A DNA stretch of 44,466 nt from positions 1 to 44,466 of the forward strand of contig NZ_JAINWI010000025.1 of NCBI RefSeq assembly GCF_021021435.1, written 5' to 3'. Source of the stretch: Seohaeicola saemankumensis (GTDB lineage: Bacteria > Pseudomonadota > Alphaproteobacteria > Rhodobacterales > Rhodobacteraceae). The notes below the pieces were generated by a model. The model worked only from the letters and a program-made list of their open reading frames with translations. It made no database searches and was not told the origin of the DNA. Position 1 is the stretch's first letter. Every line of letters starts with the position of its first letter. Shown in pieces: positions 1-44,466 of the stretch. Made by a program: the position numbers and the translations under genes.

Positions 1-71
1 CTTTGTCATAGGGCTCATCCTTTGAGTGTTTTACTCTCCGGTAAACCCGGGGCGGTTCACTTCGACAAGGC

Positions 72-317
72 TCAGGCCAACCGTGCAGCAAGATAGGCGG
101 CGGCCTTGCGCGGCGTCGCGAGTTCGCCGTAGTCCGCCTCGGGAATGTCCGTTCCCAGCCGCTTGTGCAGCGCCGCCACAAGCGCGACGATATCCATTGA
201 ATCGAGGTCGAGGTCGTCCTGAAGGTGATCGTCGGCACCGACTGTTCCGGCCTCGAGGTCGGGGGCGATACGGATGAGTTCCTCGATGAACAGGCTCTGA
301 AGCTCGTTGGGGATCAT
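72..317 (-). CDS. acyl carrier protein
   Basis: An 81-residue protein of normal acyl carrier protein length. The phosphopantetheine attachment site is visible as DLDSMD, with Ser40 as the expected modified residue, and acidic residues surround it as usual. It would carry an acyl group as a thioester in the cytoplasm. Its start codon overlaps the stop of the upstream ligase gene by 4 bases (ATGA), so the two are translationally coupled. This suggests that the ligase loads this carrier, as DltA loads DltC, although the ligase resembles CoA-dependent enzymes. No fatty acid synthesis gene is adjacent, so a dedicated role is more likely than housekeeping AcpP. The family call is firm; the partner and acyl group are inferred. 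Confidence 0.9.
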
Positions 318-2077
318 GGTGTGGCGCTCCGTGCCGGGGTATCCTCGGTCTCGAGGGTGGAGGTGTCGCCCTCCGGCAGCCCCAGTTCGCGAGCTTTCAG
401 AAGCCGGCGCATAATCTTGCCCGAACGCGTCTTTGGCAGGCTAGCGATGAAGGCGATTTCGCGCGGGGCAACCGCAGGACCCAGCCGCTTCCGCGCCAGA
501 CCGCGGATTTCCCGTTCCAGTTCCTGGCTTGGAGTGTATCCTGGGTTCAGTGCAACATAGGCACGCACTATCTCGCCCGCGGTCTCGTCCGGCAGGCCAA
601 TGGCTGCAGCCTCCGCCACTGCCGGGTGCTCGATCAGCGCGTTTTCCACCTCGAACGGACCGATGAGGTGACCCGCCGACTTGATGAGGTCGTCGGCCCG
701 GCCGACGAACCAGAAGTAGCCGTCGGCGTCGCGCGTCACGAGATCGCCCGACAGATACCATCCATCCTCGAACGCCTTCCTGTAGCGTGCTTCCTCGCCC
801 AGGTAGCCGCGCATCATCGAGGGCCAGCCGGCACGCAGCGCGAGTTCTCCGGTCTGGCCCGGGCCGCACTCGCGCAGGCTGCCGTCGGCATCGCGGGCAA
901 GCACGCCCGCCTCGACCCCTGGCATGGCGCGGCCCATGGCGCCCGGCCGGATATCCATTGCTGCGGTGTTTGCGATCATGATTGCACCGGTTTCGGTCTG
1001 CCACCATGTGTCGTGGAACGGCATGCCGAAGACCTTCTGGCCCCAGAGCACGCCCTCGGGGTTCAACGGCTCGCCCACGCTGGCCATGTGCCGCAGCCTC
1101 GGATAGCTTCGCCCCTCGACCGCCTCGGGCCCTGCGCGCATCAGCCTGCGGATCGCTGTGGGCGCAGTGTACCAAACCTCGACCGACTCGTCAGCGAGGA
1201 TGTCGAGCCAGCGCCCAGTGTCGAACTCGGCCTCGTCCACGATCATCGTCGCGCCATTCACCAGCGGCGAGATCAATCCGTAAGAGGTGCCGGTCACCCA
1301 ACCCGGATCTGCGGTGCACCAGTAGATGATGCCAGGTCCGAGCTCGAGAGCATAGCGTCCGGTGACGGCATGGGCGAGCACGGCCTGATGGACGTGCAGC
1401 ACGCCCTTAGGCCGACCCGTGGTACCAGAGGTGAAATGGATGAGGGCCACGTCGTCTGGCCGTGAGGGTGAGCAACCCTCCATGGGTTCAACCGCAGCCA
1501 TTTCTTCTGACCACGACAGGCAACCATCGGGGGCCTCCCCGTCCAAGACGATCACCGCTTTCAGTGACGCAAGCTCCCCGCGCCAGTCCGCCACCTTGCG
1601 TTGGTAGAGCGCGGCGGTCGTCACAAGCACGTCAGCGGCACCGATCTCCATGCGCATCCGGATTGGTTCCGGGCCGAAGGCAGCAAAAAGGGGCGTGACC
1701 GTGAGCCCCGCCTTCAAAGCGCCAAGCGCGGCAACGTAGAGTTCCGGCACCCGCCCGGCGAGCAAGAAGAGGTGCGCACCCGGCTGCAAGCCGTGGTGGT
1801 GCAGGAGGCCCGCGAAGCGCGCCGTCTCCTGCGCTAAGTCGCCGTAGGTTAGGTCACGCCGGGCGCCGTCGCGTCCGAGCCATCGGATAGCAACGCGGTC
1901 GCGCGCAGCGCCCTGCGCGTGCCGGTCTACCGCCTCGTGCGCGATGTTGAGCCCGCCTTCGGACAGCCCGTCGAGCGCGGTGGCGGCCGCATCCCATGTG
2001 AACGCTGCACGGTCGGCCTCGGAAAGCTGCGCGGCCCGCCTGTTTGCCTCGGACTTGCGTATCAACTCATGCTGCAT
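314..2077 (-). CDS. acetyl-CoA synthetase-like AMP-forming acyl ligase
   Basis: A 587-residue ANL-superfamily ligase. The ATP-binding loop is [11 protein letters not shown] near residue 213, the DTWWQTETG motif is typical of acetyl-CoA synthetases, and the C-terminal [11 protein letters not shown] segment carries the conserved adenylation lysine near residue 554. It should activate a short carboxylic acid to an acyl adenylate and pass it to CoA or, given the overlapping carrier gene, to the acyl carrier protein. It is shorter than housekeeping Acs of about 650 residues. I chose the ATG at 2077 because GGAGGT lies 3 bases upstream; a longer form from 2125 is possible but has no comparable site. 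It is divergent from the E1 alpha gene across about 220 bases. The substrate is not determined by what I can see. Confidence 0.88.
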
Positions 2078-2300
2078 GGCACCTCCATATCGCCCAATGA
2101 TGAACCGTTCGCGGGAAGTGGTCATTGACGGCAGACAACGAACTTTGCGTCTCGGTCAGGCACGGACCGCCGCTCACGCCGCGGGATTGCGCGCCGTCAA
2201 TGCAGCGATGTGATTCTCGGCGCAGTTTGCTGAAGTGGACGGGCATGGACAGCTCGTTCAAGGACCGCGTGGCACGCCGCGCGACATTGGGAGGAGACAC

Positions 2301-3512
2301 ATGGCACGCGATACAACCCATCCGCCGCAGCAGACAGAGGATCGTCCGGCCTCCACCTCGCGTCGCGGCTTTCTACAACTCGCAGCCGCGACCGGCGCGG
2401 CGATCTCGGTTGGCCGGAGCGCCAAGGCACTGACCGACCTACCCTATCCGGCGGGCGACCTGACCGACGAGAAACTAGTGGACATGTATAGGACGATTCT
2501 GCGCATCCGCTGGCACGAGCGGACCCAAGCCGACGAAATGCTCAGCAATCCAGATTATCGGGGTTACAACCATTTCTATGCTGGTCAAGAGGCCGTGGCG
2601 ACAGGCGTCTGCGCCAACCTACGCAACTCCGGCCCGCGCAACCAACTCGATCTTGTCTATTCCTCGCATCGCCCCTCGGGTCACGCGATCGCCAAGGGCG
2701 TGGATATTCCGAAAATGGTGGCCGAGATGGACTTTCGCGCAACCGGCATGAATGGCGGGTACGGGGCGGAGATGCACATCGCTGATCCCGACGTGGGATT
2801 TGCCGGTGCCGATGGCATGATCGGCCCCGCGCCAGTGATCGCCAGCGGATCGGCCTTCGCCTTCCGCGCACGCGGCTCGGATCAGGTCGCGGTGGTCTTC
2901 GCCGGTGACGGGAACTACGCGGCGCCGCATTTCCACTCCACGCTCAACAACGCGAAGATCCTCGACCTGCCGCTGATCTACGTGTGCGAGAACAACCTCT
3001 ATCACCAGTACGCGCATTATTCGCTATCCTGTCCGCATGAGGACATCGCGACGGCCGCTGCGGCTTACGGCATCCCGGCGGTGACGGTCGACGGGCAGAA
3101 CGTGGTCGAGGTCTACAACGTGGCCAAAGAGGCGGTGGACCGGGCTCGCGCTGGCGGGGGGCCGACCTTCATCGAGGCCAAAACCTACCGCTACTACAAC
3201 CACTGGGGCGCCCCCGGCGCCACAGCGGGCGAACTCGGCGCCTTCGGCTACGACCCGCTCGCCATCACCCACTTCCGCCCCGAGAAGGAGGTTCGCGCGT
3301 GGATGCAACGCGATCCCGTTGACATCGCGCGGCGGATCCTCGTGGAGTGGGGCATCGTGGATGCCGCCCGCGCGGCCGAGATCGAGGAAGAGGTCAAGGC
3401 CGAGATCGCCGCCGCTTTCGAATGGGGCCTTTCGCAGCCCTTCTGCACACCCGAGGACGGCCTTAAGCACGTTTTCGCCGAGGGCACTGTGCCTGCACGT
3501 CAGTTCGGCTGA
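2301..3512 (+). CDS. thiamine-dependent 2-oxoacid dehydrogenase E1 alpha with Tat signal
   Basis: A 403-residue E1 alpha homologue. The thiamine diphosphate motif runs from GDG at residues 202-204 to NN at 231-232, and the KGVD and GAEMHI segments match the pyruvate/branched-chain/acetoin dehydrogenase alpha family. The N-terminus is unusual: STSRRGFLQ at residues 18-26 is a twin-arginine motif, followed by an Ala-rich hydrophobic stretch and an AKA cleavage site near residue 43, so export of the folded protein is predicted. In the C-terminal loop, family members usually have RGHSxxD; here there is YYNHWGAPGA. The start at 2301 is supported by GGGAGGA 5-10 bases upstream; an earlier ATG at 2235 lacks this. 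E1 beta follows after 30 bases. No E2 or E3 is nearby. The substrate is unknown. Confidence 0.88.
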   Translation: MARDTTHPPQQTEDRPASTSRRGFLQLAAATGAAISVGRSAKALTDLPYPAGDLTDEKLVDMYRTILRIRWHERTQADEMLSNPDYRGYNHFYAGQEAVATGVCANLRNSGPRNQLDLVYSSHRPSGHAIAKGVDIPKMVAEMDFRATGMNGGYGAEMHIADPDVGFAGADGMIGPAPVIASGSAFAFRARGSDQVAVVFAGDGNYAAPHFHSTLNNAKILDLPLIYVCENNLYHQYAHYSLSCPHEDIATAAAAYGIPAVTVDGQNVVEVYNVAKEAVDRARAGGGPTFIEAKTYRYYNHWGAPGATAGELGAFGYDPLAITHFRPEKEVRAWMQRDPVDIARRILVEWGIVDAARAAEIEEEVKAEIAAAFEWGLSQPFCTPEDGLKHVFAEGTVPARQFG

Positions 3513-3542
3513 CGCACGGCGCACAATCGAGAGGATAAGACA

Positions 3543-4511
3543 ATGGCAATCAAGAGTTGGATGTATTCGGTGCTGGAAGCTGTCCAGCACGAGATGCGCG
3601 AGGACCCTGCGATGACCTGGATCTTCGAGTTGACTCCGCCGGTGGCCTCCAACCCTGGCAAGCCGGTGATCAACCTGGAGACCGAATTCGGTCGCAAACG
3701 TGTGGTCAATACCGGGATCGACGAGAGCTGGATGGCCTCGGCGGTGATCGGTGCCGGCCTCGCGGGTTCGAAATCGGCGACCTACATCCCTTATCAGGGC
3801 GCCTGCATGCCCTTCCAGGTGATCCAGAACGTCGCCGGCAAGCTGCGCCACAAGACAGGCGGGCGTGCCGCAGTGCCCGTGGTCTGGATCATCGAGATGA
3901 CGGGCCAGACCCCCGGCTTCGGCGGGCAGCATTCCTGCTACGAGGAGGACAGCTACTACATGCATATCCCCGGTGTGCGGACCGTGGTGCCCTCCACGCC
4001 CTACGACGCCAAGGGGATGATGCATGCCGCGCTCCGCTCGCCCGACCCAGTGGTCTATCTCTACCCCGCCGGTCTGCGGACACTGACCGAGGAGGTGCCG
4101 GACGAGGCCTACGAGGTCCCGCTCGACAAGGCCGCGGTTCGGATGGAAGGCAGCGACCTGACGATCGTGAGTTCGGGCGCGGGCATGCCCGGCGTGCTCG
4201 AGGCAGCCGAGAGGCTCACCGGCGAGGGCGCGAGCGTCGAGGTCATCGACCTGCGCGCGCTGAACCAGATGGATACCGAGACCATCGTGAACTCGGTGGC
4301 CAAGACGAAGCGCCTGCTGACTGTTGACCAGTCGTACTACACGCTCTGTCCCGGTGCGGAGGTCATCGCCCGGGCGGTGGAAAACGTCGACGGCGTGCGG
4401 GTCAAACGTGTTGCCTTCCCCGATGCGCCGCCGCCGGCCTCTCCGGAGATGTTCCTGTGGATGCGGCCGGGTCCAGACAACATCGTGGAGGCGGCCCGTG
4501 CGCTCCTCTGA
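3543..4511 (+). CDS. thiamine-dependent 2-oxoacid dehydrogenase E1 beta
   Basis: A 322-residue transketolase-like E1 beta, of usual family length. The conserved Glu that activates thiamine diphosphate is present as Glu61 in NTGIDE (family DTPIxE), and the GGQHS and PSTPYDAKG segments are recognisable. It would form the alpha2beta2 heterotetramer with the gene upstream and decarboxylate a 2-oxoacid. It has no signal peptide of its own, so if the alpha subunit is exported by Tat, beta would have to ride along as a folded partner. This is inferred, not shown. An AG-rich site (GAGAGGATAAG) precedes the ATG. The zinc finger gene begins inside its last codons. Confidence 0.9.
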   Translation: MAIKSWMYSVLEAVQHEMREDPAMTWIFELTPPVASNPGKPVINLETEFGRKRVVNTGIDESWMASAVIGAGLAGSKSATYIPYQGACMPFQVIQNVAGKLRHKTGGRAAVPVVWIIEMTGQTPGFGGQHSCYEEDSYYMHIPGVRTVVPSTPYDAKGMMHAALRSPDPVVYLYPAGLRTLTEEVPDEAYEVPLDKAAVRMEGSDLTIVSSGAGMPGVLEAAERLTGEGASVEVIDLRALNQMDTETIVNSVAKTKRLLTVDQSYYTLCPGAEVIARAVENVDGVRVKRVAFPDAPPPASPEMFLWMRPGPDNIVEAARALL

Positions 4512-4800
4512 GCCGCTGGTGCAGGACTCCGCGCCGACCATCGCCTGCTCCTCCTGCGGCATGGCTGGGCTGACCGAGAGGCGGGTCCAGCTTGCCCTCT
4601 GGCAGGAGGAGCGCCTCGTCGTCGTGGAGGATGTCCCCGCGCTCGTTTGCCGCGGCTGTGGCGAGCGCTTCTACGACGACGAAACGACGATGCGCCTCGA
4701 CATGCTGCGCGGCACGGGCTTTCCTCCCGGCGAGGCGGGACAAGAGATGACGGTGGCCGTGTATCGCCTTCCCGGTCAGAAGGTATCGCGCCGTGGCTGA
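4498..4800 (+). CDS. YgiT-type zinc finger protein
   Basis: A small protein of about 100 residues with two CxxC pairs, CSSC near the N-terminus and CRGC about 35 residues later, arranged as in the N-terminal zinc ribbon of MqsA/YgiT. There is no clear helix-turn-helix antitoxin domain behind it and no MqsR-like toxin gene beside it. I chose GTG 4498, which overlaps the E1 beta stop by 14 bases; the next in-frame GTG at 4519 is also possible, but an ATG at 4561 would lose the first CxxC. The 3' end overlaps the next gene by 8 bases. The tight overlaps place it firmly in the operon. Its role, whether regulator, metal handling or assembly factor, cannot be read from the sequence. Confidence 0.75.
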   Translation: MRSSEPLVQDSAPTIACSSCGMAGLTERRVQLALWQEERLVVVEDVPALVCRGCGERFYDDETTMRLDMLRGTGFPPGEAGQEMTVAVYRLPGQKVSRRG

Positions 4801-5335
4801 ACTTCGCGGAATCGCTCTCGTCGTCCTGCTGGCAGGCGCGGCAGTGGCCCAGCATGACGCATTCGACTTCATGCCGCCAGGCGGGCGGGACATCCTTGGA
4901 ACGCTTGCCGCCGGCGACGCCGGGACCCTCGCCGAGGCCGCCGCCCGCGCCGGCGATCGCGCCGGGTGGGCGGATTGGGTCAGAACCAAGGCGCCGGACA
5001 TGGATGAAAAGGCGGTGGAGACCTTCGCGGCCTACGCCGCGCTGAACCTACCGGTGGCAAACGATGTCTTGACACAGTTTGCGGAGGACCGCGACCTCTT
5101 GCTTCTGCCGCCGGACGGAAAACAGCTAGCGATACAGCAATGTCAGTTCTGCCATTCGATGTTTTCTGGCTACCTGATGCACGACCGCGACGAGGCAGGT
5201 TGGCGGAGTACCTTCAAGGCGCCCTTCCACCTTGAGATCCCGATGACCGAGACCGAACGTGACACGTTTTCCGCGTACTCGGCCATCAACATGCCGATGA
5301 GAATGCTGGACGTGCCGCCGGAACTGCGGTTCTGA
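4793..5335 (+). CDS. exported c-type cytochrome-like protein (first copy)
   Basis: A 180-residue protein with an N-terminal hydrophobic signal peptide ending near VAQ. One covalent heme site, CQFCH, lies at residues 117-121. The part before it (AVETFAAYAALNLP) and the part after it (RDTFSAYSAINMP) resemble each other, so the protein looks like an internal duplication with heme kept only in the second half. Possible distal ligands after the heme site are Met residues and the His of APFHLEI, which is shared with the next gene. It should act in the periplasm, probably carrying electrons. The start is GTG 4793, overlapping the zinc finger gene. I do not recognise a named family. Confidence 0.75.
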   Translation: MAELRGIALVVLLAGAAVAQHDAFDFMPPGGRDILGTLAAGDAGTLAEAAARAGDRAGWADWVRTKAPDMDEKAVETFAAYAALNLPVANDVLTQFAEDRDLLLLPPDGKQLAIQQCQFCHSMFSGYLMHDRDEAGWRSTFKAPFHLEIPMTETERDTFSAYSAINMPMRMLDVPPELRF

Positions 5336-5355
5336 GCGACGCAGGGAGAGACGCA

Positions 5356-5880
5356 ATGAGAACACCTTTAATCGCCGTCACCGCTGTCGCCCTAGCCGGG
5401 CTGGCTGTCGCGCAGGAGGATGACGTCTTCGCCTTCATTCCTGATGGCGGGCGCACGATCCTTGAGCGGCTCCATCATCAGGGAATTCCCGGGGAACTGG
5501 CCGCAGCCATGGCGTCGCAGCAAGCTACGGTCGAGGAATGGAAGGCACAGTTGTCCGGGGCTGGCCTAGACCAATGGGATGCGGCAACGCTGGCCGAGTA
5601 TCTGGAGGCCTACGCGCCCCTCGATCCGGGAGGTGATTTGCCCCAGGACGGTCGCGACCTCGCCCTCGCGAATTGCCAGTTCTGCCATATCATAACGGTC
5701 ACCGTGACGCAGGACCGGACGCGTGAGGCGTGGCTCGGGACACTGAATTCGCCAAGCCATGTCGAGATAGACCTGGACCAGACAGAGCGAGAGTTGCTGG
5801 CGGACTACCTGGTTCTTAACGCTGGCATCCCTATCGACCAGATTCCACCGGAACTGCGCGCCGGGGGCGCCTCCTACTAA
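5356..5880 (+). CDS. exported c-type cytochrome-like protein (second copy)
   Basis: A 174-residue paralogue of the preceding gene. It has a signal peptide ending near VAQ, the same N-terminal pattern FxFIPDGGRTIL, and one CQFCH heme site at residues 107-111. No Met occurs after the heme site, so the usual Met axial ligand is absent; the His in SPSHVEI aligns with the His of APFHLEI in the first copy and is the best distal ligand candidate. GGGAGA lies 5 bases before the ATG. Two monoheme proteins directly behind an exported E1 suggest they accept its electrons, which is an inference. Confidence 0.75.
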   Translation: MRTPLIAVTAVALAGLAVAQEDDVFAFIPDGGRTILERLHHQGIPGELAAAMASQQATVEEWKAQLSGAGLDQWDAATLAEYLEAYAPLDPGGDLPQDGRDLALANCQFCHIITVTVTQDRTREAWLGTLNSPSHVEIDLDQTERELLADYLVLNAGIPIDQIPPELRAGGASY

Positions 5881-5894
5881 GCCGGGGTCGCCCC

Positions 5895-7325
5895 ATGCTC
5901 TTCAACTCTCTCGACTACCTGCTCTTCCTACCGGCTGTGGCGATTTTGTTCCACGTCGTTCCGCAGCGCTCGCGCCTGCCAGTAATGCTGACCGCGAGCC
6001 TCATGTTCTACGCCTCCTACGGACTGGGCCACCTCGTCGGCCTCGGCGCCGTAGCGGTGATCGCGCTCGCCGCGGGGCGTTTCCTGTTGCGCCCGGAGGC
6101 GGCATTCCACCACGCGGCTTTCTGGGGTGGAACGACAGCCATCCTCGGGCTGATGTACGTCCTGAAGTACCACGATCCGATCGCCGCTGTCTTCCCGCTG
6201 GTCCCTGTGACAGGCTTCGCCGCGCCAGCGGGCTTCTCCTTCTACGCCTTCACCGCCATCGCGCTGTTGGCCGACCGGTACCGCCAGCCGGTCGAGAGCC
6301 AAGCGAGTCCGGGCGCCGATATGCTCTTTCTAGCCTGGTTCCCCAAGATCCTCGCCGGCCCGATCGAACGGATTCGCCCCTTCAACGCGGAGCTCAAGTC
6401 TACGCCGCGCCTCGATCTGGCACTGCTCGCTTCGGCGGGGCAGCTCATCTTGTGGGGGCTGGTGAAGAAGGTCGTCGTAGCTGACAACCTCGCGCCCTTC
6501 GTCGATCGAACCTACGCCAGCCCCGACTACGCGGTGCCAATGGAGCTGATCCTCGCCACCTATTTCTTTGCCTTCCAGATCTACTGCGACTTCTCGGGCT
6601 ACACCGACATCGCTCGCGGCAGTTCGCGGCTCTTTGGGATCGAGCTCAACGAGAATTTCCGCCGCTCCTACTTCGCCACCTCCATCGGTGAGTTCTGGTC
6701 GCGGCGCTGGCACATTTCGCTGTCGGAGTGGTTCCGCGACTTTGTCTACTATCCGGTCGTCCACGAAAGTGATTCGGTGATCAGGATGTATGCCGGCCTG
6801 ATGTTGGTCTTTCTGGTGAGCGGGCTCTGGCATGCGGGCCTCGGCTACGGTTTCGGCTGGGGCTTCATCGTCTGGGGTGCACTCAATGGCCTGTTTCTGT
6901 GGGGCGAGCGCAGCATGCGACCCTTGCGGCGCCGGATCAGCCACCGCTGGAAGGGGACATGGAAGGGCCGGCTCTACGGCCTGCTAGCAGGCCTAGTCGT
7001 CTTTCACCTGATCCTGGTGAGCTGGATCTTCTTCCGCGCGGCGGAGATAGACGCGGCGCTGACCATCCTCGGGCGAATCTGGTCCTTCCTGCCCGCCCTT
7101 CCGTCACTCGTCGGCAGCTATCCGTTCACGGTCGAGCACGGATTTCTTACCGCACTGATCGCCGGTCTGTTCGCGATCGAGACGACGCAGGAGGTGCCGG
7201 GCTTGCGGGGTCGAATCCGTTCCGCACCACGTGCGGTGATATGGGCGGGATGGTATGCGGCGGGTTTCGTGCTGATCTTTCTGGGCAGATGGCAGGGCGA
7301 GGCCTTTGTTTACATGCAGTTCTGA
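5895..7325 (+). CDS. MBOAT family O-acyltransferase (AlgI/DltB-like)
   Basis: A 476-residue polytopic membrane protein with the full MBOAT signature: MLFNSLDYLLFLP at the start, FPKILAGPIERI, FQIYCDFSGYTDIARG, ENFRRSY, EFWSRRWHISLSEWFRD and VSGLWH, whose His is the expected catalytic residue. Such proteins move acyl groups from a cytoplasmic donor to an extracytoplasmic acceptor. The next gene encodes an SGNH-type partner, as in many alginate, peptidoglycan and Dlt O-acylation systems. It begins 14 bases after the cytochrome gene. No polysaccharide genes are nearby, so alginate is not implied. The family is certain and the acceptor is unknown. Confidence 0.92.
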   Translation: MLFNSLDYLLFLPAVAILFHVVPQRSRLPVMLTASLMFYASYGLGHLVGLGAVAVIALAAGRFLLRPEAAFHHAAFWGGTTAILGLMYVLKYHDPIAAVFPLVPVTGFAAPAGFSFYAFTAIALLADRYRQPVESQASPGADMLFLAWFPKILAGPIERIRPFNAELKSTPRLDLALLASAGQLILWGLVKKVVVADNLAPFVDRTYASPDYAVPMELILATYFFAFQIYCDFSGYTDIARGSSRLFGIELNENFRRSYFATSIGEFWSRRWHISLSEWFRDFVYYPVVHESDSVIRMYAGLMLVFLVSGLWHAGLGYGFGWGFIVWGALNGLFLWGERSMRPLRRRISHRWKGTWKGRLYGLLAGLVVFHLILVSWIFFRAAEIDAALTILGRIWSFLPALPSLVGSYPFTVEHGFLTALIAGLFAIETTQEVPGLRGRIRSAPRAVIWAGWYAAGFVLIFLGRWQGEAFVYMQF

Positions 7326-7332
7326 GAGAGCG

Positions 7333-8313
7333 ATGACAGTAGAGACCAAAGCAACAACGGACCGGCCTAGCTGGGGGCGCGCGGCGGCCTTCGTCGGGAT
7401 CTTTTTCCTGCTCTACGTAGTCTGCGCCGTCGTGGCCGAGTTCCGCGTTGGCCGCGGCGCGCAGCAAAGCGCGTTCCAGACGCTGCTTGCGGCGCGCGGC
7501 CAGCAGGTCGACTGGATCGTGCTCGGAGCAAGCCATGCCCTACCGCTTGCCTATGGCGACGTGCCTCAACGGGTCGAGGCGGCCACCGGGGAGACAATGC
7601 TGGTGCTGGCCGAGCTTGGCGCGGGACCGGTCTATGCACGCTTCGTCGCGCAGCAGGCGCTGCAGGACGTGAGGCCGCGGCGGGTGCTTTACGTGCTCGA
7701 CACCTTCGCCTTTCAAGCGCGGGAGTGGAACGCGGGCCGTGTCGAGGACCGCACCCTTCTCCGTACTACGCCGCTTCGTGCGTCTACTGCCGTGCGTATG
7801 GCCGGGATGGTGGTCGAGCAGGGGGTCGATCCCCGCGCGATGGCTGATTACCTCACGGCGTTCTCGAAACTCAATCCGCCCCGGCGCTTCGAGACCGACG
7901 GATGGGAGGGGGCGGCAGCCTTTGACCGCGTCGCGCGCCCTTCGCGCGACGCGGTGGCGAGCCGGATCGACTACCTCTACCCTGAAGGGACGAGGATGCA
8001 GGCGGCCGGCCCCGCCCTTTACGCATTCGAGCGCCTCATCGACGAGATGCAGGAGGCAGACGCCGAGGTCGTTGCCCTGCGCTTACCACTCCCTGAGCAT
8101 TTCCGTACGGCTTTGCCGGACAGCGACGCGCTCTTCGCAGCGCTGGAGGACATCATGACCGCGCGAGGCGTACGCTACCACGACCTGTCGGAGGCACTGA
8201 ACGACCCCACACTCTATTTCGATACCGATCACCTGAACCGGTCAGGGGTTGATGCGCTCTGGCGCGACTACCTAGGCGACATAATTAAAGCCGCCAACCC
8301 CGGTGAGCGCTAA
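7333..8313 (+). CDS. membrane-anchored SGNH/DltD-like protein
   Basis: About 326 residues from ATG 7333, which is preceded by GAGAG and lies 7 bases after the MBOAT stop. One N-terminal membrane segment (AFVGIFFLLYVVCAVVA) is followed by an extracytoplasmic domain. The segment IVLGASHALPL near residue 55 fits the nucleophile Ser block, and DTDHLNRSG near the C-terminus fits the Asp-x-x-His block of SGNH hydrolases such as AlgJ, AlgX and DltD. It probably accepts or transfers the acyl group delivered by the MBOAT protein. Sequence similarity is weak, so the family call rests on these two blocks and the neighbour. It ends the operon; no gene follows for about 700 bases. Confidence 0.65.
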   Translation: MTVETKATTDRPSWGRAAAFVGIFFLLYVVCAVVAEFRVGRGAQQSAFQTLLAARGQQVDWIVLGASHALPLAYGDVPQRVEAATGETMLVLAELGAGPVYARFVAQQALQDVRPRRVLYVLDTFAFQAREWNAGRVEDRTLLRTTPLRASTAVRMAGMVVEQGVDPRAMADYLTAFSKLNPPRRFETDGWEGAAAFDRVARPSRDAVASRIDYLYPEGTRMQAAGPALYAFERLIDEMQEADAEVVALRLPLPEHFRTALPDSDALFAALEDIMTARGVRYHDLSEALNDPTLYFDTDHLNRSGVDALWRDYLGDIIKAANPGER

Positions 8314-9007
8314 CGTAACATAAAGTTGCGTCTGCATGAGTCTTCACTTCATTCGGTAGCTAGGAGAGCAAATCATTTGCGCAGTGGCAAACGTGCTGTC
8401 CGTAGCAATTCATAGGATAGAGAGAAATTTGTCTGGGGCTACGGAAGGGGATCTTCTAGCTTTTTGATCCCGGGTTTTGATGGTGCGATCCATTCGATGG
8501 GATGGAGGGACGCCTTCCGGCGTCATGCGCTTCTGCCGCTGGACGACTGCTTCTAAGCTTTGCAGCCTACAATCTCGCACCGTACGAGTGCATCTGCAAG
8601 ATCGGGACTTCAGAGCCGGATCGATTCATCCTCGATCCGATCAATCAGATGCCAGGACTGAACAACTATGAACGGCACCGCTGGACTTTCCCGTCTTTCG
8701 CTGCGCGGTCACCAATGGCCGGTATTCAGCGTTTTGCAGTCCGCTCGAAATCATCGGCAAACCGGTAACGGACCACTAATTTCCCTCCGCGCGACCAGCA
8801 GAATTTAGGTGATCAAGCGATGTAGCTCGGTCGTTTGAGGCCAACATGGCTACACCCTAAAAGGACGGATTTTTGGATTTGCTGATAGAGCTACAAATAC
8901 TGTGTCAGTTTCGTAAAAGCACCGCACTAATTTTGATCTATCGCATTAGGGTAGACGGAGAACTTCGTTAGGCTTTTCGGGAGAAGCAGCCAAGGGAAAA
9001 TAGGACG
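8314..9007. other. intergenic region without an intact gene
   Basis: About 690 bases between the SGNH-like gene and the cation ATPase. Apart from the transposase remnant listed separately, I see no convincing coding sequence. Base composition is more AT-rich than in the flanking genes, especially from about 8810 to 9000. No clear terminator follows the SGNH-like gene: GGGATC and GATCCC near 8450-8470 could pair but have no T-run behind them. Confidence 0.6.
8550..8665 (+). pseudogene. IS481-type transposase C-terminal remnant
   Basis: A translated stretch reads AAYNLAPYECICK, then TSEPDRFILDPINQMPGLN. From memory this matches the conserved end of IS481-family transposases, where AAYNFARRLKTLxGLTPYEYICK runs into SEPDRFxxDPxHQMPGLNT. 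About ten residues are missing between AAYN and PYE, the final Thr-stop is lost, and no upstream catalytic domain is present. It is therefore a decayed fragment. It marks past insertion at the junction between the E1/MBOAT cluster and the ATPase region. The identification rests on recalled family sequence. Confidence 0.6.
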
Positions 9008-11731
9008 GTGTCTGACACGCTCAAAAAGGATCACAATGCAGTCTCGAACTGGCACGCTGAATCTGTCACCGCCGCCATGGACGGGCTCGACGTGACCGAG
9101 TACGGGCTAACGGATGTTGAAGCCACAGCACGATTGGTCCGTTTCGGCCGCAATGAACTGCCTGACCAAAAGCGGGCGGGCCCCCTCAGGCGGTTTCTCG
9201 CGCAGTTCAACAATCTGCTGATCTACGTCCTTATCGGCGCTGCCGTGGTTACCGGTGTTTTGGGTTATACCAAGGACACGCTTGTGATCCTCGCGGTCGT
9301 CTTTGTGAATGCTGCCATCGGTTTCGTTCAAGAAGGTCGCGCGGAGTCCGCGATCGCGGCGCTCCATCAAATGCTGGCGCCGATGGCGTCGGTTCTGCGT
9401 GGAGAACGCCGCTGCAGGGTCGATGCCGCCGATCTTGTTCCGGGCGACATCATCCTTATCGAAGCCGGCGACAAGGTCCCGGCGGATGCCCGTCTGATCG
9501 ACGCCGCCGCATTGAAGGTACAGGAAGCGATCCTTTCTGGAGAATCCGTGCCGGTCGACAAGTCGGTTGAACCGGTTGCCCCCGATGCCAACCTCGGCGA
9601 CCGTACGTCGATGATCTACAGCGGGACGTTGGTTGTGTACGGGCAGGGTCGTGCCGTTGTTACCGCGACAGGGGCAGAAGCTGAAATTGGTCGGATCAGT
9701 GGCCTTCTCGCAGGTGTCGAGGAACTGACCACGCCGCTTCTGAAGAAGATGGACGTGTTTGCCCGCTGGATCACGGCACTGATCCTGAGCGCCGCCGCCC
9801 TTTTGCTGGTCTACGGCTTCTTCGTACAGAACCTGCCGTTCGAGGCGCTTTTCATGATCGTCGTCAGCCTGTCAGTGGCCGCGATCCCGGAGGGGCTTCC
9901 GGCCGTCCTGACGATCACGTTGGCAATTGGCGTGCGCAAAATGTCAGCGCGCCATGCGATCGTGCGCCGTTTGCCGGCAATTGAGACCCTAGGGGCGCTG
10001 ACCGTGATCTGCACCGACAAGACCGGCACCCTGACCCGCAACGAGATGATGGTCGCATCGATCTCCGCCAATGGCCGTCGCTTTTCGGTGGAGGGCGAGG
10101 GGTATCGACCGAATGGGCGGATCGTGGCTGAAGATGACGGCGAGACCGGCGAACTCGGGCCGTTGATCGCGACTGCAACGCTTTGCAACGATGCCGCTAT
10201 TGCAGACGGACCGGACGGCGTTCCCACAGCTAGTGGCGATCCGATGGAGGCGGCGCTGCTGGTTCTGGCCGACAAGGCCGGGACACCGCATGACGCATTG
10301 CGGGCGGCGTGGACACGGCAAGCGGTGCTACCGTTCGACGCGGCACATCGCTACATGGCGACGCAGGCGACATTGGACGTAGGTGCGGACGACGCCTCGA
10401 TCCATGTCAAAGGTGCGCCTGAAGCGGTGTTTGACTTATGCGCCCGTCAGGCGGAGAACGGTGGGGAGGCACCGCTCGACAGGGCCTTTTGGGAGGCAGA
10501 GACGGACCGCATTGCCGCACTCGGCCAGCGGGTGATAGCGCTTGCGACCAAACCCGCTCCGAAGACAACGGTGCGTCTGGATCATTCGAACCTCTCAAAG
10601 GGGCTGGTGCTGCTCGGGCTGGTCGGGCTGATCGATCCACCGCGCACCGAGGCCATTGCAGCGGTTGCCGACTGCCAAGGTGCCGGGATTGCCGTCAAGA
10701 TGATCACGGGCGATCATGCTGCGACAGCTGCGGCTATCGCCGCGAAAGTCGGGCTGCCGAACCCCGAGCGTGTTCTCACCGGGCGGGACATTGATGGGTT
10801 CGATGACGCGACGCTGTTGCAGGAGGCGGATAAGACAAATGTCTTCGCGCGGACGACACCGGAACACAAGCTGCGTCTGGTTTCGGCTTTGCAGGCTCGG
10901 GGGCATATCGTTGCGATGACCGGCGATGGGGTCAACGACACCCCCGCACTGAAACGCGCCGACGCCGGGGTGGCGATGGGCATCACCGGGTCTGACGCGG
11001 CCAAGGAGGTGGCTGATCTGATCTTGACAGACGACAATTTCGTTTCGATCGCGGCTGCCGTGCGTGAAGGGCGTACGGCCTACGACAATATCCGCAAGGT
11101 GATCAGCTGGACGCTGCCGACCAACGCCGGCGAGGCCGGCATCATCATCCTCGCATTGGTGTTTGGTTTGGTCATCCCCCTGTCGGCGTTGCAGATTCTC
11201 TGGATCAACCTGATCACCGCCGGCTCGCTCGGCGTGGCCCTCGCGTTCGAACGGTCGGAAGAGGCGATCATGCACCAGCCGCCGCTCCCTGTCGGCGCGC
11301 CGATACTGGATCGCGTTCTGATCTGGCATATCGCCTTGGTTACTATGATCTTCCTCGCGGCAATTTACGGGATTTTCAATTACGCAATGGACCGTGGCTA
11401 CAGCCTCGAACTTGCGCGCACGCTGACCGTGAACATGTTGATCATCCTCGAAATATTCCACCTCTTCTACATTCGAAACATCCACACCACATCACTGACA
11501 TGGGAAGCGATACGCGGAACGCCGGTGGTTTGGGTTTGCATTTTGATAGTCGTCGGCGGCCAGTTGCTGTTCACCTACGCCCCCTTCATGCAGGAAATAT
11601 TCGACACGCGACCGGTCACGCTGGCAGATGGCGCAATACTGATTGGCGTCGGGGCCGCGTTCTTGGCGATCGTAGAGATGGAGAAGCAGTTGCGGCTTCG
11701 GTTGAACGCGTCGACTGTGCGCAGGTCATGA
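9008..11731 (+). CDS. P2-type cation-transporting ATPase
   Basis: A 907-residue P-type ATPase of full family length. It has the actuator motif SGES (usually TGES), the membrane segment IPEGLPA, the phosphorylation site DKTGTLT with Asp337, KGAPE in the nucleotide-binding domain and TGDGVNDTPALK in the hinge. The sixth-helix region reads NLITAGSLGVALAFE, without the Asp of calcium pumps (NLVTDG), so calcium specificity is doubtful; monovalent cations or magnesium are alternatives. The start is GTG 9008, a few bases after AGGA. It stands alone between an IS remnant and a recombinase gene and may be mobile cargo. No regulator or subunit gene is adjacent. Confidence 0.88.
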   Translation: MSDTLKKDHNAVSNWHAESVTAAMDGLDVTEYGLTDVEATARLVRFGRNELPDQKRAGPLRRFLAQFNNLLIYVLIGAAVVTGVLGYTKDTLVILAVVFVNAAIGFVQEGRAESAIAALHQMLAPMASVLRGERRCRVDAADLVPGDIILIEAGDKVPADARLIDAAALKVQEAILSGESVPVDKSVEPVAPDANLGDRTSMIYSGTLVVYGQGRAVVTATGAEAEIGRISGLLAGVEELTTPLLKKMDVFARWITALILSAAALLLVYGFFVQNLPFEALFMIVVSLSVAAIPEGLPAVLTITLAIGVRKMSARHAIVRRLPAIETLGALTVICTDKTGTLTRNEMMVASISANGRRFSVEGEGYRPNGRIVAEDDGETGELGPLIATATLCNDAAIADGPDGVPTASGDPMEAALLVLADKAGTPHDALRAAWTRQAVLPFDAAHRYMATQATLDVGADDASIHVKGAPEAVFDLCARQAENGGEAPLDRAFWEAETDRIAALGQRVIALATKPAPKTTVRLDHSNLSKGLVLLGLVGLIDPPRTEAIAAVADCQGAGIAVKMITGDHAATAAAIAAKVGLPNPERVLTGRDIDGFDDATLLQEADKTNVFARTTPEHKLRLVSALQARGHIVAMTGDGVNDTPALKRADAGVAMGITGSDAAKEVADLILTDDNFVSIAAAVREGRTAYDNIRKVISWTLPTNAGEAGIIILALVFGLVIPLSALQILWINLITAGSLGVALAFERSEEAIMHQPPLPVGAPILDRVLIWHIALVTMIFLAAIYGIFNYAMDRGYSLELARTLTVNMLIILEIFHLFYIRNIHTTSLTWEAIRGTPVVWVCILIVVGGQLLFTYAPFMQEIFDTRPVTLADGAILIGVGAAFLAIVEMEKQLRLRLNASTVRRS

Positions 11732-11783
11732 AACAGTCGTTTAGTAGCGATACCTGAAACTGAAAACGGCCCATTTTCATGCC

Positions 11784-12383
11784 CTGATAGGCCATGCGCG
11801 CGTATCCACAGAGGATCAAACCCCCCTGCCCCAGTTTGAGGCCCTGCAAACTGCGGGCTGCGCCGATATCTTCAGGGAGCATGCCTCGGGCGGCAATCGT
11901 TCGCGGCCGATGCTGGCGCGGGTACTGGAACATATCGGCAAAGGCGACACGCTGGTGGTCGTGCGCATCGACCGTCTGGCGCGGTCGCTGTCGCATCTTC
12001 TCGAGGTGATCGAGATACTGGAAGCTAAGGGTGCGTTCTTCCATTCGATCAAAGATCCTATCGACACCGGATCCCCGCAAGGCAAGTTTACACTACTGCT
12101 TCTGGGCGCTGCGGCCGAGTTTGAGCGCGCCCTGAAAACCGATGTGCGTGACGAGTTCCTGCCCGCAGAGGTGCTGGACCGAACCGGACGCCGCAAAGCA
12201 TACGATCGCCTGCCTTCGATTGTCGCCGCAATTATAGGCGCAGATCCCGGCATCACGCTACAGGCGATTTGTGATCGGCTGGAAGCCATGCGCGAAGGGA
12301 CACCGCGTGGACGCTCCAGTTGGCAGCCTTTCTCCGTGAGGATGATGCTGGAAAGGGCGGAGCGCCCTGGATTGTTGGGGTGA
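11784..12383 (+). CDS. serine resolvase/invertase, start codon missing or non-standard
   Basis: The reading frame contains the N-terminal catalytic pattern LIGHARVSTEDQ with the nucleophile Ser, then HASGGNRSRPMLARVL, GDTLVVVRIDRLARSL and AAEFERAL, which is the order found in Tn3-type resolvases and invertases. About 200 residues are present, a normal length, including a C-terminal helix-turn-helix region. However, no ATG, GTG or TTG lies in frame before the catalytic Ser; only CTG and ATA occur up to the stop at 11745. An ATG at 11779 is two bases out of frame with the expected MLIG start, as if two bases had been inserted. Translation from ATG 11910 would lack the nucleophile. It is either a very recent pseudogene or uses CTG. 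Confidence 0.7.
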   Translation: MIGHARVSTEDQTPLPQFEALQTAGCADIFREHASGGNRSRPMLARVLEHIGKGDTLVVVRIDRLARSLSHLLEVIEILEAKGAFFHSIKDPIDTGSPQGKFTLLLLGAAAEFERALKTDVRDEFLPAEVLDRTGRRKAYDRLPSIVAAIIGADPGITLQAICDRLEAMREGTPRGRSSWQPFSVRMMLERAERPGLLG

Positions 12384-12479
12384 GCGTGGTGCAAGGCTTG
12401 TTCGTGACTTCAGGTTAATTCTCGGAGTGGGCGATAATGTTAGCCGCACAGTAATACAACCTTGCAAATCCTCCACCGC

Positions 12480-13661
12480 ATGGAATATTTGCAAGGTATG
12501 TACACGCGCCAAACTTATCAACTTGTGCAATCCGCGCTGGCAAACCAAGCCGCTGTTGTGCTGCTTGGTCCCCGGCAGGTCGGGAAAACCACGCTTGCTC
12601 TGGAGATCGCTTCGGAGCAACCATCGGTATATCTTGATCTTGAACGTGACGCGGACAGGCAGATCCTGACCGAACCAGATCTCTATCTGGATGAGCAAGT
12701 GGGAAAACTCGTCATTCTCGACGAAGTGCAGCAGATGCCTGACCTCTTCAAGAGCCTGCGCGGTCAGATCGACCAGCGCAGGCGGGCCGGGTTTCGTACG
12801 GGGCAGTTCCTGCTCTTAGGATCAGCCTCCAATGTTCTCCTGCAACAATCAGCAGAGTCCCTCGCGGGACGTGTCCGGTATATTGAAATGCCCCCTTTGC
12901 AACTTACCGAGGTTGGGGCTGACCAGCTGCTTGCACTCTGGTTGCGTGGCGGATTTCCTGACAGCTTCCTAGCCGCCAACGATCAGGCCAGCATGGAGTG
13001 GCGTCTGGATTTCTTGCGCACCTATCTGGAGCGTGACATCCCTGCCCTCGGACCGCGTATTCCGGCCGCAACCTTGCGGCGCTTTTGGTCCATGTTGGCG
13101 CATGTGCAAGGCGGCCTGCTGAATGCTGCTGCCCTTGCTGAAGGGCTCGGAGTATCCGGACAAACGATTGGACGCTATCTCGACCTGCTTGTCGATCTGA
13201 TGCTGGTCCGGCGGCTGCAACCCTGGCATGAGAATGTCGGCAAGCGCCTGGTGAAATCACCAAAGGTCTATGTGCGCGACAGCGGGATAGTGCACGCCCT
13301 GTTGAGTCTTGGATCGACCGAAAGCTTGCTTGGGCATCCCGCTGTCGGCGGCAGCTGGGAGGGGTTTTGCATCGAAACCCTTCTTGCAGCAGCGCCCGTC
13401 GGCACCGAATCCTTCTTCTATCGCACCTCTGCCGGGGCCGAACTTGATCTGGTTCTGCGTTTGCCGGGTGGTGACATTTGGGCTGTCGAAATCAAGCGTA
13501 CGACTGCGCCGAAAGTTTCTCGTGGTTTCCACACCGGGGCAGAAGACGTCAAAGCCAACCGGAAACTGCTGATCTACGCCGGAAACCGTGATGTCCCAGT
13601 GGCGGGAGACATCCGAGCAATACCCCTCGAACAGGGAATTGGGCTGTTGAGGGCGCTTTAG
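12480..13661 (+). CDS. AAA_14/DUF4143 family ATPase
   Basis: About 393 residues. The Walker A motif GPRQVGKTT lies near residue 33 and the Walker B motif LVILDEVQQMPDL near residue 79. After a helical lid comes a winged-helix-like segment and the DUF4143 C-terminus with SFFYRTSAGAELDLVL and WAVEIKRT, a fold related to PD-(D/E)XK nucleases. The function of this large family is not settled. Start choice is uncertain: TTG 12462, ATG 12480 and ATG 12498 are all in frame, and none has a good ribosome binding site except AAGG directly before 12498. It is a lone gene next to a recombinase, as is common for this accessory family. Confidence 0.82.
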   Translation: MEYLQGMYTRQTYQLVQSALANQAAVVLLGPRQVGKTTLALEIASEQPSVYLDLERDADRQILTEPDLYLDEQVGKLVILDEVQQMPDLFKSLRGQIDQRRRAGFRTGQFLLLGSASNVLLQQSAESLAGRVRYIEMPPLQLTEVGADQLLALWLRGGFPDSFLAANDQASMEWRLDFLRTYLERDIPALGPRIPAATLRRFWSMLAHVQGGLLNAAALAEGLGVSGQTIGRYLDLLVDLMLVRRLQPWHENVGKRLVKSPKVYVRDSGIVHALLSLGSTESLLGHPAVGGSWEGFCIETLLAAAPVGTESFFYRTSAGAELDLVLRLPGGDIWAVEIKRTTAPKVSRGFHTGAEDVKANRKLLIYAGNRDVPVAGDIRAIPLEQGIGLLRAL

Positions 13662-14381
13662 TGCCGTGCTGGCTTTTCCCGTTGCGCGCCTGCGCGAGCT
13701 TAAAGAGTTTTCCTTTTCAAGATCAGATTCAGCAGAAATTCCAATTTTCTTTGGTAGTTTTCTAAACCGCCGGACATCTCCCGATGCGGCCAGGTTGCAT
13801 GGAATGCATGTCGCAGCGATTGCGCCATCTACAACGGCTGCGGCTCATCTTCCTCCCCTACCCTTCTCGTTGGCGCTTCGCATTCAGCTTGGTCTGGCCT
13901 TGATCGACCGCGCCGCCACCCTTCTGGCTGCGTCAAATTCCCAAGCGTTGGCAACGAAACTGCCGAAGCCTTCGGCTCAATCTCCAGCTTGACCTCCGAT
14001 CTGGAAATCATCATCGAACCCGTCGTAAGGCAGAACAGGAATGCCTGTGGCGGTTCTTTTCACGCTGAGCATCCGCGATCACACCCTTGGCACCAAGCCG
14101 GGCAAGACTGCGAACCCGTGCTGCCTGCCGGTGCAGATGTCATCCCCTGCTGTCAGAAAAAAGCAGCACGAAACATTCTGGCTTGATCGGTTTCGCCCTG
14201 ATCGGCCGACCCGAACTCCAATCTTGAACGCGTTCAAGATTGGAGTTTCCAGAGCCATATATACCCATAATAAGCGCCTGAAACTTATAGGCGCGTGGTA
14301 TCTTTATCTTTTGCTCGGAACCGTGCTACCATAGACATAGAATCGAGTCGAACTCGGACCCACCGAAGTCAGGGCCTACAA
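13662..14381. other. non-coding region before repA
   Basis: About 720 bases between the AAA ATPase gene and repA. Open frames exist on both strands at 13666-13992 (plus) and 13829-14014 (minus), but neither has a ribosome binding site or resembles a family I know. The right part holds the parS-like palindrome and, after it, AT-rich sequence with TATATA (14258-14263) and CATAAT (14266-14271), a likely -10 element for repABC. I cannot pair it with a good -35 element. Confidence 0.55.
14214..14247. repeat. 34-bp perfect palindrome, probable parS/RepB site
   Basis: The left arm AACTCCAATCTTGAACG is followed directly by its exact reverse complement, giving a 34-bp palindrome with no spacer. It lies 134 bases upstream of the repA start. 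RepABC plasmids carry palindromic centromere sites bound by the ParB-like RepB. The core TCTTGAACGCGTTCAAGA recurs almost unchanged inside repB at 16470-16487. The position next to the promoter region suggests that RepB or RepA-RepB binding here also represses the operon. Confidence 0.75.
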
Positions 14382-15737
14382 ATGAGCGGTAGTCTAGAAC
14401 AGTTTTTGACGGATCTGTCACGTGGGCTTGAGCGCACGATGGTGGCTGTGAACAAAGAACTCACCTTGCGTCAGCGCATCAAGCGAGCTTGGTCCATGCG
14501 CCAGTGCGCAAGGTTTCTTAATGTGAGTATTCAGTACCTCACCAAGTTCGCCAATTCGAGTGATGATTTTCCCGCAGGCGAGTATGTTGGAAGAGAGCGC
14601 GTTTTCACTTTGTCCGAATTAATGCACATGCGGGCCCTTCTCGCGGCCTCGGCAAAGCGGCCGTACGACTACCTGGCCTGGCGAAAACCTGACGCGCCTT
14701 TGCCTGTTATCTCGTTTGCAAGCCAGAAAGGCGGGACTGCAAAGAGTCTAAGCGCCGCGCATTTCGCCCAGTATCTCAGCTTGCACTACGGCATGCGTGT
14801 CGGTGTCATGGATGCTGATCCGCAAAGTACTATAACGCTCTACTTCGTCGGTGGAGAGGGCCTTCCCCAAATGCCCGACGAAAACACCGCCTCCATGGTG
14901 GACTTTGCTGGTCTCTTTCAGTCGGACGACGCGCCATACACCGACCATGATGCGCAAAAGCTCGACAGCTTTCTTCTCAAGACCTCCTGGCCAGGCTTGC
15001 GTCTGCTGCCAGCTCACGGCGAAACATCCGAGGGTGAGATCCAGATCGCGCGTCTTGTCCGCGAAGCGCCTGCCGGAAAGAGTTTTTACCGCTATCTACG
15101 CGATTCCATCGACCGCTGGAAGGCAGGCCACCCACCGAAAACGCTACCCAACGAATTGGTAGTCGATGGCAAGGTCGATCAGAAACGGCTCGACACTGCG
15201 CTGACCGAGACCCTAGATGTCATCATCATAGACTATCAACCCGCGCTCACACTATTCCAGTTGAATAACGTGATTGCTTCGACTTCGCTGGTCATACCGC
15301 AAACCATGAAGGGGTTTGACATCGCGACGCTGTCAACCTTTGTCACTGGCCTGCTCGGGATGCTTCAGCACATCCTGGCCCATGAAAGGATCGAGATCGG
15401 AACCGGTGCGAACATGCTGTTGCCAACGATCGTTCAACGGTCCAATGCGCAGGACCTGAACCACATCGGAAACCTTCTGGAACATTGCCCCACAGAGATT
15501 TTGCCGGTGTTTTATCTGCGTTCTGACGCAATCTCGAATGCATCGGACGTTTACCAGTCGGTATACGAATACGAGCCGGACACACCGGGAAAGCGCAAGG
15601 GGATCAACCGGTTTATCACGAATGCCGATGCCGTGAACGACGCCATAGTATCGCGCCTCTGGCCGGGACTCGAACGTGGCTACGCCAATACTTGGATGGA
15701 CGAATTCTATGAAGATGACGGCGAGGGTGAAGCATGA
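14382..15737 (+). CDS. repA: plasmid partitioning protein RepA
   Basis: A 451-residue ParA-type ATPase. An N-terminal DNA-binding region of about 100 residues (RQRIKRAWSMRQCARFLNVS) precedes the deviant Walker A motif KGGTAKS and the GVMDADPQ segment typical of ParA/RepA, followed by VIIIDYQPAL. With RepB it segregates the plasmid and represses the operon. I chose ATG 14382; an upstream start at 14295 would add 29 residues without family character. The stop overlaps the repB start by 4 bases. Length and gene order match repABC plasmids of alphaproteobacteria. Confidence 0.93.
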   Translation: MSGSLEQFLTDLSRGLERTMVAVNKELTLRQRIKRAWSMRQCARFLNVSIQYLTKFANSSDDFPAGEYVGRERVFTLSELMHMRALLAASAKRPYDYLAWRKPDAPLPVISFASQKGGTAKSLSAAHFAQYLSLHYGMRVGVMDADPQSTITLYFVGGEGLPQMPDENTASMVDFAGLFQSDDAPYTDHDAQKLDSFLLKTSWPGLRLLPAHGETSEGEIQIARLVREAPAGKSFYRYLRDSIDRWKAGHPPKTLPNELVVDGKVDQKRLDTALTETLDVIIIDYQPALTLFQLNNVIASTSLVIPQTMKGFDIATLSTFVTGLLGMLQHILAHERIEIGTGANMLLPTIVQRSNAQDLNHIGNLLEHCPTEILPVFYLRSDAISNASDVYQSVYEYEPDTPGKRKGINRFITNADAVNDAIVSRLWPGLERGYANTWMDEFYEDDGEGEA

Positions 15738-16756
15738 AACGCAGTATTCCAAGATCGCTGGTCAGCAAGGCTACCAATCACGATACAAACAAAGAACGTG
15801 CGAGCGGTTCCGAAGGCATACCAGAATCCAGTGATGTTGTTTCAACTCCTTTCAAGGGAGCAGGCAGTGCCTGGAAATCTGGAGCGCTTGCGCAGTCGCA
15901 GGCTGCAGTGGAGCGAAGCAGAGCCGAGCTTTGTTCGGATATCCTCAACGGTCGCCACGAGATAAGCCTGTCGCCAGATCAAATCTCCGATCCGATGGGA
16001 ACTGACCGCCGGCAAGACTGGATGTCTCAGGAAGCCTTCCGGTCTCTGGTAAACAGCATCGCTTCGAACGGGCAGGACACACCCATTCTCGTGTGGCCGG
16101 AGGATCCGGGTTGGCAGCCGGACCCGCTGGACCCGTCGAATATCGCTGGGGTTCCATTCGTAATGCTGACAGGACGCCGCCGACTGGCCGCCGCGTCAGA
16201 ACTCGGTTTACCTCTTCGTGCAATCCTTGCCCCGCCCGACGCGCGAAACGCCGAAAACAGCAAGTTTGAGATGTTGTTTCTACGGTTCCGCGAAAATGAG
16301 GAGCGTGAAAATCTTAGCCCATTTGAGCGATTGGTTTCGATTGGTGAAATGTATGAGACGCTGGCATCTGGCGAAGAGAAACCAACAGCTGTGGCCTTCG
16401 CCAAGAAAATTGGTGTGCACGAGAGCCTCGTCTCGCGAGCGCGGTCCGTTTTCGCTGCGCAGGATCAAATCTTGAACACGTTCAAGAACGTCTACGACAT
16501 GAGCTTTCGCGATTTACAGGGTGCCTTGGCGAGCTTGGAGAGAACGAACAAAACCAAGCCAAAACCAAAGGCAAAGTCACTAAAACTCACCGTGAAGCGC
16601 AAGGTGGGTAACCGGAATCTTTCGGTCACTTCCGTCGATGGAAACTTATCAATCAAGGTTGCGGGAGTACCAATTGACCAAGAGCGTCTCGAAAAGCTTG
16701 GAGACTTAGTCGCAAGCTATTTGAACGTCGCAGACACCGAGAAGGATACCGCCTGA
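15734..16756 (+). CDS. repB: plasmid partitioning protein RepB
   Basis: A 340-residue ParB-like protein. The central part contains the ParB N-terminal nuclease-like region (DTPILVWP, TGRRRLAAASELG) with a version of the ENxxRENLSPFER block (ENEERENLSPFERL), then a helix-turn-helix (AVAFAKKIGVHESLVSRA). It binds palindromic parS sites and works with RepA in partition. Translation is coupled to repA by an ATGA overlap. A near-copy of the upstream palindrome core lies inside the gene at 16470-16487, so the coding sequence may itself hold a binding site. Confidence 0.93.
   Translation: MKRSIPRSLVSKATNHDTNKERASGSEGIPESSDVVSTPFKGAGSAWKSGALAQSQAAVERSRAELCSDILNGRHEISLSPDQISDPMGTDRRQDWMSQEAFRSLVNSIASNGQDTPILVWPEDPGWQPDPLDPSNIAGVPFVMLTGRRRLAAASELGLPLRAILAPPDARNAENSKFEMLFLRFRENEERENLSPFERLVSIGEMYETLASGEEKPTAVAFAKKIGVHESLVSRARSVFAAQDQILNTFKNVYDMSFRDLQGALASLERTNKTKPKPKAKSLKLTVKRKVGNRNLSVTSVDGNLSIKVAGVPIDQERLEKLGDLVASYLNVADTEKDTA
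16470..16487. repeat. second parS-like palindrome inside repB
   Basis: TCTTGAACACGTTCAAGA has 8-base arms that are exact reverse complements around a central AC. It shares all but one base with the core of the 34-bp palindrome at 14214-14247. In an arbitrary coding sequence such a match is unlikely by chance, so it is probably a second RepB target. It encodes the ILNTFKN segment of RepB. Confidence 0.6.
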
Positions 16757-16827
16757 AGACAGCGTCGGAGAAATATCCTGCAGGACGATGAGGCAAGGAG
16801 CAAAAAGGAACGACAAGTGAATTAACG

Positions 16828-16858
16828 GCAAAAGAAAAGCCCCCAAGCGGTGTGGCCT
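16828..16858 (-). terminator. ctRNA terminator
   Basis: Read on the minus strand, GGCCACACCGCTTGGGGGC is followed by TTTTCTTTT. The left and right parts can form six G-C pairs with two bulged A residues and a GCTT loop. The location, between repB and repC on the opposite strand, is where repABC counter-transcribed RNAs end. On the plus strand the same region may block or slow repC transcription. Confidence 0.55.
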
Positions 16859-16882
16859 GAGAGCTGATCTAATGGTTTGGTC
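16830..16882 (-). ncRNA. counter-transcribed RNA controlling repC
   Basis: In repABC replicons a small antisense RNA from the repB-repC gap controls repC expression and incompatibility. Here a minus-strand promoter is visible, a perfect TTGACA (complement of 16912-16917), a 17-base spacer and TATCTT (complement of 16889-16894). Transcription would begin near 16882 and stop at the T-run near 16831, giving about 50 nucleotides, the usual size. The exact ends are estimated from these elements. Confidence 0.7.
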
Positions 16883-16888
16883 GCCTTC

Positions 16889-16917
16889 AAGATAAGTCTC
16901 ACAGGGTTCACTGTCAA
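16889..16917 (-). promoter_or_regulatory. ctRNA promoter
   Basis: The minus strand reads TTGACA, 17 bases, TATCTT. The -35 is a full match to the sigma-70 consensus and the -10 matches 4 of 6. It faces away from repC and towards the ctRNA terminator. Confidence 0.7.
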
Positions 16918-16981
16918 CGACGAACGCTTTCGAGCGAACGGCTTTCTTTTGCCTCCACATAACCGGAGGTGAGAAACAGGC

Positions 16982-18262
16982 ATGAAACATACAGGTTGGC
17001 GCAAGCCGACACCGGGTCTTGGGGTTGCTGAGCAACTTGCACAAGCCGGTGAACGGGTAGCGATACCCAAAACACGCGCATTTGTCGCGCTCAAACGCGT
17101 TGGGGCGCATATCGGCCTGAAAGCCGGCGACATGGTGCTTCTAGACACTTTGGGTGCGTTCACGCAGGCCCAGGACTGGGAGGAGGGGCAGCGTCCAATC
17201 GTTTGGGCCTCGAACGCCTATCTCATGGGACAGACGGGGTTCTCACTCTCAGCGCTTAAACGCCATTCCCGGCGACTAGCCGAGATCGGTGTGATTTCCT
17301 TTCAGGACAGCCCCAATGGAAAGCGCTGGGGCCGCAGGAACGTTGAGGGGCGCATCATAGAGGCCTATGGCTTCGATCTGTCGCCAATGGCCGCCCGTGC
17401 CCTTGAGTTCGAAGAACTCCATGCCAAACTATTGGCAGAGCGCGAGCGATGCCAGCGCCTGAAACGTGAGATCACCGTCGCACGCCGTATGATCCGCGCG
17501 CGGATCGAAGCCGCTATCACCAGCGCGCTGCGAGGGCCCTGGGCTCAGTTCACTTCTCTCTTCGACGAGCTTTTGCATCGACTCCCAAACCGAAGTGAAC
17601 CCTCGGAAAAGCTTACGCAATTGCTGGACTGGTTCAAAGAACTACAAGAGCAGGTCGAAGCGGCGTATCTCAACGCAACCGAGGTTGTTCAAACTGTGGA
17701 AAACAAGTTTGAAACCAAGGCAAAAGAATCCAGAAAACCTCTCGAAATGGACCCCAGGGAGGTCAATTTTGAACCTCATATACTAATTACTAATCAACTT
17801 GATTATGTAATGAGTAATTCCTCCACAACGAAAATAGTCGACGCGCTGGTGCCTGGTTCTCAACTCGGAGATCAGGTTGATAAAGACCTCGAAAAATGGG
17901 GTTCCGAGATGCGCAGCAAGCCCACCGTACTGAATTTGCCAACCGTCTTGCAAGCCTGTCCCGAATTTGCATCTTGGGCTCGCGATATGGGTGGGTTTCT
18001 ACAAGACTGGGGAGACCTGCACCGGGTTGCAGGACAACTACGGCCAATGATCGGGGTGTCAGAACATGCCTGGAACGTAGCCCAGGACCGCTTGGGAAAA
18101 CAGGTAGCAACAGCAGCTTTCGCGCTTGTCTTCGAAAAACACAGTGCAGGCGAAGTTGCTTCTCCCGGCGGCTATCTGCGCGGTATGATCAACAAGGCCG
18201 GGTGTGGAGAATTGCACCTCGAACGTAGCTTCTACGGCAGACTCAACGGGCAGGCCGCTTGA
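16982..18262 (+). CDS. repC: replication initiator RepC
   Basis: A 426-residue RepC-type initiator. The N-terminus (GWRKPTPGL, AFVALKRVGAHIGLKAGDMVLLDTLGAF) and the VWASNAYLMGQTGFSLSALKRH winged-helix segment match the family, and the C-terminus (GVSEHAWNVAQ, PGGYLRGMINKA) fits the RepC end. It starts plasmid replication. A GGAGGTGAG site lies about 10 bases before ATG 16982. A 225-base gap with the antisense RNA separates it from repB, as in other repABC operons. The gene has an AT-rich patch in the middle, listed separately as a likely origin. Confidence 0.93.
   Translation: MKHTGWRKPTPGLGVAEQLAQAGERVAIPKTRAFVALKRVGAHIGLKAGDMVLLDTLGAFTQAQDWEEGQRPIVWASNAYLMGQTGFSLSALKRHSRRLAEIGVISFQDSPNGKRWGRRNVEGRIIEAYGFDLSPMAARALEFEELHAKLLAERERCQRLKREITVARRMIRARIEAAITSALRGPWAQFTSLFDELLHRLPNRSEPSEKLTQLLDWFKELQEQVEAAYLNATEVVQTVENKFETKAKESRKPLEMDPREVNFEPHILITNQLDYVMSNSSTTKIVDALVPGSQLGDQVDKDLEKWGSEMRSKPTVLNLPTVLQACPEFASWARDMGGFLQDWGDLHRVAGQLRPMIGVSEHAWNVAQDRLGKQVATAAFALVFEKHSAGEVASPGGYLRGMINKAGCGELHLERSFYGRLNGQAA
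17776..17832. other. AT-rich patch in repC, candidate oriV
   Basis: This stretch is markedly richer in A and T than the rest of repC. It contains the symmetric TAATCAACTTGATTA at 17791-17805 and, around it, ATTACT and AGTAAT in inverted orientation. Origins of repABC plasmids are known to lie within repC, often at an AT-rich segment. The assignment here is by analogy. Confidence 0.5.
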
Positions 18263-18421
18263 TAGGGCAGGGGATCACGAACCGCGCGCATGGGGTGGCT
18301 AGAAAACGATGCCGTCCGGTCTTGGCATTTAGAGTGAGAAGCGTGCAACATGTGCCTTGGCCTTGGCATAAGACTCGAGCGTGCCTGCCAACGGAACAAG
18401 CGCACTTGAACCGGCTAAAAT

Positions 18422-18457
18422 GGATGGCGGGCTCCAGCCCGTCACTCCCATCCTTTT
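18422..18457 (+). terminator. possible repC terminator
   Basis: GGATGG pairs with CCATCC as an outer stem, CGGGCT with AGCCCG as an inner stem, and TTTT follows. The right side has extra unpaired bases, so the stem is not perfect. It lies about 160 bases after the repC stop. Confidence 0.45.
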
Positions 18458-19099
18458 CGGATATCTCGCAAAGCGTATCTTATTAAGTTCGTAAATGTGT
18501 ACTTATTGGACATAAGTATGAGCGGAAAGGCCAGGCGGTTATTGTGCCATTTACCGGCATAAAGCGCCGCCATGAGTAGCGTTGGGAGCCAACTACTAGC
18601 ACAGAACGGTCCCATCAACAACACGTCTACGATACCCCAGTTGCTTGGCTGCTTCACCCCTGCTAGTTCTGAAACCCTTGAAGATGTTGCTTTTTTGTCC
18701 GACGCCACGCTGAACTACCCGCAAGTTGTGTTGGACACGAAGCGGTTCCCCAAGTCCTGTAGTGAGAGCGACTAGCGCTGCGCTGGCGGAAATGGATGCG
18801 GTTGATCGAGACGGTACTGTTTCCCAGCGCCCCGCCGGTATCTCGAAAGAATCCCGCGCGCGTGGTGGGGCAGGGGGCCTTGGTCCATCTTTTGAGCAAC
18901 GAAATCTCAACCGATCTGGACGGGCAGACGTTTGAGGTGGGCAAGGTCATAGCAGGCTGGATGTCCCGGACAGGATACGCCATCGCTTAAGGGAAATTAT
19001 AAAACGGCGTGGGATCGCTGGAATGGGATGCCGCGCATCACGCAAGTCACGCCATAATCCATCTTGCAAACATTATAGGCTGTTAAATCGTTCCTTTAC

Positions 19100-19132
19100 A
19101 AAACGGAGGCACCGGAAATACCGGAGCCTCCG
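19100..19132 (-). terminator. terminator downstream of alkT
   Basis: CGGAGGC and GCCTCCG form a 7-bp stem, extended by CCGG/CCGG after one A-A mismatch, with loop AAATA. On the minus strand the stem is followed by TTTT. It lies about 150 bases beyond the alkT stop and would end the alkS-alkT transcript. Confidence 0.7.
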
Positions 19133-19282
19133 AGTCGTCGCCCACAGGGAGGATGCAGAGGACAAATTAAAAAAAAGACTAGTGTGAGGCCATGCTGCTT
19201 CTTGTCATGGTTCCTGCTTTGAAACGGCTGATTTCCGGTTGCACCCCCAGAAAAGTCTCACAGTGCCAACTGGGGTTTATCC

Positions 19283-20464
19283 CTACTGAGCATCTTTCGA
19301 AACTATGGGAGAAACCGCTTTCATCAGGGCAACTTGGCGATTGGGAAGGTTTATGGTCTCCGCAGCAACAAGGCGGTCACCGTTTTTCAAATGCACCTCC
19401 AAAGAGGGTGGGTGTTGTGACGCATCACTTTGCACCAGATCGAAACCGGCGGCTATTCCAACTGCCTGAACCTTCATGTCTTTGAGATCGGACCAAAACC
19501 GTGGCGGCACAGGAGCTGGGCGTTCCTTGTTGCAGATGGCTGCCGCCGCAATCTGGGCCTGCGTGGTTGCATTGTGAACGGTTTCTATACGCACCTTTCC
19601 AGGTGCAAATTTGCTATCACCGCGGGCGCAATCGCCGATTGCGAATATTCTAGGGTCGGATGTCCGCATATCCTGATCGACACAGATACCATTGTTACAC
19701 TCCAGGCCTGCGGCTTCGGCAAGCTCAACATTGGGTGTGGCGCCGATGCCCGCCAACACGAGATCGGCCTTTACCTTGGTCCCATCGCCAAGATTGACCG
19801 ATGAAACGCAATGATTAGCGGCGCCAAACCCTTCAATTTTCTGATTGAACAAGAATTGGACACCAGTATCCATTAACTTCCGAGTGACGAAATTGGTTGT
19901 TGCAGGGGAAGCAACGCGGGCCATGGCGCGTGCGGCAGTCTCTACAACAGTGACGGACCATCCTAGATCGACTGCGGCAGAGGCTACTTCAAGTCCAATG
20001 ACACCCGCACCAATGATCACAACATCGCGACAGTCGGGTCCGGTCAGAGCCTGACGAAGTCCCGCTGAATCGGCAAGGTCTCTCAGATAGTGAATCCCTT
20101 TCAGACTCACTCCCGGCAAATCAAGACGGCGAGGCGATGCTCCTGTTGCAAGAATCAAGGTATCGAATTTCGTCGTCTTCCCATCTGAGAAGCGAATACT
20201 CTGCTCATTCCTGTCAATGCTGACGACTTTTCGCGCACGCATCAACTCGATGCGATTTTCTTCAAAAAAGGAAAGTGGGCGTATCGGACTGGGGTGCGGC
20301 CTGTCCGGCCCGAGCAGCCAGGTCTTGGATAGAGGCGGACGCTGATAGGGGAGCGCCACCTCCTGACCAATAAGTATTATCGCGCCTTTGTATCCATTTT
20401 TCCGCAAGGTTCCGGCCGCATTTGTGCCAGCTACTCCGTTGCCAATGATAACAGTTGTATCCAT
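19283..20464 (-). CDS. alkT: rubredoxin reductase AlkT
   Basis: A 393-residue FAD-dependent NAD(P)H oxidoreductase. The FAD-binding GxGxxG (IGNGVAGTNAA) is at the N-terminus, RPPLSK follows near residue 45, the NAD-binding VVIIGAGVIGLEVASAAVDLG lies in the middle, and IFAIGDCA is the second FAD contact. It should pass electrons from NADH to the rubredoxin AlkG. I chose ATG 20464, preceded by GGGAGG about 9 bases upstream. It lies directly after alkS on the minus strand: the alkS stop at 20496 leaves 31 bases, so the two are probably co-transcribed, as in the GPo1 alkST unit. Confidence 0.88.
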   Translation of the reverse strand: MDTTVIIGNGVAGTNAAGTLRKNGYKGAIILIGQEVALPYQRPPLSKTWLLGPDRPHPSPIRPLSFFEENRIELMRARKVVSIDRNEQSIRFSDGKTTKFDTLILATGASPRRLDLPGVSLKGIHYLRDLADSAGLRQALTGPDCRDVVIIGAGVIGLEVASAAVDLGWSVTVVETAARAMARVASPATTNFVTRKLMDTGVQFLFNQKIEGFGAANHCVSSVNLGDGTKVKADLVLAGIGATPNVELAEAAGLECNNGICVDQDMRTSDPRIFAIGDCARGDSKFAPGKVRIETVHNATTQAQIAAAAICNKERPAPVPPRFWSDLKDMKVQAVGIAAGFDLVQSDASQHPPSLEVHLKNGDRLVAAETINLPNRQVALMKAVSPIVSKDAQ

Positions 20465-20495
20465 GTTTTTGTTCCTCCCTTGGTATGTCGAACGC

Positions 20496-23111
20496 TTAGA
20501 TAAGGCCAAGCGATCTTGCGATCAGTACAGCTTCGGTACGGTTGCCAGCTTTGAGACCACGCATTATTTTCTTGAAATGCCATTTCACGGTGTCCTCCGT
20601 GACATGCAGGCGCGCTGCAATTTCCTTGTTACTCAAACCAAGCGCTGCATGCTGTAGGACGCCGATTTGCTTTCGACTGATGGGGGTGGACACATATGCA
20701 ACCGGACGATCGGTGAGCGGCAACTCATGCGCCGGCGTTCGGGTAATCGAAACCTGAGCTTTCCCTTGATCCAGCAGCGCTTTCGCCGCTGGACTGATGA
20801 CCTGCAAAAAATGCCGCCTGTTTTCCGAAGACCTGAAGGCACCTAGTTGTAATGCTTGTTGATCGGCATCGGCCATCCTTTTCAGCGCCTGCTTTTCTTC
20901 GCCCATCAGATAAATAGCGGTTGCAAGCGTGTATTGCGCCCTGATTTCACCGCGTTGATCCCTGATCGCGGCAAAGTGTGAAAGAGCTTTTCGCGCCTGC
21001 CTCTCGGCCAGACCCAGCTTCCCGTCACGCAGAAACCTTGAGGCTTCCAGAAGCTCGCTCTCTGCGAGGATAGCTCGATTTTGGTTTGGCAAAAACACCA
21101 AGTCTTCGTCCGATGGCAGAGGCTCGGCCGCGAGGGGGGGGCTCGTCCGAGTTCCCATGGTAAAGACTTCGGTGCCCAACCGAACCAATATGTGCAACCG
21201 TTTCAACCCGCGTTCTTTCGCCAGCAGGCGGCAACGCTCGAGTAATAAAAAGGCCTGCGATGTGTTGCCCTGACGGATATAGATTTCTGCCGCGCTTCGG
21301 ACGGTGGTCCAAACGACATCCGTCACTCCAAATTTGAGCGCGAAATTCAGCGCTTCCTGCAAAGTGTTTTCGTCGGGCGTAATCGACCCGTCTTCTGCCT
21401 GAATCTGAAGCTCTATGGTCGCTATCATGCCCTTGACAAAGGGCGTTCGCTCATAAGCAACGTTCTCATTTTCCTTTGCGCGCCGAATTTCGCTGCGCGC
21501 GACATAGATGTCGCCATTGAGCAGCTTAGCCAGAACTCCGGCGGTGGCCAGCCAGCCAAACGCATAGCGGTGACGGACTGCGCCGCTCACGACCGTCGCA
21601 GAGGCTATCTGATCTGAAAGGACAGCAAACTGCCTGTTGGACGCGGCGATGAACGCTCTGCAAGTCTGCGCAGCGGCCCGACCGACCGGGTTGGCCAATC
21701 CATACGTCTCAATCCAGGTCGCGCAACTCCGGTCGCTTTCCTTCATCTCATCGTGTGTGGCAAGACCAATGGCTCGGACCAGTTCAGCCCATCCATTAGG
21801 GTCTTCCTGGCCCGTCAAGACGGAACCTCGGAAAGTATTCAACTTCTCCAGAATATCCTGTGCTTCACTTGCGCGTTGACTGAAGAAAAGCACCCAAGCA
21901 TAGCCGATGGCCAAGGATGGCATCTGAAACAATTTGGCCCGTGGAATCCCCGTGAACCAGACAGTCAAGGCTTCGATCTCTCCCTGCCTCAACGCAAGGT
22001 CCAAAAGAGCTTGATCGGTCAGCCGTTGGGCCCAGTTGTGGTCCTGGGCCCGCAGAGCAACATCAACGACCAAGCGATGTTCTTTCCTTCGCCAATGCCA
22101 GAATGCGATACGTTTCAGAAAATACGATCGCCGTGACCTGTGGTCCTCGATGAAGCGATTGCGCAGATACGCTCGAAGCGTAGGATTAATTTCAAAGCAG
22201 TTTGGTCTGTCAATGCTCGCCGTCAAGAGACTGTTTAGAGACGCGAGTTCAGCTAGTTTACTGCGCGAATCGTGAGTCTTAAACACATAGTCACAGGCTT
22301 CGGCCGTGATTTCTTCCAGCCAGCTCGCGTTGATCAGGCAATCGCGGAGCGGTTGAGATACCTGTGCCAGAACGTCGTTTTCAAAATAGGCCTGAATTTC
22401 TGGTAGGTGAACGATAGCCTCGCCAGATGTATTCGATTTTCCAGCCAGCGCGCAAAGAAGTGGCCAACCGCCTGCCAATTTGAATATTTTCTTTGCGATG
22501 CCGGTTTCCACCGGAAGAACCGACTGAGTCTCGTCGAGAGTGAAGCTCAATTCTCTTGGGCCGACTGTCACCACATCCGAAAGAACCGACAGGGTGACCA
22601 TCGTACCTGGCAGGCGCTCGCTTACCGCCAATCGAACAGTTTCTGGCGTTTCCAGTGTGATCGTTTTCAGAAACCTTTGGATTGTGGCCGAGTCCGTCAC
22701 ACCATCAAGACAGATTGTGACTCGCTTTTCGCGAGCGATAAGAAGGCGCAGAGCGGCGGTCTTGAGGCTGCGCAAGGGCTGCCTGCCGGAAAATTCCTGC
22801 GGCGATAGCACTGCGACAATCGCGTGCGCGACTAATTCAGCCTCACATATGCCCTCTTGCCAGAACGACGACAAATCCAGGTAGACACAGTCCTCCCCTC
22901 GGTCGATCGCTGCCTGAGCGCACAAGGCGATTTGCACGGACTTGCCGAAGCCACGGGGTGCCTTGAAAAGGAGGCACTTCGCGCCAGAGTGCCCCGCAAA
23001 ATCGAGCCTGTCACGTCGTAGAGAGCCCTGAACCAATTTTTTTCGTCGGGCATTCATCCGGTTTACTAAATCGGTAAGGTCGTCAGGGGTTTCGCAAGAG
23101 GTCGTGATCAT
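20496..23111 (-). CDS. alkS: LuxR/MalT-type regulator AlkS
   Basis: A large regulator of 871 residues. The N-terminal STAND-type ATPase has a P-loop APRGFGKS near residue 45. The middle is a long helical-repeat region, and the C-terminus is a LuxR helix-turn-helix (LGLSNKEIAARLHVTEDTVKWHFKKIMRGL). The architecture and length fit AlkS, which activates alkane genes when alkane is present. I chose ATG 23111, which has a GGGGAGGGGGGG site directly upstream; TTG 23177 is in frame but abuts a palindrome. It is divergent from alkB, and the gap between them holds a 20-bp dyad likely to be its target. Confidence 0.85.
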   Translation of the reverse strand: MITTSCETPDDLTDLVNRMNARRKKLVQGSLRRDRLDFAGHSGAKCLLFKAPRGFGKSVQIALCAQAAIDRGEDCVYLDLSSFWQEGICEAELVAHAIVAVLSPQEFSGRQPLRSLKTAALRLLIAREKRVTICLDGVTDSATIQRFLKTITLETPETVRLAVSERLPGTMVTLSVLSDVVTVGPRELSFTLDETQSVLPVETGIAKKIFKLAGGWPLLCALAGKSNTSGEAIVHLPEIQAYFENDVLAQVSQPLRDCLINASWLEEITAEACDYVFKTHDSRSKLAELASLNSLLTASIDRPNCFEINPTLRAYLRNRFIEDHRSRRSYFLKRIAFWHWRRKEHRLVVDVALRAQDHNWAQRLTDQALLDLALRQGEIEALTVWFTGIPRAKLFQMPSLAIGYAWVLFFSQRASEAQDILEKLNTFRGSVLTGQEDPNGWAELVRAIGLATHDEMKESDRSCATWIETYGLANPVGRAAAQTCRAFIAASNRQFAVLSDQIASATVVSGAVRHRYAFGWLATAGVLAKLLNGDIYVARSEIRRAKENENVAYERTPFVKGMIATIELQIQAEDGSITPDENTLQEALNFALKFGVTDVVWTTVRSAAEIYIRQGNTSQAFLLLERCRLLAKERGLKRLHILVRLGTEVFTMGTRTSPPLAAEPLPSDEDLVFLPNQNRAILAESELLEASRFLRDGKLGLAERQARKALSHFAAIRDQRGEIRAQYTLATAIYLMGEEKQALKRMADADQQALQLGAFRSSENRRHFLQVISPAAKALLDQGKAQVSITRTPAHELPLTDRPVAYVSTPISRKQIGVLQHAALGLSNKEIAARLHVTEDTVKWHFKKIMRGLKAGNRTEAVLIARSLGLI

Positions 23112-23177
23112 CCCCCCCTCCCCGAAGCGATGTACCGTTGGCGTCCCAACTCCATAGCTATTGTACACAGAACTCAA

Positions 23178-23197
23178 AACTACACGACCGTGTAGTT
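23178..23197. promoter_or_regulatory. 20-bp dyad between alkS and alkB
   Basis: AACTACACG, two central bases AC, then CGTGTAGTT form a perfect inverted repeat. It lies in the divergent alkS-alkB gap, 126 bases before the alkB start. Many LuxR-type regulators bind 18-20 bp dyads, so this is a plausible AlkS operator for one or both promoters. I did not find a second copy elsewhere in the window. Confidence 0.6.
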
Positions 23198-23255
23198 GTT
23201 GGGTGCCCTAGTTGAGTGGATTTTGCCCTCTAGCGTCAAGCGGCAGGAGGAAGCA

Positions 23256-23297
23256 ATGCAAAGCAATTACGCTTCTGGCCACCGTAAGGCCAAATGA
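23256..23297 (+). CDS. possible 13-residue leader ORF before alkB
   Basis: An ATG at 23256 preceded by a strong AGGAGG opens a 13-codon frame, MQSNYASGHRKAK, that ends 25 bases before the alkB start. Its ribosome binding site is at least as good as that of alkB itself. It may affect alkB translation by coupling or a leader effect, or be incidental. There is no run of repeated codons that would point to classical attenuation. Confidence 0.4.
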   Translation: MQSNYASGHRKAK

Positions 23298-23322
23298 CAG
23301 CCTTTCAGGGAGGAACAGACTG

Positions 23323-24534
23323 ATGAAGGATTTGAACGAAGCGGCCGCGGCTGAAGCTGGCACCGAAGATGCATACGTCGATAAAAAACGGTATTTTTGG
23401 ATGTTGTCGGTTTTTTGGCCGGCAACGCCGTTGATCGGACTTTACCTGGTAGCGGAAACAGGTTGGAGCATCTGGTACGGCACGGTGCTGATTCTGTGGT
23501 ATCTGGCGGTGCCGTTGCTGGACGCAATGTTCGGAGAGGATTTTTCTAACCCCCCCGAATCGGCCGTGCCAGATCTTGAACAAGACCGCTACTATCGCGT
23601 GCTCACCTATCTGACCGTGCCAGTTCACTACGCGGCTCTGGTTGTATCCTGTTGGTGGGTGGCGACCCAATCGGTCAACGCGTTTGAATTCATCGCGCTG
23701 GCACTGTCGCTGGGTATCGTCAACGGCTTGGCACTGAACACCGGTCATGAACTGGGTCACAAGAAGGAAACCTTTGACCGCTGGATGGCAAAACTGGTGC
23801 TGGCAGTGGTGGGCTATGGCCACTTCTTCATCGAGCATAACAAAGGGCACCATCGTGATGTGGCGACCCCGAAAGATCCTGCAACCTCGCGGATGGGTGA
23901 AAACATCTATTCTTTTGCAACGCGCGAAATCCCCGGAGCATTCAAGCGTGCTTGGGAACTTGAAGAGGTTCGCCTTGAGCGGAGTGGAAAGAGCGTCTGG
24001 AGCCTGGACAACGAGATCCTTCAGCCGCTGATCATTACCGTCGCTCTCTACGCTGGGCTGCTGGCGTTCTTCGGGCCTATCATGCTTGTGTTCCTGCCCA
24101 TTCAAATGGCGTACGGATGGTGGCAGCTCACGTCGGCCAACTACATTGAGCACTATGGCTTGCTGCGCGAAAAGCTACCCAACGGGAAGTATGAGCATCA
24201 GAAGCCCCACCATTCGTGGAACTCGAACCATATCATGTCAAACCTGATCCTGTTCCACCTGCAGCGGCATTCGGATCACCACGCCCACCCGACACGGTCC
24301 TATCAATCGCTGCGCGACTTCAAGGATCTACCGGCGCTTCCTTCGGGCTACCCTGGGATGTTCTTTGCAGCGCTTGTGCCTTCCTGGTTCCGAGCAATCA
24401 TGGACCATCGTGTTCTGGACTGGGCCAAAGGTGATCTGAACAAGATCCAGATCGAGCCAGGCATGCGTGAATACTATGAGCGCAAATTCGGATCGGTAGC
24501 ACCTGCGCAAACTACCGCTATGCCTGCCGAATAA
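23323..24534 (+). CDS. alkB: alkane 1-monooxygenase AlkB
   Basis: A 403-residue integral membrane non-heme diiron hydroxylase. All histidine boxes are present: GHELGH near residue 142, EHNKGHH, NYIEHYG and LQRHSDHH. It oxidises the terminal methyl group of an n-alkane to a primary alcohol using O2 and electrons from AlkG. The sequence resembles P. putida GPo1 AlkB closely over its whole length as I recall it. Trp59 corresponds to GPo1 Trp55, the residue known to limit chain length, so a medium-chain range is predicted. I chose ATG 23323 with GGGAGG 10 bases upstream; the frame is open further back but without a start signal. It is the first gene of the alkBGHJKL unit. Confidence 0.95.
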   Translation: MKDLNEAAAAEAGTEDAYVDKKRYFWMLSVFWPATPLIGLYLVAETGWSIWYGTVLILWYLAVPLLDAMFGEDFSNPPESAVPDLEQDRYYRVLTYLTVPVHYAALVVSCWWVATQSVNAFEFIALALSLGIVNGLALNTGHELGHKKETFDRWMAKLVLAVVGYGHFFIEHNKGHHRDVATPKDPATSRMGENIYSFATREIPGAFKRAWELEEVRLERSGKSVWSLDNEILQPLIITVALYAGLLAFFGPIMLVFLPIQMAYGWWQLTSANYIEHYGLLREKLPNGKYEHQKPHHSWNSNHIMSNLILFHLQRHSDHHAHPTRSYQSLRDFKDLPALPSGYPGMFFAALVPSWFRAIMDHRVLDWAKGDLNKIQIEPGMREYYERKFGSVAPAQTTAMPAE

Positions 24535-24708
24535 AGTTCAGGCAAACCGCCCTACACTCAGGAGTTGGCTCGGATTGGGCCAACCCCGACCTGCCAAATG
24601 GCACTTCGCTTTCATTCGAAAGCAAGGCCGCAGGAAGAACCTACGGAAAATAAGAACGGGACGCACATGCTCGCTTGTCAGCAAGCGTGTGAAAGGGAGG
24701 AATGAACA

Positions 24709-25200
24709 ATGGCGACATATCAATGCCCGGATTGCGGATACACCTATGACGAAATCCAGGGTCACCAACACGAAGGTTTTCCGCCAGGAACACCTTGGTC
24801 ACAAGTGCCCGACGACTTTTCTTGCCCGGATTGCGCCGTACGCGACAAGCAAGACTTTGTCCTGATCGGTGGTGCTCCGTCCGCAGAGACATCGACCGCT
24901 CAGGTCATTGAACCTGCACCCGCGCCGATCCCGGAACCCGCAGCGGCGGCACCATGTGCCCCCGCCGCACCGCAGCCGTCTCAGCCCGCTCCGGCGACTT
25001 CTGCTGCCGGAACGGCTTACCGGAAATGGCTTTGCATCACATGCGGTCATATCTACGACGAAGCCCTTGGCGACGAACATGAAGGTTTCCCGCCGGGGAC
25101 GCTGTTCAGTCAGATCCCTGATGATTGGTGCTGCCCTGACTGTGGAGCCACGAAAGAGGACTATGTCCTTTACGAAGAAAAATTAGGAGAGCGAGCATGA
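24709..25200 (+). CDS. alkG: two-domain rubredoxin AlkG
   Basis: A 163-residue protein with two rubredoxin domains joined by an Ala/Pro-rich linker at about residues 60-103. Each domain has both iron-binding pairs: [10 protein letters not shown] with CPDCAV in the first, [10 protein letters not shown] with CCPDCGA in the second. It shuttles electrons from AlkT to AlkB. GPo1 AlkG has the same two-domain form, but there a separate one-domain AlkF gene also exists; none is seen here. A GGGAGGAATGAACA site precedes the ATG. The stop overlaps the aldehyde dehydrogenase start by 4 bases. Confidence 0.93.
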
Positions 25201-26642
25201 ATCAGGCTGCATCATTTCCTACCAACACAACCCACTCGGATGCCATCCGGTCCGCATTTGACACCCAGGTGCGGGCTCAACTTGCCCGGCGGGCCGGTTT
25301 TGACCGGAAGGCACGCATTGCACAACTGGATCGTCTGGCAGAAGCCGTCAAGCGGAACGAAGAAAAAATCATCGCGGCTTGCGCGGCTGATTTTCGAAAG
25401 CCCCCTGAAGAAGTAAAATTGACCGAGATTTTTCCCGTACTTCAGGAAATTCGACACACCAAGCACCATTTGAGGTCGTGGATGCGCGGCAAGCGGGCGC
25501 GTGCGACTTTGGGAGTACTTGGCACCAAGGCACGCGTTCGCCCCGAGGCAAAGGGTGTTTGCTTGATCATCGCGCCCTGGAACTATCCGGTAAACCTCTC
25601 GCTTGGGCCTTTGGTCTCTGCAATCGCTGCCGGCAACAGTGTCATTATCAAGCCGTCCGAGATGACACCGAACGCGTCCCAGGTCGTTATCGACATCGTG
25701 GAAGAGGCATTTACACCCGATCTGGTCAAGGTCATCGAAGGCGGCGCTGCAGTTTCACAGGAACTACTTTCGCTACCTTTCGACCATATTTTTTTCACGG
25801 GCAGCCCCGCAATCGGGAAGGTCGTGATGGAGGCCGCTGCGAAAAACCTGACATCGGTCACTCTGGAACTTGGCGGCAAGTCGCCGACCATTGTTGGCCC
25901 GAATGCCAATATCAAGAAGGCCGCACGCAACATCGTTTGGGGCAAGTTCTCAAACAACGGGCAAACCTGTATCGCACCGGATCACGTGTATGTGCACCGC
26001 GATGTGTCGTCCGCGTTCAAGATCGCGATCCAGGCCGAGATTGGAAGGGTCTATGGAAAGACGCTTGAGGCACAAAAAGCAACGCCCGACTACTGCCGGA
26101 TCGTGAATGAACGGCACTTTGACCGGGTTCGCAACCTGATTGAGGATGCTCGCGCCAAAGGTGCAAGTATTCTTCAGGGTGGGCAGACCGATGCAAGCCA
26201 GAATTTCGTGGCCCCGACGCTAATCTCCGAAGTCTCTGATGATATGGGGATCACACAAGAAGAACTGTTCGGACCGATCTTGCCGATCATTGAATATGTC
26301 GATCTGGACAAGGTCATTGACAAGATCAACGCAAATCCCAAGCCGCTTGCCCTTTATATCTTCGACAAAAGCAAGAGTTTCGCCAATCAAATCATCTCGC
26401 GCACCTCTTCGGGCGCGGTGGGCGTGAATCTTACAGTGGTGCATTTCCTGCATCCGAACTTGCCTTTTGGCGGCGTTAACAACTCCGGCATCGGGGCGGC
26501 TCATGGTGAATACGGTTTCAAGGCCTTCTCACATGAGAAAGCTGTGCTGGAGGAAAAGCACTCCATCACGCACATGCTTTTCCCGCCTTACACGGGTTTT
26601 GTACGCCGCCTGATCAATGTCGTGGTTCGAGTGCTCGGCTAA
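25197..26642 (+). CDS. alkH: aldehyde dehydrogenase AlkH
   Basis: A 481-residue aldehyde dehydrogenase with the usual features: APWNYPVNL and KPSEMTPN in the cofactor-binding part, catalytic Glu in TLELGGKSP, and catalytic Cys258 in [10 protein letters not shown]. It resembles the fatty-aldehyde type, with a hydrophobic C-terminal end ([13 protein letters not shown]) that may associate with membrane. It would oxidise the aldehyde from AlkJ to a fatty acid. ATG 25197 overlaps the alkG stop, which gives translational coupling. Gene order alkG-alkH-alkJ supports the symbol. Confidence 0.9.
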
Positions 26643-26673
26643 AAGCCGGCCTGAACCAATAGGGAGAGAAGAA

Positions 26674-28302
26674 ATGTACGACTATATCATCGTTGGTGCC
26701 GGGTCCGCCGGTTGCGTTTTGGCCAACCGGCTGTCGGCAGACCCGGCAAAACGCGTCGCGCTTATTGAAGCAGGACCAAAAGACAAGAGCCCTTTGATTC
26801 ACATGCCGCTGGGGATCGCCTTGTTGGCCAACAGCAAGAAATTGAATTGGGCATTTGACACTGAACCGCAAGAGCACCTGAATGGCCGTAGGCTGTTCTG
26901 GCCGCGCGGCAAGACGCTGGGCGGTTCGTCGTCGATCAACGCCATGGTGTATATTCGCGGGCACAAGGCCGACTACGACTACTGGGCGTCAGAGGCGGGC
27001 ACGGATGTCTGGGGCTGGGACCGCATGACAGACCTGTTCAAGCGGATCGAAGACAACCATCGCTTCGGCGCAACCGACACCCACGGCAAGGGCGGGGAAC
27101 TGTCCGTTAGTGAACTGAAAACCGTGAACCCCCTAAGCCGTGATTTCGTGCAAGCCGGACGCGAATTGCAGATTCCCCATAACGGCGATTTCAACAGCGG
27201 CGACCAAGAGGGCCTGGGCATGTACCAGGTTACGCAAAAGGACGGCCGGCGCTGGAGTGCGGCGCAAGCCTTTCTGCGTGGGGCTGAAGCCCGGTCCAAC
27301 CTTGAAATATTCACCGACGCCCGCGTGACGCGGGTCGTTATGGAGGACAAGACAGCAACCGGTGTCACCTTGCGGGAAGGCGGCGAATACCGCCAACTGC
27401 GCCTGAATGATGGCGGCGAGGTGATCCTGGCCGGCGGGGCCGTAAATTCACCGCAGCTTCTGCTGCTGTCCGGTATCGGGGATGCCCAGGAAATCAAACG
27501 GCATGGTCTTGCGGTCGTTCACGATCTTCCCGAGGTTGGTAAGAACATGGCCGACCACCTTGATGTGACGATCATGCATGCCGCAAGTTCACGGCGCCCG
27601 ATCGGTGTAGCGCCCAGTTTTTTGCCGCGTGGTGTTGGCGGATTGTTTTCCTACATCTTCAGGCGCAAGGGGTTTCTGACGTCGAATGTGGCGGAAAGCG
27701 GTGGGTTCATTAAGTCGTCGCCTGATCGCGACAGGCCGAATGTTCAGTTTCACTTCCTGCCTACCTATCTAAAGGATCATGGTCGTCAGATCGCATTCGG
27801 CTATGGCTATACCCTGCACATCTGCGATCTTCTTCCCAAGAGCCGCGGTTATATCGGCCTCAAAAGTCCGGACCCTATGGACGATCCTTTGATTCAGCCG
27901 AATTACCTTCATGATCCTGAAGACCTGAAAACCATGGTTGCCGCGTTCAAAGCGGGGCGCAGGATACTCGAAGCGCCAGCAATGTCTGCGCACAGCAAAT
28001 ACGAAGTGCACCCCGGTAAATCCGTACAGACCAACGATGAGATCGTGGCATTCATCCGGGAAAGTGCAGAAACAATCTATCACCCGGTTGGCACATGCCG
28101 AATGGGTGCGGACAAAAATTCGGTGGTAGATCCCGAACTTAAGGTTCGCGGTGTATCTGGGCTGCGGGTTGTGGATGCATCCATCATGCCAAGCCTTGTC
28201 GCCGGAAACACCAACGCTCCCACAATGGTCATTGCTGAAAACGCGGCCGAGATCATTCTGGGGCAGGTGCGTATTCTTGACAGGAGCCGGTCAGTTGCCT
28301 GA
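26674..28302 (+). CDS. alkJ: GMC-family alcohol dehydrogenase AlkJ
   Basis: A 542-residue FAD enzyme of the glucose-methanol-choline family. The N-terminal [18 protein letters not shown] binds [17 protein letters not shown] is GMC signature 1, [15 protein letters not shown] is signature 2, and [10 protein letters not shown] with His470 carries the catalytic base. It oxidises the alcohol made by AlkB and passes electrons to the respiratory chain at the cytoplasmic membrane. I chose ATG 26674 with AGGGAGAG upstream, 31 bases after alkH; an earlier in-frame start would lie inside alkH. Confidence 0.92.
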
Positions 28303-28369
28303 ACAACTTGATAAAAAAGCGAAAAAGCAGTCCGTTGCCAAGGGTGCGATGGGGTTTGTTGTAAGAAAC

Positions 28370-28394
28370 TGCAAGCCGTGACCAACGGCTTGCA
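28370..28394. other. perfect hairpin between alkJ and alkK
   Basis: TGCAAGCCGT, loop GACCA, ACGGCTTGCA give a 10-bp perfect stem. No T-run follows, so it is not a standard terminator. It may slow transcription or protect mRNA ends inside the operon. Confidence 0.45.
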
Positions 28395-28451
28395 AGCCTT
28401 CCAGACCGACCACAAGGCCGCTCTTGAATTCAAATCCGGAAAGGAAGCTAA

Positions 28452-30074
28452 ATGCGCGGACAAATGATGGCGATGCCACTCACAATCCACTCACTCATTG
28501 ATCACGGCGCTCGCTATCACGGCAACACCGAGATTGTGTCGGTGGAAACAGACGGCACAAAGACAAAGACGAACTGGAAAAGGATTTCCGACAGATCCCG
28601 ACAACTCGGCTCTGCGCTGACAAAGCTGGGGCTCTTCAAAGGGGATCGCGTTGCGACGATTGCTTGGAACAACGCGCGGCATTTGGAATGCTACTTTGGC
28701 ATTTCCTGCGGTGGAATGGTGTGCCACACGATCAATCCGCGCCTCTTTCCCGAGCAGCTTGTCTATATCATCAACCACGCGGAAGACCGGGTCATCTTTT
28801 TCGACAAGACGTTCCTTCCGATAATCGAAGGGATCCGAGAGAAGCTGACGACTGTCGACACGTTCGTCCTTATGTCGGAGCATGACGAACAGGCAGCAAG
28901 TAAAATCCCCGGACTTGTGTTTTATGAGGATTTCCTGGCCGCCGGGGACGAAAACGCCGATTGGGTGGATGTCGACGAGAATGACGCATCCAGTCTTTGC
29001 TATACCTCCGGCACCACAGGAAACCCCAAAGGCGTTCTTTATTCGCACCGCTCTACTGTGTTGCATTCGATGGGCGCGGCCCTTCCCGATACGCTGAACA
29101 TTTCAGCGCGCGAAGTAATGATGCCGGTAGTTCCGATGTTCCACGTCAATGCCTGGGGCATCCCTTATGCCGCCGCGATGGTCGGTGCCAAGCTGGTCTT
29201 GCCCGGTCCGGGCCTTGACGGTGACAGCATCGCACGGCTTATAGACGACGAAGGCGTGACGGTCGCGCTTGGTGTTCCGACAATCTGGCAAGGGCTTCTC
29301 GCATCGCTCGACAAGCTTGGTTCCAAAGCTGAGTCGCTTACAAGAACGGTCGTCGGTGGGTCGGCTTGTCCACCTTCGATGATCGCCGAGTTCCGCGACA
29401 AATATGGAATAGAAGTCGTACACGCTTGGGGTATGACCGAAACCTCGCCTCTCGGAACTGCAAATGCCTTGCTCGAGCGCCATGCAGTCATGACCGAGGA
29501 AGAACAGGCGAAAGTTCGTGAAAGCCAGGGCCGCCCGCCGTATGGCGTGGAACTTAAGATCGTGGACGATGCAGGCAATCCACTTCCCGAAGATGGGGCA
29601 GCGCAAGGCAATCTCCGCATTCGCGGCCATTGGGTTGTAGACAGCTATTTCGGTGCGGAAGCTGGCACGACTTTGGAATCCGATGGGTGGTTTGAAACTG
29701 GCGATGTGGCCTCGATCAATGCTGATGGGTTTATGACGATCCGGGATCGTTCCAAGGACATCATCAAATCGGGCGGCGAATGGATTTCCACCGTCGAACT
29801 TGAAGGCATCGCTGTCGGCCATCCGGGTATTGCGGATGCCGCCGCAATTGCAGCGAAGCATGAGAAGTGGGACGAGCGTCCCGTTCTCATTGCGGTGCGG
29901 GCGCTTGGAACAAGCCTGACGGAGAAAGAACTGATTTCCTTCTTCTCTGACAAAGTGGCCAAGTGGCAAGTCCCCGATGCCGTCGTTTTTGTGGAGGAAT
30001 TGCCGAGAAACGCAACTGGCAAGGTGCTGAAGAACAAGTTGCGAGAGGCCTACGGGGACGTGCTTCTGGCCTGA
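28452..30074 (+). CDS. alkK: acyl-CoA synthetase AlkK
   Basis: A 540-residue ANL-superfamily ligase. The ATP loop is YTSGTTGNPKGVLYSH, followed by AWGMTETSP, ETGDVASI and the C-terminal lysine motif PRNATGKVLKNKLRE. It makes medium-chain acyl-CoA from the fatty acid produced by AlkH, which commits it to beta-oxidation. Its N-terminal TIHSLIDHGARYHG fits the medium-chain AlkK type. GGAAGGAAG precedes the ATG at 28452; ATGs at 28464, 28467 and 28473 are also possible. A 150-base gap with a hairpin separates it from alkJ. Confidence 0.9.
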   Translation: MRGQMMAMPLTIHSLIDHGARYHGNTEIVSVETDGTKTKTNWKRISDRSRQLGSALTKLGLFKGDRVATIAWNNARHLECYFGISCGGMVCHTINPRLFPEQLVYIINHAEDRVIFFDKTFLPIIEGIREKLTTVDTFVLMSEHDEQAASKIPGLVFYEDFLAAGDENADWVDVDENDASSLCYTSGTTGNPKGVLYSHRSTVLHSMGAALPDTLNISAREVMMPVVPMFHVNAWGIPYAAAMVGAKLVLPGPGLDGDSIARLIDDEGVTVALGVPTIWQGLLASLDKLGSKAESLTRTVVGGSACPPSMIAEFRDKYGIEVVHAWGMTETSPLGTANALLERHAVMTEEEQAKVRESQGRPPYGVELKIVDDAGNPLPEDGAAQGNLRIRGHWVVDSYFGAEAGTTLESDGWFETGDVASINADGFMTIRDRSKDIIKSGGEWISTVELEGIAVGHPGIADAAAIAAKHEKWDERPVLIAVRALGTSLTEKELISFFSDKVAKWQVPDAVVFVEELPRNATGKVLKNKLREAYGDVLLA

Positions 30075-30166
30075 TCAAACAGCATGCAGACGAAATAGCA
30101 GGTCGCATTTTCGGTCTGCATGCTGGTGCGCGTCAAGCGCAATAAACCAACCAAAGGGAGGATTAA

Positions 30167-30853
30167 ATGAAATACACTGGTTTAATGTCGAAAGTGCCTT
30201 ATGCCGCGAAAATCATGGCTATCATGATGATAGGCTGCTTTGAATCTCTCAGCCCCGCAAATGCGGAACCACTTTACTCTAAAGGAGATTGGCTTTTGGG
30301 CTTGAACGCGGTGAAGGTATTCACCGACGAAACTCTGGATTCGGTCAGCGCGGGTGGTGCTCCAATACCGGGGGCTGGTATTGATATCTCCGATGACACC
30401 ACGTTAAGCTTCGACGTTTCATATTTTTTGAACTCATCTATAGCGTTGAACTTCTTTGGTGGTTTGCCTGCCAGCGCAAATCTTGCGGGGACCGGCAGCT
30501 TGGGAGGGCTGTCTGTTGGGAAGACGAAATATGGCCCGGCTATCTTATCGCTTCAATATCACTTTGCGACCAGTGCCGCCGTTAGCCCTTATGTTGGGGC
30601 CGGTATTGCTCGGATCTTGTTTCTCGACGAACAAGGGGTTGGACTGGCGGACCTTGACCTAAAAGACTCTTGGGCACCGGCTCTCCAAGTTGGAATGCGC
30701 TATCAAGTGAGTGAGAATTGGTTTGCCAATGCTGATATACGTTACACGCCATTCGAAACAGATATCTCTGGGGCACTTGGCGGGGCGCCGGTCAGAGGCA
30801 AGGTATCGGTGGACCCAACGATCCTGAATATTGGTATTGCCTACCGATTTTAG
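30167..30853 (+). CDS. alkL: OmpW-type outer membrane protein AlkL
   Basis: A 228-residue protein with a signal peptide ending at ANA near residue 37, then beta-strand-rich sequence and a terminal Phe (IAYRF) typical of outer membrane barrels. The pattern of WLLGLNAVKVF, LSFDVSYFLNSSIALNFFGG and ADIRYTPFETD fits OmpW/AlkL. AlkL lets alkanes cross the outer membrane. GGGAGGA is 6 bases before the ATG. It ends the alk operon. Confidence 0.9.
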   Translation: MKYTGLMSKVPYAAKIMAIMMIGCFESLSPANAEPLYSKGDWLLGLNAVKVFTDETLDSVSAGGAPIPGAGIDISDDTTLSFDVSYFLNSSIALNFFGGLPASANLAGTGSLGGLSVGKTKYGPAILSLQYHFATSAAVSPYVGAGIARILFLDEQGVGLADLDLKDSWAPALQVGMRYQVSENWFANADIRYTPFETDISGALGGAPVRGKVSVDPTILNIGIAYRF

Positions 30854-30886
30854 GGCTTCCTATTTAACAGAATAAAGCCGAACGCG

Positions 30887-30909
30887 AGGGTAGGTTACCT
30901 CAACCCTTT
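30887..30909 (+). terminator. possible alk operon terminator
   Basis: AGGGT and ACCCT pair, extended by AGG/CCT around a TTA loop with two unpaired bases, followed by TT. It lies about 35 bases after the alkL stop. The stem is short, so support is modest. Confidence 0.4.
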
Positions 30910-31197
30910 GCTGTTCGATAGGCAATGAATGTTCAGCCAATCCCGCGATCTCGGGACAGGATGCGCCAAACCTGTGTGGAGTGTGATCTTGCGGCCGAAT
31001 GGGGAGATGACAACAGCAATATGACCGTTGGTATCGCCGTGCTCTCTCAGCGCGGCGATACCTCTACAACTTGGCGTGTAACGCCCGCACGGTCTCCTCG
31101 TTCTTGGAGATTAACAGACGTCACCTCGTAGCTTCGGGCATTGTCCGATTTTCGGGAGGTGCTCACCTTTAAACCTTGAGGTCTGCCTGCGACCTTG

Positions 31198-31227
31198 CTA
31201 AAAATCGAACAATCATTAGATTTTTAG
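31198..31227. promoter_or_regulatory. inverted repeat before the CoA-transferase gene
   Basis: CTAAAAATC and GATTTTTAG are exact reverse complements separated by 12 bases. The repeat ends 17 bases before the proposed start codon. It may be an operator for a dimeric regulator or an AT-rich hairpin in the leader. Confidence 0.45.
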
Positions 31228-31244
31228 AAAAGTCGAAAGTGCGG

Positions 31245-32456
31245 ATGTCTGGACCCCTTGATCAACTGAAGGTTATAGAACTTGGTCACGTAATTGCCGG
31301 ACCACTGTCGGCAGCTTTACTCTCGGATTTTGGTGCAGATGTCATCAAGATCGAAGCCCCCAACCGGACAGATATGATGCGCGACCTTGGTCCAAAGGCA
31401 GAGGATGGGGTAGGCATTTGGTGGAAGACTTTGGGCCGCAACAAGAAAACTCTAGCTCTGGATTGGAAGTCCGACGAGGGCCGAGACATCCTTCGCAAGT
31501 TGGTTGAAGAGGCCGACGTATTGGTCGAAAACTTCCGGCCGGGCGTTTTAGAACGTGCTGGTGTCGGGCCAGAAATCCTGCACGATTGGAACCCGGACTT
31601 GGTCGTTTTGCGGGTTTCTGGTTACGGACAGGATGGTCCGATGCGCGACGTGCCAGCTTTTGGGCGGGCTGCAGAGGCCATGAGCGGTTTAGCACATCTA
31701 ACTGGTTTCGAGGACGGGCCGCCGATGCACCCCGGCTTTCCGGCGGCCGACAGCACGACAGGGCTAATGGGCGCTTTGGGAATCATGATCGCGCTATTTG
31801 CCCGCGAAAAGGGGATAGCACGCGGTCAGGTCGTCGATCTTGCAGTATTCGAAGCTTTGCTTCGTTTGATGGATTATCCTGTCCCCGCACTGACAGGCGC
31901 AAACCTCTCGCCGCGGCGCAATGGACTCCGCCAGCCGATGGACTTTGCTCCAGGGGGTATGTTCCGAACGTCTGATGGGGTGTGGCTGACAGTTTCTGCA
32001 GGGAGCGCCGAAACCGCGCAACGACTGTTGCGTGCCGTCGGCGGGGGCGCCCTGGCCGATGATCCGAGGTTTGCGACACTTGGCGAGATGTCGCGGCACA
32101 TGGCGGTGGTCTTCGATGCGATAAATGATTTTGTCACGCAGCACACGGCTAAAGAAGTGGAGGCGGAATTCGCCCGCCATGATGCCGTTGTTTCGCGTGT
32201 GTTGAGTGTCGAGGAAATCACGACGAACGAGCAGATACGCCATCGCGGGGATATTGTATCGGTCGCAGGTGAGCAAACTCAGGTCATTGGCCCGGTCCCG
32301 CATCTGAGCGCGACGCCCGGCAAGCTTCGTTGGCTGGGACGACAGCCTGGCGCAGACAGCCAAAGCATTCTGCGTGATCTGGGTTTTGATGACGAGCGGA
32401 TCACTGCCCTTTGTGAGGCAGGAGTCGTGAGGCTGGAAGGGAAGAGGGTGCCATGA
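31245..32456 (+). CDS. class III CoA-transferase (CaiB/BaiF family)
   Basis: A 403-residue family III CoA-transferase. The N-terminus LKVIELGHVIAGPLSAALLSDFGADVIKIE is diagnostic, ENFRPGVLERAGVG follows, and the catalytic Asp is most likely in FPAADSTTG. It moves CoA from an acyl-CoA donor to a free carboxylic acid. I chose ATG 31245, where family similarity begins; a TTG at 31176 would add 23 residues and include the inverted repeat. The acyl-CoA dehydrogenase start overlaps its stop by 4 bases, so the two act together. The acid it activates is unknown. Confidence 0.88.
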   Translation: MSGPLDQLKVIELGHVIAGPLSAALLSDFGADVIKIEAPNRTDMMRDLGPKAEDGVGIWWKTLGRNKKTLALDWKSDEGRDILRKLVEEADVLVENFRPGVLERAGVGPEILHDWNPDLVVLRVSGYGQDGPMRDVPAFGRAAEAMSGLAHLTGFEDGPPMHPGFPAADSTTGLMGALGIMIALFAREKGIARGQVVDLAVFEALLRLMDYPVPALTGANLSPRRNGLRQPMDFAPGGMFRTSDGVWLTVSAGSAETAQRLLRAVGGGALADDPRFATLGEMSRHMAVVFDAINDFVTQHTAKEVEAEFARHDAVVSRVLSVEEITTNEQIRHRGDIVSVAGEQTQVIGPVPHLSATPGKLRWLGRQPGADSQSILRDLGFDDERITALCEAGVVRLEGKRVP

Positions 32457-33619
32457 CATTTAGAATGAGCGCTGACCAACAGGAAATCCGCGACCAGATT
32501 CTTCGGATTTGTGCCCAGTTTGACGACAACTACTGGCTGGAACGGGATCGCAAAGGTGGTTTCCCCCATGATCTGCACAGGGCCATGGCCGATGGCGGTT
32601 GGCTTGGTATCGCTATGCCGGAAGCTGTCGGCGGCGCCGGTCTGGGGATCACCGAAGCGACTATCATGATGCAGGCAATAGCCGAGTCAGGTGCTGGCGC
32701 AAGCGGAGCCTCGGCCATCCACATGAACATTTTCGGGCTCAACCCGGTGGTGAAGTTTGGGACCGATGAGCAGCGCGCGCGCATGCTTGGCCCTCTAATT
32801 GCTGGTGATGAAAAAGCTTGTTTCGCCGTGACCGAGCCGACCACCGGCCTGGACACCACAAAACTGAAGACAATGGCGGTACGACAGGGAGATAGATATG
32901 TCGTACACGGACAAAAAGTCTGGATTTCTACCGCGCAGGTGGCGCACAAGATGCTTCTTTTGGCCAGAACGACGCGGCTTGAGGATGTGACCAAGCCGAC
33001 CGAAGGGCTGAGCCTGTTCTATACGGATCTAAACCGTGACTTCATTGATGTGCGAGAGATCGAAAAGATGGGTCGAAAGGCCGTCGATTCGAACGAGGTC
33101 TTCATTGATGGGCTACCGATTCCGGCAGAGGACCTGATCGGAGAGGAGGGCGAAGGCTTTAGGCAGATTTTGCACGGGTTGAATCCCGAACGCATCCTGG
33201 TGGCCGGCGAATGCATTGGTATTGCGCGCAACGCACTGGCGCGCGCGGCGCATTATGCAAACGAACGTGTGGTTTTTGACCGCCCGATCGGCCAAAATCA
33301 GGGTGTTCAGCATCCTCTCGCCAAAGCCTGGGCGCGGGTGGAATCTGCCAATCTCATGGTGATGCACGCAGCCGCCCTTTACGATGCGGGAGAGCCCTGC
33401 GGCGTCGAGGCGAACGCTGCCAAGCTATTGGCTGCCGACGCCGCGGTCGAGGCGACTGAAGCCGCGCAAATTACGTTTGGCGGATTCGGATACGCCAAGG
33501 AATATCACGTCGAGCGGTTAGTACGGGAGGCTCTGCTTTTCCGCATCGTACCGGTGACACCGCAGATGCTTTTGTCATTCATAGCGGAAAAAGCCCTTGG
33601 GCTTCCAAAGTCTTACTGA
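32453..33619 (+). CDS. acyl-CoA dehydrogenase
   Basis: A 388-residue flavin enzyme of the acyl-CoA dehydrogenase family. CFAVTEPTTG, GQKVWISTA and the C-terminal FGGFGYAKEYHVERLVREA with its RD/RE-type end are typical. It would introduce the alpha-beta double bond in an acyl-CoA and pass electrons to electron-transfer flavoprotein, whose beta subunit gene begins at the right end of this window. The start codon overlaps the CoA-transferase stop (ATGA). Which acyl-CoA it uses cannot be told. Confidence 0.9.
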   Translation: MTFRMSADQQEIRDQILRICAQFDDNYWLERDRKGGFPHDLHRAMADGGWLGIAMPEAVGGAGLGITEATIMMQAIAESGAGASGASAIHMNIFGLNPVVKFGTDEQRARMLGPLIAGDEKACFAVTEPTTGLDTTKLKTMAVRQGDRYVVHGQKVWISTAQVAHKMLLLARTTRLEDVTKPTEGLSLFYTDLNRDFIDVREIEKMGRKAVDSNEVFIDGLPIPAEDLIGEEGEGFRQILHGLNPERILVAGECIGIARNALARAAHYANERVVFDRPIGQNQGVQHPLAKAWARVESANLMVMHAAALYDAGEPCGVEANAAKLLAADAAVEATEAAQITFGGFGYAKEYHVERLVREALLFRIVPVTPQMLLSFIAEKALGLPKSY

Positions 33620-33656
33620 TCGGAGATGACGGGAGGGACGACTGGGAAAAGTTGTC

Positions 33657-33685
33657 TTGACCAATTTTCTAACGTGCGTTAGATT
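33657..33685 (+). promoter_or_regulatory. promoter with embedded operator before the SDR gene
   Basis: TTGACC (33657-33662), 17 bases, then TAGATT (33680-33685) form a sigma-70-like promoter, about 43 bases before the SDR start. The perfect-arm palindrome TCTAACG, TG, CGTTAGA at 33668-33683 fills the spacer and touches the -10, where a bound repressor would block polymerase. The shape fits TetR-type operators that control acyl-CoA genes. No regulator gene is adjacent. Confidence 0.65.
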
Positions 33686-33727
33686 AATGTCAGATACCCC
33701 GAAAAAGGGGGAATGGGAGGAGGCGTC

Positions 33728-34582
33728 ATGAATAAGACGCAGTTCGGGTCTTCTAGGGAGGACCTGTCAAAACGTTCAACCGTTTACGCAAACGATTTGT
33801 TCGCGGGTAAAACCGTTGTGGTGACCGGCGCAGGCGGCGGATTGGGGCTGGCAATTGCGACCTTGTTCGCCAGGCTGGGGGCCAATCTGGCAATCAATGG
33901 ACGTAACGAAGAGAAGCTGGCTTTGGCTGGGGAGTTCCTCGAAAGTTTCGGGGGCAAAGTTCTCGCCTTGCCCATGACCATCCGGGAGCCTGAACAGGTC
34001 GCGGATTTTGTCGCTAAGACCAATCAGGAATTCGGAGCGATTGATGTTTTGGTGAACAATGCTGGGGGCCAATTTCCGCAAGCTGCCTTGGAGTTCAGTC
34101 AAAAGGGCTGGAATGCAGTCATAGACACCAATCTCAACGGCACTTGGTGGATGATGCAATCCGCTGCGCGCCACTGGGTTGCCAACAAGCAGCCGGGTTC
34201 CATCGTCAACATCGTAGCCGATGTTTGGCGCGGTATGCCTGGGATTGCGCATACCTGCGCCGCCCGGGCAGGGGTAATTTACCTGTCTAAGTCGGTCGCT
34301 GTGGAGTGGGCGCCGCATGATATACGCGTGAACTGCGTGGCGCCGGGTTGCTGCGAAAGCAACGGTTTCGGGAATTATCCCGCAGAGGGTGCCGCAACCT
34401 TTCAGGATTCCAATCCGATGCGGCATGCTGGGGACGAATGGGATGTCGCTGAAGGTGTTGTCTATATGGCGGCCAATTCAGGAAAATTCGTAACTGGAGA
34501 AGTTCTGAACATCGACGGTGGGCAGCAATTGTGGGGGGATCCATGGCCAACGGGACGACCGGACTATTTTCGGATCTCCTGA
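33728..34582 (+). CDS. SDR oxidoreductase, enoyl/dienoyl-CoA reductase-like
   Basis: A 284-residue short-chain dehydrogenase. VVTGAGGGLGLAIA binds the nucleotide and VNNAGGQFP follows. At the active site the usual YxxxK is replaced: the aligned residues read TCAAR in AHTCAARAGVIYLSKS. This HxxAARAG pattern, with AVEWAPHDIRVNCVAPG, is like peroxisomal trans-2-enoyl-CoA and 2,4-dienoyl-CoA reductases rather than classic alcohol dehydrogenases. It probably reduces a double bond in an acyl-CoA. GGGAGGAGG precedes ATG 33728. It is the first gene after the operator-containing promoter. Confidence 0.82.
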   Translation: MNKTQFGSSREDLSKRSTVYANDLFAGKTVVVTGAGGGLGLAIATLFARLGANLAINGRNEEKLALAGEFLESFGGKVLALPMTIREPEQVADFVAKTNQEFGAIDVLVNNAGGQFPQAALEFSQKGWNAVIDTNLNGTWWMMQSAARHWVANKQPGSIVNIVADVWRGMPGIAHTCAARAGVIYLSKSVAVEWAPHDIRVNCVAPGCCESNGFGNYPAEGAATFQDSNPMRHAGDEWDVAEGVVYMAANSGKFVTGEVLNIDGGQQLWGDPWPTGRPDYFRIS

Positions 34583-34620
34583 TAAAAGCCATGGACGTTA
34601 GTGGGGAAAACAGAATCTAG

Positions 34621-35427
34621 ATGACGATGAAGAGCAAAGCGGCAATCGGAGCCGATGATGGGGCAATACTTGAGTGCAACGGGGTCGAACGTCGGTTTGG
34701 CGGCATCGTCGCTGTTACAGGTGTTGATCTCGTCATTCGAAAAGGCGAAATTTTTGGACTTGTCGGTCCGAATGGTAGCGGCAAGACAACACTAACGAAT
34801 GCAATTACCGGGTTTTATCCGCCAAACGCAGGTAGTGTCCGGCTCGCAGGAAAAGACATTACAGGCACAGCGCCTCACAATGTTGCTAAGCTTGGGGTCG
34901 CCCGGACGTTCCAGAATCTCGCCCTATTCAACGGGATGAGCGTTTTGGATAACATCCTGCTCGGGCGGCACATCCACATGAAGCCAGGCGTTTTGCGTAC
35001 AGCGCTTTATTGGTGGGCGGCGCGGCATGAAGAGATCGAGAACCGAAAAATCGTCGAGGAAGTGATCGAATTTCTACAGCTTGAAAGCATCCGGCATGAG
35101 ATGGTCGATGGTCTTCCAATAGGGTTAAAAAAACGGGTCGAACTGGCGAGGGCATTGGTAGCTGAGCCGCAGATGTTGATTCTCGATGAGCCGATGGCAG
35201 GCATGAACCAGGAAGAAAAGGGGTACATGTCCCGCTTCATTCTGGATGCCCGGGCCGAACGCGGTGTCAGCGTTCTGCTGATCGAGCACCATATGGATGT
35301 CATTATCGGCATTTGTGATCGGATGCTGGCCTTGAATTATGGCGAAATGATCGCCAGCGGCATCCCGAGAGAGGTTGTGAAAGACCCACGGGTCATCGAG
35401 GCATATATCGGAGGGTCGCATGACTGA
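34621..35427 (+). CDS. Liv-type ABC transporter ATPase (LivG-like)
   Basis: A 268-residue ATP-binding subunit with Walker A GPNGSGKTT, the signature-like GLKKRVELARAL, Walker B LILDEPMAGM and the switch His in IEHHMD. The long insert after GRHIHMKPG and the GVARTFQN block fit LivG. It forms the importer motor with the LivF-like protein. The C-terminal VIEAYIGG is typical. Its last codons overlap the acyl-CoA synthetase start by 8 bases. Confidence 0.88.
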   Translation: MTMKSKAAIGADDGAILECNGVERRFGGIVAVTGVDLVIRKGEIFGLVGPNGSGKTTLTNAITGFYPPNAGSVRLAGKDITGTAPHNVAKLGVARTFQNLALFNGMSVLDNILLGRHIHMKPGVLRTALYWWAARHEEIENRKIVEEVIEFLQLESIRHEMVDGLPIGLKKRVELARALVAEPQMLILDEPMAGMNQEEKGYMSRFILDARAERGVSVLLIEHHMDVIIGICDRMLALNYGEMIASGIPREVVKDPRVIEAYIGGSHD

Positions 35428-37339
35428 TTTAGGCAAGAACCTGTCTTCAGGCGGCGCAACGATCGGTGCATTGTTGGCGCAGAACGCTTCGCGCTACGGA
35501 AAGGATATCGCCCTTCGCGAAAAAGAGCGCGGGATATGGAAAGAGACTACCTGGGCGGAATACGCCCAAGAAGTACTAGCCTGTGCAGCTGGACTTGAAA
35601 GAATCGGCGTGAAGCCCGGCAAAGCCGTGCTGATTCTGGGCGACAACCGTGCGCGGCTGTATGCTGGCATGCTGGCAGTTTCGTTGCTTGGTGCCTACGC
35701 AATGCCCGCTTATCCGGGCGCGACACTCGACGAATTGCGACACTTCCTCGGCGAAGTCGAGATTGTCGGGGCTATCGCGGAAGATCAGGAACAGGTTGAT
35801 AAGATCCTGGAGCTGAAGGCCGCGGGCGCAAAGGGCATCGACCACATCATTTATGATGAAGAGCGCGGTCTTGGCTTCTATGAAGTTGAAGGGCTGATGT
35901 CTTGGGTTCATCTGATCGAAGTTGGTCAGCATGAGCTAAACGAGACACCGGGTTTGCGTGAGAACCTGCTTGCTCGTGCAAAACCGGAAGATCCGGCCAT
36001 CTTCCTGCATTCCTCCGGGACAACAGGTGCTCCGAAAGGGATCGTTCTGAGTCAGAAGAACGTTCTTGCTGCTGCCAGGAACGGACATGCAGCGGGGGCC
36101 TTTGACGAAAACGAGGAAATTCTTGCCTATCTGCCAATGGCTTGGGTTGGGGATTTTGCAATTACGGTGGCGGCGGCACTTTTGTACCGGTTTACCGTGA
36201 ACGTGCCAGAGCGGCAGGAAACCGTCGGGCGCGACATGCGCGAGATTGCTCCGACCTTCTATCTGGCGGCGCCGAGAAGCTGGGACCAGATGCTGACCAC
36301 AATTCAGGTGGGCATCGAGAATTCGACCCGTTTCAAGAAAAGGCTATACCATTTCTTCATGGACCGGGCCATCGCAGCCGAGACACGCAAGCTGAACGGC
36401 AAAAGCGGCGGCGCCTTGGAGCCTCTGGGCCGACTTCTAGGCGAGGCAATCGTTTTCGGTCCGATCAAGGACCAGTTCGGGATGAGCCGCCTCAAGAACG
36501 CGTTCACTGGCGGTGAAGCGATCGGCGAAGACACTTTTGTTTTCTACCGGGCCCTGGGAATCAAATTGCGCCAACTCTACGGTCAGACTGAAAACAGTGC
36601 GATCAACGCGATCCAGGCTCCGGGTGAAGTGCGTCTTCATACTGTTGGCAAACCCGCGCCGGGCGTTGAGGTGACTATCGCCGAGGACGGGGAGATCCTG
36701 GTACGCTCGGACAGCGTGTTTGAAGGGTATTTCAATAAGCCCGAAGCGACCGCCGAAGCCCTTGAGGGTGGGTGGCTGCATACAGGTGATGCTGGGTATC
36801 TGGAGGAAGACGGACACTTGGTTGTTCTGGGGCGCGTTTCCGAGGTTATGCATACAGCCGGAGGCGAGCGATATGTGCCGAACTACATCGAGAACCGGTT
36901 GAAATTCAGCCCATACATTAAAGACGCGGCCGTAGTAGGCGCCGGCCTTGACGAATTGACGGCAATGGTCTGCGTGGATTTCGAAGCGGTCGGCCACTGG
37001 GCAGAGGTGAACGGCGTACCCTACGTGTCGTATGCCGATCTTTCCCAGCGCGAAGAGGTCGCGACGTTGCTTCGCGAAGCTTTCCGACGGGTCAACAAGG
37101 CCGTCACCGAGCCGCTACGCCTGCAACGCTTTGTCAGCCTGCCGAAAGAATTCGATCCGGACGATGGTGAGATCACGCGGACCCGAAAACTACGGCGCAA
37201 GGTCGTGCAGGAACGCTATTCTGACGTGATAGCGGCGCTCTACGACGGTTCAAAAGAGGTCCACGTAAGCGCGCAGGTGACTTACGAGACTGGGGAAGTT
37301 GGGAGGGTCGAGAGAAGCCTTCCCATCAGGGAGGTATAA
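35420..37339 (+). CDS. long-chain-type acyl-CoA synthetase
   Basis: A 639-residue AMP-forming ligase of the long-chain fatty acid CoA ligase group: HSSGTTGAPKGIVLS is the ATP loop, LRQLYGQTENS and WLHTGDAGYLEEDGHLVVLGR follow, and the C-terminal TRTRKLRRK matches the FadD15-like type. It lies between the ATPase and permease genes of a Liv-type transporter. This arrangement suggests that the imported acid is turned to its CoA ester on entry. GGAGGGTCGC precedes the ATG; the stop abuts the next ATG. Confidence 0.9.
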   Translation: MTDLGKNLSSGGATIGALLAQNASRYGKDIALREKERGIWKETTWAEYAQEVLACAAGLERIGVKPGKAVLILGDNRARLYAGMLAVSLLGAYAMPAYPGATLDELRHFLGEVEIVGAIAEDQEQVDKILELKAAGAKGIDHIIYDEERGLGFYEVEGLMSWVHLIEVGQHELNETPGLRENLLARAKPEDPAIFLHSSGTTGAPKGIVLSQKNVLAAARNGHAAGAFDENEEILAYLPMAWVGDFAITVAAALLYRFTVNVPERQETVGRDMREIAPTFYLAAPRSWDQMLTTIQVGIENSTRFKKRLYHFFMDRAIAAETRKLNGKSGGALEPLGRLLGEAIVFGPIKDQFGMSRLKNAFTGGEAIGEDTFVFYRALGIKLRQLYGQTENSAINAIQAPGEVRLHTVGKPAPGVEVTIAEDGEILVRSDSVFEGYFNKPEATAEALEGGWLHTGDAGYLEEDGHLVVLGRVSEVMHTAGGERYVPNYIENRLKFSPYIKDAAVVGAGLDELTAMVCVDFEAVGHWAEVNGVPYVSYADLSQREEVATLLREAFRRVNKAVTEPLRLQRFVSLPKEFDPDDGEITRTRKLRRKVVQERYSDVIAALYDGSKEVHVSAQVTYETGEVGRVERSLPIREV

Positions 37340-38227
37340 ATGGATTGGGTCTTTCTAACAGAGCTTGCGATCAACGGGGCCTTGACGGGTCTGCTGTATT
37401 CGCTATTCGCGATCGGCCTTGTGTTGATCTATAAAGCATCGTCGGTGCCCAATTTGGCGCAGGGCGGGCTGACCATGGTCGGCGCCTATGTGGTCTTGGC
37501 GCTGGCACGTGATGTGGGTTTGCCTTTGTGGCTGGCCATTCCGCTTGCTGTGGTCGTCATGTTCGGCCTTGGATTCGGTATCGAGCGTGTTGCCCTGCGT
37601 CGTCTCGCGGGTCGACCGGTCGTCATGATCCTGATGCTGACACTTGGACTGGACATTTTCCTTCGGGGGACAACGCTTGCGATCTGGGGCGGGACGTCGC
37701 GTTCAATGGAACTGGGCGTCAGCTATGATCCCCTGTTCTTGGGCGACATTTTCGTCAGCCGCATTCATCTTGTCGGTGCCGGGGTCGCGGTCGGTCTCTT
37801 TGTCGCCTTCATGCTATTTTTCCGCACCCGGACAGGAATAAAACTGCGGGCGATCGCGGATGATTACATGGCATCATGGTCGGTCGGAATCTCGGTTGAG
37901 CGCGGTGTTGGTCTGTCCTGGGCACTAGCATCGGTGGTTGCCGTAGCCGCAGGCGTCATCTGGGGTGAAATCCAGGGTGTCGACCAGGCGCTGTCCTTGC
38001 TGCTTCTCAAGGGTCTGACGGTTGCTGTTCTCGGTGGTCTTGACAGTATTCTGGGCGCAGTGGTGGCCGGTATTATCCTCGGTGTCGTGGAAAATGTCGG
38101 CGCTGACTTCCTAGACCCGCTTGTCGGAGGTGGAAGCCGGGAACTGATCGTGGCCGCCGTGCTCATTCTTACCGTCATGATCCGCCCGCATGGACTGTTC
38201 GGTCGTCACGACATCGAGAGGGTGTAA
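37340..38227 (+). CDS. Liv-type ABC permease (LivH-like)
   Basis: A 295-residue membrane protein of the branched-chain amino acid permease family with about eight hydrophobic segments. NGALTGLLYSLFAIGLVLIY and the NLAQGGLTMVGAY segment near the N-terminus, and KGLTVAVLGGLDSILGAVVAG near the end, are typical of LivH. It starts immediately after the acyl-CoA synthetase stop, with GGGAGG upstream. Confidence 0.9.
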   Translation: MDWVFLTELAINGALTGLLYSLFAIGLVLIYKASSVPNLAQGGLTMVGAYVVLALARDVGLPLWLAIPLAVVVMFGLGFGIERVALRRLAGRPVVMILMLTLGLDIFLRGTTLAIWGGTSRSMELGVSYDPLFLGDIFVSRIHLVGAGVAVGLFVAFMLFFRTRTGIKLRAIADDYMASWSVGISVERGVGLSWALASVVAVAAGVIWGEIQGVDQALSLLLLKGLTVAVLGGLDSILGAVVAGIILGVVENVGADFLDPLVGGGSRELIVAAVLILTVMIRPHGLFGRHDIERV

Positions 38228-38230
38228 AGG

Positions 38231-39304
38231 ATGTTTTATAGACTTTCCGGTATCCATCATGCCAACTATGTTTCGGATAGCCGTATCTTCAAGGTGCCTG
38301 CTGATCGGAATCTGGCGGCATTCATCTTCCTGATTGGCCTTGCCGCGCCATTCATCGTACCGTCGCTTTACCTGAACAGTTATATGCTCCCGTGGTTGAT
38401 CTGGACGGCAGCAGCCCTGGGTCTGAATCTGGTGACAGGTTGGGCAGGCCAGCTGCACTTGGGCTATGCCGCGGTCATGGCCGTCGGAGCGTATTCGGCG
38501 ATCCACGCCGCGCGGTTCGGGGTGCCGTGGGAATTCGCCCTGATCATTGGCGGACTGACGGCATCCGTGATCGGCAGCCTATTCGCCTTTGCCGCCTTGC
38601 GGGTCAAAGGGCTGTATCTCGCCCTCACAACCCTTGCGATGCAATTCGTGATGGACTGGGTTCTGACCCACTCGCCGGCCATTTCAGGGGGTTCGCACGC
38701 ATCTCTCCAATCTCCAACGCTGGCGCTGCTCGGGCAGGACATCACCTCGGACACGGGCTATTACTATGTCGCCTTCGGATGGTGTGTGCTGGTGACGATC
38801 TTCATGCTCAACCTCAAGCGCACGGGGCTTGGTCGTGCCTTGGTCGCAGTGCGGGAAAAAGACTTTGCCGCAGCTATCCTCGGTGTGAACAGTTTCTACT
38901 ACAAGATTCTGGCCTTCGCGACGTCGTCTTTCATTGCGGGTGTTAGCGGTGCGTTGCTTGTTGCGACTTTCTTCTTTCTTGCCGCGCCCGAACAGTTCTC
39001 GGTTGCCGTTTCGATCCAGGTTCTTGCCATGGTAATCGTTGGCGGGCTTGGCAGCATCATCGGATCTTATTTCGGTGTTGCTCTGATCCTTCTTGTTCCG
39101 GGTCTGGTGAACGGTCTCATCGTCACGCTGAGTGACCAGCTTGGCATGCAGATCAATGTTGAAACGCTCGCTCACATCCCGAACGCAGTCTATGGCGCGC
39201 TGATCGTCATTATTCTTCTGATCGAGCCGCTCGGCTTGGGAAAACTCTACGGCAACATCAGAGACTATCTGATGGTCTGGCCCTTCGATCAGTTCAAGAA
39301 ATAA
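38231..39304 (+). CDS. Liv-type ABC permease (LivM-like)
   Basis: A 357-residue polytopic membrane protein. AAALGLNLVTGWAGQLHLGYAAVMAVGAY is the LivM signature region and VSIQVLAMVIVGGLGSIIGSYFG lies in the C-terminal half. It pairs with the LivH-like permease. The gene begins 3 bases after livH-like. Confidence 0.9.
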   Translation: MFYRLSGIHHANYVSDSRIFKVPADRNLAAFIFLIGLAAPFIVPSLYLNSYMLPWLIWTAAALGLNLVTGWAGQLHLGYAAVMAVGAYSAIHAARFGVPWEFALIIGGLTASVIGSLFAFAALRVKGLYLALTTLAMQFVMDWVLTHSPAISGGSHASLQSPTLALLGQDITSDTGYYYVAFGWCVLVTIFMLNLKRTGLGRALVAVREKDFAAAILGVNSFYYKILAFATSSFIAGVSGALLVATFFFLAAPEQFSVAVSIQVLAMVIVGGLGSIIGSYFGVALILLVPGLVNGLIVTLSDQLGMQINVETLAHIPNAVYGALIVIILLIEPLGLGKLYGNIRDYLMVWPFDQFKK

Positions 39305-39315
39305 GGGAAATGCCG

Positions 39316-40128
39316 ATGCAAGAAAAAGTTGAAGCGCAGCCCATCCTGTCCATGAACAGTGTTGAGGTGCTGTACGACAATGTGATGCTGGCGATCAAAG
39401 GGGTTTCGGTCCAGGTCCCAAAAGGGGAGATGATCGCACTTTTGGGGTCGAACGGAGCGGGAAAAAGCACCACGTTGAAGGCGATCAGCGGGCTTTTGAA
39501 GGCTGAGCGCGGACGCATCAGCCGAGGTGAGATAACGTTTCAAGGAACGGATATTACCCAAGCACTGGCGCAAAAACGTGTCGAGATGGGCATCTGTCAT
39601 GTTATCGAGGGGCGACGGGTCTTTGAACACCTGACCCCCGACGAAAACCTGACCGCAGCTGCCCCGAGCGGAATGTCCCGAACGGCGCTGAAAGTCGAAA
39701 AGGACAAGATCTACGCATATTTTCCGCGGCTTGCCGAGCGGCGGAATTCGCAAGCAGGCTATTTGTCTGGTGGTGAGCAACAGATGCTTGCCATCGGCAG
39801 AGCCATGGTGACACAGCCGAAGCTATTGATGCTGGACGAACCAAGTCTTGGGCTTGCCCCGTTCCTGGTCGAAGAAATCTTTGGGATCCTGCAAAAGATC
39901 AATCGGGAGGAGGGCCTGTCTGTCCTTCTGGTGGAGCAGAACGCATTGGCCGCATTGGAGATCGTTTCTCAAGGGTATCTGATCGAGAACGGCCGCGTGG
40001 TTATGCACGGCACGGCCGAGGCGCTCAAGTCCAATTCCGACATTCAGGAATTCTATCTGGGTGGTGGGGAAGGCACCGATTTCCATAACGTCAAGCACTA
40101 TAGCCGGCGCAAGCGCTGGCTGAGTTGA
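39316..40128 (+). CDS. Liv-type ABC transporter ATPase (LivF-like)
   Basis: About 270 residues with Walker A GSNGAGKST, signature YLSGGEQQMLAIGRAM, Walker B LLMLDEPSLGLAP and switch VEQN, all as in LivF. ATG 39316 has AGGGA at good spacing; ATG 39310 is in frame but too close to it. The C-terminus is slightly extended (HNVKHYSRRKRWLS). It completes the importer with the LivG-like ATPase. Confidence 0.88.
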   Translation: MQEKVEAQPILSMNSVEVLYDNVMLAIKGVSVQVPKGEMIALLGSNGAGKSTTLKAISGLLKAERGRISRGEITFQGTDITQALAQKRVEMGICHVIEGRRVFEHLTPDENLTAAAPSGMSRTALKVEKDKIYAYFPRLAERRNSQAGYLSGGEQQMLAIGRAMVTQPKLLMLDEPSLGLAPFLVEEIFGILQKINREEGLSVLLVEQNALAALEIVSQGYLIENGRVVMHGTAEALKSNSDIQEFYLGGGEGTDFHNVKHYSRRKRWLS

Positions 40129-40161
40129 AGTACGAATTAGAAATTGTTCAGGGAGGATCAA

Positions 40162-41400
40162 ATGAAGAAACTTACCCAAGCGCTGGCAGTATTTTCAATG
40201 TTTGGCGGAGCCATGTTCGGCACCCAGACGCTGGCTGAACCATTCAAAATCGGCATCTGCTACGACCTCAGCAAGGCGTATACCTTTGCCACGCCACAGG
40301 TTTCGCAAGCCGCGATGGATCTTGCGAAGCTCATCAACATAAAGGGCGGCATCGGTGGAGAGCCGGTCGAGGTTATCGTCCGCGACCATGGAAACGAACC
40401 GCAACGCGGGATCGAGTGCTACTCAAAGCTCAGCCGCGAGGGCGTTTTCGTCTTTGATACTCTGTCCACGCCTGTCTCTTTGGCCATCCTGCCGCGTGCC
40501 ATGGCAGATAGAAACATCCTTATGCAGTCACTTGTTGGCCGCGGCGATGCAGTGGACGGCACCGTGTTTGACTGGGTGTATCCGGTCGGACCGACCTATT
40601 GGGGGCAGGCGGCGAATGACGTTGCCTACATCAAACAATTGCATGACGGCGATCTGTCGGACGTGAAAGTGGGGTTTGTCTATTTCGACTATCCTTTCGG
40701 ACAGGAGCCGATCGAAATTCTGCAAACACTGTCTGAAAAAGAGGGTTTCGAGCTTGAGCTTTACCCTGTGCCACTGCCTGGCAGCGACCAAGCCGGTGTG
40801 TGGTCCAAGGTGCGCCGCGACAACCCCGATCATGTGATAGTCTGGATGCTGGGCGGTGCGCATGTGGTTGCGTCGAAGGAAATGCAGCGTAACCGCATCC
40901 CGATGGATAAATATATTTCCGTCAACTGGCTGAACGAAGTTGATATTGCCAACATCGGCAAAGAGGCAGCCAAGGGCATCAAGCGCGGTACAAATGTCGT
41001 GGGCGGTCAGGATATCGCCCTGTATAAGGAAATCATCACCGAACTGTATGAAAAGGATCAGGGTTCGGGCCCGATTGAGAAGACACAGGACGTTTTTTAC
41101 AACACCGGGTTGGCGATGTATTCGATCATGTTCGAAGCCGCGCGTAGGGCGGCAGAGAGCGAAGGTCTTCCCATTACGGCAACGTCCTACAAGGCAGGAT
41201 TGGAATCGCTTGATGGTTACGACGCAAACGGGCTGATGGCACCCATCACAGTGACGGCCGAAGACCATGGTGGCGGTGGCAAGACTCGGATTGAGATGTG
41301 GGACGGGGAGGCTTGGGTCCCGCAAACCGACTGGATCTCTGAATACACGGATGTCGTGTGGGACGTGGTTAAGGAAAGTTCCTCCAAATACGAGCAGTGA
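40162..41400 (+). CDS. ABC transporter substrate-binding protein 1
   Basis: A 412-residue type-1 periplasmic binding protein with a signal peptide ending near TLA. The body (FKIGICYDLSKAYTF, VIVRDHGNEPQRGIECYSKL) fits the Leu/Ile/Val-type receptor family, in a clade often next to acyl-CoA genes. Strong GGGAGG precedes the ATG. It is closely related to the next gene. The ligand is unknown; with the adjacent ligases, a carboxylic acid is more likely than an amino acid. Confidence 0.88.
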   Translation: MKKLTQALAVFSMFGGAMFGTQTLAEPFKIGICYDLSKAYTFATPQVSQAAMDLAKLINIKGGIGGEPVEVIVRDHGNEPQRGIECYSKLSREGVFVFDTLSTPVSLAILPRAMADRNILMQSLVGRGDAVDGTVFDWVYPVGPTYWGQAANDVAYIKQLHDGDLSDVKVGFVYFDYPFGQEPIEILQTLSEKEGFELELYPVPLPGSDQAGVWSKVRRDNPDHVIVWMLGGAHVVASKEMQRNRIPMDKYISVNWLNEVDIANIGKEAAKGIKRGTNVVGGQDIALYKEIITELYEKDQGSGPIEKTQDVFYNTGLAMYSIMFEAARRAAESEGLPITATSYKAGLESLDGYDANGLMAPITVTAEDHGGGGKTRIEMWDGEAWVPQTDWISEYTDVVWDVVKESSSKYEQ

Positions 41401-41495
41401 AAGACTGAACAGCAGGAAATGTGGCGCAACGCGTGGCGGCGGCGCTCACGAAACAAGATGACCGCCCTAAACTCAGACAACGGGAGAGAGAAAAG

Positions 41496-42746
41496 ATGAA
41501 AGTCAAACAACACATAAAGGCGGTGGCCTTTACTGCCGCCTTGGCAGTAAGCGCGACTGTTGCCACGGCGCAGGACAAGGAGCCGATCCGCTTCGGACTC
41601 TGCTTCGACCTCAGTAAATCGTACACGTTCATTTCGCCGCAGGTGGCGCAGGCAGCGCAGGACCTGGCGATGTACACCAACGAGAATGGTGGCATCGAGG
41701 GCCATCCGGTGGAAATCATCGTTCGCGATCACGGTAACGAACCGCAGCGCGGCGTGGAATGCTACGAGCAACTCAAGCGCGAAGGTGTCTTCCTCTTCAA
41801 CATGCTCTCGACGCCGGTCACGAACGCGGTTCTGCCGCGTGCCATGAAGGACGGCAACCTTCTGATGCAGTCCTTCGTTGGCCGCGGCGATGCAGTTGAC
41901 GGGGAAGTGTTCGAATGGGTCTTCCCAGTCGGTCCGACCTATTGGCAGCAGGCTGCGAATGACGTTGCCTTCATCAAAAACCAGATGGGCGGTGACCTGA
42001 GCAAAGCGAAGATCGGGTTCATCTATTTGGATTACCCCTTCGGTCAGGAACCAATTGAGATCCTGAAAACACTTTCTGAAAAAGAAGGGTTTGAGCTGGA
42101 ACTTTATCCCGTGCCGCTCCCCGGTTCGGATCAAGCTGGCGCATGGAGCAATATCCGCCGTGATAAGCCAGATTACGTGATCAGCTGGCTTCTGGCGGGC
42201 GGGCATGTGGTTGCCTCGAAAGAAATGCGCCGCAACCGGTTCCCGATCGACCGTTATCTGTCGGTGAACTGGCTGAACGAAGTCGATATCGCCAACATTG
42301 GCGCACAAGAGGCAAAAGGCATTCTGCGCGGGACCAACGTGGCCGGTGGCCAGGAAGTTCCGATCGTCAAGACGATGTTGGACACCTACTATGCCAATAG
42401 CAAGGGCAGCGGACCCGAGAGTCTGGTGCGCGACGTGTACTATAACACAGGCATGGCGATTTACTCGGTGGGTTTTGAGGCTGCGCGTATCGCGATAACC
42501 GAAAACGGTTGGCCGATCACGGCGGAAAACATGAAGAATGCCTATGAGTCGATCGAGAACTTCGATGGCAACGGCGTCATGGCCCCGGTCACAGTGACCG
42601 ACAAAGACCACGGTGGCGGCGGCAAGACACGGGTCGAACAGTGGGATGGCGAAACCTGGGTTCCGCTGACCGACTGGAGCGCCGACTATCTCGACGTTGT
42701 GTGGGAAGTCATCAAGCACAGCTCCGCGACGTTCAAAGTCGAGTAA
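41496..42746 (+). CDS. ABC transporter substrate-binding protein 2
   Basis: A 416-residue paralogue of the preceding protein, with signal peptide ending near ATA. Long blocks are shared, for example GFELELYPVPLPGSDQAG and SVNWLNEVDIANIG, while other parts differ. Two receptors for one importer would broaden the ligand range. GGGAGAGAG precedes ATG 41496. Confidence 0.88.
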   Translation: MKVKQHIKAVAFTAALAVSATVATAQDKEPIRFGLCFDLSKSYTFISPQVAQAAQDLAMYTNENGGIEGHPVEIIVRDHGNEPQRGVECYEQLKREGVFLFNMLSTPVTNAVLPRAMKDGNLLMQSFVGRGDAVDGEVFEWVFPVGPTYWQQAANDVAFIKNQMGGDLSKAKIGFIYLDYPFGQEPIEILKTLSEKEGFELELYPVPLPGSDQAGAWSNIRRDKPDYVISWLLAGGHVVASKEMRRNRFPIDRYLSVNWLNEVDIANIGAQEAKGILRGTNVAGGQEVPIVKTMLDTYYANSKGSGPESLVRDVYYNTGMAIYSVGFEAARIAITENGWPITAENMKNAYESIENFDGNGVMAPVTVTDKDHGGGGKTRVEQWDGETWVPLTDWSADYLDVVWEVIKHSSATFKVE

Positions 42747-42754
42747 GACAAAGC

Positions 42755-42782
42755 TTCCCCGCGGCAAACATGTCGCGGGGAA
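42755..42782 (+). other. hairpin after second binding protein gene
   Basis: TTCCCCGCG and CGCGGGGAA form a 9-bp perfect stem with a 10-base loop, 9 bases after the stop codon. Only a short CTTT follows. Similar hairpins after binding-protein genes stabilise the upstream mRNA or partly end transcription, so less of the downstream hydratase mRNA is made. Confidence 0.55.
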
Positions 42783-42825
42783 CCTTTCCGCACTTAAATT
42801 GTTCAGAGAAAACGAAGCAGGTATC

Positions 42826-43602
42826 ATGAGCCCCATTGACGTGAAGATTGAAGACGGCATTGCGACCGTCTGTATCAACCGGCCCGAACGCAAAAACGCG
42901 CTTTCTGTGGCGGCGACGAACGGGCTGACCGATGCCTGGGAGAAGATCGAGGCGGATGACAGCGTTCGCGTGGCCATTCTGACTTCGGCCGATTGCGGCG
43001 TTTTCAGCGCCGGACTGGATCTGAAGGAAGCCACGCAAATCGCACGCGACGAGGGCGTCGATATTCTGACTAAGATGCGCGACCCGTTTCACGAGACAAT
43101 GCGCGCCTGCAAGAAACCCATCATCGCGGCGATGACGGGGTCGCTGATGGCGGGCGGCATGATGCTGACTTTGAATTGCGATCTGCGGGTGGGTCTCAAA
43201 GGGACTAAGGTGGGTATTACCGAAGTAAAGATCGGTCGTGGATCGCCCTGGGCATCACCGGCCCTGTCGATGCTGCCGCAGCCCATCTTGATGGAAATCG
43301 TTCTGACCGGCGATCTGATGCCGATCGAGCGCCTGCACGAATACGGGTTCACCAACTACATTGAGGACACCCCCGATGCTGTCCGGGCAAGGGCCTTGGA
43401 CCTTGCCAAACGCATCGCCAGCGCCGCTCCGCTTTCGGTGATTGCCGCGAAAGGTGGCGTTCGTGCGACCATGGACTTGGGCTGTGCGGGTGGTCTGGAA
43501 GAGGGCAAGCGCCTGCACGAGGTGGTTTACGCCAGCAACGACGCAATTGAAGGCCCCAAGGCTTTTGCCGAAAAACGAGCGCCCGTCTGGACCGGGACCT
43601 GA
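42826..43602 (+). CDS. enoyl-CoA hydratase/isomerase family protein 1
   Basis: A 258-residue crotonase-fold protein. The oxyanion-hole blocks are GVFSAGLDLKE and TGSLMAGGMMLTLNCDLRVG, and NRPERKNAL is near the N-terminus. A Glu in TEVKIGRGSPWA lies at the usual catalytic position. It probably hydrates an enoyl-CoA. ATG 42826 follows the hairpin; upstream in-frame starts lie inside the binding-protein gene. Confidence 0.88.
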   Translation: MSPIDVKIEDGIATVCINRPERKNALSVAATNGLTDAWEKIEADDSVRVAILTSADCGVFSAGLDLKEATQIARDEGVDILTKMRDPFHETMRACKKPIIAAMTGSLMAGGMMLTLNCDLRVGLKGTKVGITEVKIGRGSPWASPALSMLPQPILMEIVLTGDLMPIERLHEYGFTNYIEDTPDAVRARALDLAKRIASAAPLSVIAAKGGVRATMDLGCAGGLEEGKRLHEVVYASNDAIEGPKAFAEKRAPVWTGT

Positions 43603-43613
43603 TGGAGGCTTGA

Positions 43614-44396
43614 ATGACTGAACTTATTCGCCTGGACAGGGAAGGGCCTGTCGGAATTCTGCGTTTCCTTCAGCCGGCAAAACGCAACCCTTACAGCATC
43701 GGGTTTGTCGAAGAACTGGTGGCGCTCCTGCGCGAAGCCGAACGGGACGATACGATCCGTGCCGTTGTCATGAGCGGGGGCGACCATTTCAGCAGCGGCG
43801 GCGATCTGGTTGGGTTTCAGTCTGAAATTGCGAAAGGCGCAAGGGCGACGTCGGAAATGGTGGACCTGGTTCACGATGGCGGACGCGCGGCCTATCTGTT
43901 TCGCAAACCTCTGATATCGGCAGTATGCGGCGTAGCTTTTGGCGCGGGACTAAGCTTGGCTCTTTCGGCGGACATTGTCGTTGCCGCCGAAGATGCTCGG
44001 CTGTGCGAAGTATTTGCGCGTGTTGGCGGCTGTCCCGACACGGGTTCGAGTTGGCTGCTTCAGCAGCGTGCCGGCGCCGGCGTGGCCCGGATGTTGGTAC
44101 TTACGGGTCGAGAGATCGACGGGCTCACCGCTAGGGAACTGCGCATCGTCGAAGAATGCGTGCCAGCCAGTCAGGTCGAGGCACGGGCTTTGGAAATTGC
44201 TCGCGAGATCGCCACTCACCCGATGTTCGGCGTTCAGACAGCCAAGCGCGTCATGCGAGCCGCAGCAGAGTGCAGCTATCTCGAGGCGCTAGACATCGAG
44301 CGCGACGCCCAGAGCGTTTTGCTGTGTGCGCATGACTTTCCCGAGGCTATGAAAGCTTTTTCGGAAAAAAGAACCCCGGAATTCAAAGACCGTTAG
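43614..44396 (+). CDS. enoyl-CoA hydratase/isomerase family protein 2
   Basis: A 260-residue crotonase-fold protein. FSSGGDLVGF and CGVAFGAGLSLALSADIVVA are the oxyanion-hole blocks. The segment after DARLCEVFARVGGCPDTGSS replaces the more common Glu-containing loop, so the activity may be isomerase or hydratase and cannot be set by sight. GGAGG precedes the ATG, 11 bases after the first hydratase. Confidence 0.87.
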   Translation: MTELIRLDREGPVGILRFLQPAKRNPYSIGFVEELVALLREAERDDTIRAVVMSGGDHFSSGGDLVGFQSEIAKGARATSEMVDLVHDGGRAAYLFRKPLISAVCGVAFGAGLSLALSADIVVAAEDARLCEVFARVGGCPDTGSSWLLQQRAGAGVARMLVLTGREIDGLTARELRIVEECVPASQVEARALEIAREIATHPMFGVQTAKRVMRAAAECSYLEALDIERDAQSVLLCAHDFPEAMKAFSEKRTPEFKDR

Positions 44397-44438
44397 ACCG
44401 GTCGAAACCATATCGTAAAACTCAAGGAGACCACGCTT

Positions 44439-44466
44439 ATGAAGGTACTCGTGCCTGTCAAACGTG
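44439..44466 (+). CDS. etfB: electron transfer flavoprotein beta subunit, 5' end only
   Basis: Only nine codons are inside the window: MKVLVPVKR. This is the highly conserved start of EtfB, and AAGGAGA lies 9 bases upstream. EtfB with EtfA would take electrons from the acyl-CoA dehydrogenase in this module. The identification rests on the short start and the context. Confidence 0.7.

Follow-up and report, generated by a model that had tools for sequence, protein, structure and literature searches.

We identified a conserved and apparently undescribed set of seven genes in the window, that is, the whole stretch of 44,466 nucleotides analysed here, which is an entire contig of the Seohaeicola saemankumensis genome. 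Positions 2301-8313 form one unit encoding, in this order, E1 alpha and E1 beta of a 2-oxoacid dehydrogenase, a zinc-finger protein, two cytochromes (cyt1 and cyt2), an MBOAT protein and an SGNH protein (Table 1). We tentatively propose, with a probability of roughly 0.37, that these genes encode a 2-oxoacid dehydrogenase working outside the cytoplasm at low oxygen, and that hemes and an acyl relay in the membrane would share the chemistry of E2 and E3. Every gene named by the first-pass annotation of this DNA was recovered, and Pfam or NCBIfam models back the ligase, the carrier, the E1 proteins, the YgiT-type finger and the MBOAT protein. No description of the unit was found in the literature searched, which consisted of open-licence papers.

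Table 1. Genes of the seven-gene unit and its two optional neighbours (window positions)
Feature	Positions	Strand	Basis and remarks
E1 alpha, 2-oxoacid dehydrogenase type, Tat signal peptide	2301-3512	+	PF00676 3e-50
E1 beta	3543-4511	+	PF02780 (Transketolase_C) 4.5e-26
Small YgiT-type zinc-finger protein	4519-4800	+	GTG start; TIGR03831 1e-10
Cytochrome 1 (cyt1), exported, one CxxCH	4793-5335	+	Conserved heme motif, Sec-type N-end by eye
Cytochrome 2 (cyt2), exported, one CxxCH	5356-5880	+	Conserved heme motif, signal peptide by eye
MBOAT acyltransferase, DltB/PatA-like	5895-7325	+	PF03062 9.2e-24
SGNH acyltransferase-like, membrane-anchored	7333-8313	+	ATG start; alternative TTG at 7306; DltD-like fold
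AMP-forming ligase, acetate--CoA ligase type; optional neighbour	314-2125	-	AMP-binding 1.2e-74
Acyl/peptidyl carrier protein; optional neighbour	72-317	-	PP-binding PF00550 2.6e-9

The linkage of the seven genes was examined in 54 other loci found using E1 alpha alone as the query. All seven were matched in the same order in 45 of them (alpha- and betaproteobacterial records), while a contig end interrupts the unit in the remaining nine. Thus, the order is unbroken in 45/45 other loci with long enough contigs, while the flanks vary, and we rejected a chance neighbourhood on this ground. The first-pass annotation had stated that its proposal would be refuted if the E1 pair and the MBOAT/ligase genes did not co-occur in other genomes. 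For the core, the proposal withstood this check: the E1 pair, the CxxCH pair and MBOAT/SGNH co-occur wherever the contig allows, far more consistently than a chance linkage would. Culturable isolates, for example of Marimonas and Roseovarius, are among the carriers. A search with cytochrome profiles gave the pair in 15 of 394 genomes of the family, all 15 with the full seven genes; 14 of these loci had been found by E1 alpha and one was new. The 16th family match, in genome G1381, was a single weak cytochrome match without the unit. The same search gave 3/147 among relatives, 1/398 in the phylum (the source genome itself), 1/300 in the order to which the Ramlibacter genome belongs (Ramlibacter itself) and 2/385 in the class (the source genome and one contig equal in length to L020). 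In PLSDB, all matches to E1 alpha and MBOAT were below 60% identity, so the unit is absent from that database at close identity. The window copy of the unit shares its contig with repABC-type genes. Residue counts given below exclude truncated, read-through and out-of-length proteins (for example, 42 of 46 SGNH and 46 of 49 MBOAT sequences were kept).

The E1 proteins matched PF00676, PF02779 and PF02780 above the cut-offs. Alignment showed that the GDG...ENNxY motif is preserved in E1 alpha, and alignment to 1um9_B that E61 and H130 are preserved in E1 beta; we take these to be the thiamine diphosphate (ThDP) site and the catalytic residues, respectively. Across 51 sequences of E1 alpha 156 residues are invariant, and across 52 of E1 beta 124, including E61 and H130. 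Moreover, the twin-arginine motif is present in 52/52 intact N-ends of E1 alpha (window included), so its export, claimed from the window copy at first, is well supported by sequence conservation. The signal scored 17.7 against a cut-off of 16.7 with TIGR01409 and below cut-off with Pfam TAT_signal; it has a hydrophobic stretch, and the cleavage site was judged by eye. E1 beta has no signal peptide by eye, and its location outside the cytoplasm is putative. E1 alpha fell under every NCBIfam equivalog cut-off, the best being a pyruvate dehydrogenase type model at 221 bits against 394. We then searched the fetched flanks of the 54 loci with a single E2 query (from locus L109, E 1e-6) and detected no E2 relative. 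The host genome has three E2 genes, located on contigs C3, C6 and C23, each with another E1, and none is on the window contig. Since E2 was not found nearby and every intact copy has the Tat motif, an ordinary pyruvate dehydrogenase paralogue was rejected.

The two cytochromes lack a Pfam family match, while their key residues are strongly conserved. In cyt1, the first Cys of CxxCH is present in 49/50 sequences, the second Cys, the His and also H146 in 50/50, and the protein ends in PPELRF, with the Pro and Arg in 52/52 C-ends and the Phe in 50/52. In cyt2, CQxCH and H135 are invariant, and 50/51 complete C-ends have the tail LRAGGA[ST]Y; in the sole exception, L048, cyt1 was matched twice. 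Class I cytochromes c usually carry Met as the sixth heme ligand, and the invariant His of both cytochromes stands at that place, as judged by eye. The predicted structure of cyt2 (pLDDT 83, with the tail below 50) gave weak PDB matches with E values of 1.3 and above, including an R. sphaeroides diheme cytochrome and cytochrome c6. Altogether, conservation of the cytochromes within the unit gives good sequence support to the partnership with E1 that had been proposed for them. The heme ligands and the electron path are putative, and the invariant Tyr tail of cyt2 may serve for docking, or could even carry acyl groups within the relay. The zinc-finger protein, whose four Cys are invariant in 53/53 sequences, has a possible role in assembly or regulation.

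The MBOAT protein matched PF03062 at 84.8 bits (cut-off 27) and the DltB structures 8jem and 6bug at 4e-23. Its C-terminus carries an acyl-shuttle motif of the FxYxxF type, FVYMQF, in which Y473 and F476 are present in 46/46 sequences and F471 in 45/46. W312-H313 is likewise invariant (46/46) and would by analogy contain the catalytic His; at this place, the HMMER alignment with DltB is shifted. For the SGNH protein, the Ser was found in 42/42 sequences; within the DxDH motif, Asp and His are each present in 41/42, with one gap. All Pfam matches of this protein were sub-threshold, and its model (pLDDT 91) was best matched by DltD structures 6o93 and 3bma in Foldseek (E 9.2e-6, TM-scores 0.40-0.46), with hydrolases also among the matches. 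As the MBOAT family, the shuttle motif and an SGNH fold with Ser and Asp-x-x-His were all found, the pair is predicted from sequence and model to perform acyl transfer. The MBOAT-SGNH systems described in PMC12148441 use an acyl-Tyr/acyl-Ser mechanism, with which the conserved shuttle motif and SGNH triad of the unit agree, and there the described pairs, PatAB and the Dlt systems move acyl groups outwards.

The first-pass annotation had also counted the ligase and the carrier protein as core parts of a Dlt-like set, and neither idea held. The ligase is of the acetate--CoA type (NF003313, 817.6 bits against 729), and the carrier scored 13.9 bits with the dltC model (cut-off 52.35) and 15.3 with NF003464 (cut-off 68); on these models, and with the shuttle motif on MBOAT itself, membership of a Dlt system was rejected. 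Ligase relatives of at least 60% identity occur in 7/54 other loci, with matches of 24-31% in four further loci, and carrier relatives also in 7/54; in five of these seven loci, the carrier gene adjoins the ligase gene. The two genes stand side by side next to the unit, without E2, in the window and in L014, L016, L017, L031 and L045; anything past the carrier gene in the window is cut off, since the window is the whole contig. In all ten complete non-unit loci (L102 and L104-L112), the same pair encloses E1 and a lipoyl E2, with an E1 lacking a signal that is fused in eight loci and encoded by two genes in L111 and L112. The pair is therefore optional and was rejected as part of the core.

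We further analysed the upstream regions and the flanks. With up to two mismatches, an FNR-type box (TTGAT-N4-ATCAA) lies upstream of E1 alpha in 35/52 loci, whereas two controls gave 8.5% and 10.4%; with up to one mismatch, it is present in 20/52, against 0.9% and 2.4%. The window's own box has three mismatches. Boxes with up to two mismatches were also found in 9/10 ligase-E1-E2-carrier operons, and a box was found for just 2/6 ligases beside the unit. Regulators of the Crp or Dnr type may use such boxes as well. The shared neighbourhood of the ligase-carrier pair could mean common low-oxygen control rather than common chemistry. Twenty of the 24 flank clusters present in at least four loci were annotated by one member each (clusters 26-29 were left out, and one of the 20 had no Pfam match); Crp-type regulators, Usp, Hsp20, nitroreductase and S30AE proteins are among them, while polymer synthesis families are absent.

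In the mechanism that we propose, E1 alpha and beta would assemble with ThDP in the cytoplasm and leave together via Tat, beta being a hitchhiker. In the periplasm, E1 would decarboxylate a 2-oxo acid, for which pyruvate or a closely related compound is the likeliest candidate, and the two one-heme cytochromes would accept the two electrons singly for transfer to the cytochrome c pool. From ThDP, the acyl group would move to the active-site Ser of SGNH and then to the C-terminal Tyr of MBOAT, which would deliver it across the membrane to CoA or, in loci that have one, to the carrier. The relay known from MBOAT-SGNH pairs would thus operate in the inward direction and stand in for the lipoyl E2. 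The gene set, its order and co-occurrence, Tat motif, catalytic residues, the two exported hemoproteins, shuttle motif and FNR-type boxes are consistent with this mechanism, as are the lack of an E2 in the flanks searched and the occurrence of the ligase-carrier pair either beside the unit or around an E1-E2 pair. We strongly infer 2-oxo acid oxidation with electrons going to cytochrome c; the substrate, the acyl hand-over and its direction are proposals. The complete transmembrane version, in which two c-type hemes are acceptors, SGNH and MBOAT replace E2 and the acyl group goes inwards to CoA or carrier, is possible but doubtful. We know of no precedent for inward acyl flow through MBOAT-SGNH, and passing the acyl group from a Ser ester to a Tyr ester should be energetically unfavourable, which counts against an inward relay. 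Further points against the mechanism are that most loci have no ligase and carrier nearby, that the window's own FNR-type box has three mismatches and that the cyt2 model gave no confident PDB match.

An unlikely alternative is outward acylation, in which MBOAT would take an acyl group from a cytosolic acyl-CoA or carrier, SGNH would pass it to an envelope polymer or a small acceptor, and E1 and the cytochromes would oxidise the same compound. This agrees with the direction reported for PatAB and Dlt in PMC12148441, with the SGNH fold being nearest to DltD, and with a ligase and carrier that could feed acyl groups in the six loci carrying the pair side by side. However, E1 and the cytochromes have no clear part in it, the ligase and carrier are missing near most loci, and the annotated flanks lack a polymer synthesis family, although PatAB needs no such neighbour. 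Still less probable is a periplasmic oxidation to free acid and CO2 by E1 and the cytochromes, with SGNH hydrolysing the acyl intermediate, the ligase, in loci that have it, re-activating acetate and MBOAT in a side role. PoxB oxidises a 2-oxo acid to acid and CO2 with quinone, and the acetate--CoA type of the ligase, the hydrolases among the SGNH fold matches and low-oxygen control, which suits a route making no NADH, all fit such an oxidation; yet it leaves a constant MBOAT with a conserved shuttle motif unexplained. It is improbable that two independent low-oxygen functions, an E1-cytochrome oxidase and an envelope acyltransferase, were brought together by co-regulation or co-transfer, as the flank content and the repABC-type genes might suggest, because the gene order never breaks in the complete loci while the flanks are variable. 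Equally improbable is that E1, as in acetoin dehydrogenases, acts on an acyloin, diketone or other carbonyl compound while the cytochromes and the relay keep their parts: the equivalog scores do not fix the substrate, but positive evidence for it is nil.

Comparison with known systems sets out what may be new in the proposed extracytoplasmic dehydrogenase. The unit shares E1 domains, the ThDP motif and the catalytic Glu and His with the alpha2-beta2 E1 of pyruvate and branched-chain 2-oxoacid dehydrogenase complexes, but differs in the Tat signal on alpha, the lack of an E2 match in the fetched flanks and its constant cytochrome and acyltransferase partners. The prevailing view is that pyruvate dehydrogenase chemistry requires a lipoyl E2 and an E3, both in the cytoplasm. 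PoxB, the pyruvate:quinone oxidoreductase, is a single-chain, ThDP-dependent FAD enzyme on the cytoplasmic side that uses no NAD; ThDP-dependent pyruvate oxidation without NAD is likewise predicted for the unit, which has instead an exported two-subunit E1 with hemes. Dlt D-alanylation also has a DltB-like MBOAT and a DltD-like SGNH fold, and ligase and carrier genes lie nearby in a minority of our loci; however, these are optional here, the ligase is of the acetate--CoA type and the carrier scores below the DltC cut-offs, the shuttle motif is on MBOAT, and the unit has no DltX-like gene. PatA-PatB and other MBOAT-SGNH acyltransferases likewise have an MBOAT with its own FXYXXF and an SGNH protein with an N-terminal helix, Ser and DxxH (PMC12148441), whereas in all complete loci of the unit the pair comes together with E1 and cytochromes. 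If our proposal is true, the exported E1, dedicated cytochromes and acyl-transfer pair would make a new kind of energy-conserving enzyme, MBOAT-SGNH relays would extend beyond envelope polymer modification, and 2-oxo acid oxidation without NADH in some low-oxygen Proteobacteria would be explained; the unit may be a new route for 2-oxo acid oxidation when oxygen is scarce. Finally, the ligase-E1-E2-carrier operons have ligase and carrier families and the FNR-type box in common with unit loci, but a signal-less E1 and E2 replace the exported E1, cytochromes, MBOAT and SGNH, a pattern that looks like an exchange of E2 for cytochromes and MBOAT/SGNH between the two neighbourhoods. Locus L063 carries the unit and, 7 kb further, a ligase, after which comes a fused E1 without a signal, indicating that the two systems can coexist and that the exchange is not strict.

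The window is the complete contig G000:C18 (44,466 bases). Its first 8.3 kb hold every gene that the first-pass annotation had claimed there: minus-strand genes for a carrier protein and an acetate--CoA ligase type enzyme, then seven tightly spaced plus-strand genes (the unit) encoding E1 alpha, E1 beta, a YgiT-type zinc finger of 93 residues whose four Cys are invariant in 53/53 sequences, two exported CxxCH proteins (cyt1 and cyt2), an MBOAT and an SGNH-like protein. With E1 alpha alone as the query, one scan of the genome collection, a method that detects close relatives only, identified 54 loci at 65-92% identity, in isolates and MAGs of Rhodobacteraceae, Hyphomicrobiales, other Alphaproteobacteria and Burkholderiales/Betaproteobacteria. 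These represent about 51 assemblies, as L053, L064 and L067 come from the same MAG and L026 and L028 both from MO_188.B57. Of the two E1 alpha loci in that MAG, L028 reaches the whole unit and L026 ends in E1 beta. The same annotation had proposed checking that the E1 pair, the CxxCH pair and MBOAT co-occur, and they did: by tblastn with the window proteins, all seven genes were found in the same order on one strand in 45 loci, including L018, L049 and L067 with partial end genes, and in the other nine a contig end precedes room for the next missing gene to be complete.

A cyt1 profile run against 394 genomes of the host family found the cytochrome pair in 15 (the host itself, two with known loci, L014 and L059, and 12 whose loci were fetched), and each of the 15 matched all seven genes; the E1 alpha scan had already picked up 11 of the fetched loci, and one (L159) was new. 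A sixteenth genome gave one weak profile match and lacked the unit. The unit is rare in other samples (3/147, 1/398, 1/300 and 2/385 genomes, the query genome counted in each). Protein distances of E1 alpha and MBOAT agreed across 38 copies (r = 0.71; 0/2000 permutations as high), which is compatible with shared ancestry and with coupling alike.

E1 alpha and E1 beta are the most conserved unit proteins (median pairwise identity 73% and 79%; 42-52% for the rest). The GDG...ENNxY ThDP/metal motif is retained in E1 alpha, and E1 beta has a Glu and a His that line up with solved E1 enzymes. E1 alpha reached 221 bits with its best NCBIfam model, whose cut-off is 394, and therefore matches no curated equivalog. 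A twin-arginine motif was present in all 52 intact E1 alpha N-ends. E1 beta has none and therefore would be carried out with E1 alpha, a kind of co-export for which PaoABC gives a precedent (PMC4273604). Each cytochrome has one CxxCH and an invariant His (cyt1 H146, cyt2 H135) at the position of the usual Met of class I cytochromes, suggesting bis-His hemes. Of 51 complete cyt2 C-ends, 50 read LRAGGASY or LRAGGATY, the sole exception being the L048 row, in which cyt1 was matched twice; outside this tail the median identity is 52%. Cyt1 ends with Pro-x-x-x-Arg in 52/52, followed by Phe in 50. A tail so constrained suggests a role in docking. The cyt2 model (pLDDT 83, final residues under 50) had no confident match in the PDB, the weak best ones including a Rhodobacter sphaeroides diheme cytochrome (E 1.3). 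We put the probability that E1 is active outside the cytoplasm together with cytochrome c at about 0.75; the enzyme would be a periplasmic 2-oxoacid dehydrogenase with the hemes as acceptors.

The unit MBOAT matches DltB structures and, like PatA, bears an FXYXXF shuttle motif in its own C-terminus (Tyr and final Phe in 46/46). PatA auto-acetylates the motif Tyr, and its SGNH partner accepts the acyl group through a Ser (PMC12148441). In the SGNH protein of the unit, a long N-terminal helix is accompanied by this Ser and a DxDH motif, and its model (pLDDT 91) is closest to DltD, at modest TM-scores of 0.40-0.46. We propose that an MBOAT-SGNH relay would stand in for E2. An inward direction, which we hold only tentatively, would give every part but the zinc finger a role and make NAD and acid uptake dispensable. 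One main rival is outward acylation by MBOAT-SGNH, favoured by direction: all such pairs known to us move acyl groups outwards.

We searched the 300 bases upstream of E1 alpha in 52 loci for TTGAT-N4-ATCAA, an FNR-type box. Twenty loci had a box when one mismatch was allowed and 35 when two were, compared with 0.9% and 8.5% of shuffles and 2.4% and 10.4% of random pieces of the same loci; 28 of the 35 boxes sit 56-136 bases upstream of the chosen start. The best box of the window has three mismatches. Twenty-four flank clusters recurred in at least four loci, and 20 were annotated from one member each, including Crp-type regulators, Usp, Hsp20, S30AE, nitroreductase, ATP synthase parts and P-type ATPase; one of the 20 had no Pfam match. 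A Dinoroseobacter study describes cbb3 oxidase and Usp genes as induced by FnrL (PMC5398030). Taken together, boxes, flanks and this parallel indicate that low-oxygen control is likely in many carriers.

Ligase and carrier lie adjacent near the unit in the window, L014, L016, L017, L031 and L045; a ligase of at least 60% identity also occurs in L041 (cut by a contig end) and L063, whereas L036 and L041 have a carrier but not the adjacent pair. At E 1e-12 the carrier family was found in 16 of 147 relatives, with the unit only in the host genome and G068. Of the 14 non-unit loci 11 were fetched. All ten complete ones (L102, L104-L112) have the order ligase, E1, lipoyl E2, carrier, the carrier thus standing beside E2, and the eleventh is contig-cut after E2 and carrier. 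In eight of the ten, E1 is a fused alpha-beta protein in which no signal peptide is visible by eye; L111 and L112 apparently encode it in two genes. The pair therefore accompanies E1 enzymes of two kinds. E2 was identified from Pfam matches of the L109 protein, and a search of the flanks fetched for the 54 unit loci detected no relative of it. Thus, E2 of one operon type appears to be replaced by cytochromes and MBOAT/SGNH in the other, and mainly because of this swap we give even odds that the relay takes the E1 acyl product; the other main rival is simple oxidation to the free acid. The exchange argument is weakened by L063, which has a ligase gene and then a fused E1 gene 7 kb beyond the unit, so that the unit and a ligase-E1 system can coexist. 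It is weakened also by the FNR-type boxes, which precede nine of the ten ligase-E1-E2-carrier operons and, being frequent in both operon types, may explain a shared neighbourhood, and by such a box at only two of six ligases adjoining the unit.

Apart perhaps from the two cytochromes, all parts come from known superfamilies, and we know of no system combining them. No description of the unit or its setting was found in open-licence papers, and we rate the unit, with its putative function, as a new kind of system.

Features of the window, and of locus L109 where named
Feature	Position	Strand	Remark
Carrier protein	72-317	-	
Acetate--CoA ligase type enzyme	314-2125	-	
Seven-gene unit	2301-8313	+	E1 alpha start placed at 2301, SGNH start at 7333
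cyt1	4793-5335	+	
cyt2	5356-5880	+	
P-type cation ATPase	9008-11731		adjoins unit; same blast cluster in six other unit loci
Resolvase-type recombinase fragment (PF00239)	11910-12383		between unit and replication genes; profile positions 52-128 of 145, domain start missing
ParA/RepA-like AAA protein, an ORF, RepC (PF03428)	14295-18262		repABC-type replication unit
Alkane degradation type set	19283-30853		reductase, LuxR-type regulator, desaturase-like protein, double rubredoxin, aldehyde dehydrogenase, GMC oxidoreductase, ligase-like ORF, OmpW-type protein
ORF	40144-41400		
Direct repeat	40250-40549 and 41593-41892		
Small cytochrome-like gene (Pfam just below cut-off) and NnrU gene	L109:9298-10638		directly 3' of ligase-E1-E2-carrier operon

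The repABC-type genes make the contig probably a plasmid or chromid piece. The alkane-type set is similar to the alk genes of Pseudomonas. G+C is about 55% past 14 kb and 65% in the unit. The direct repeat (300 bases, 71% identical) has one copy within the ORF at 40144-41400 and the other just past its end.
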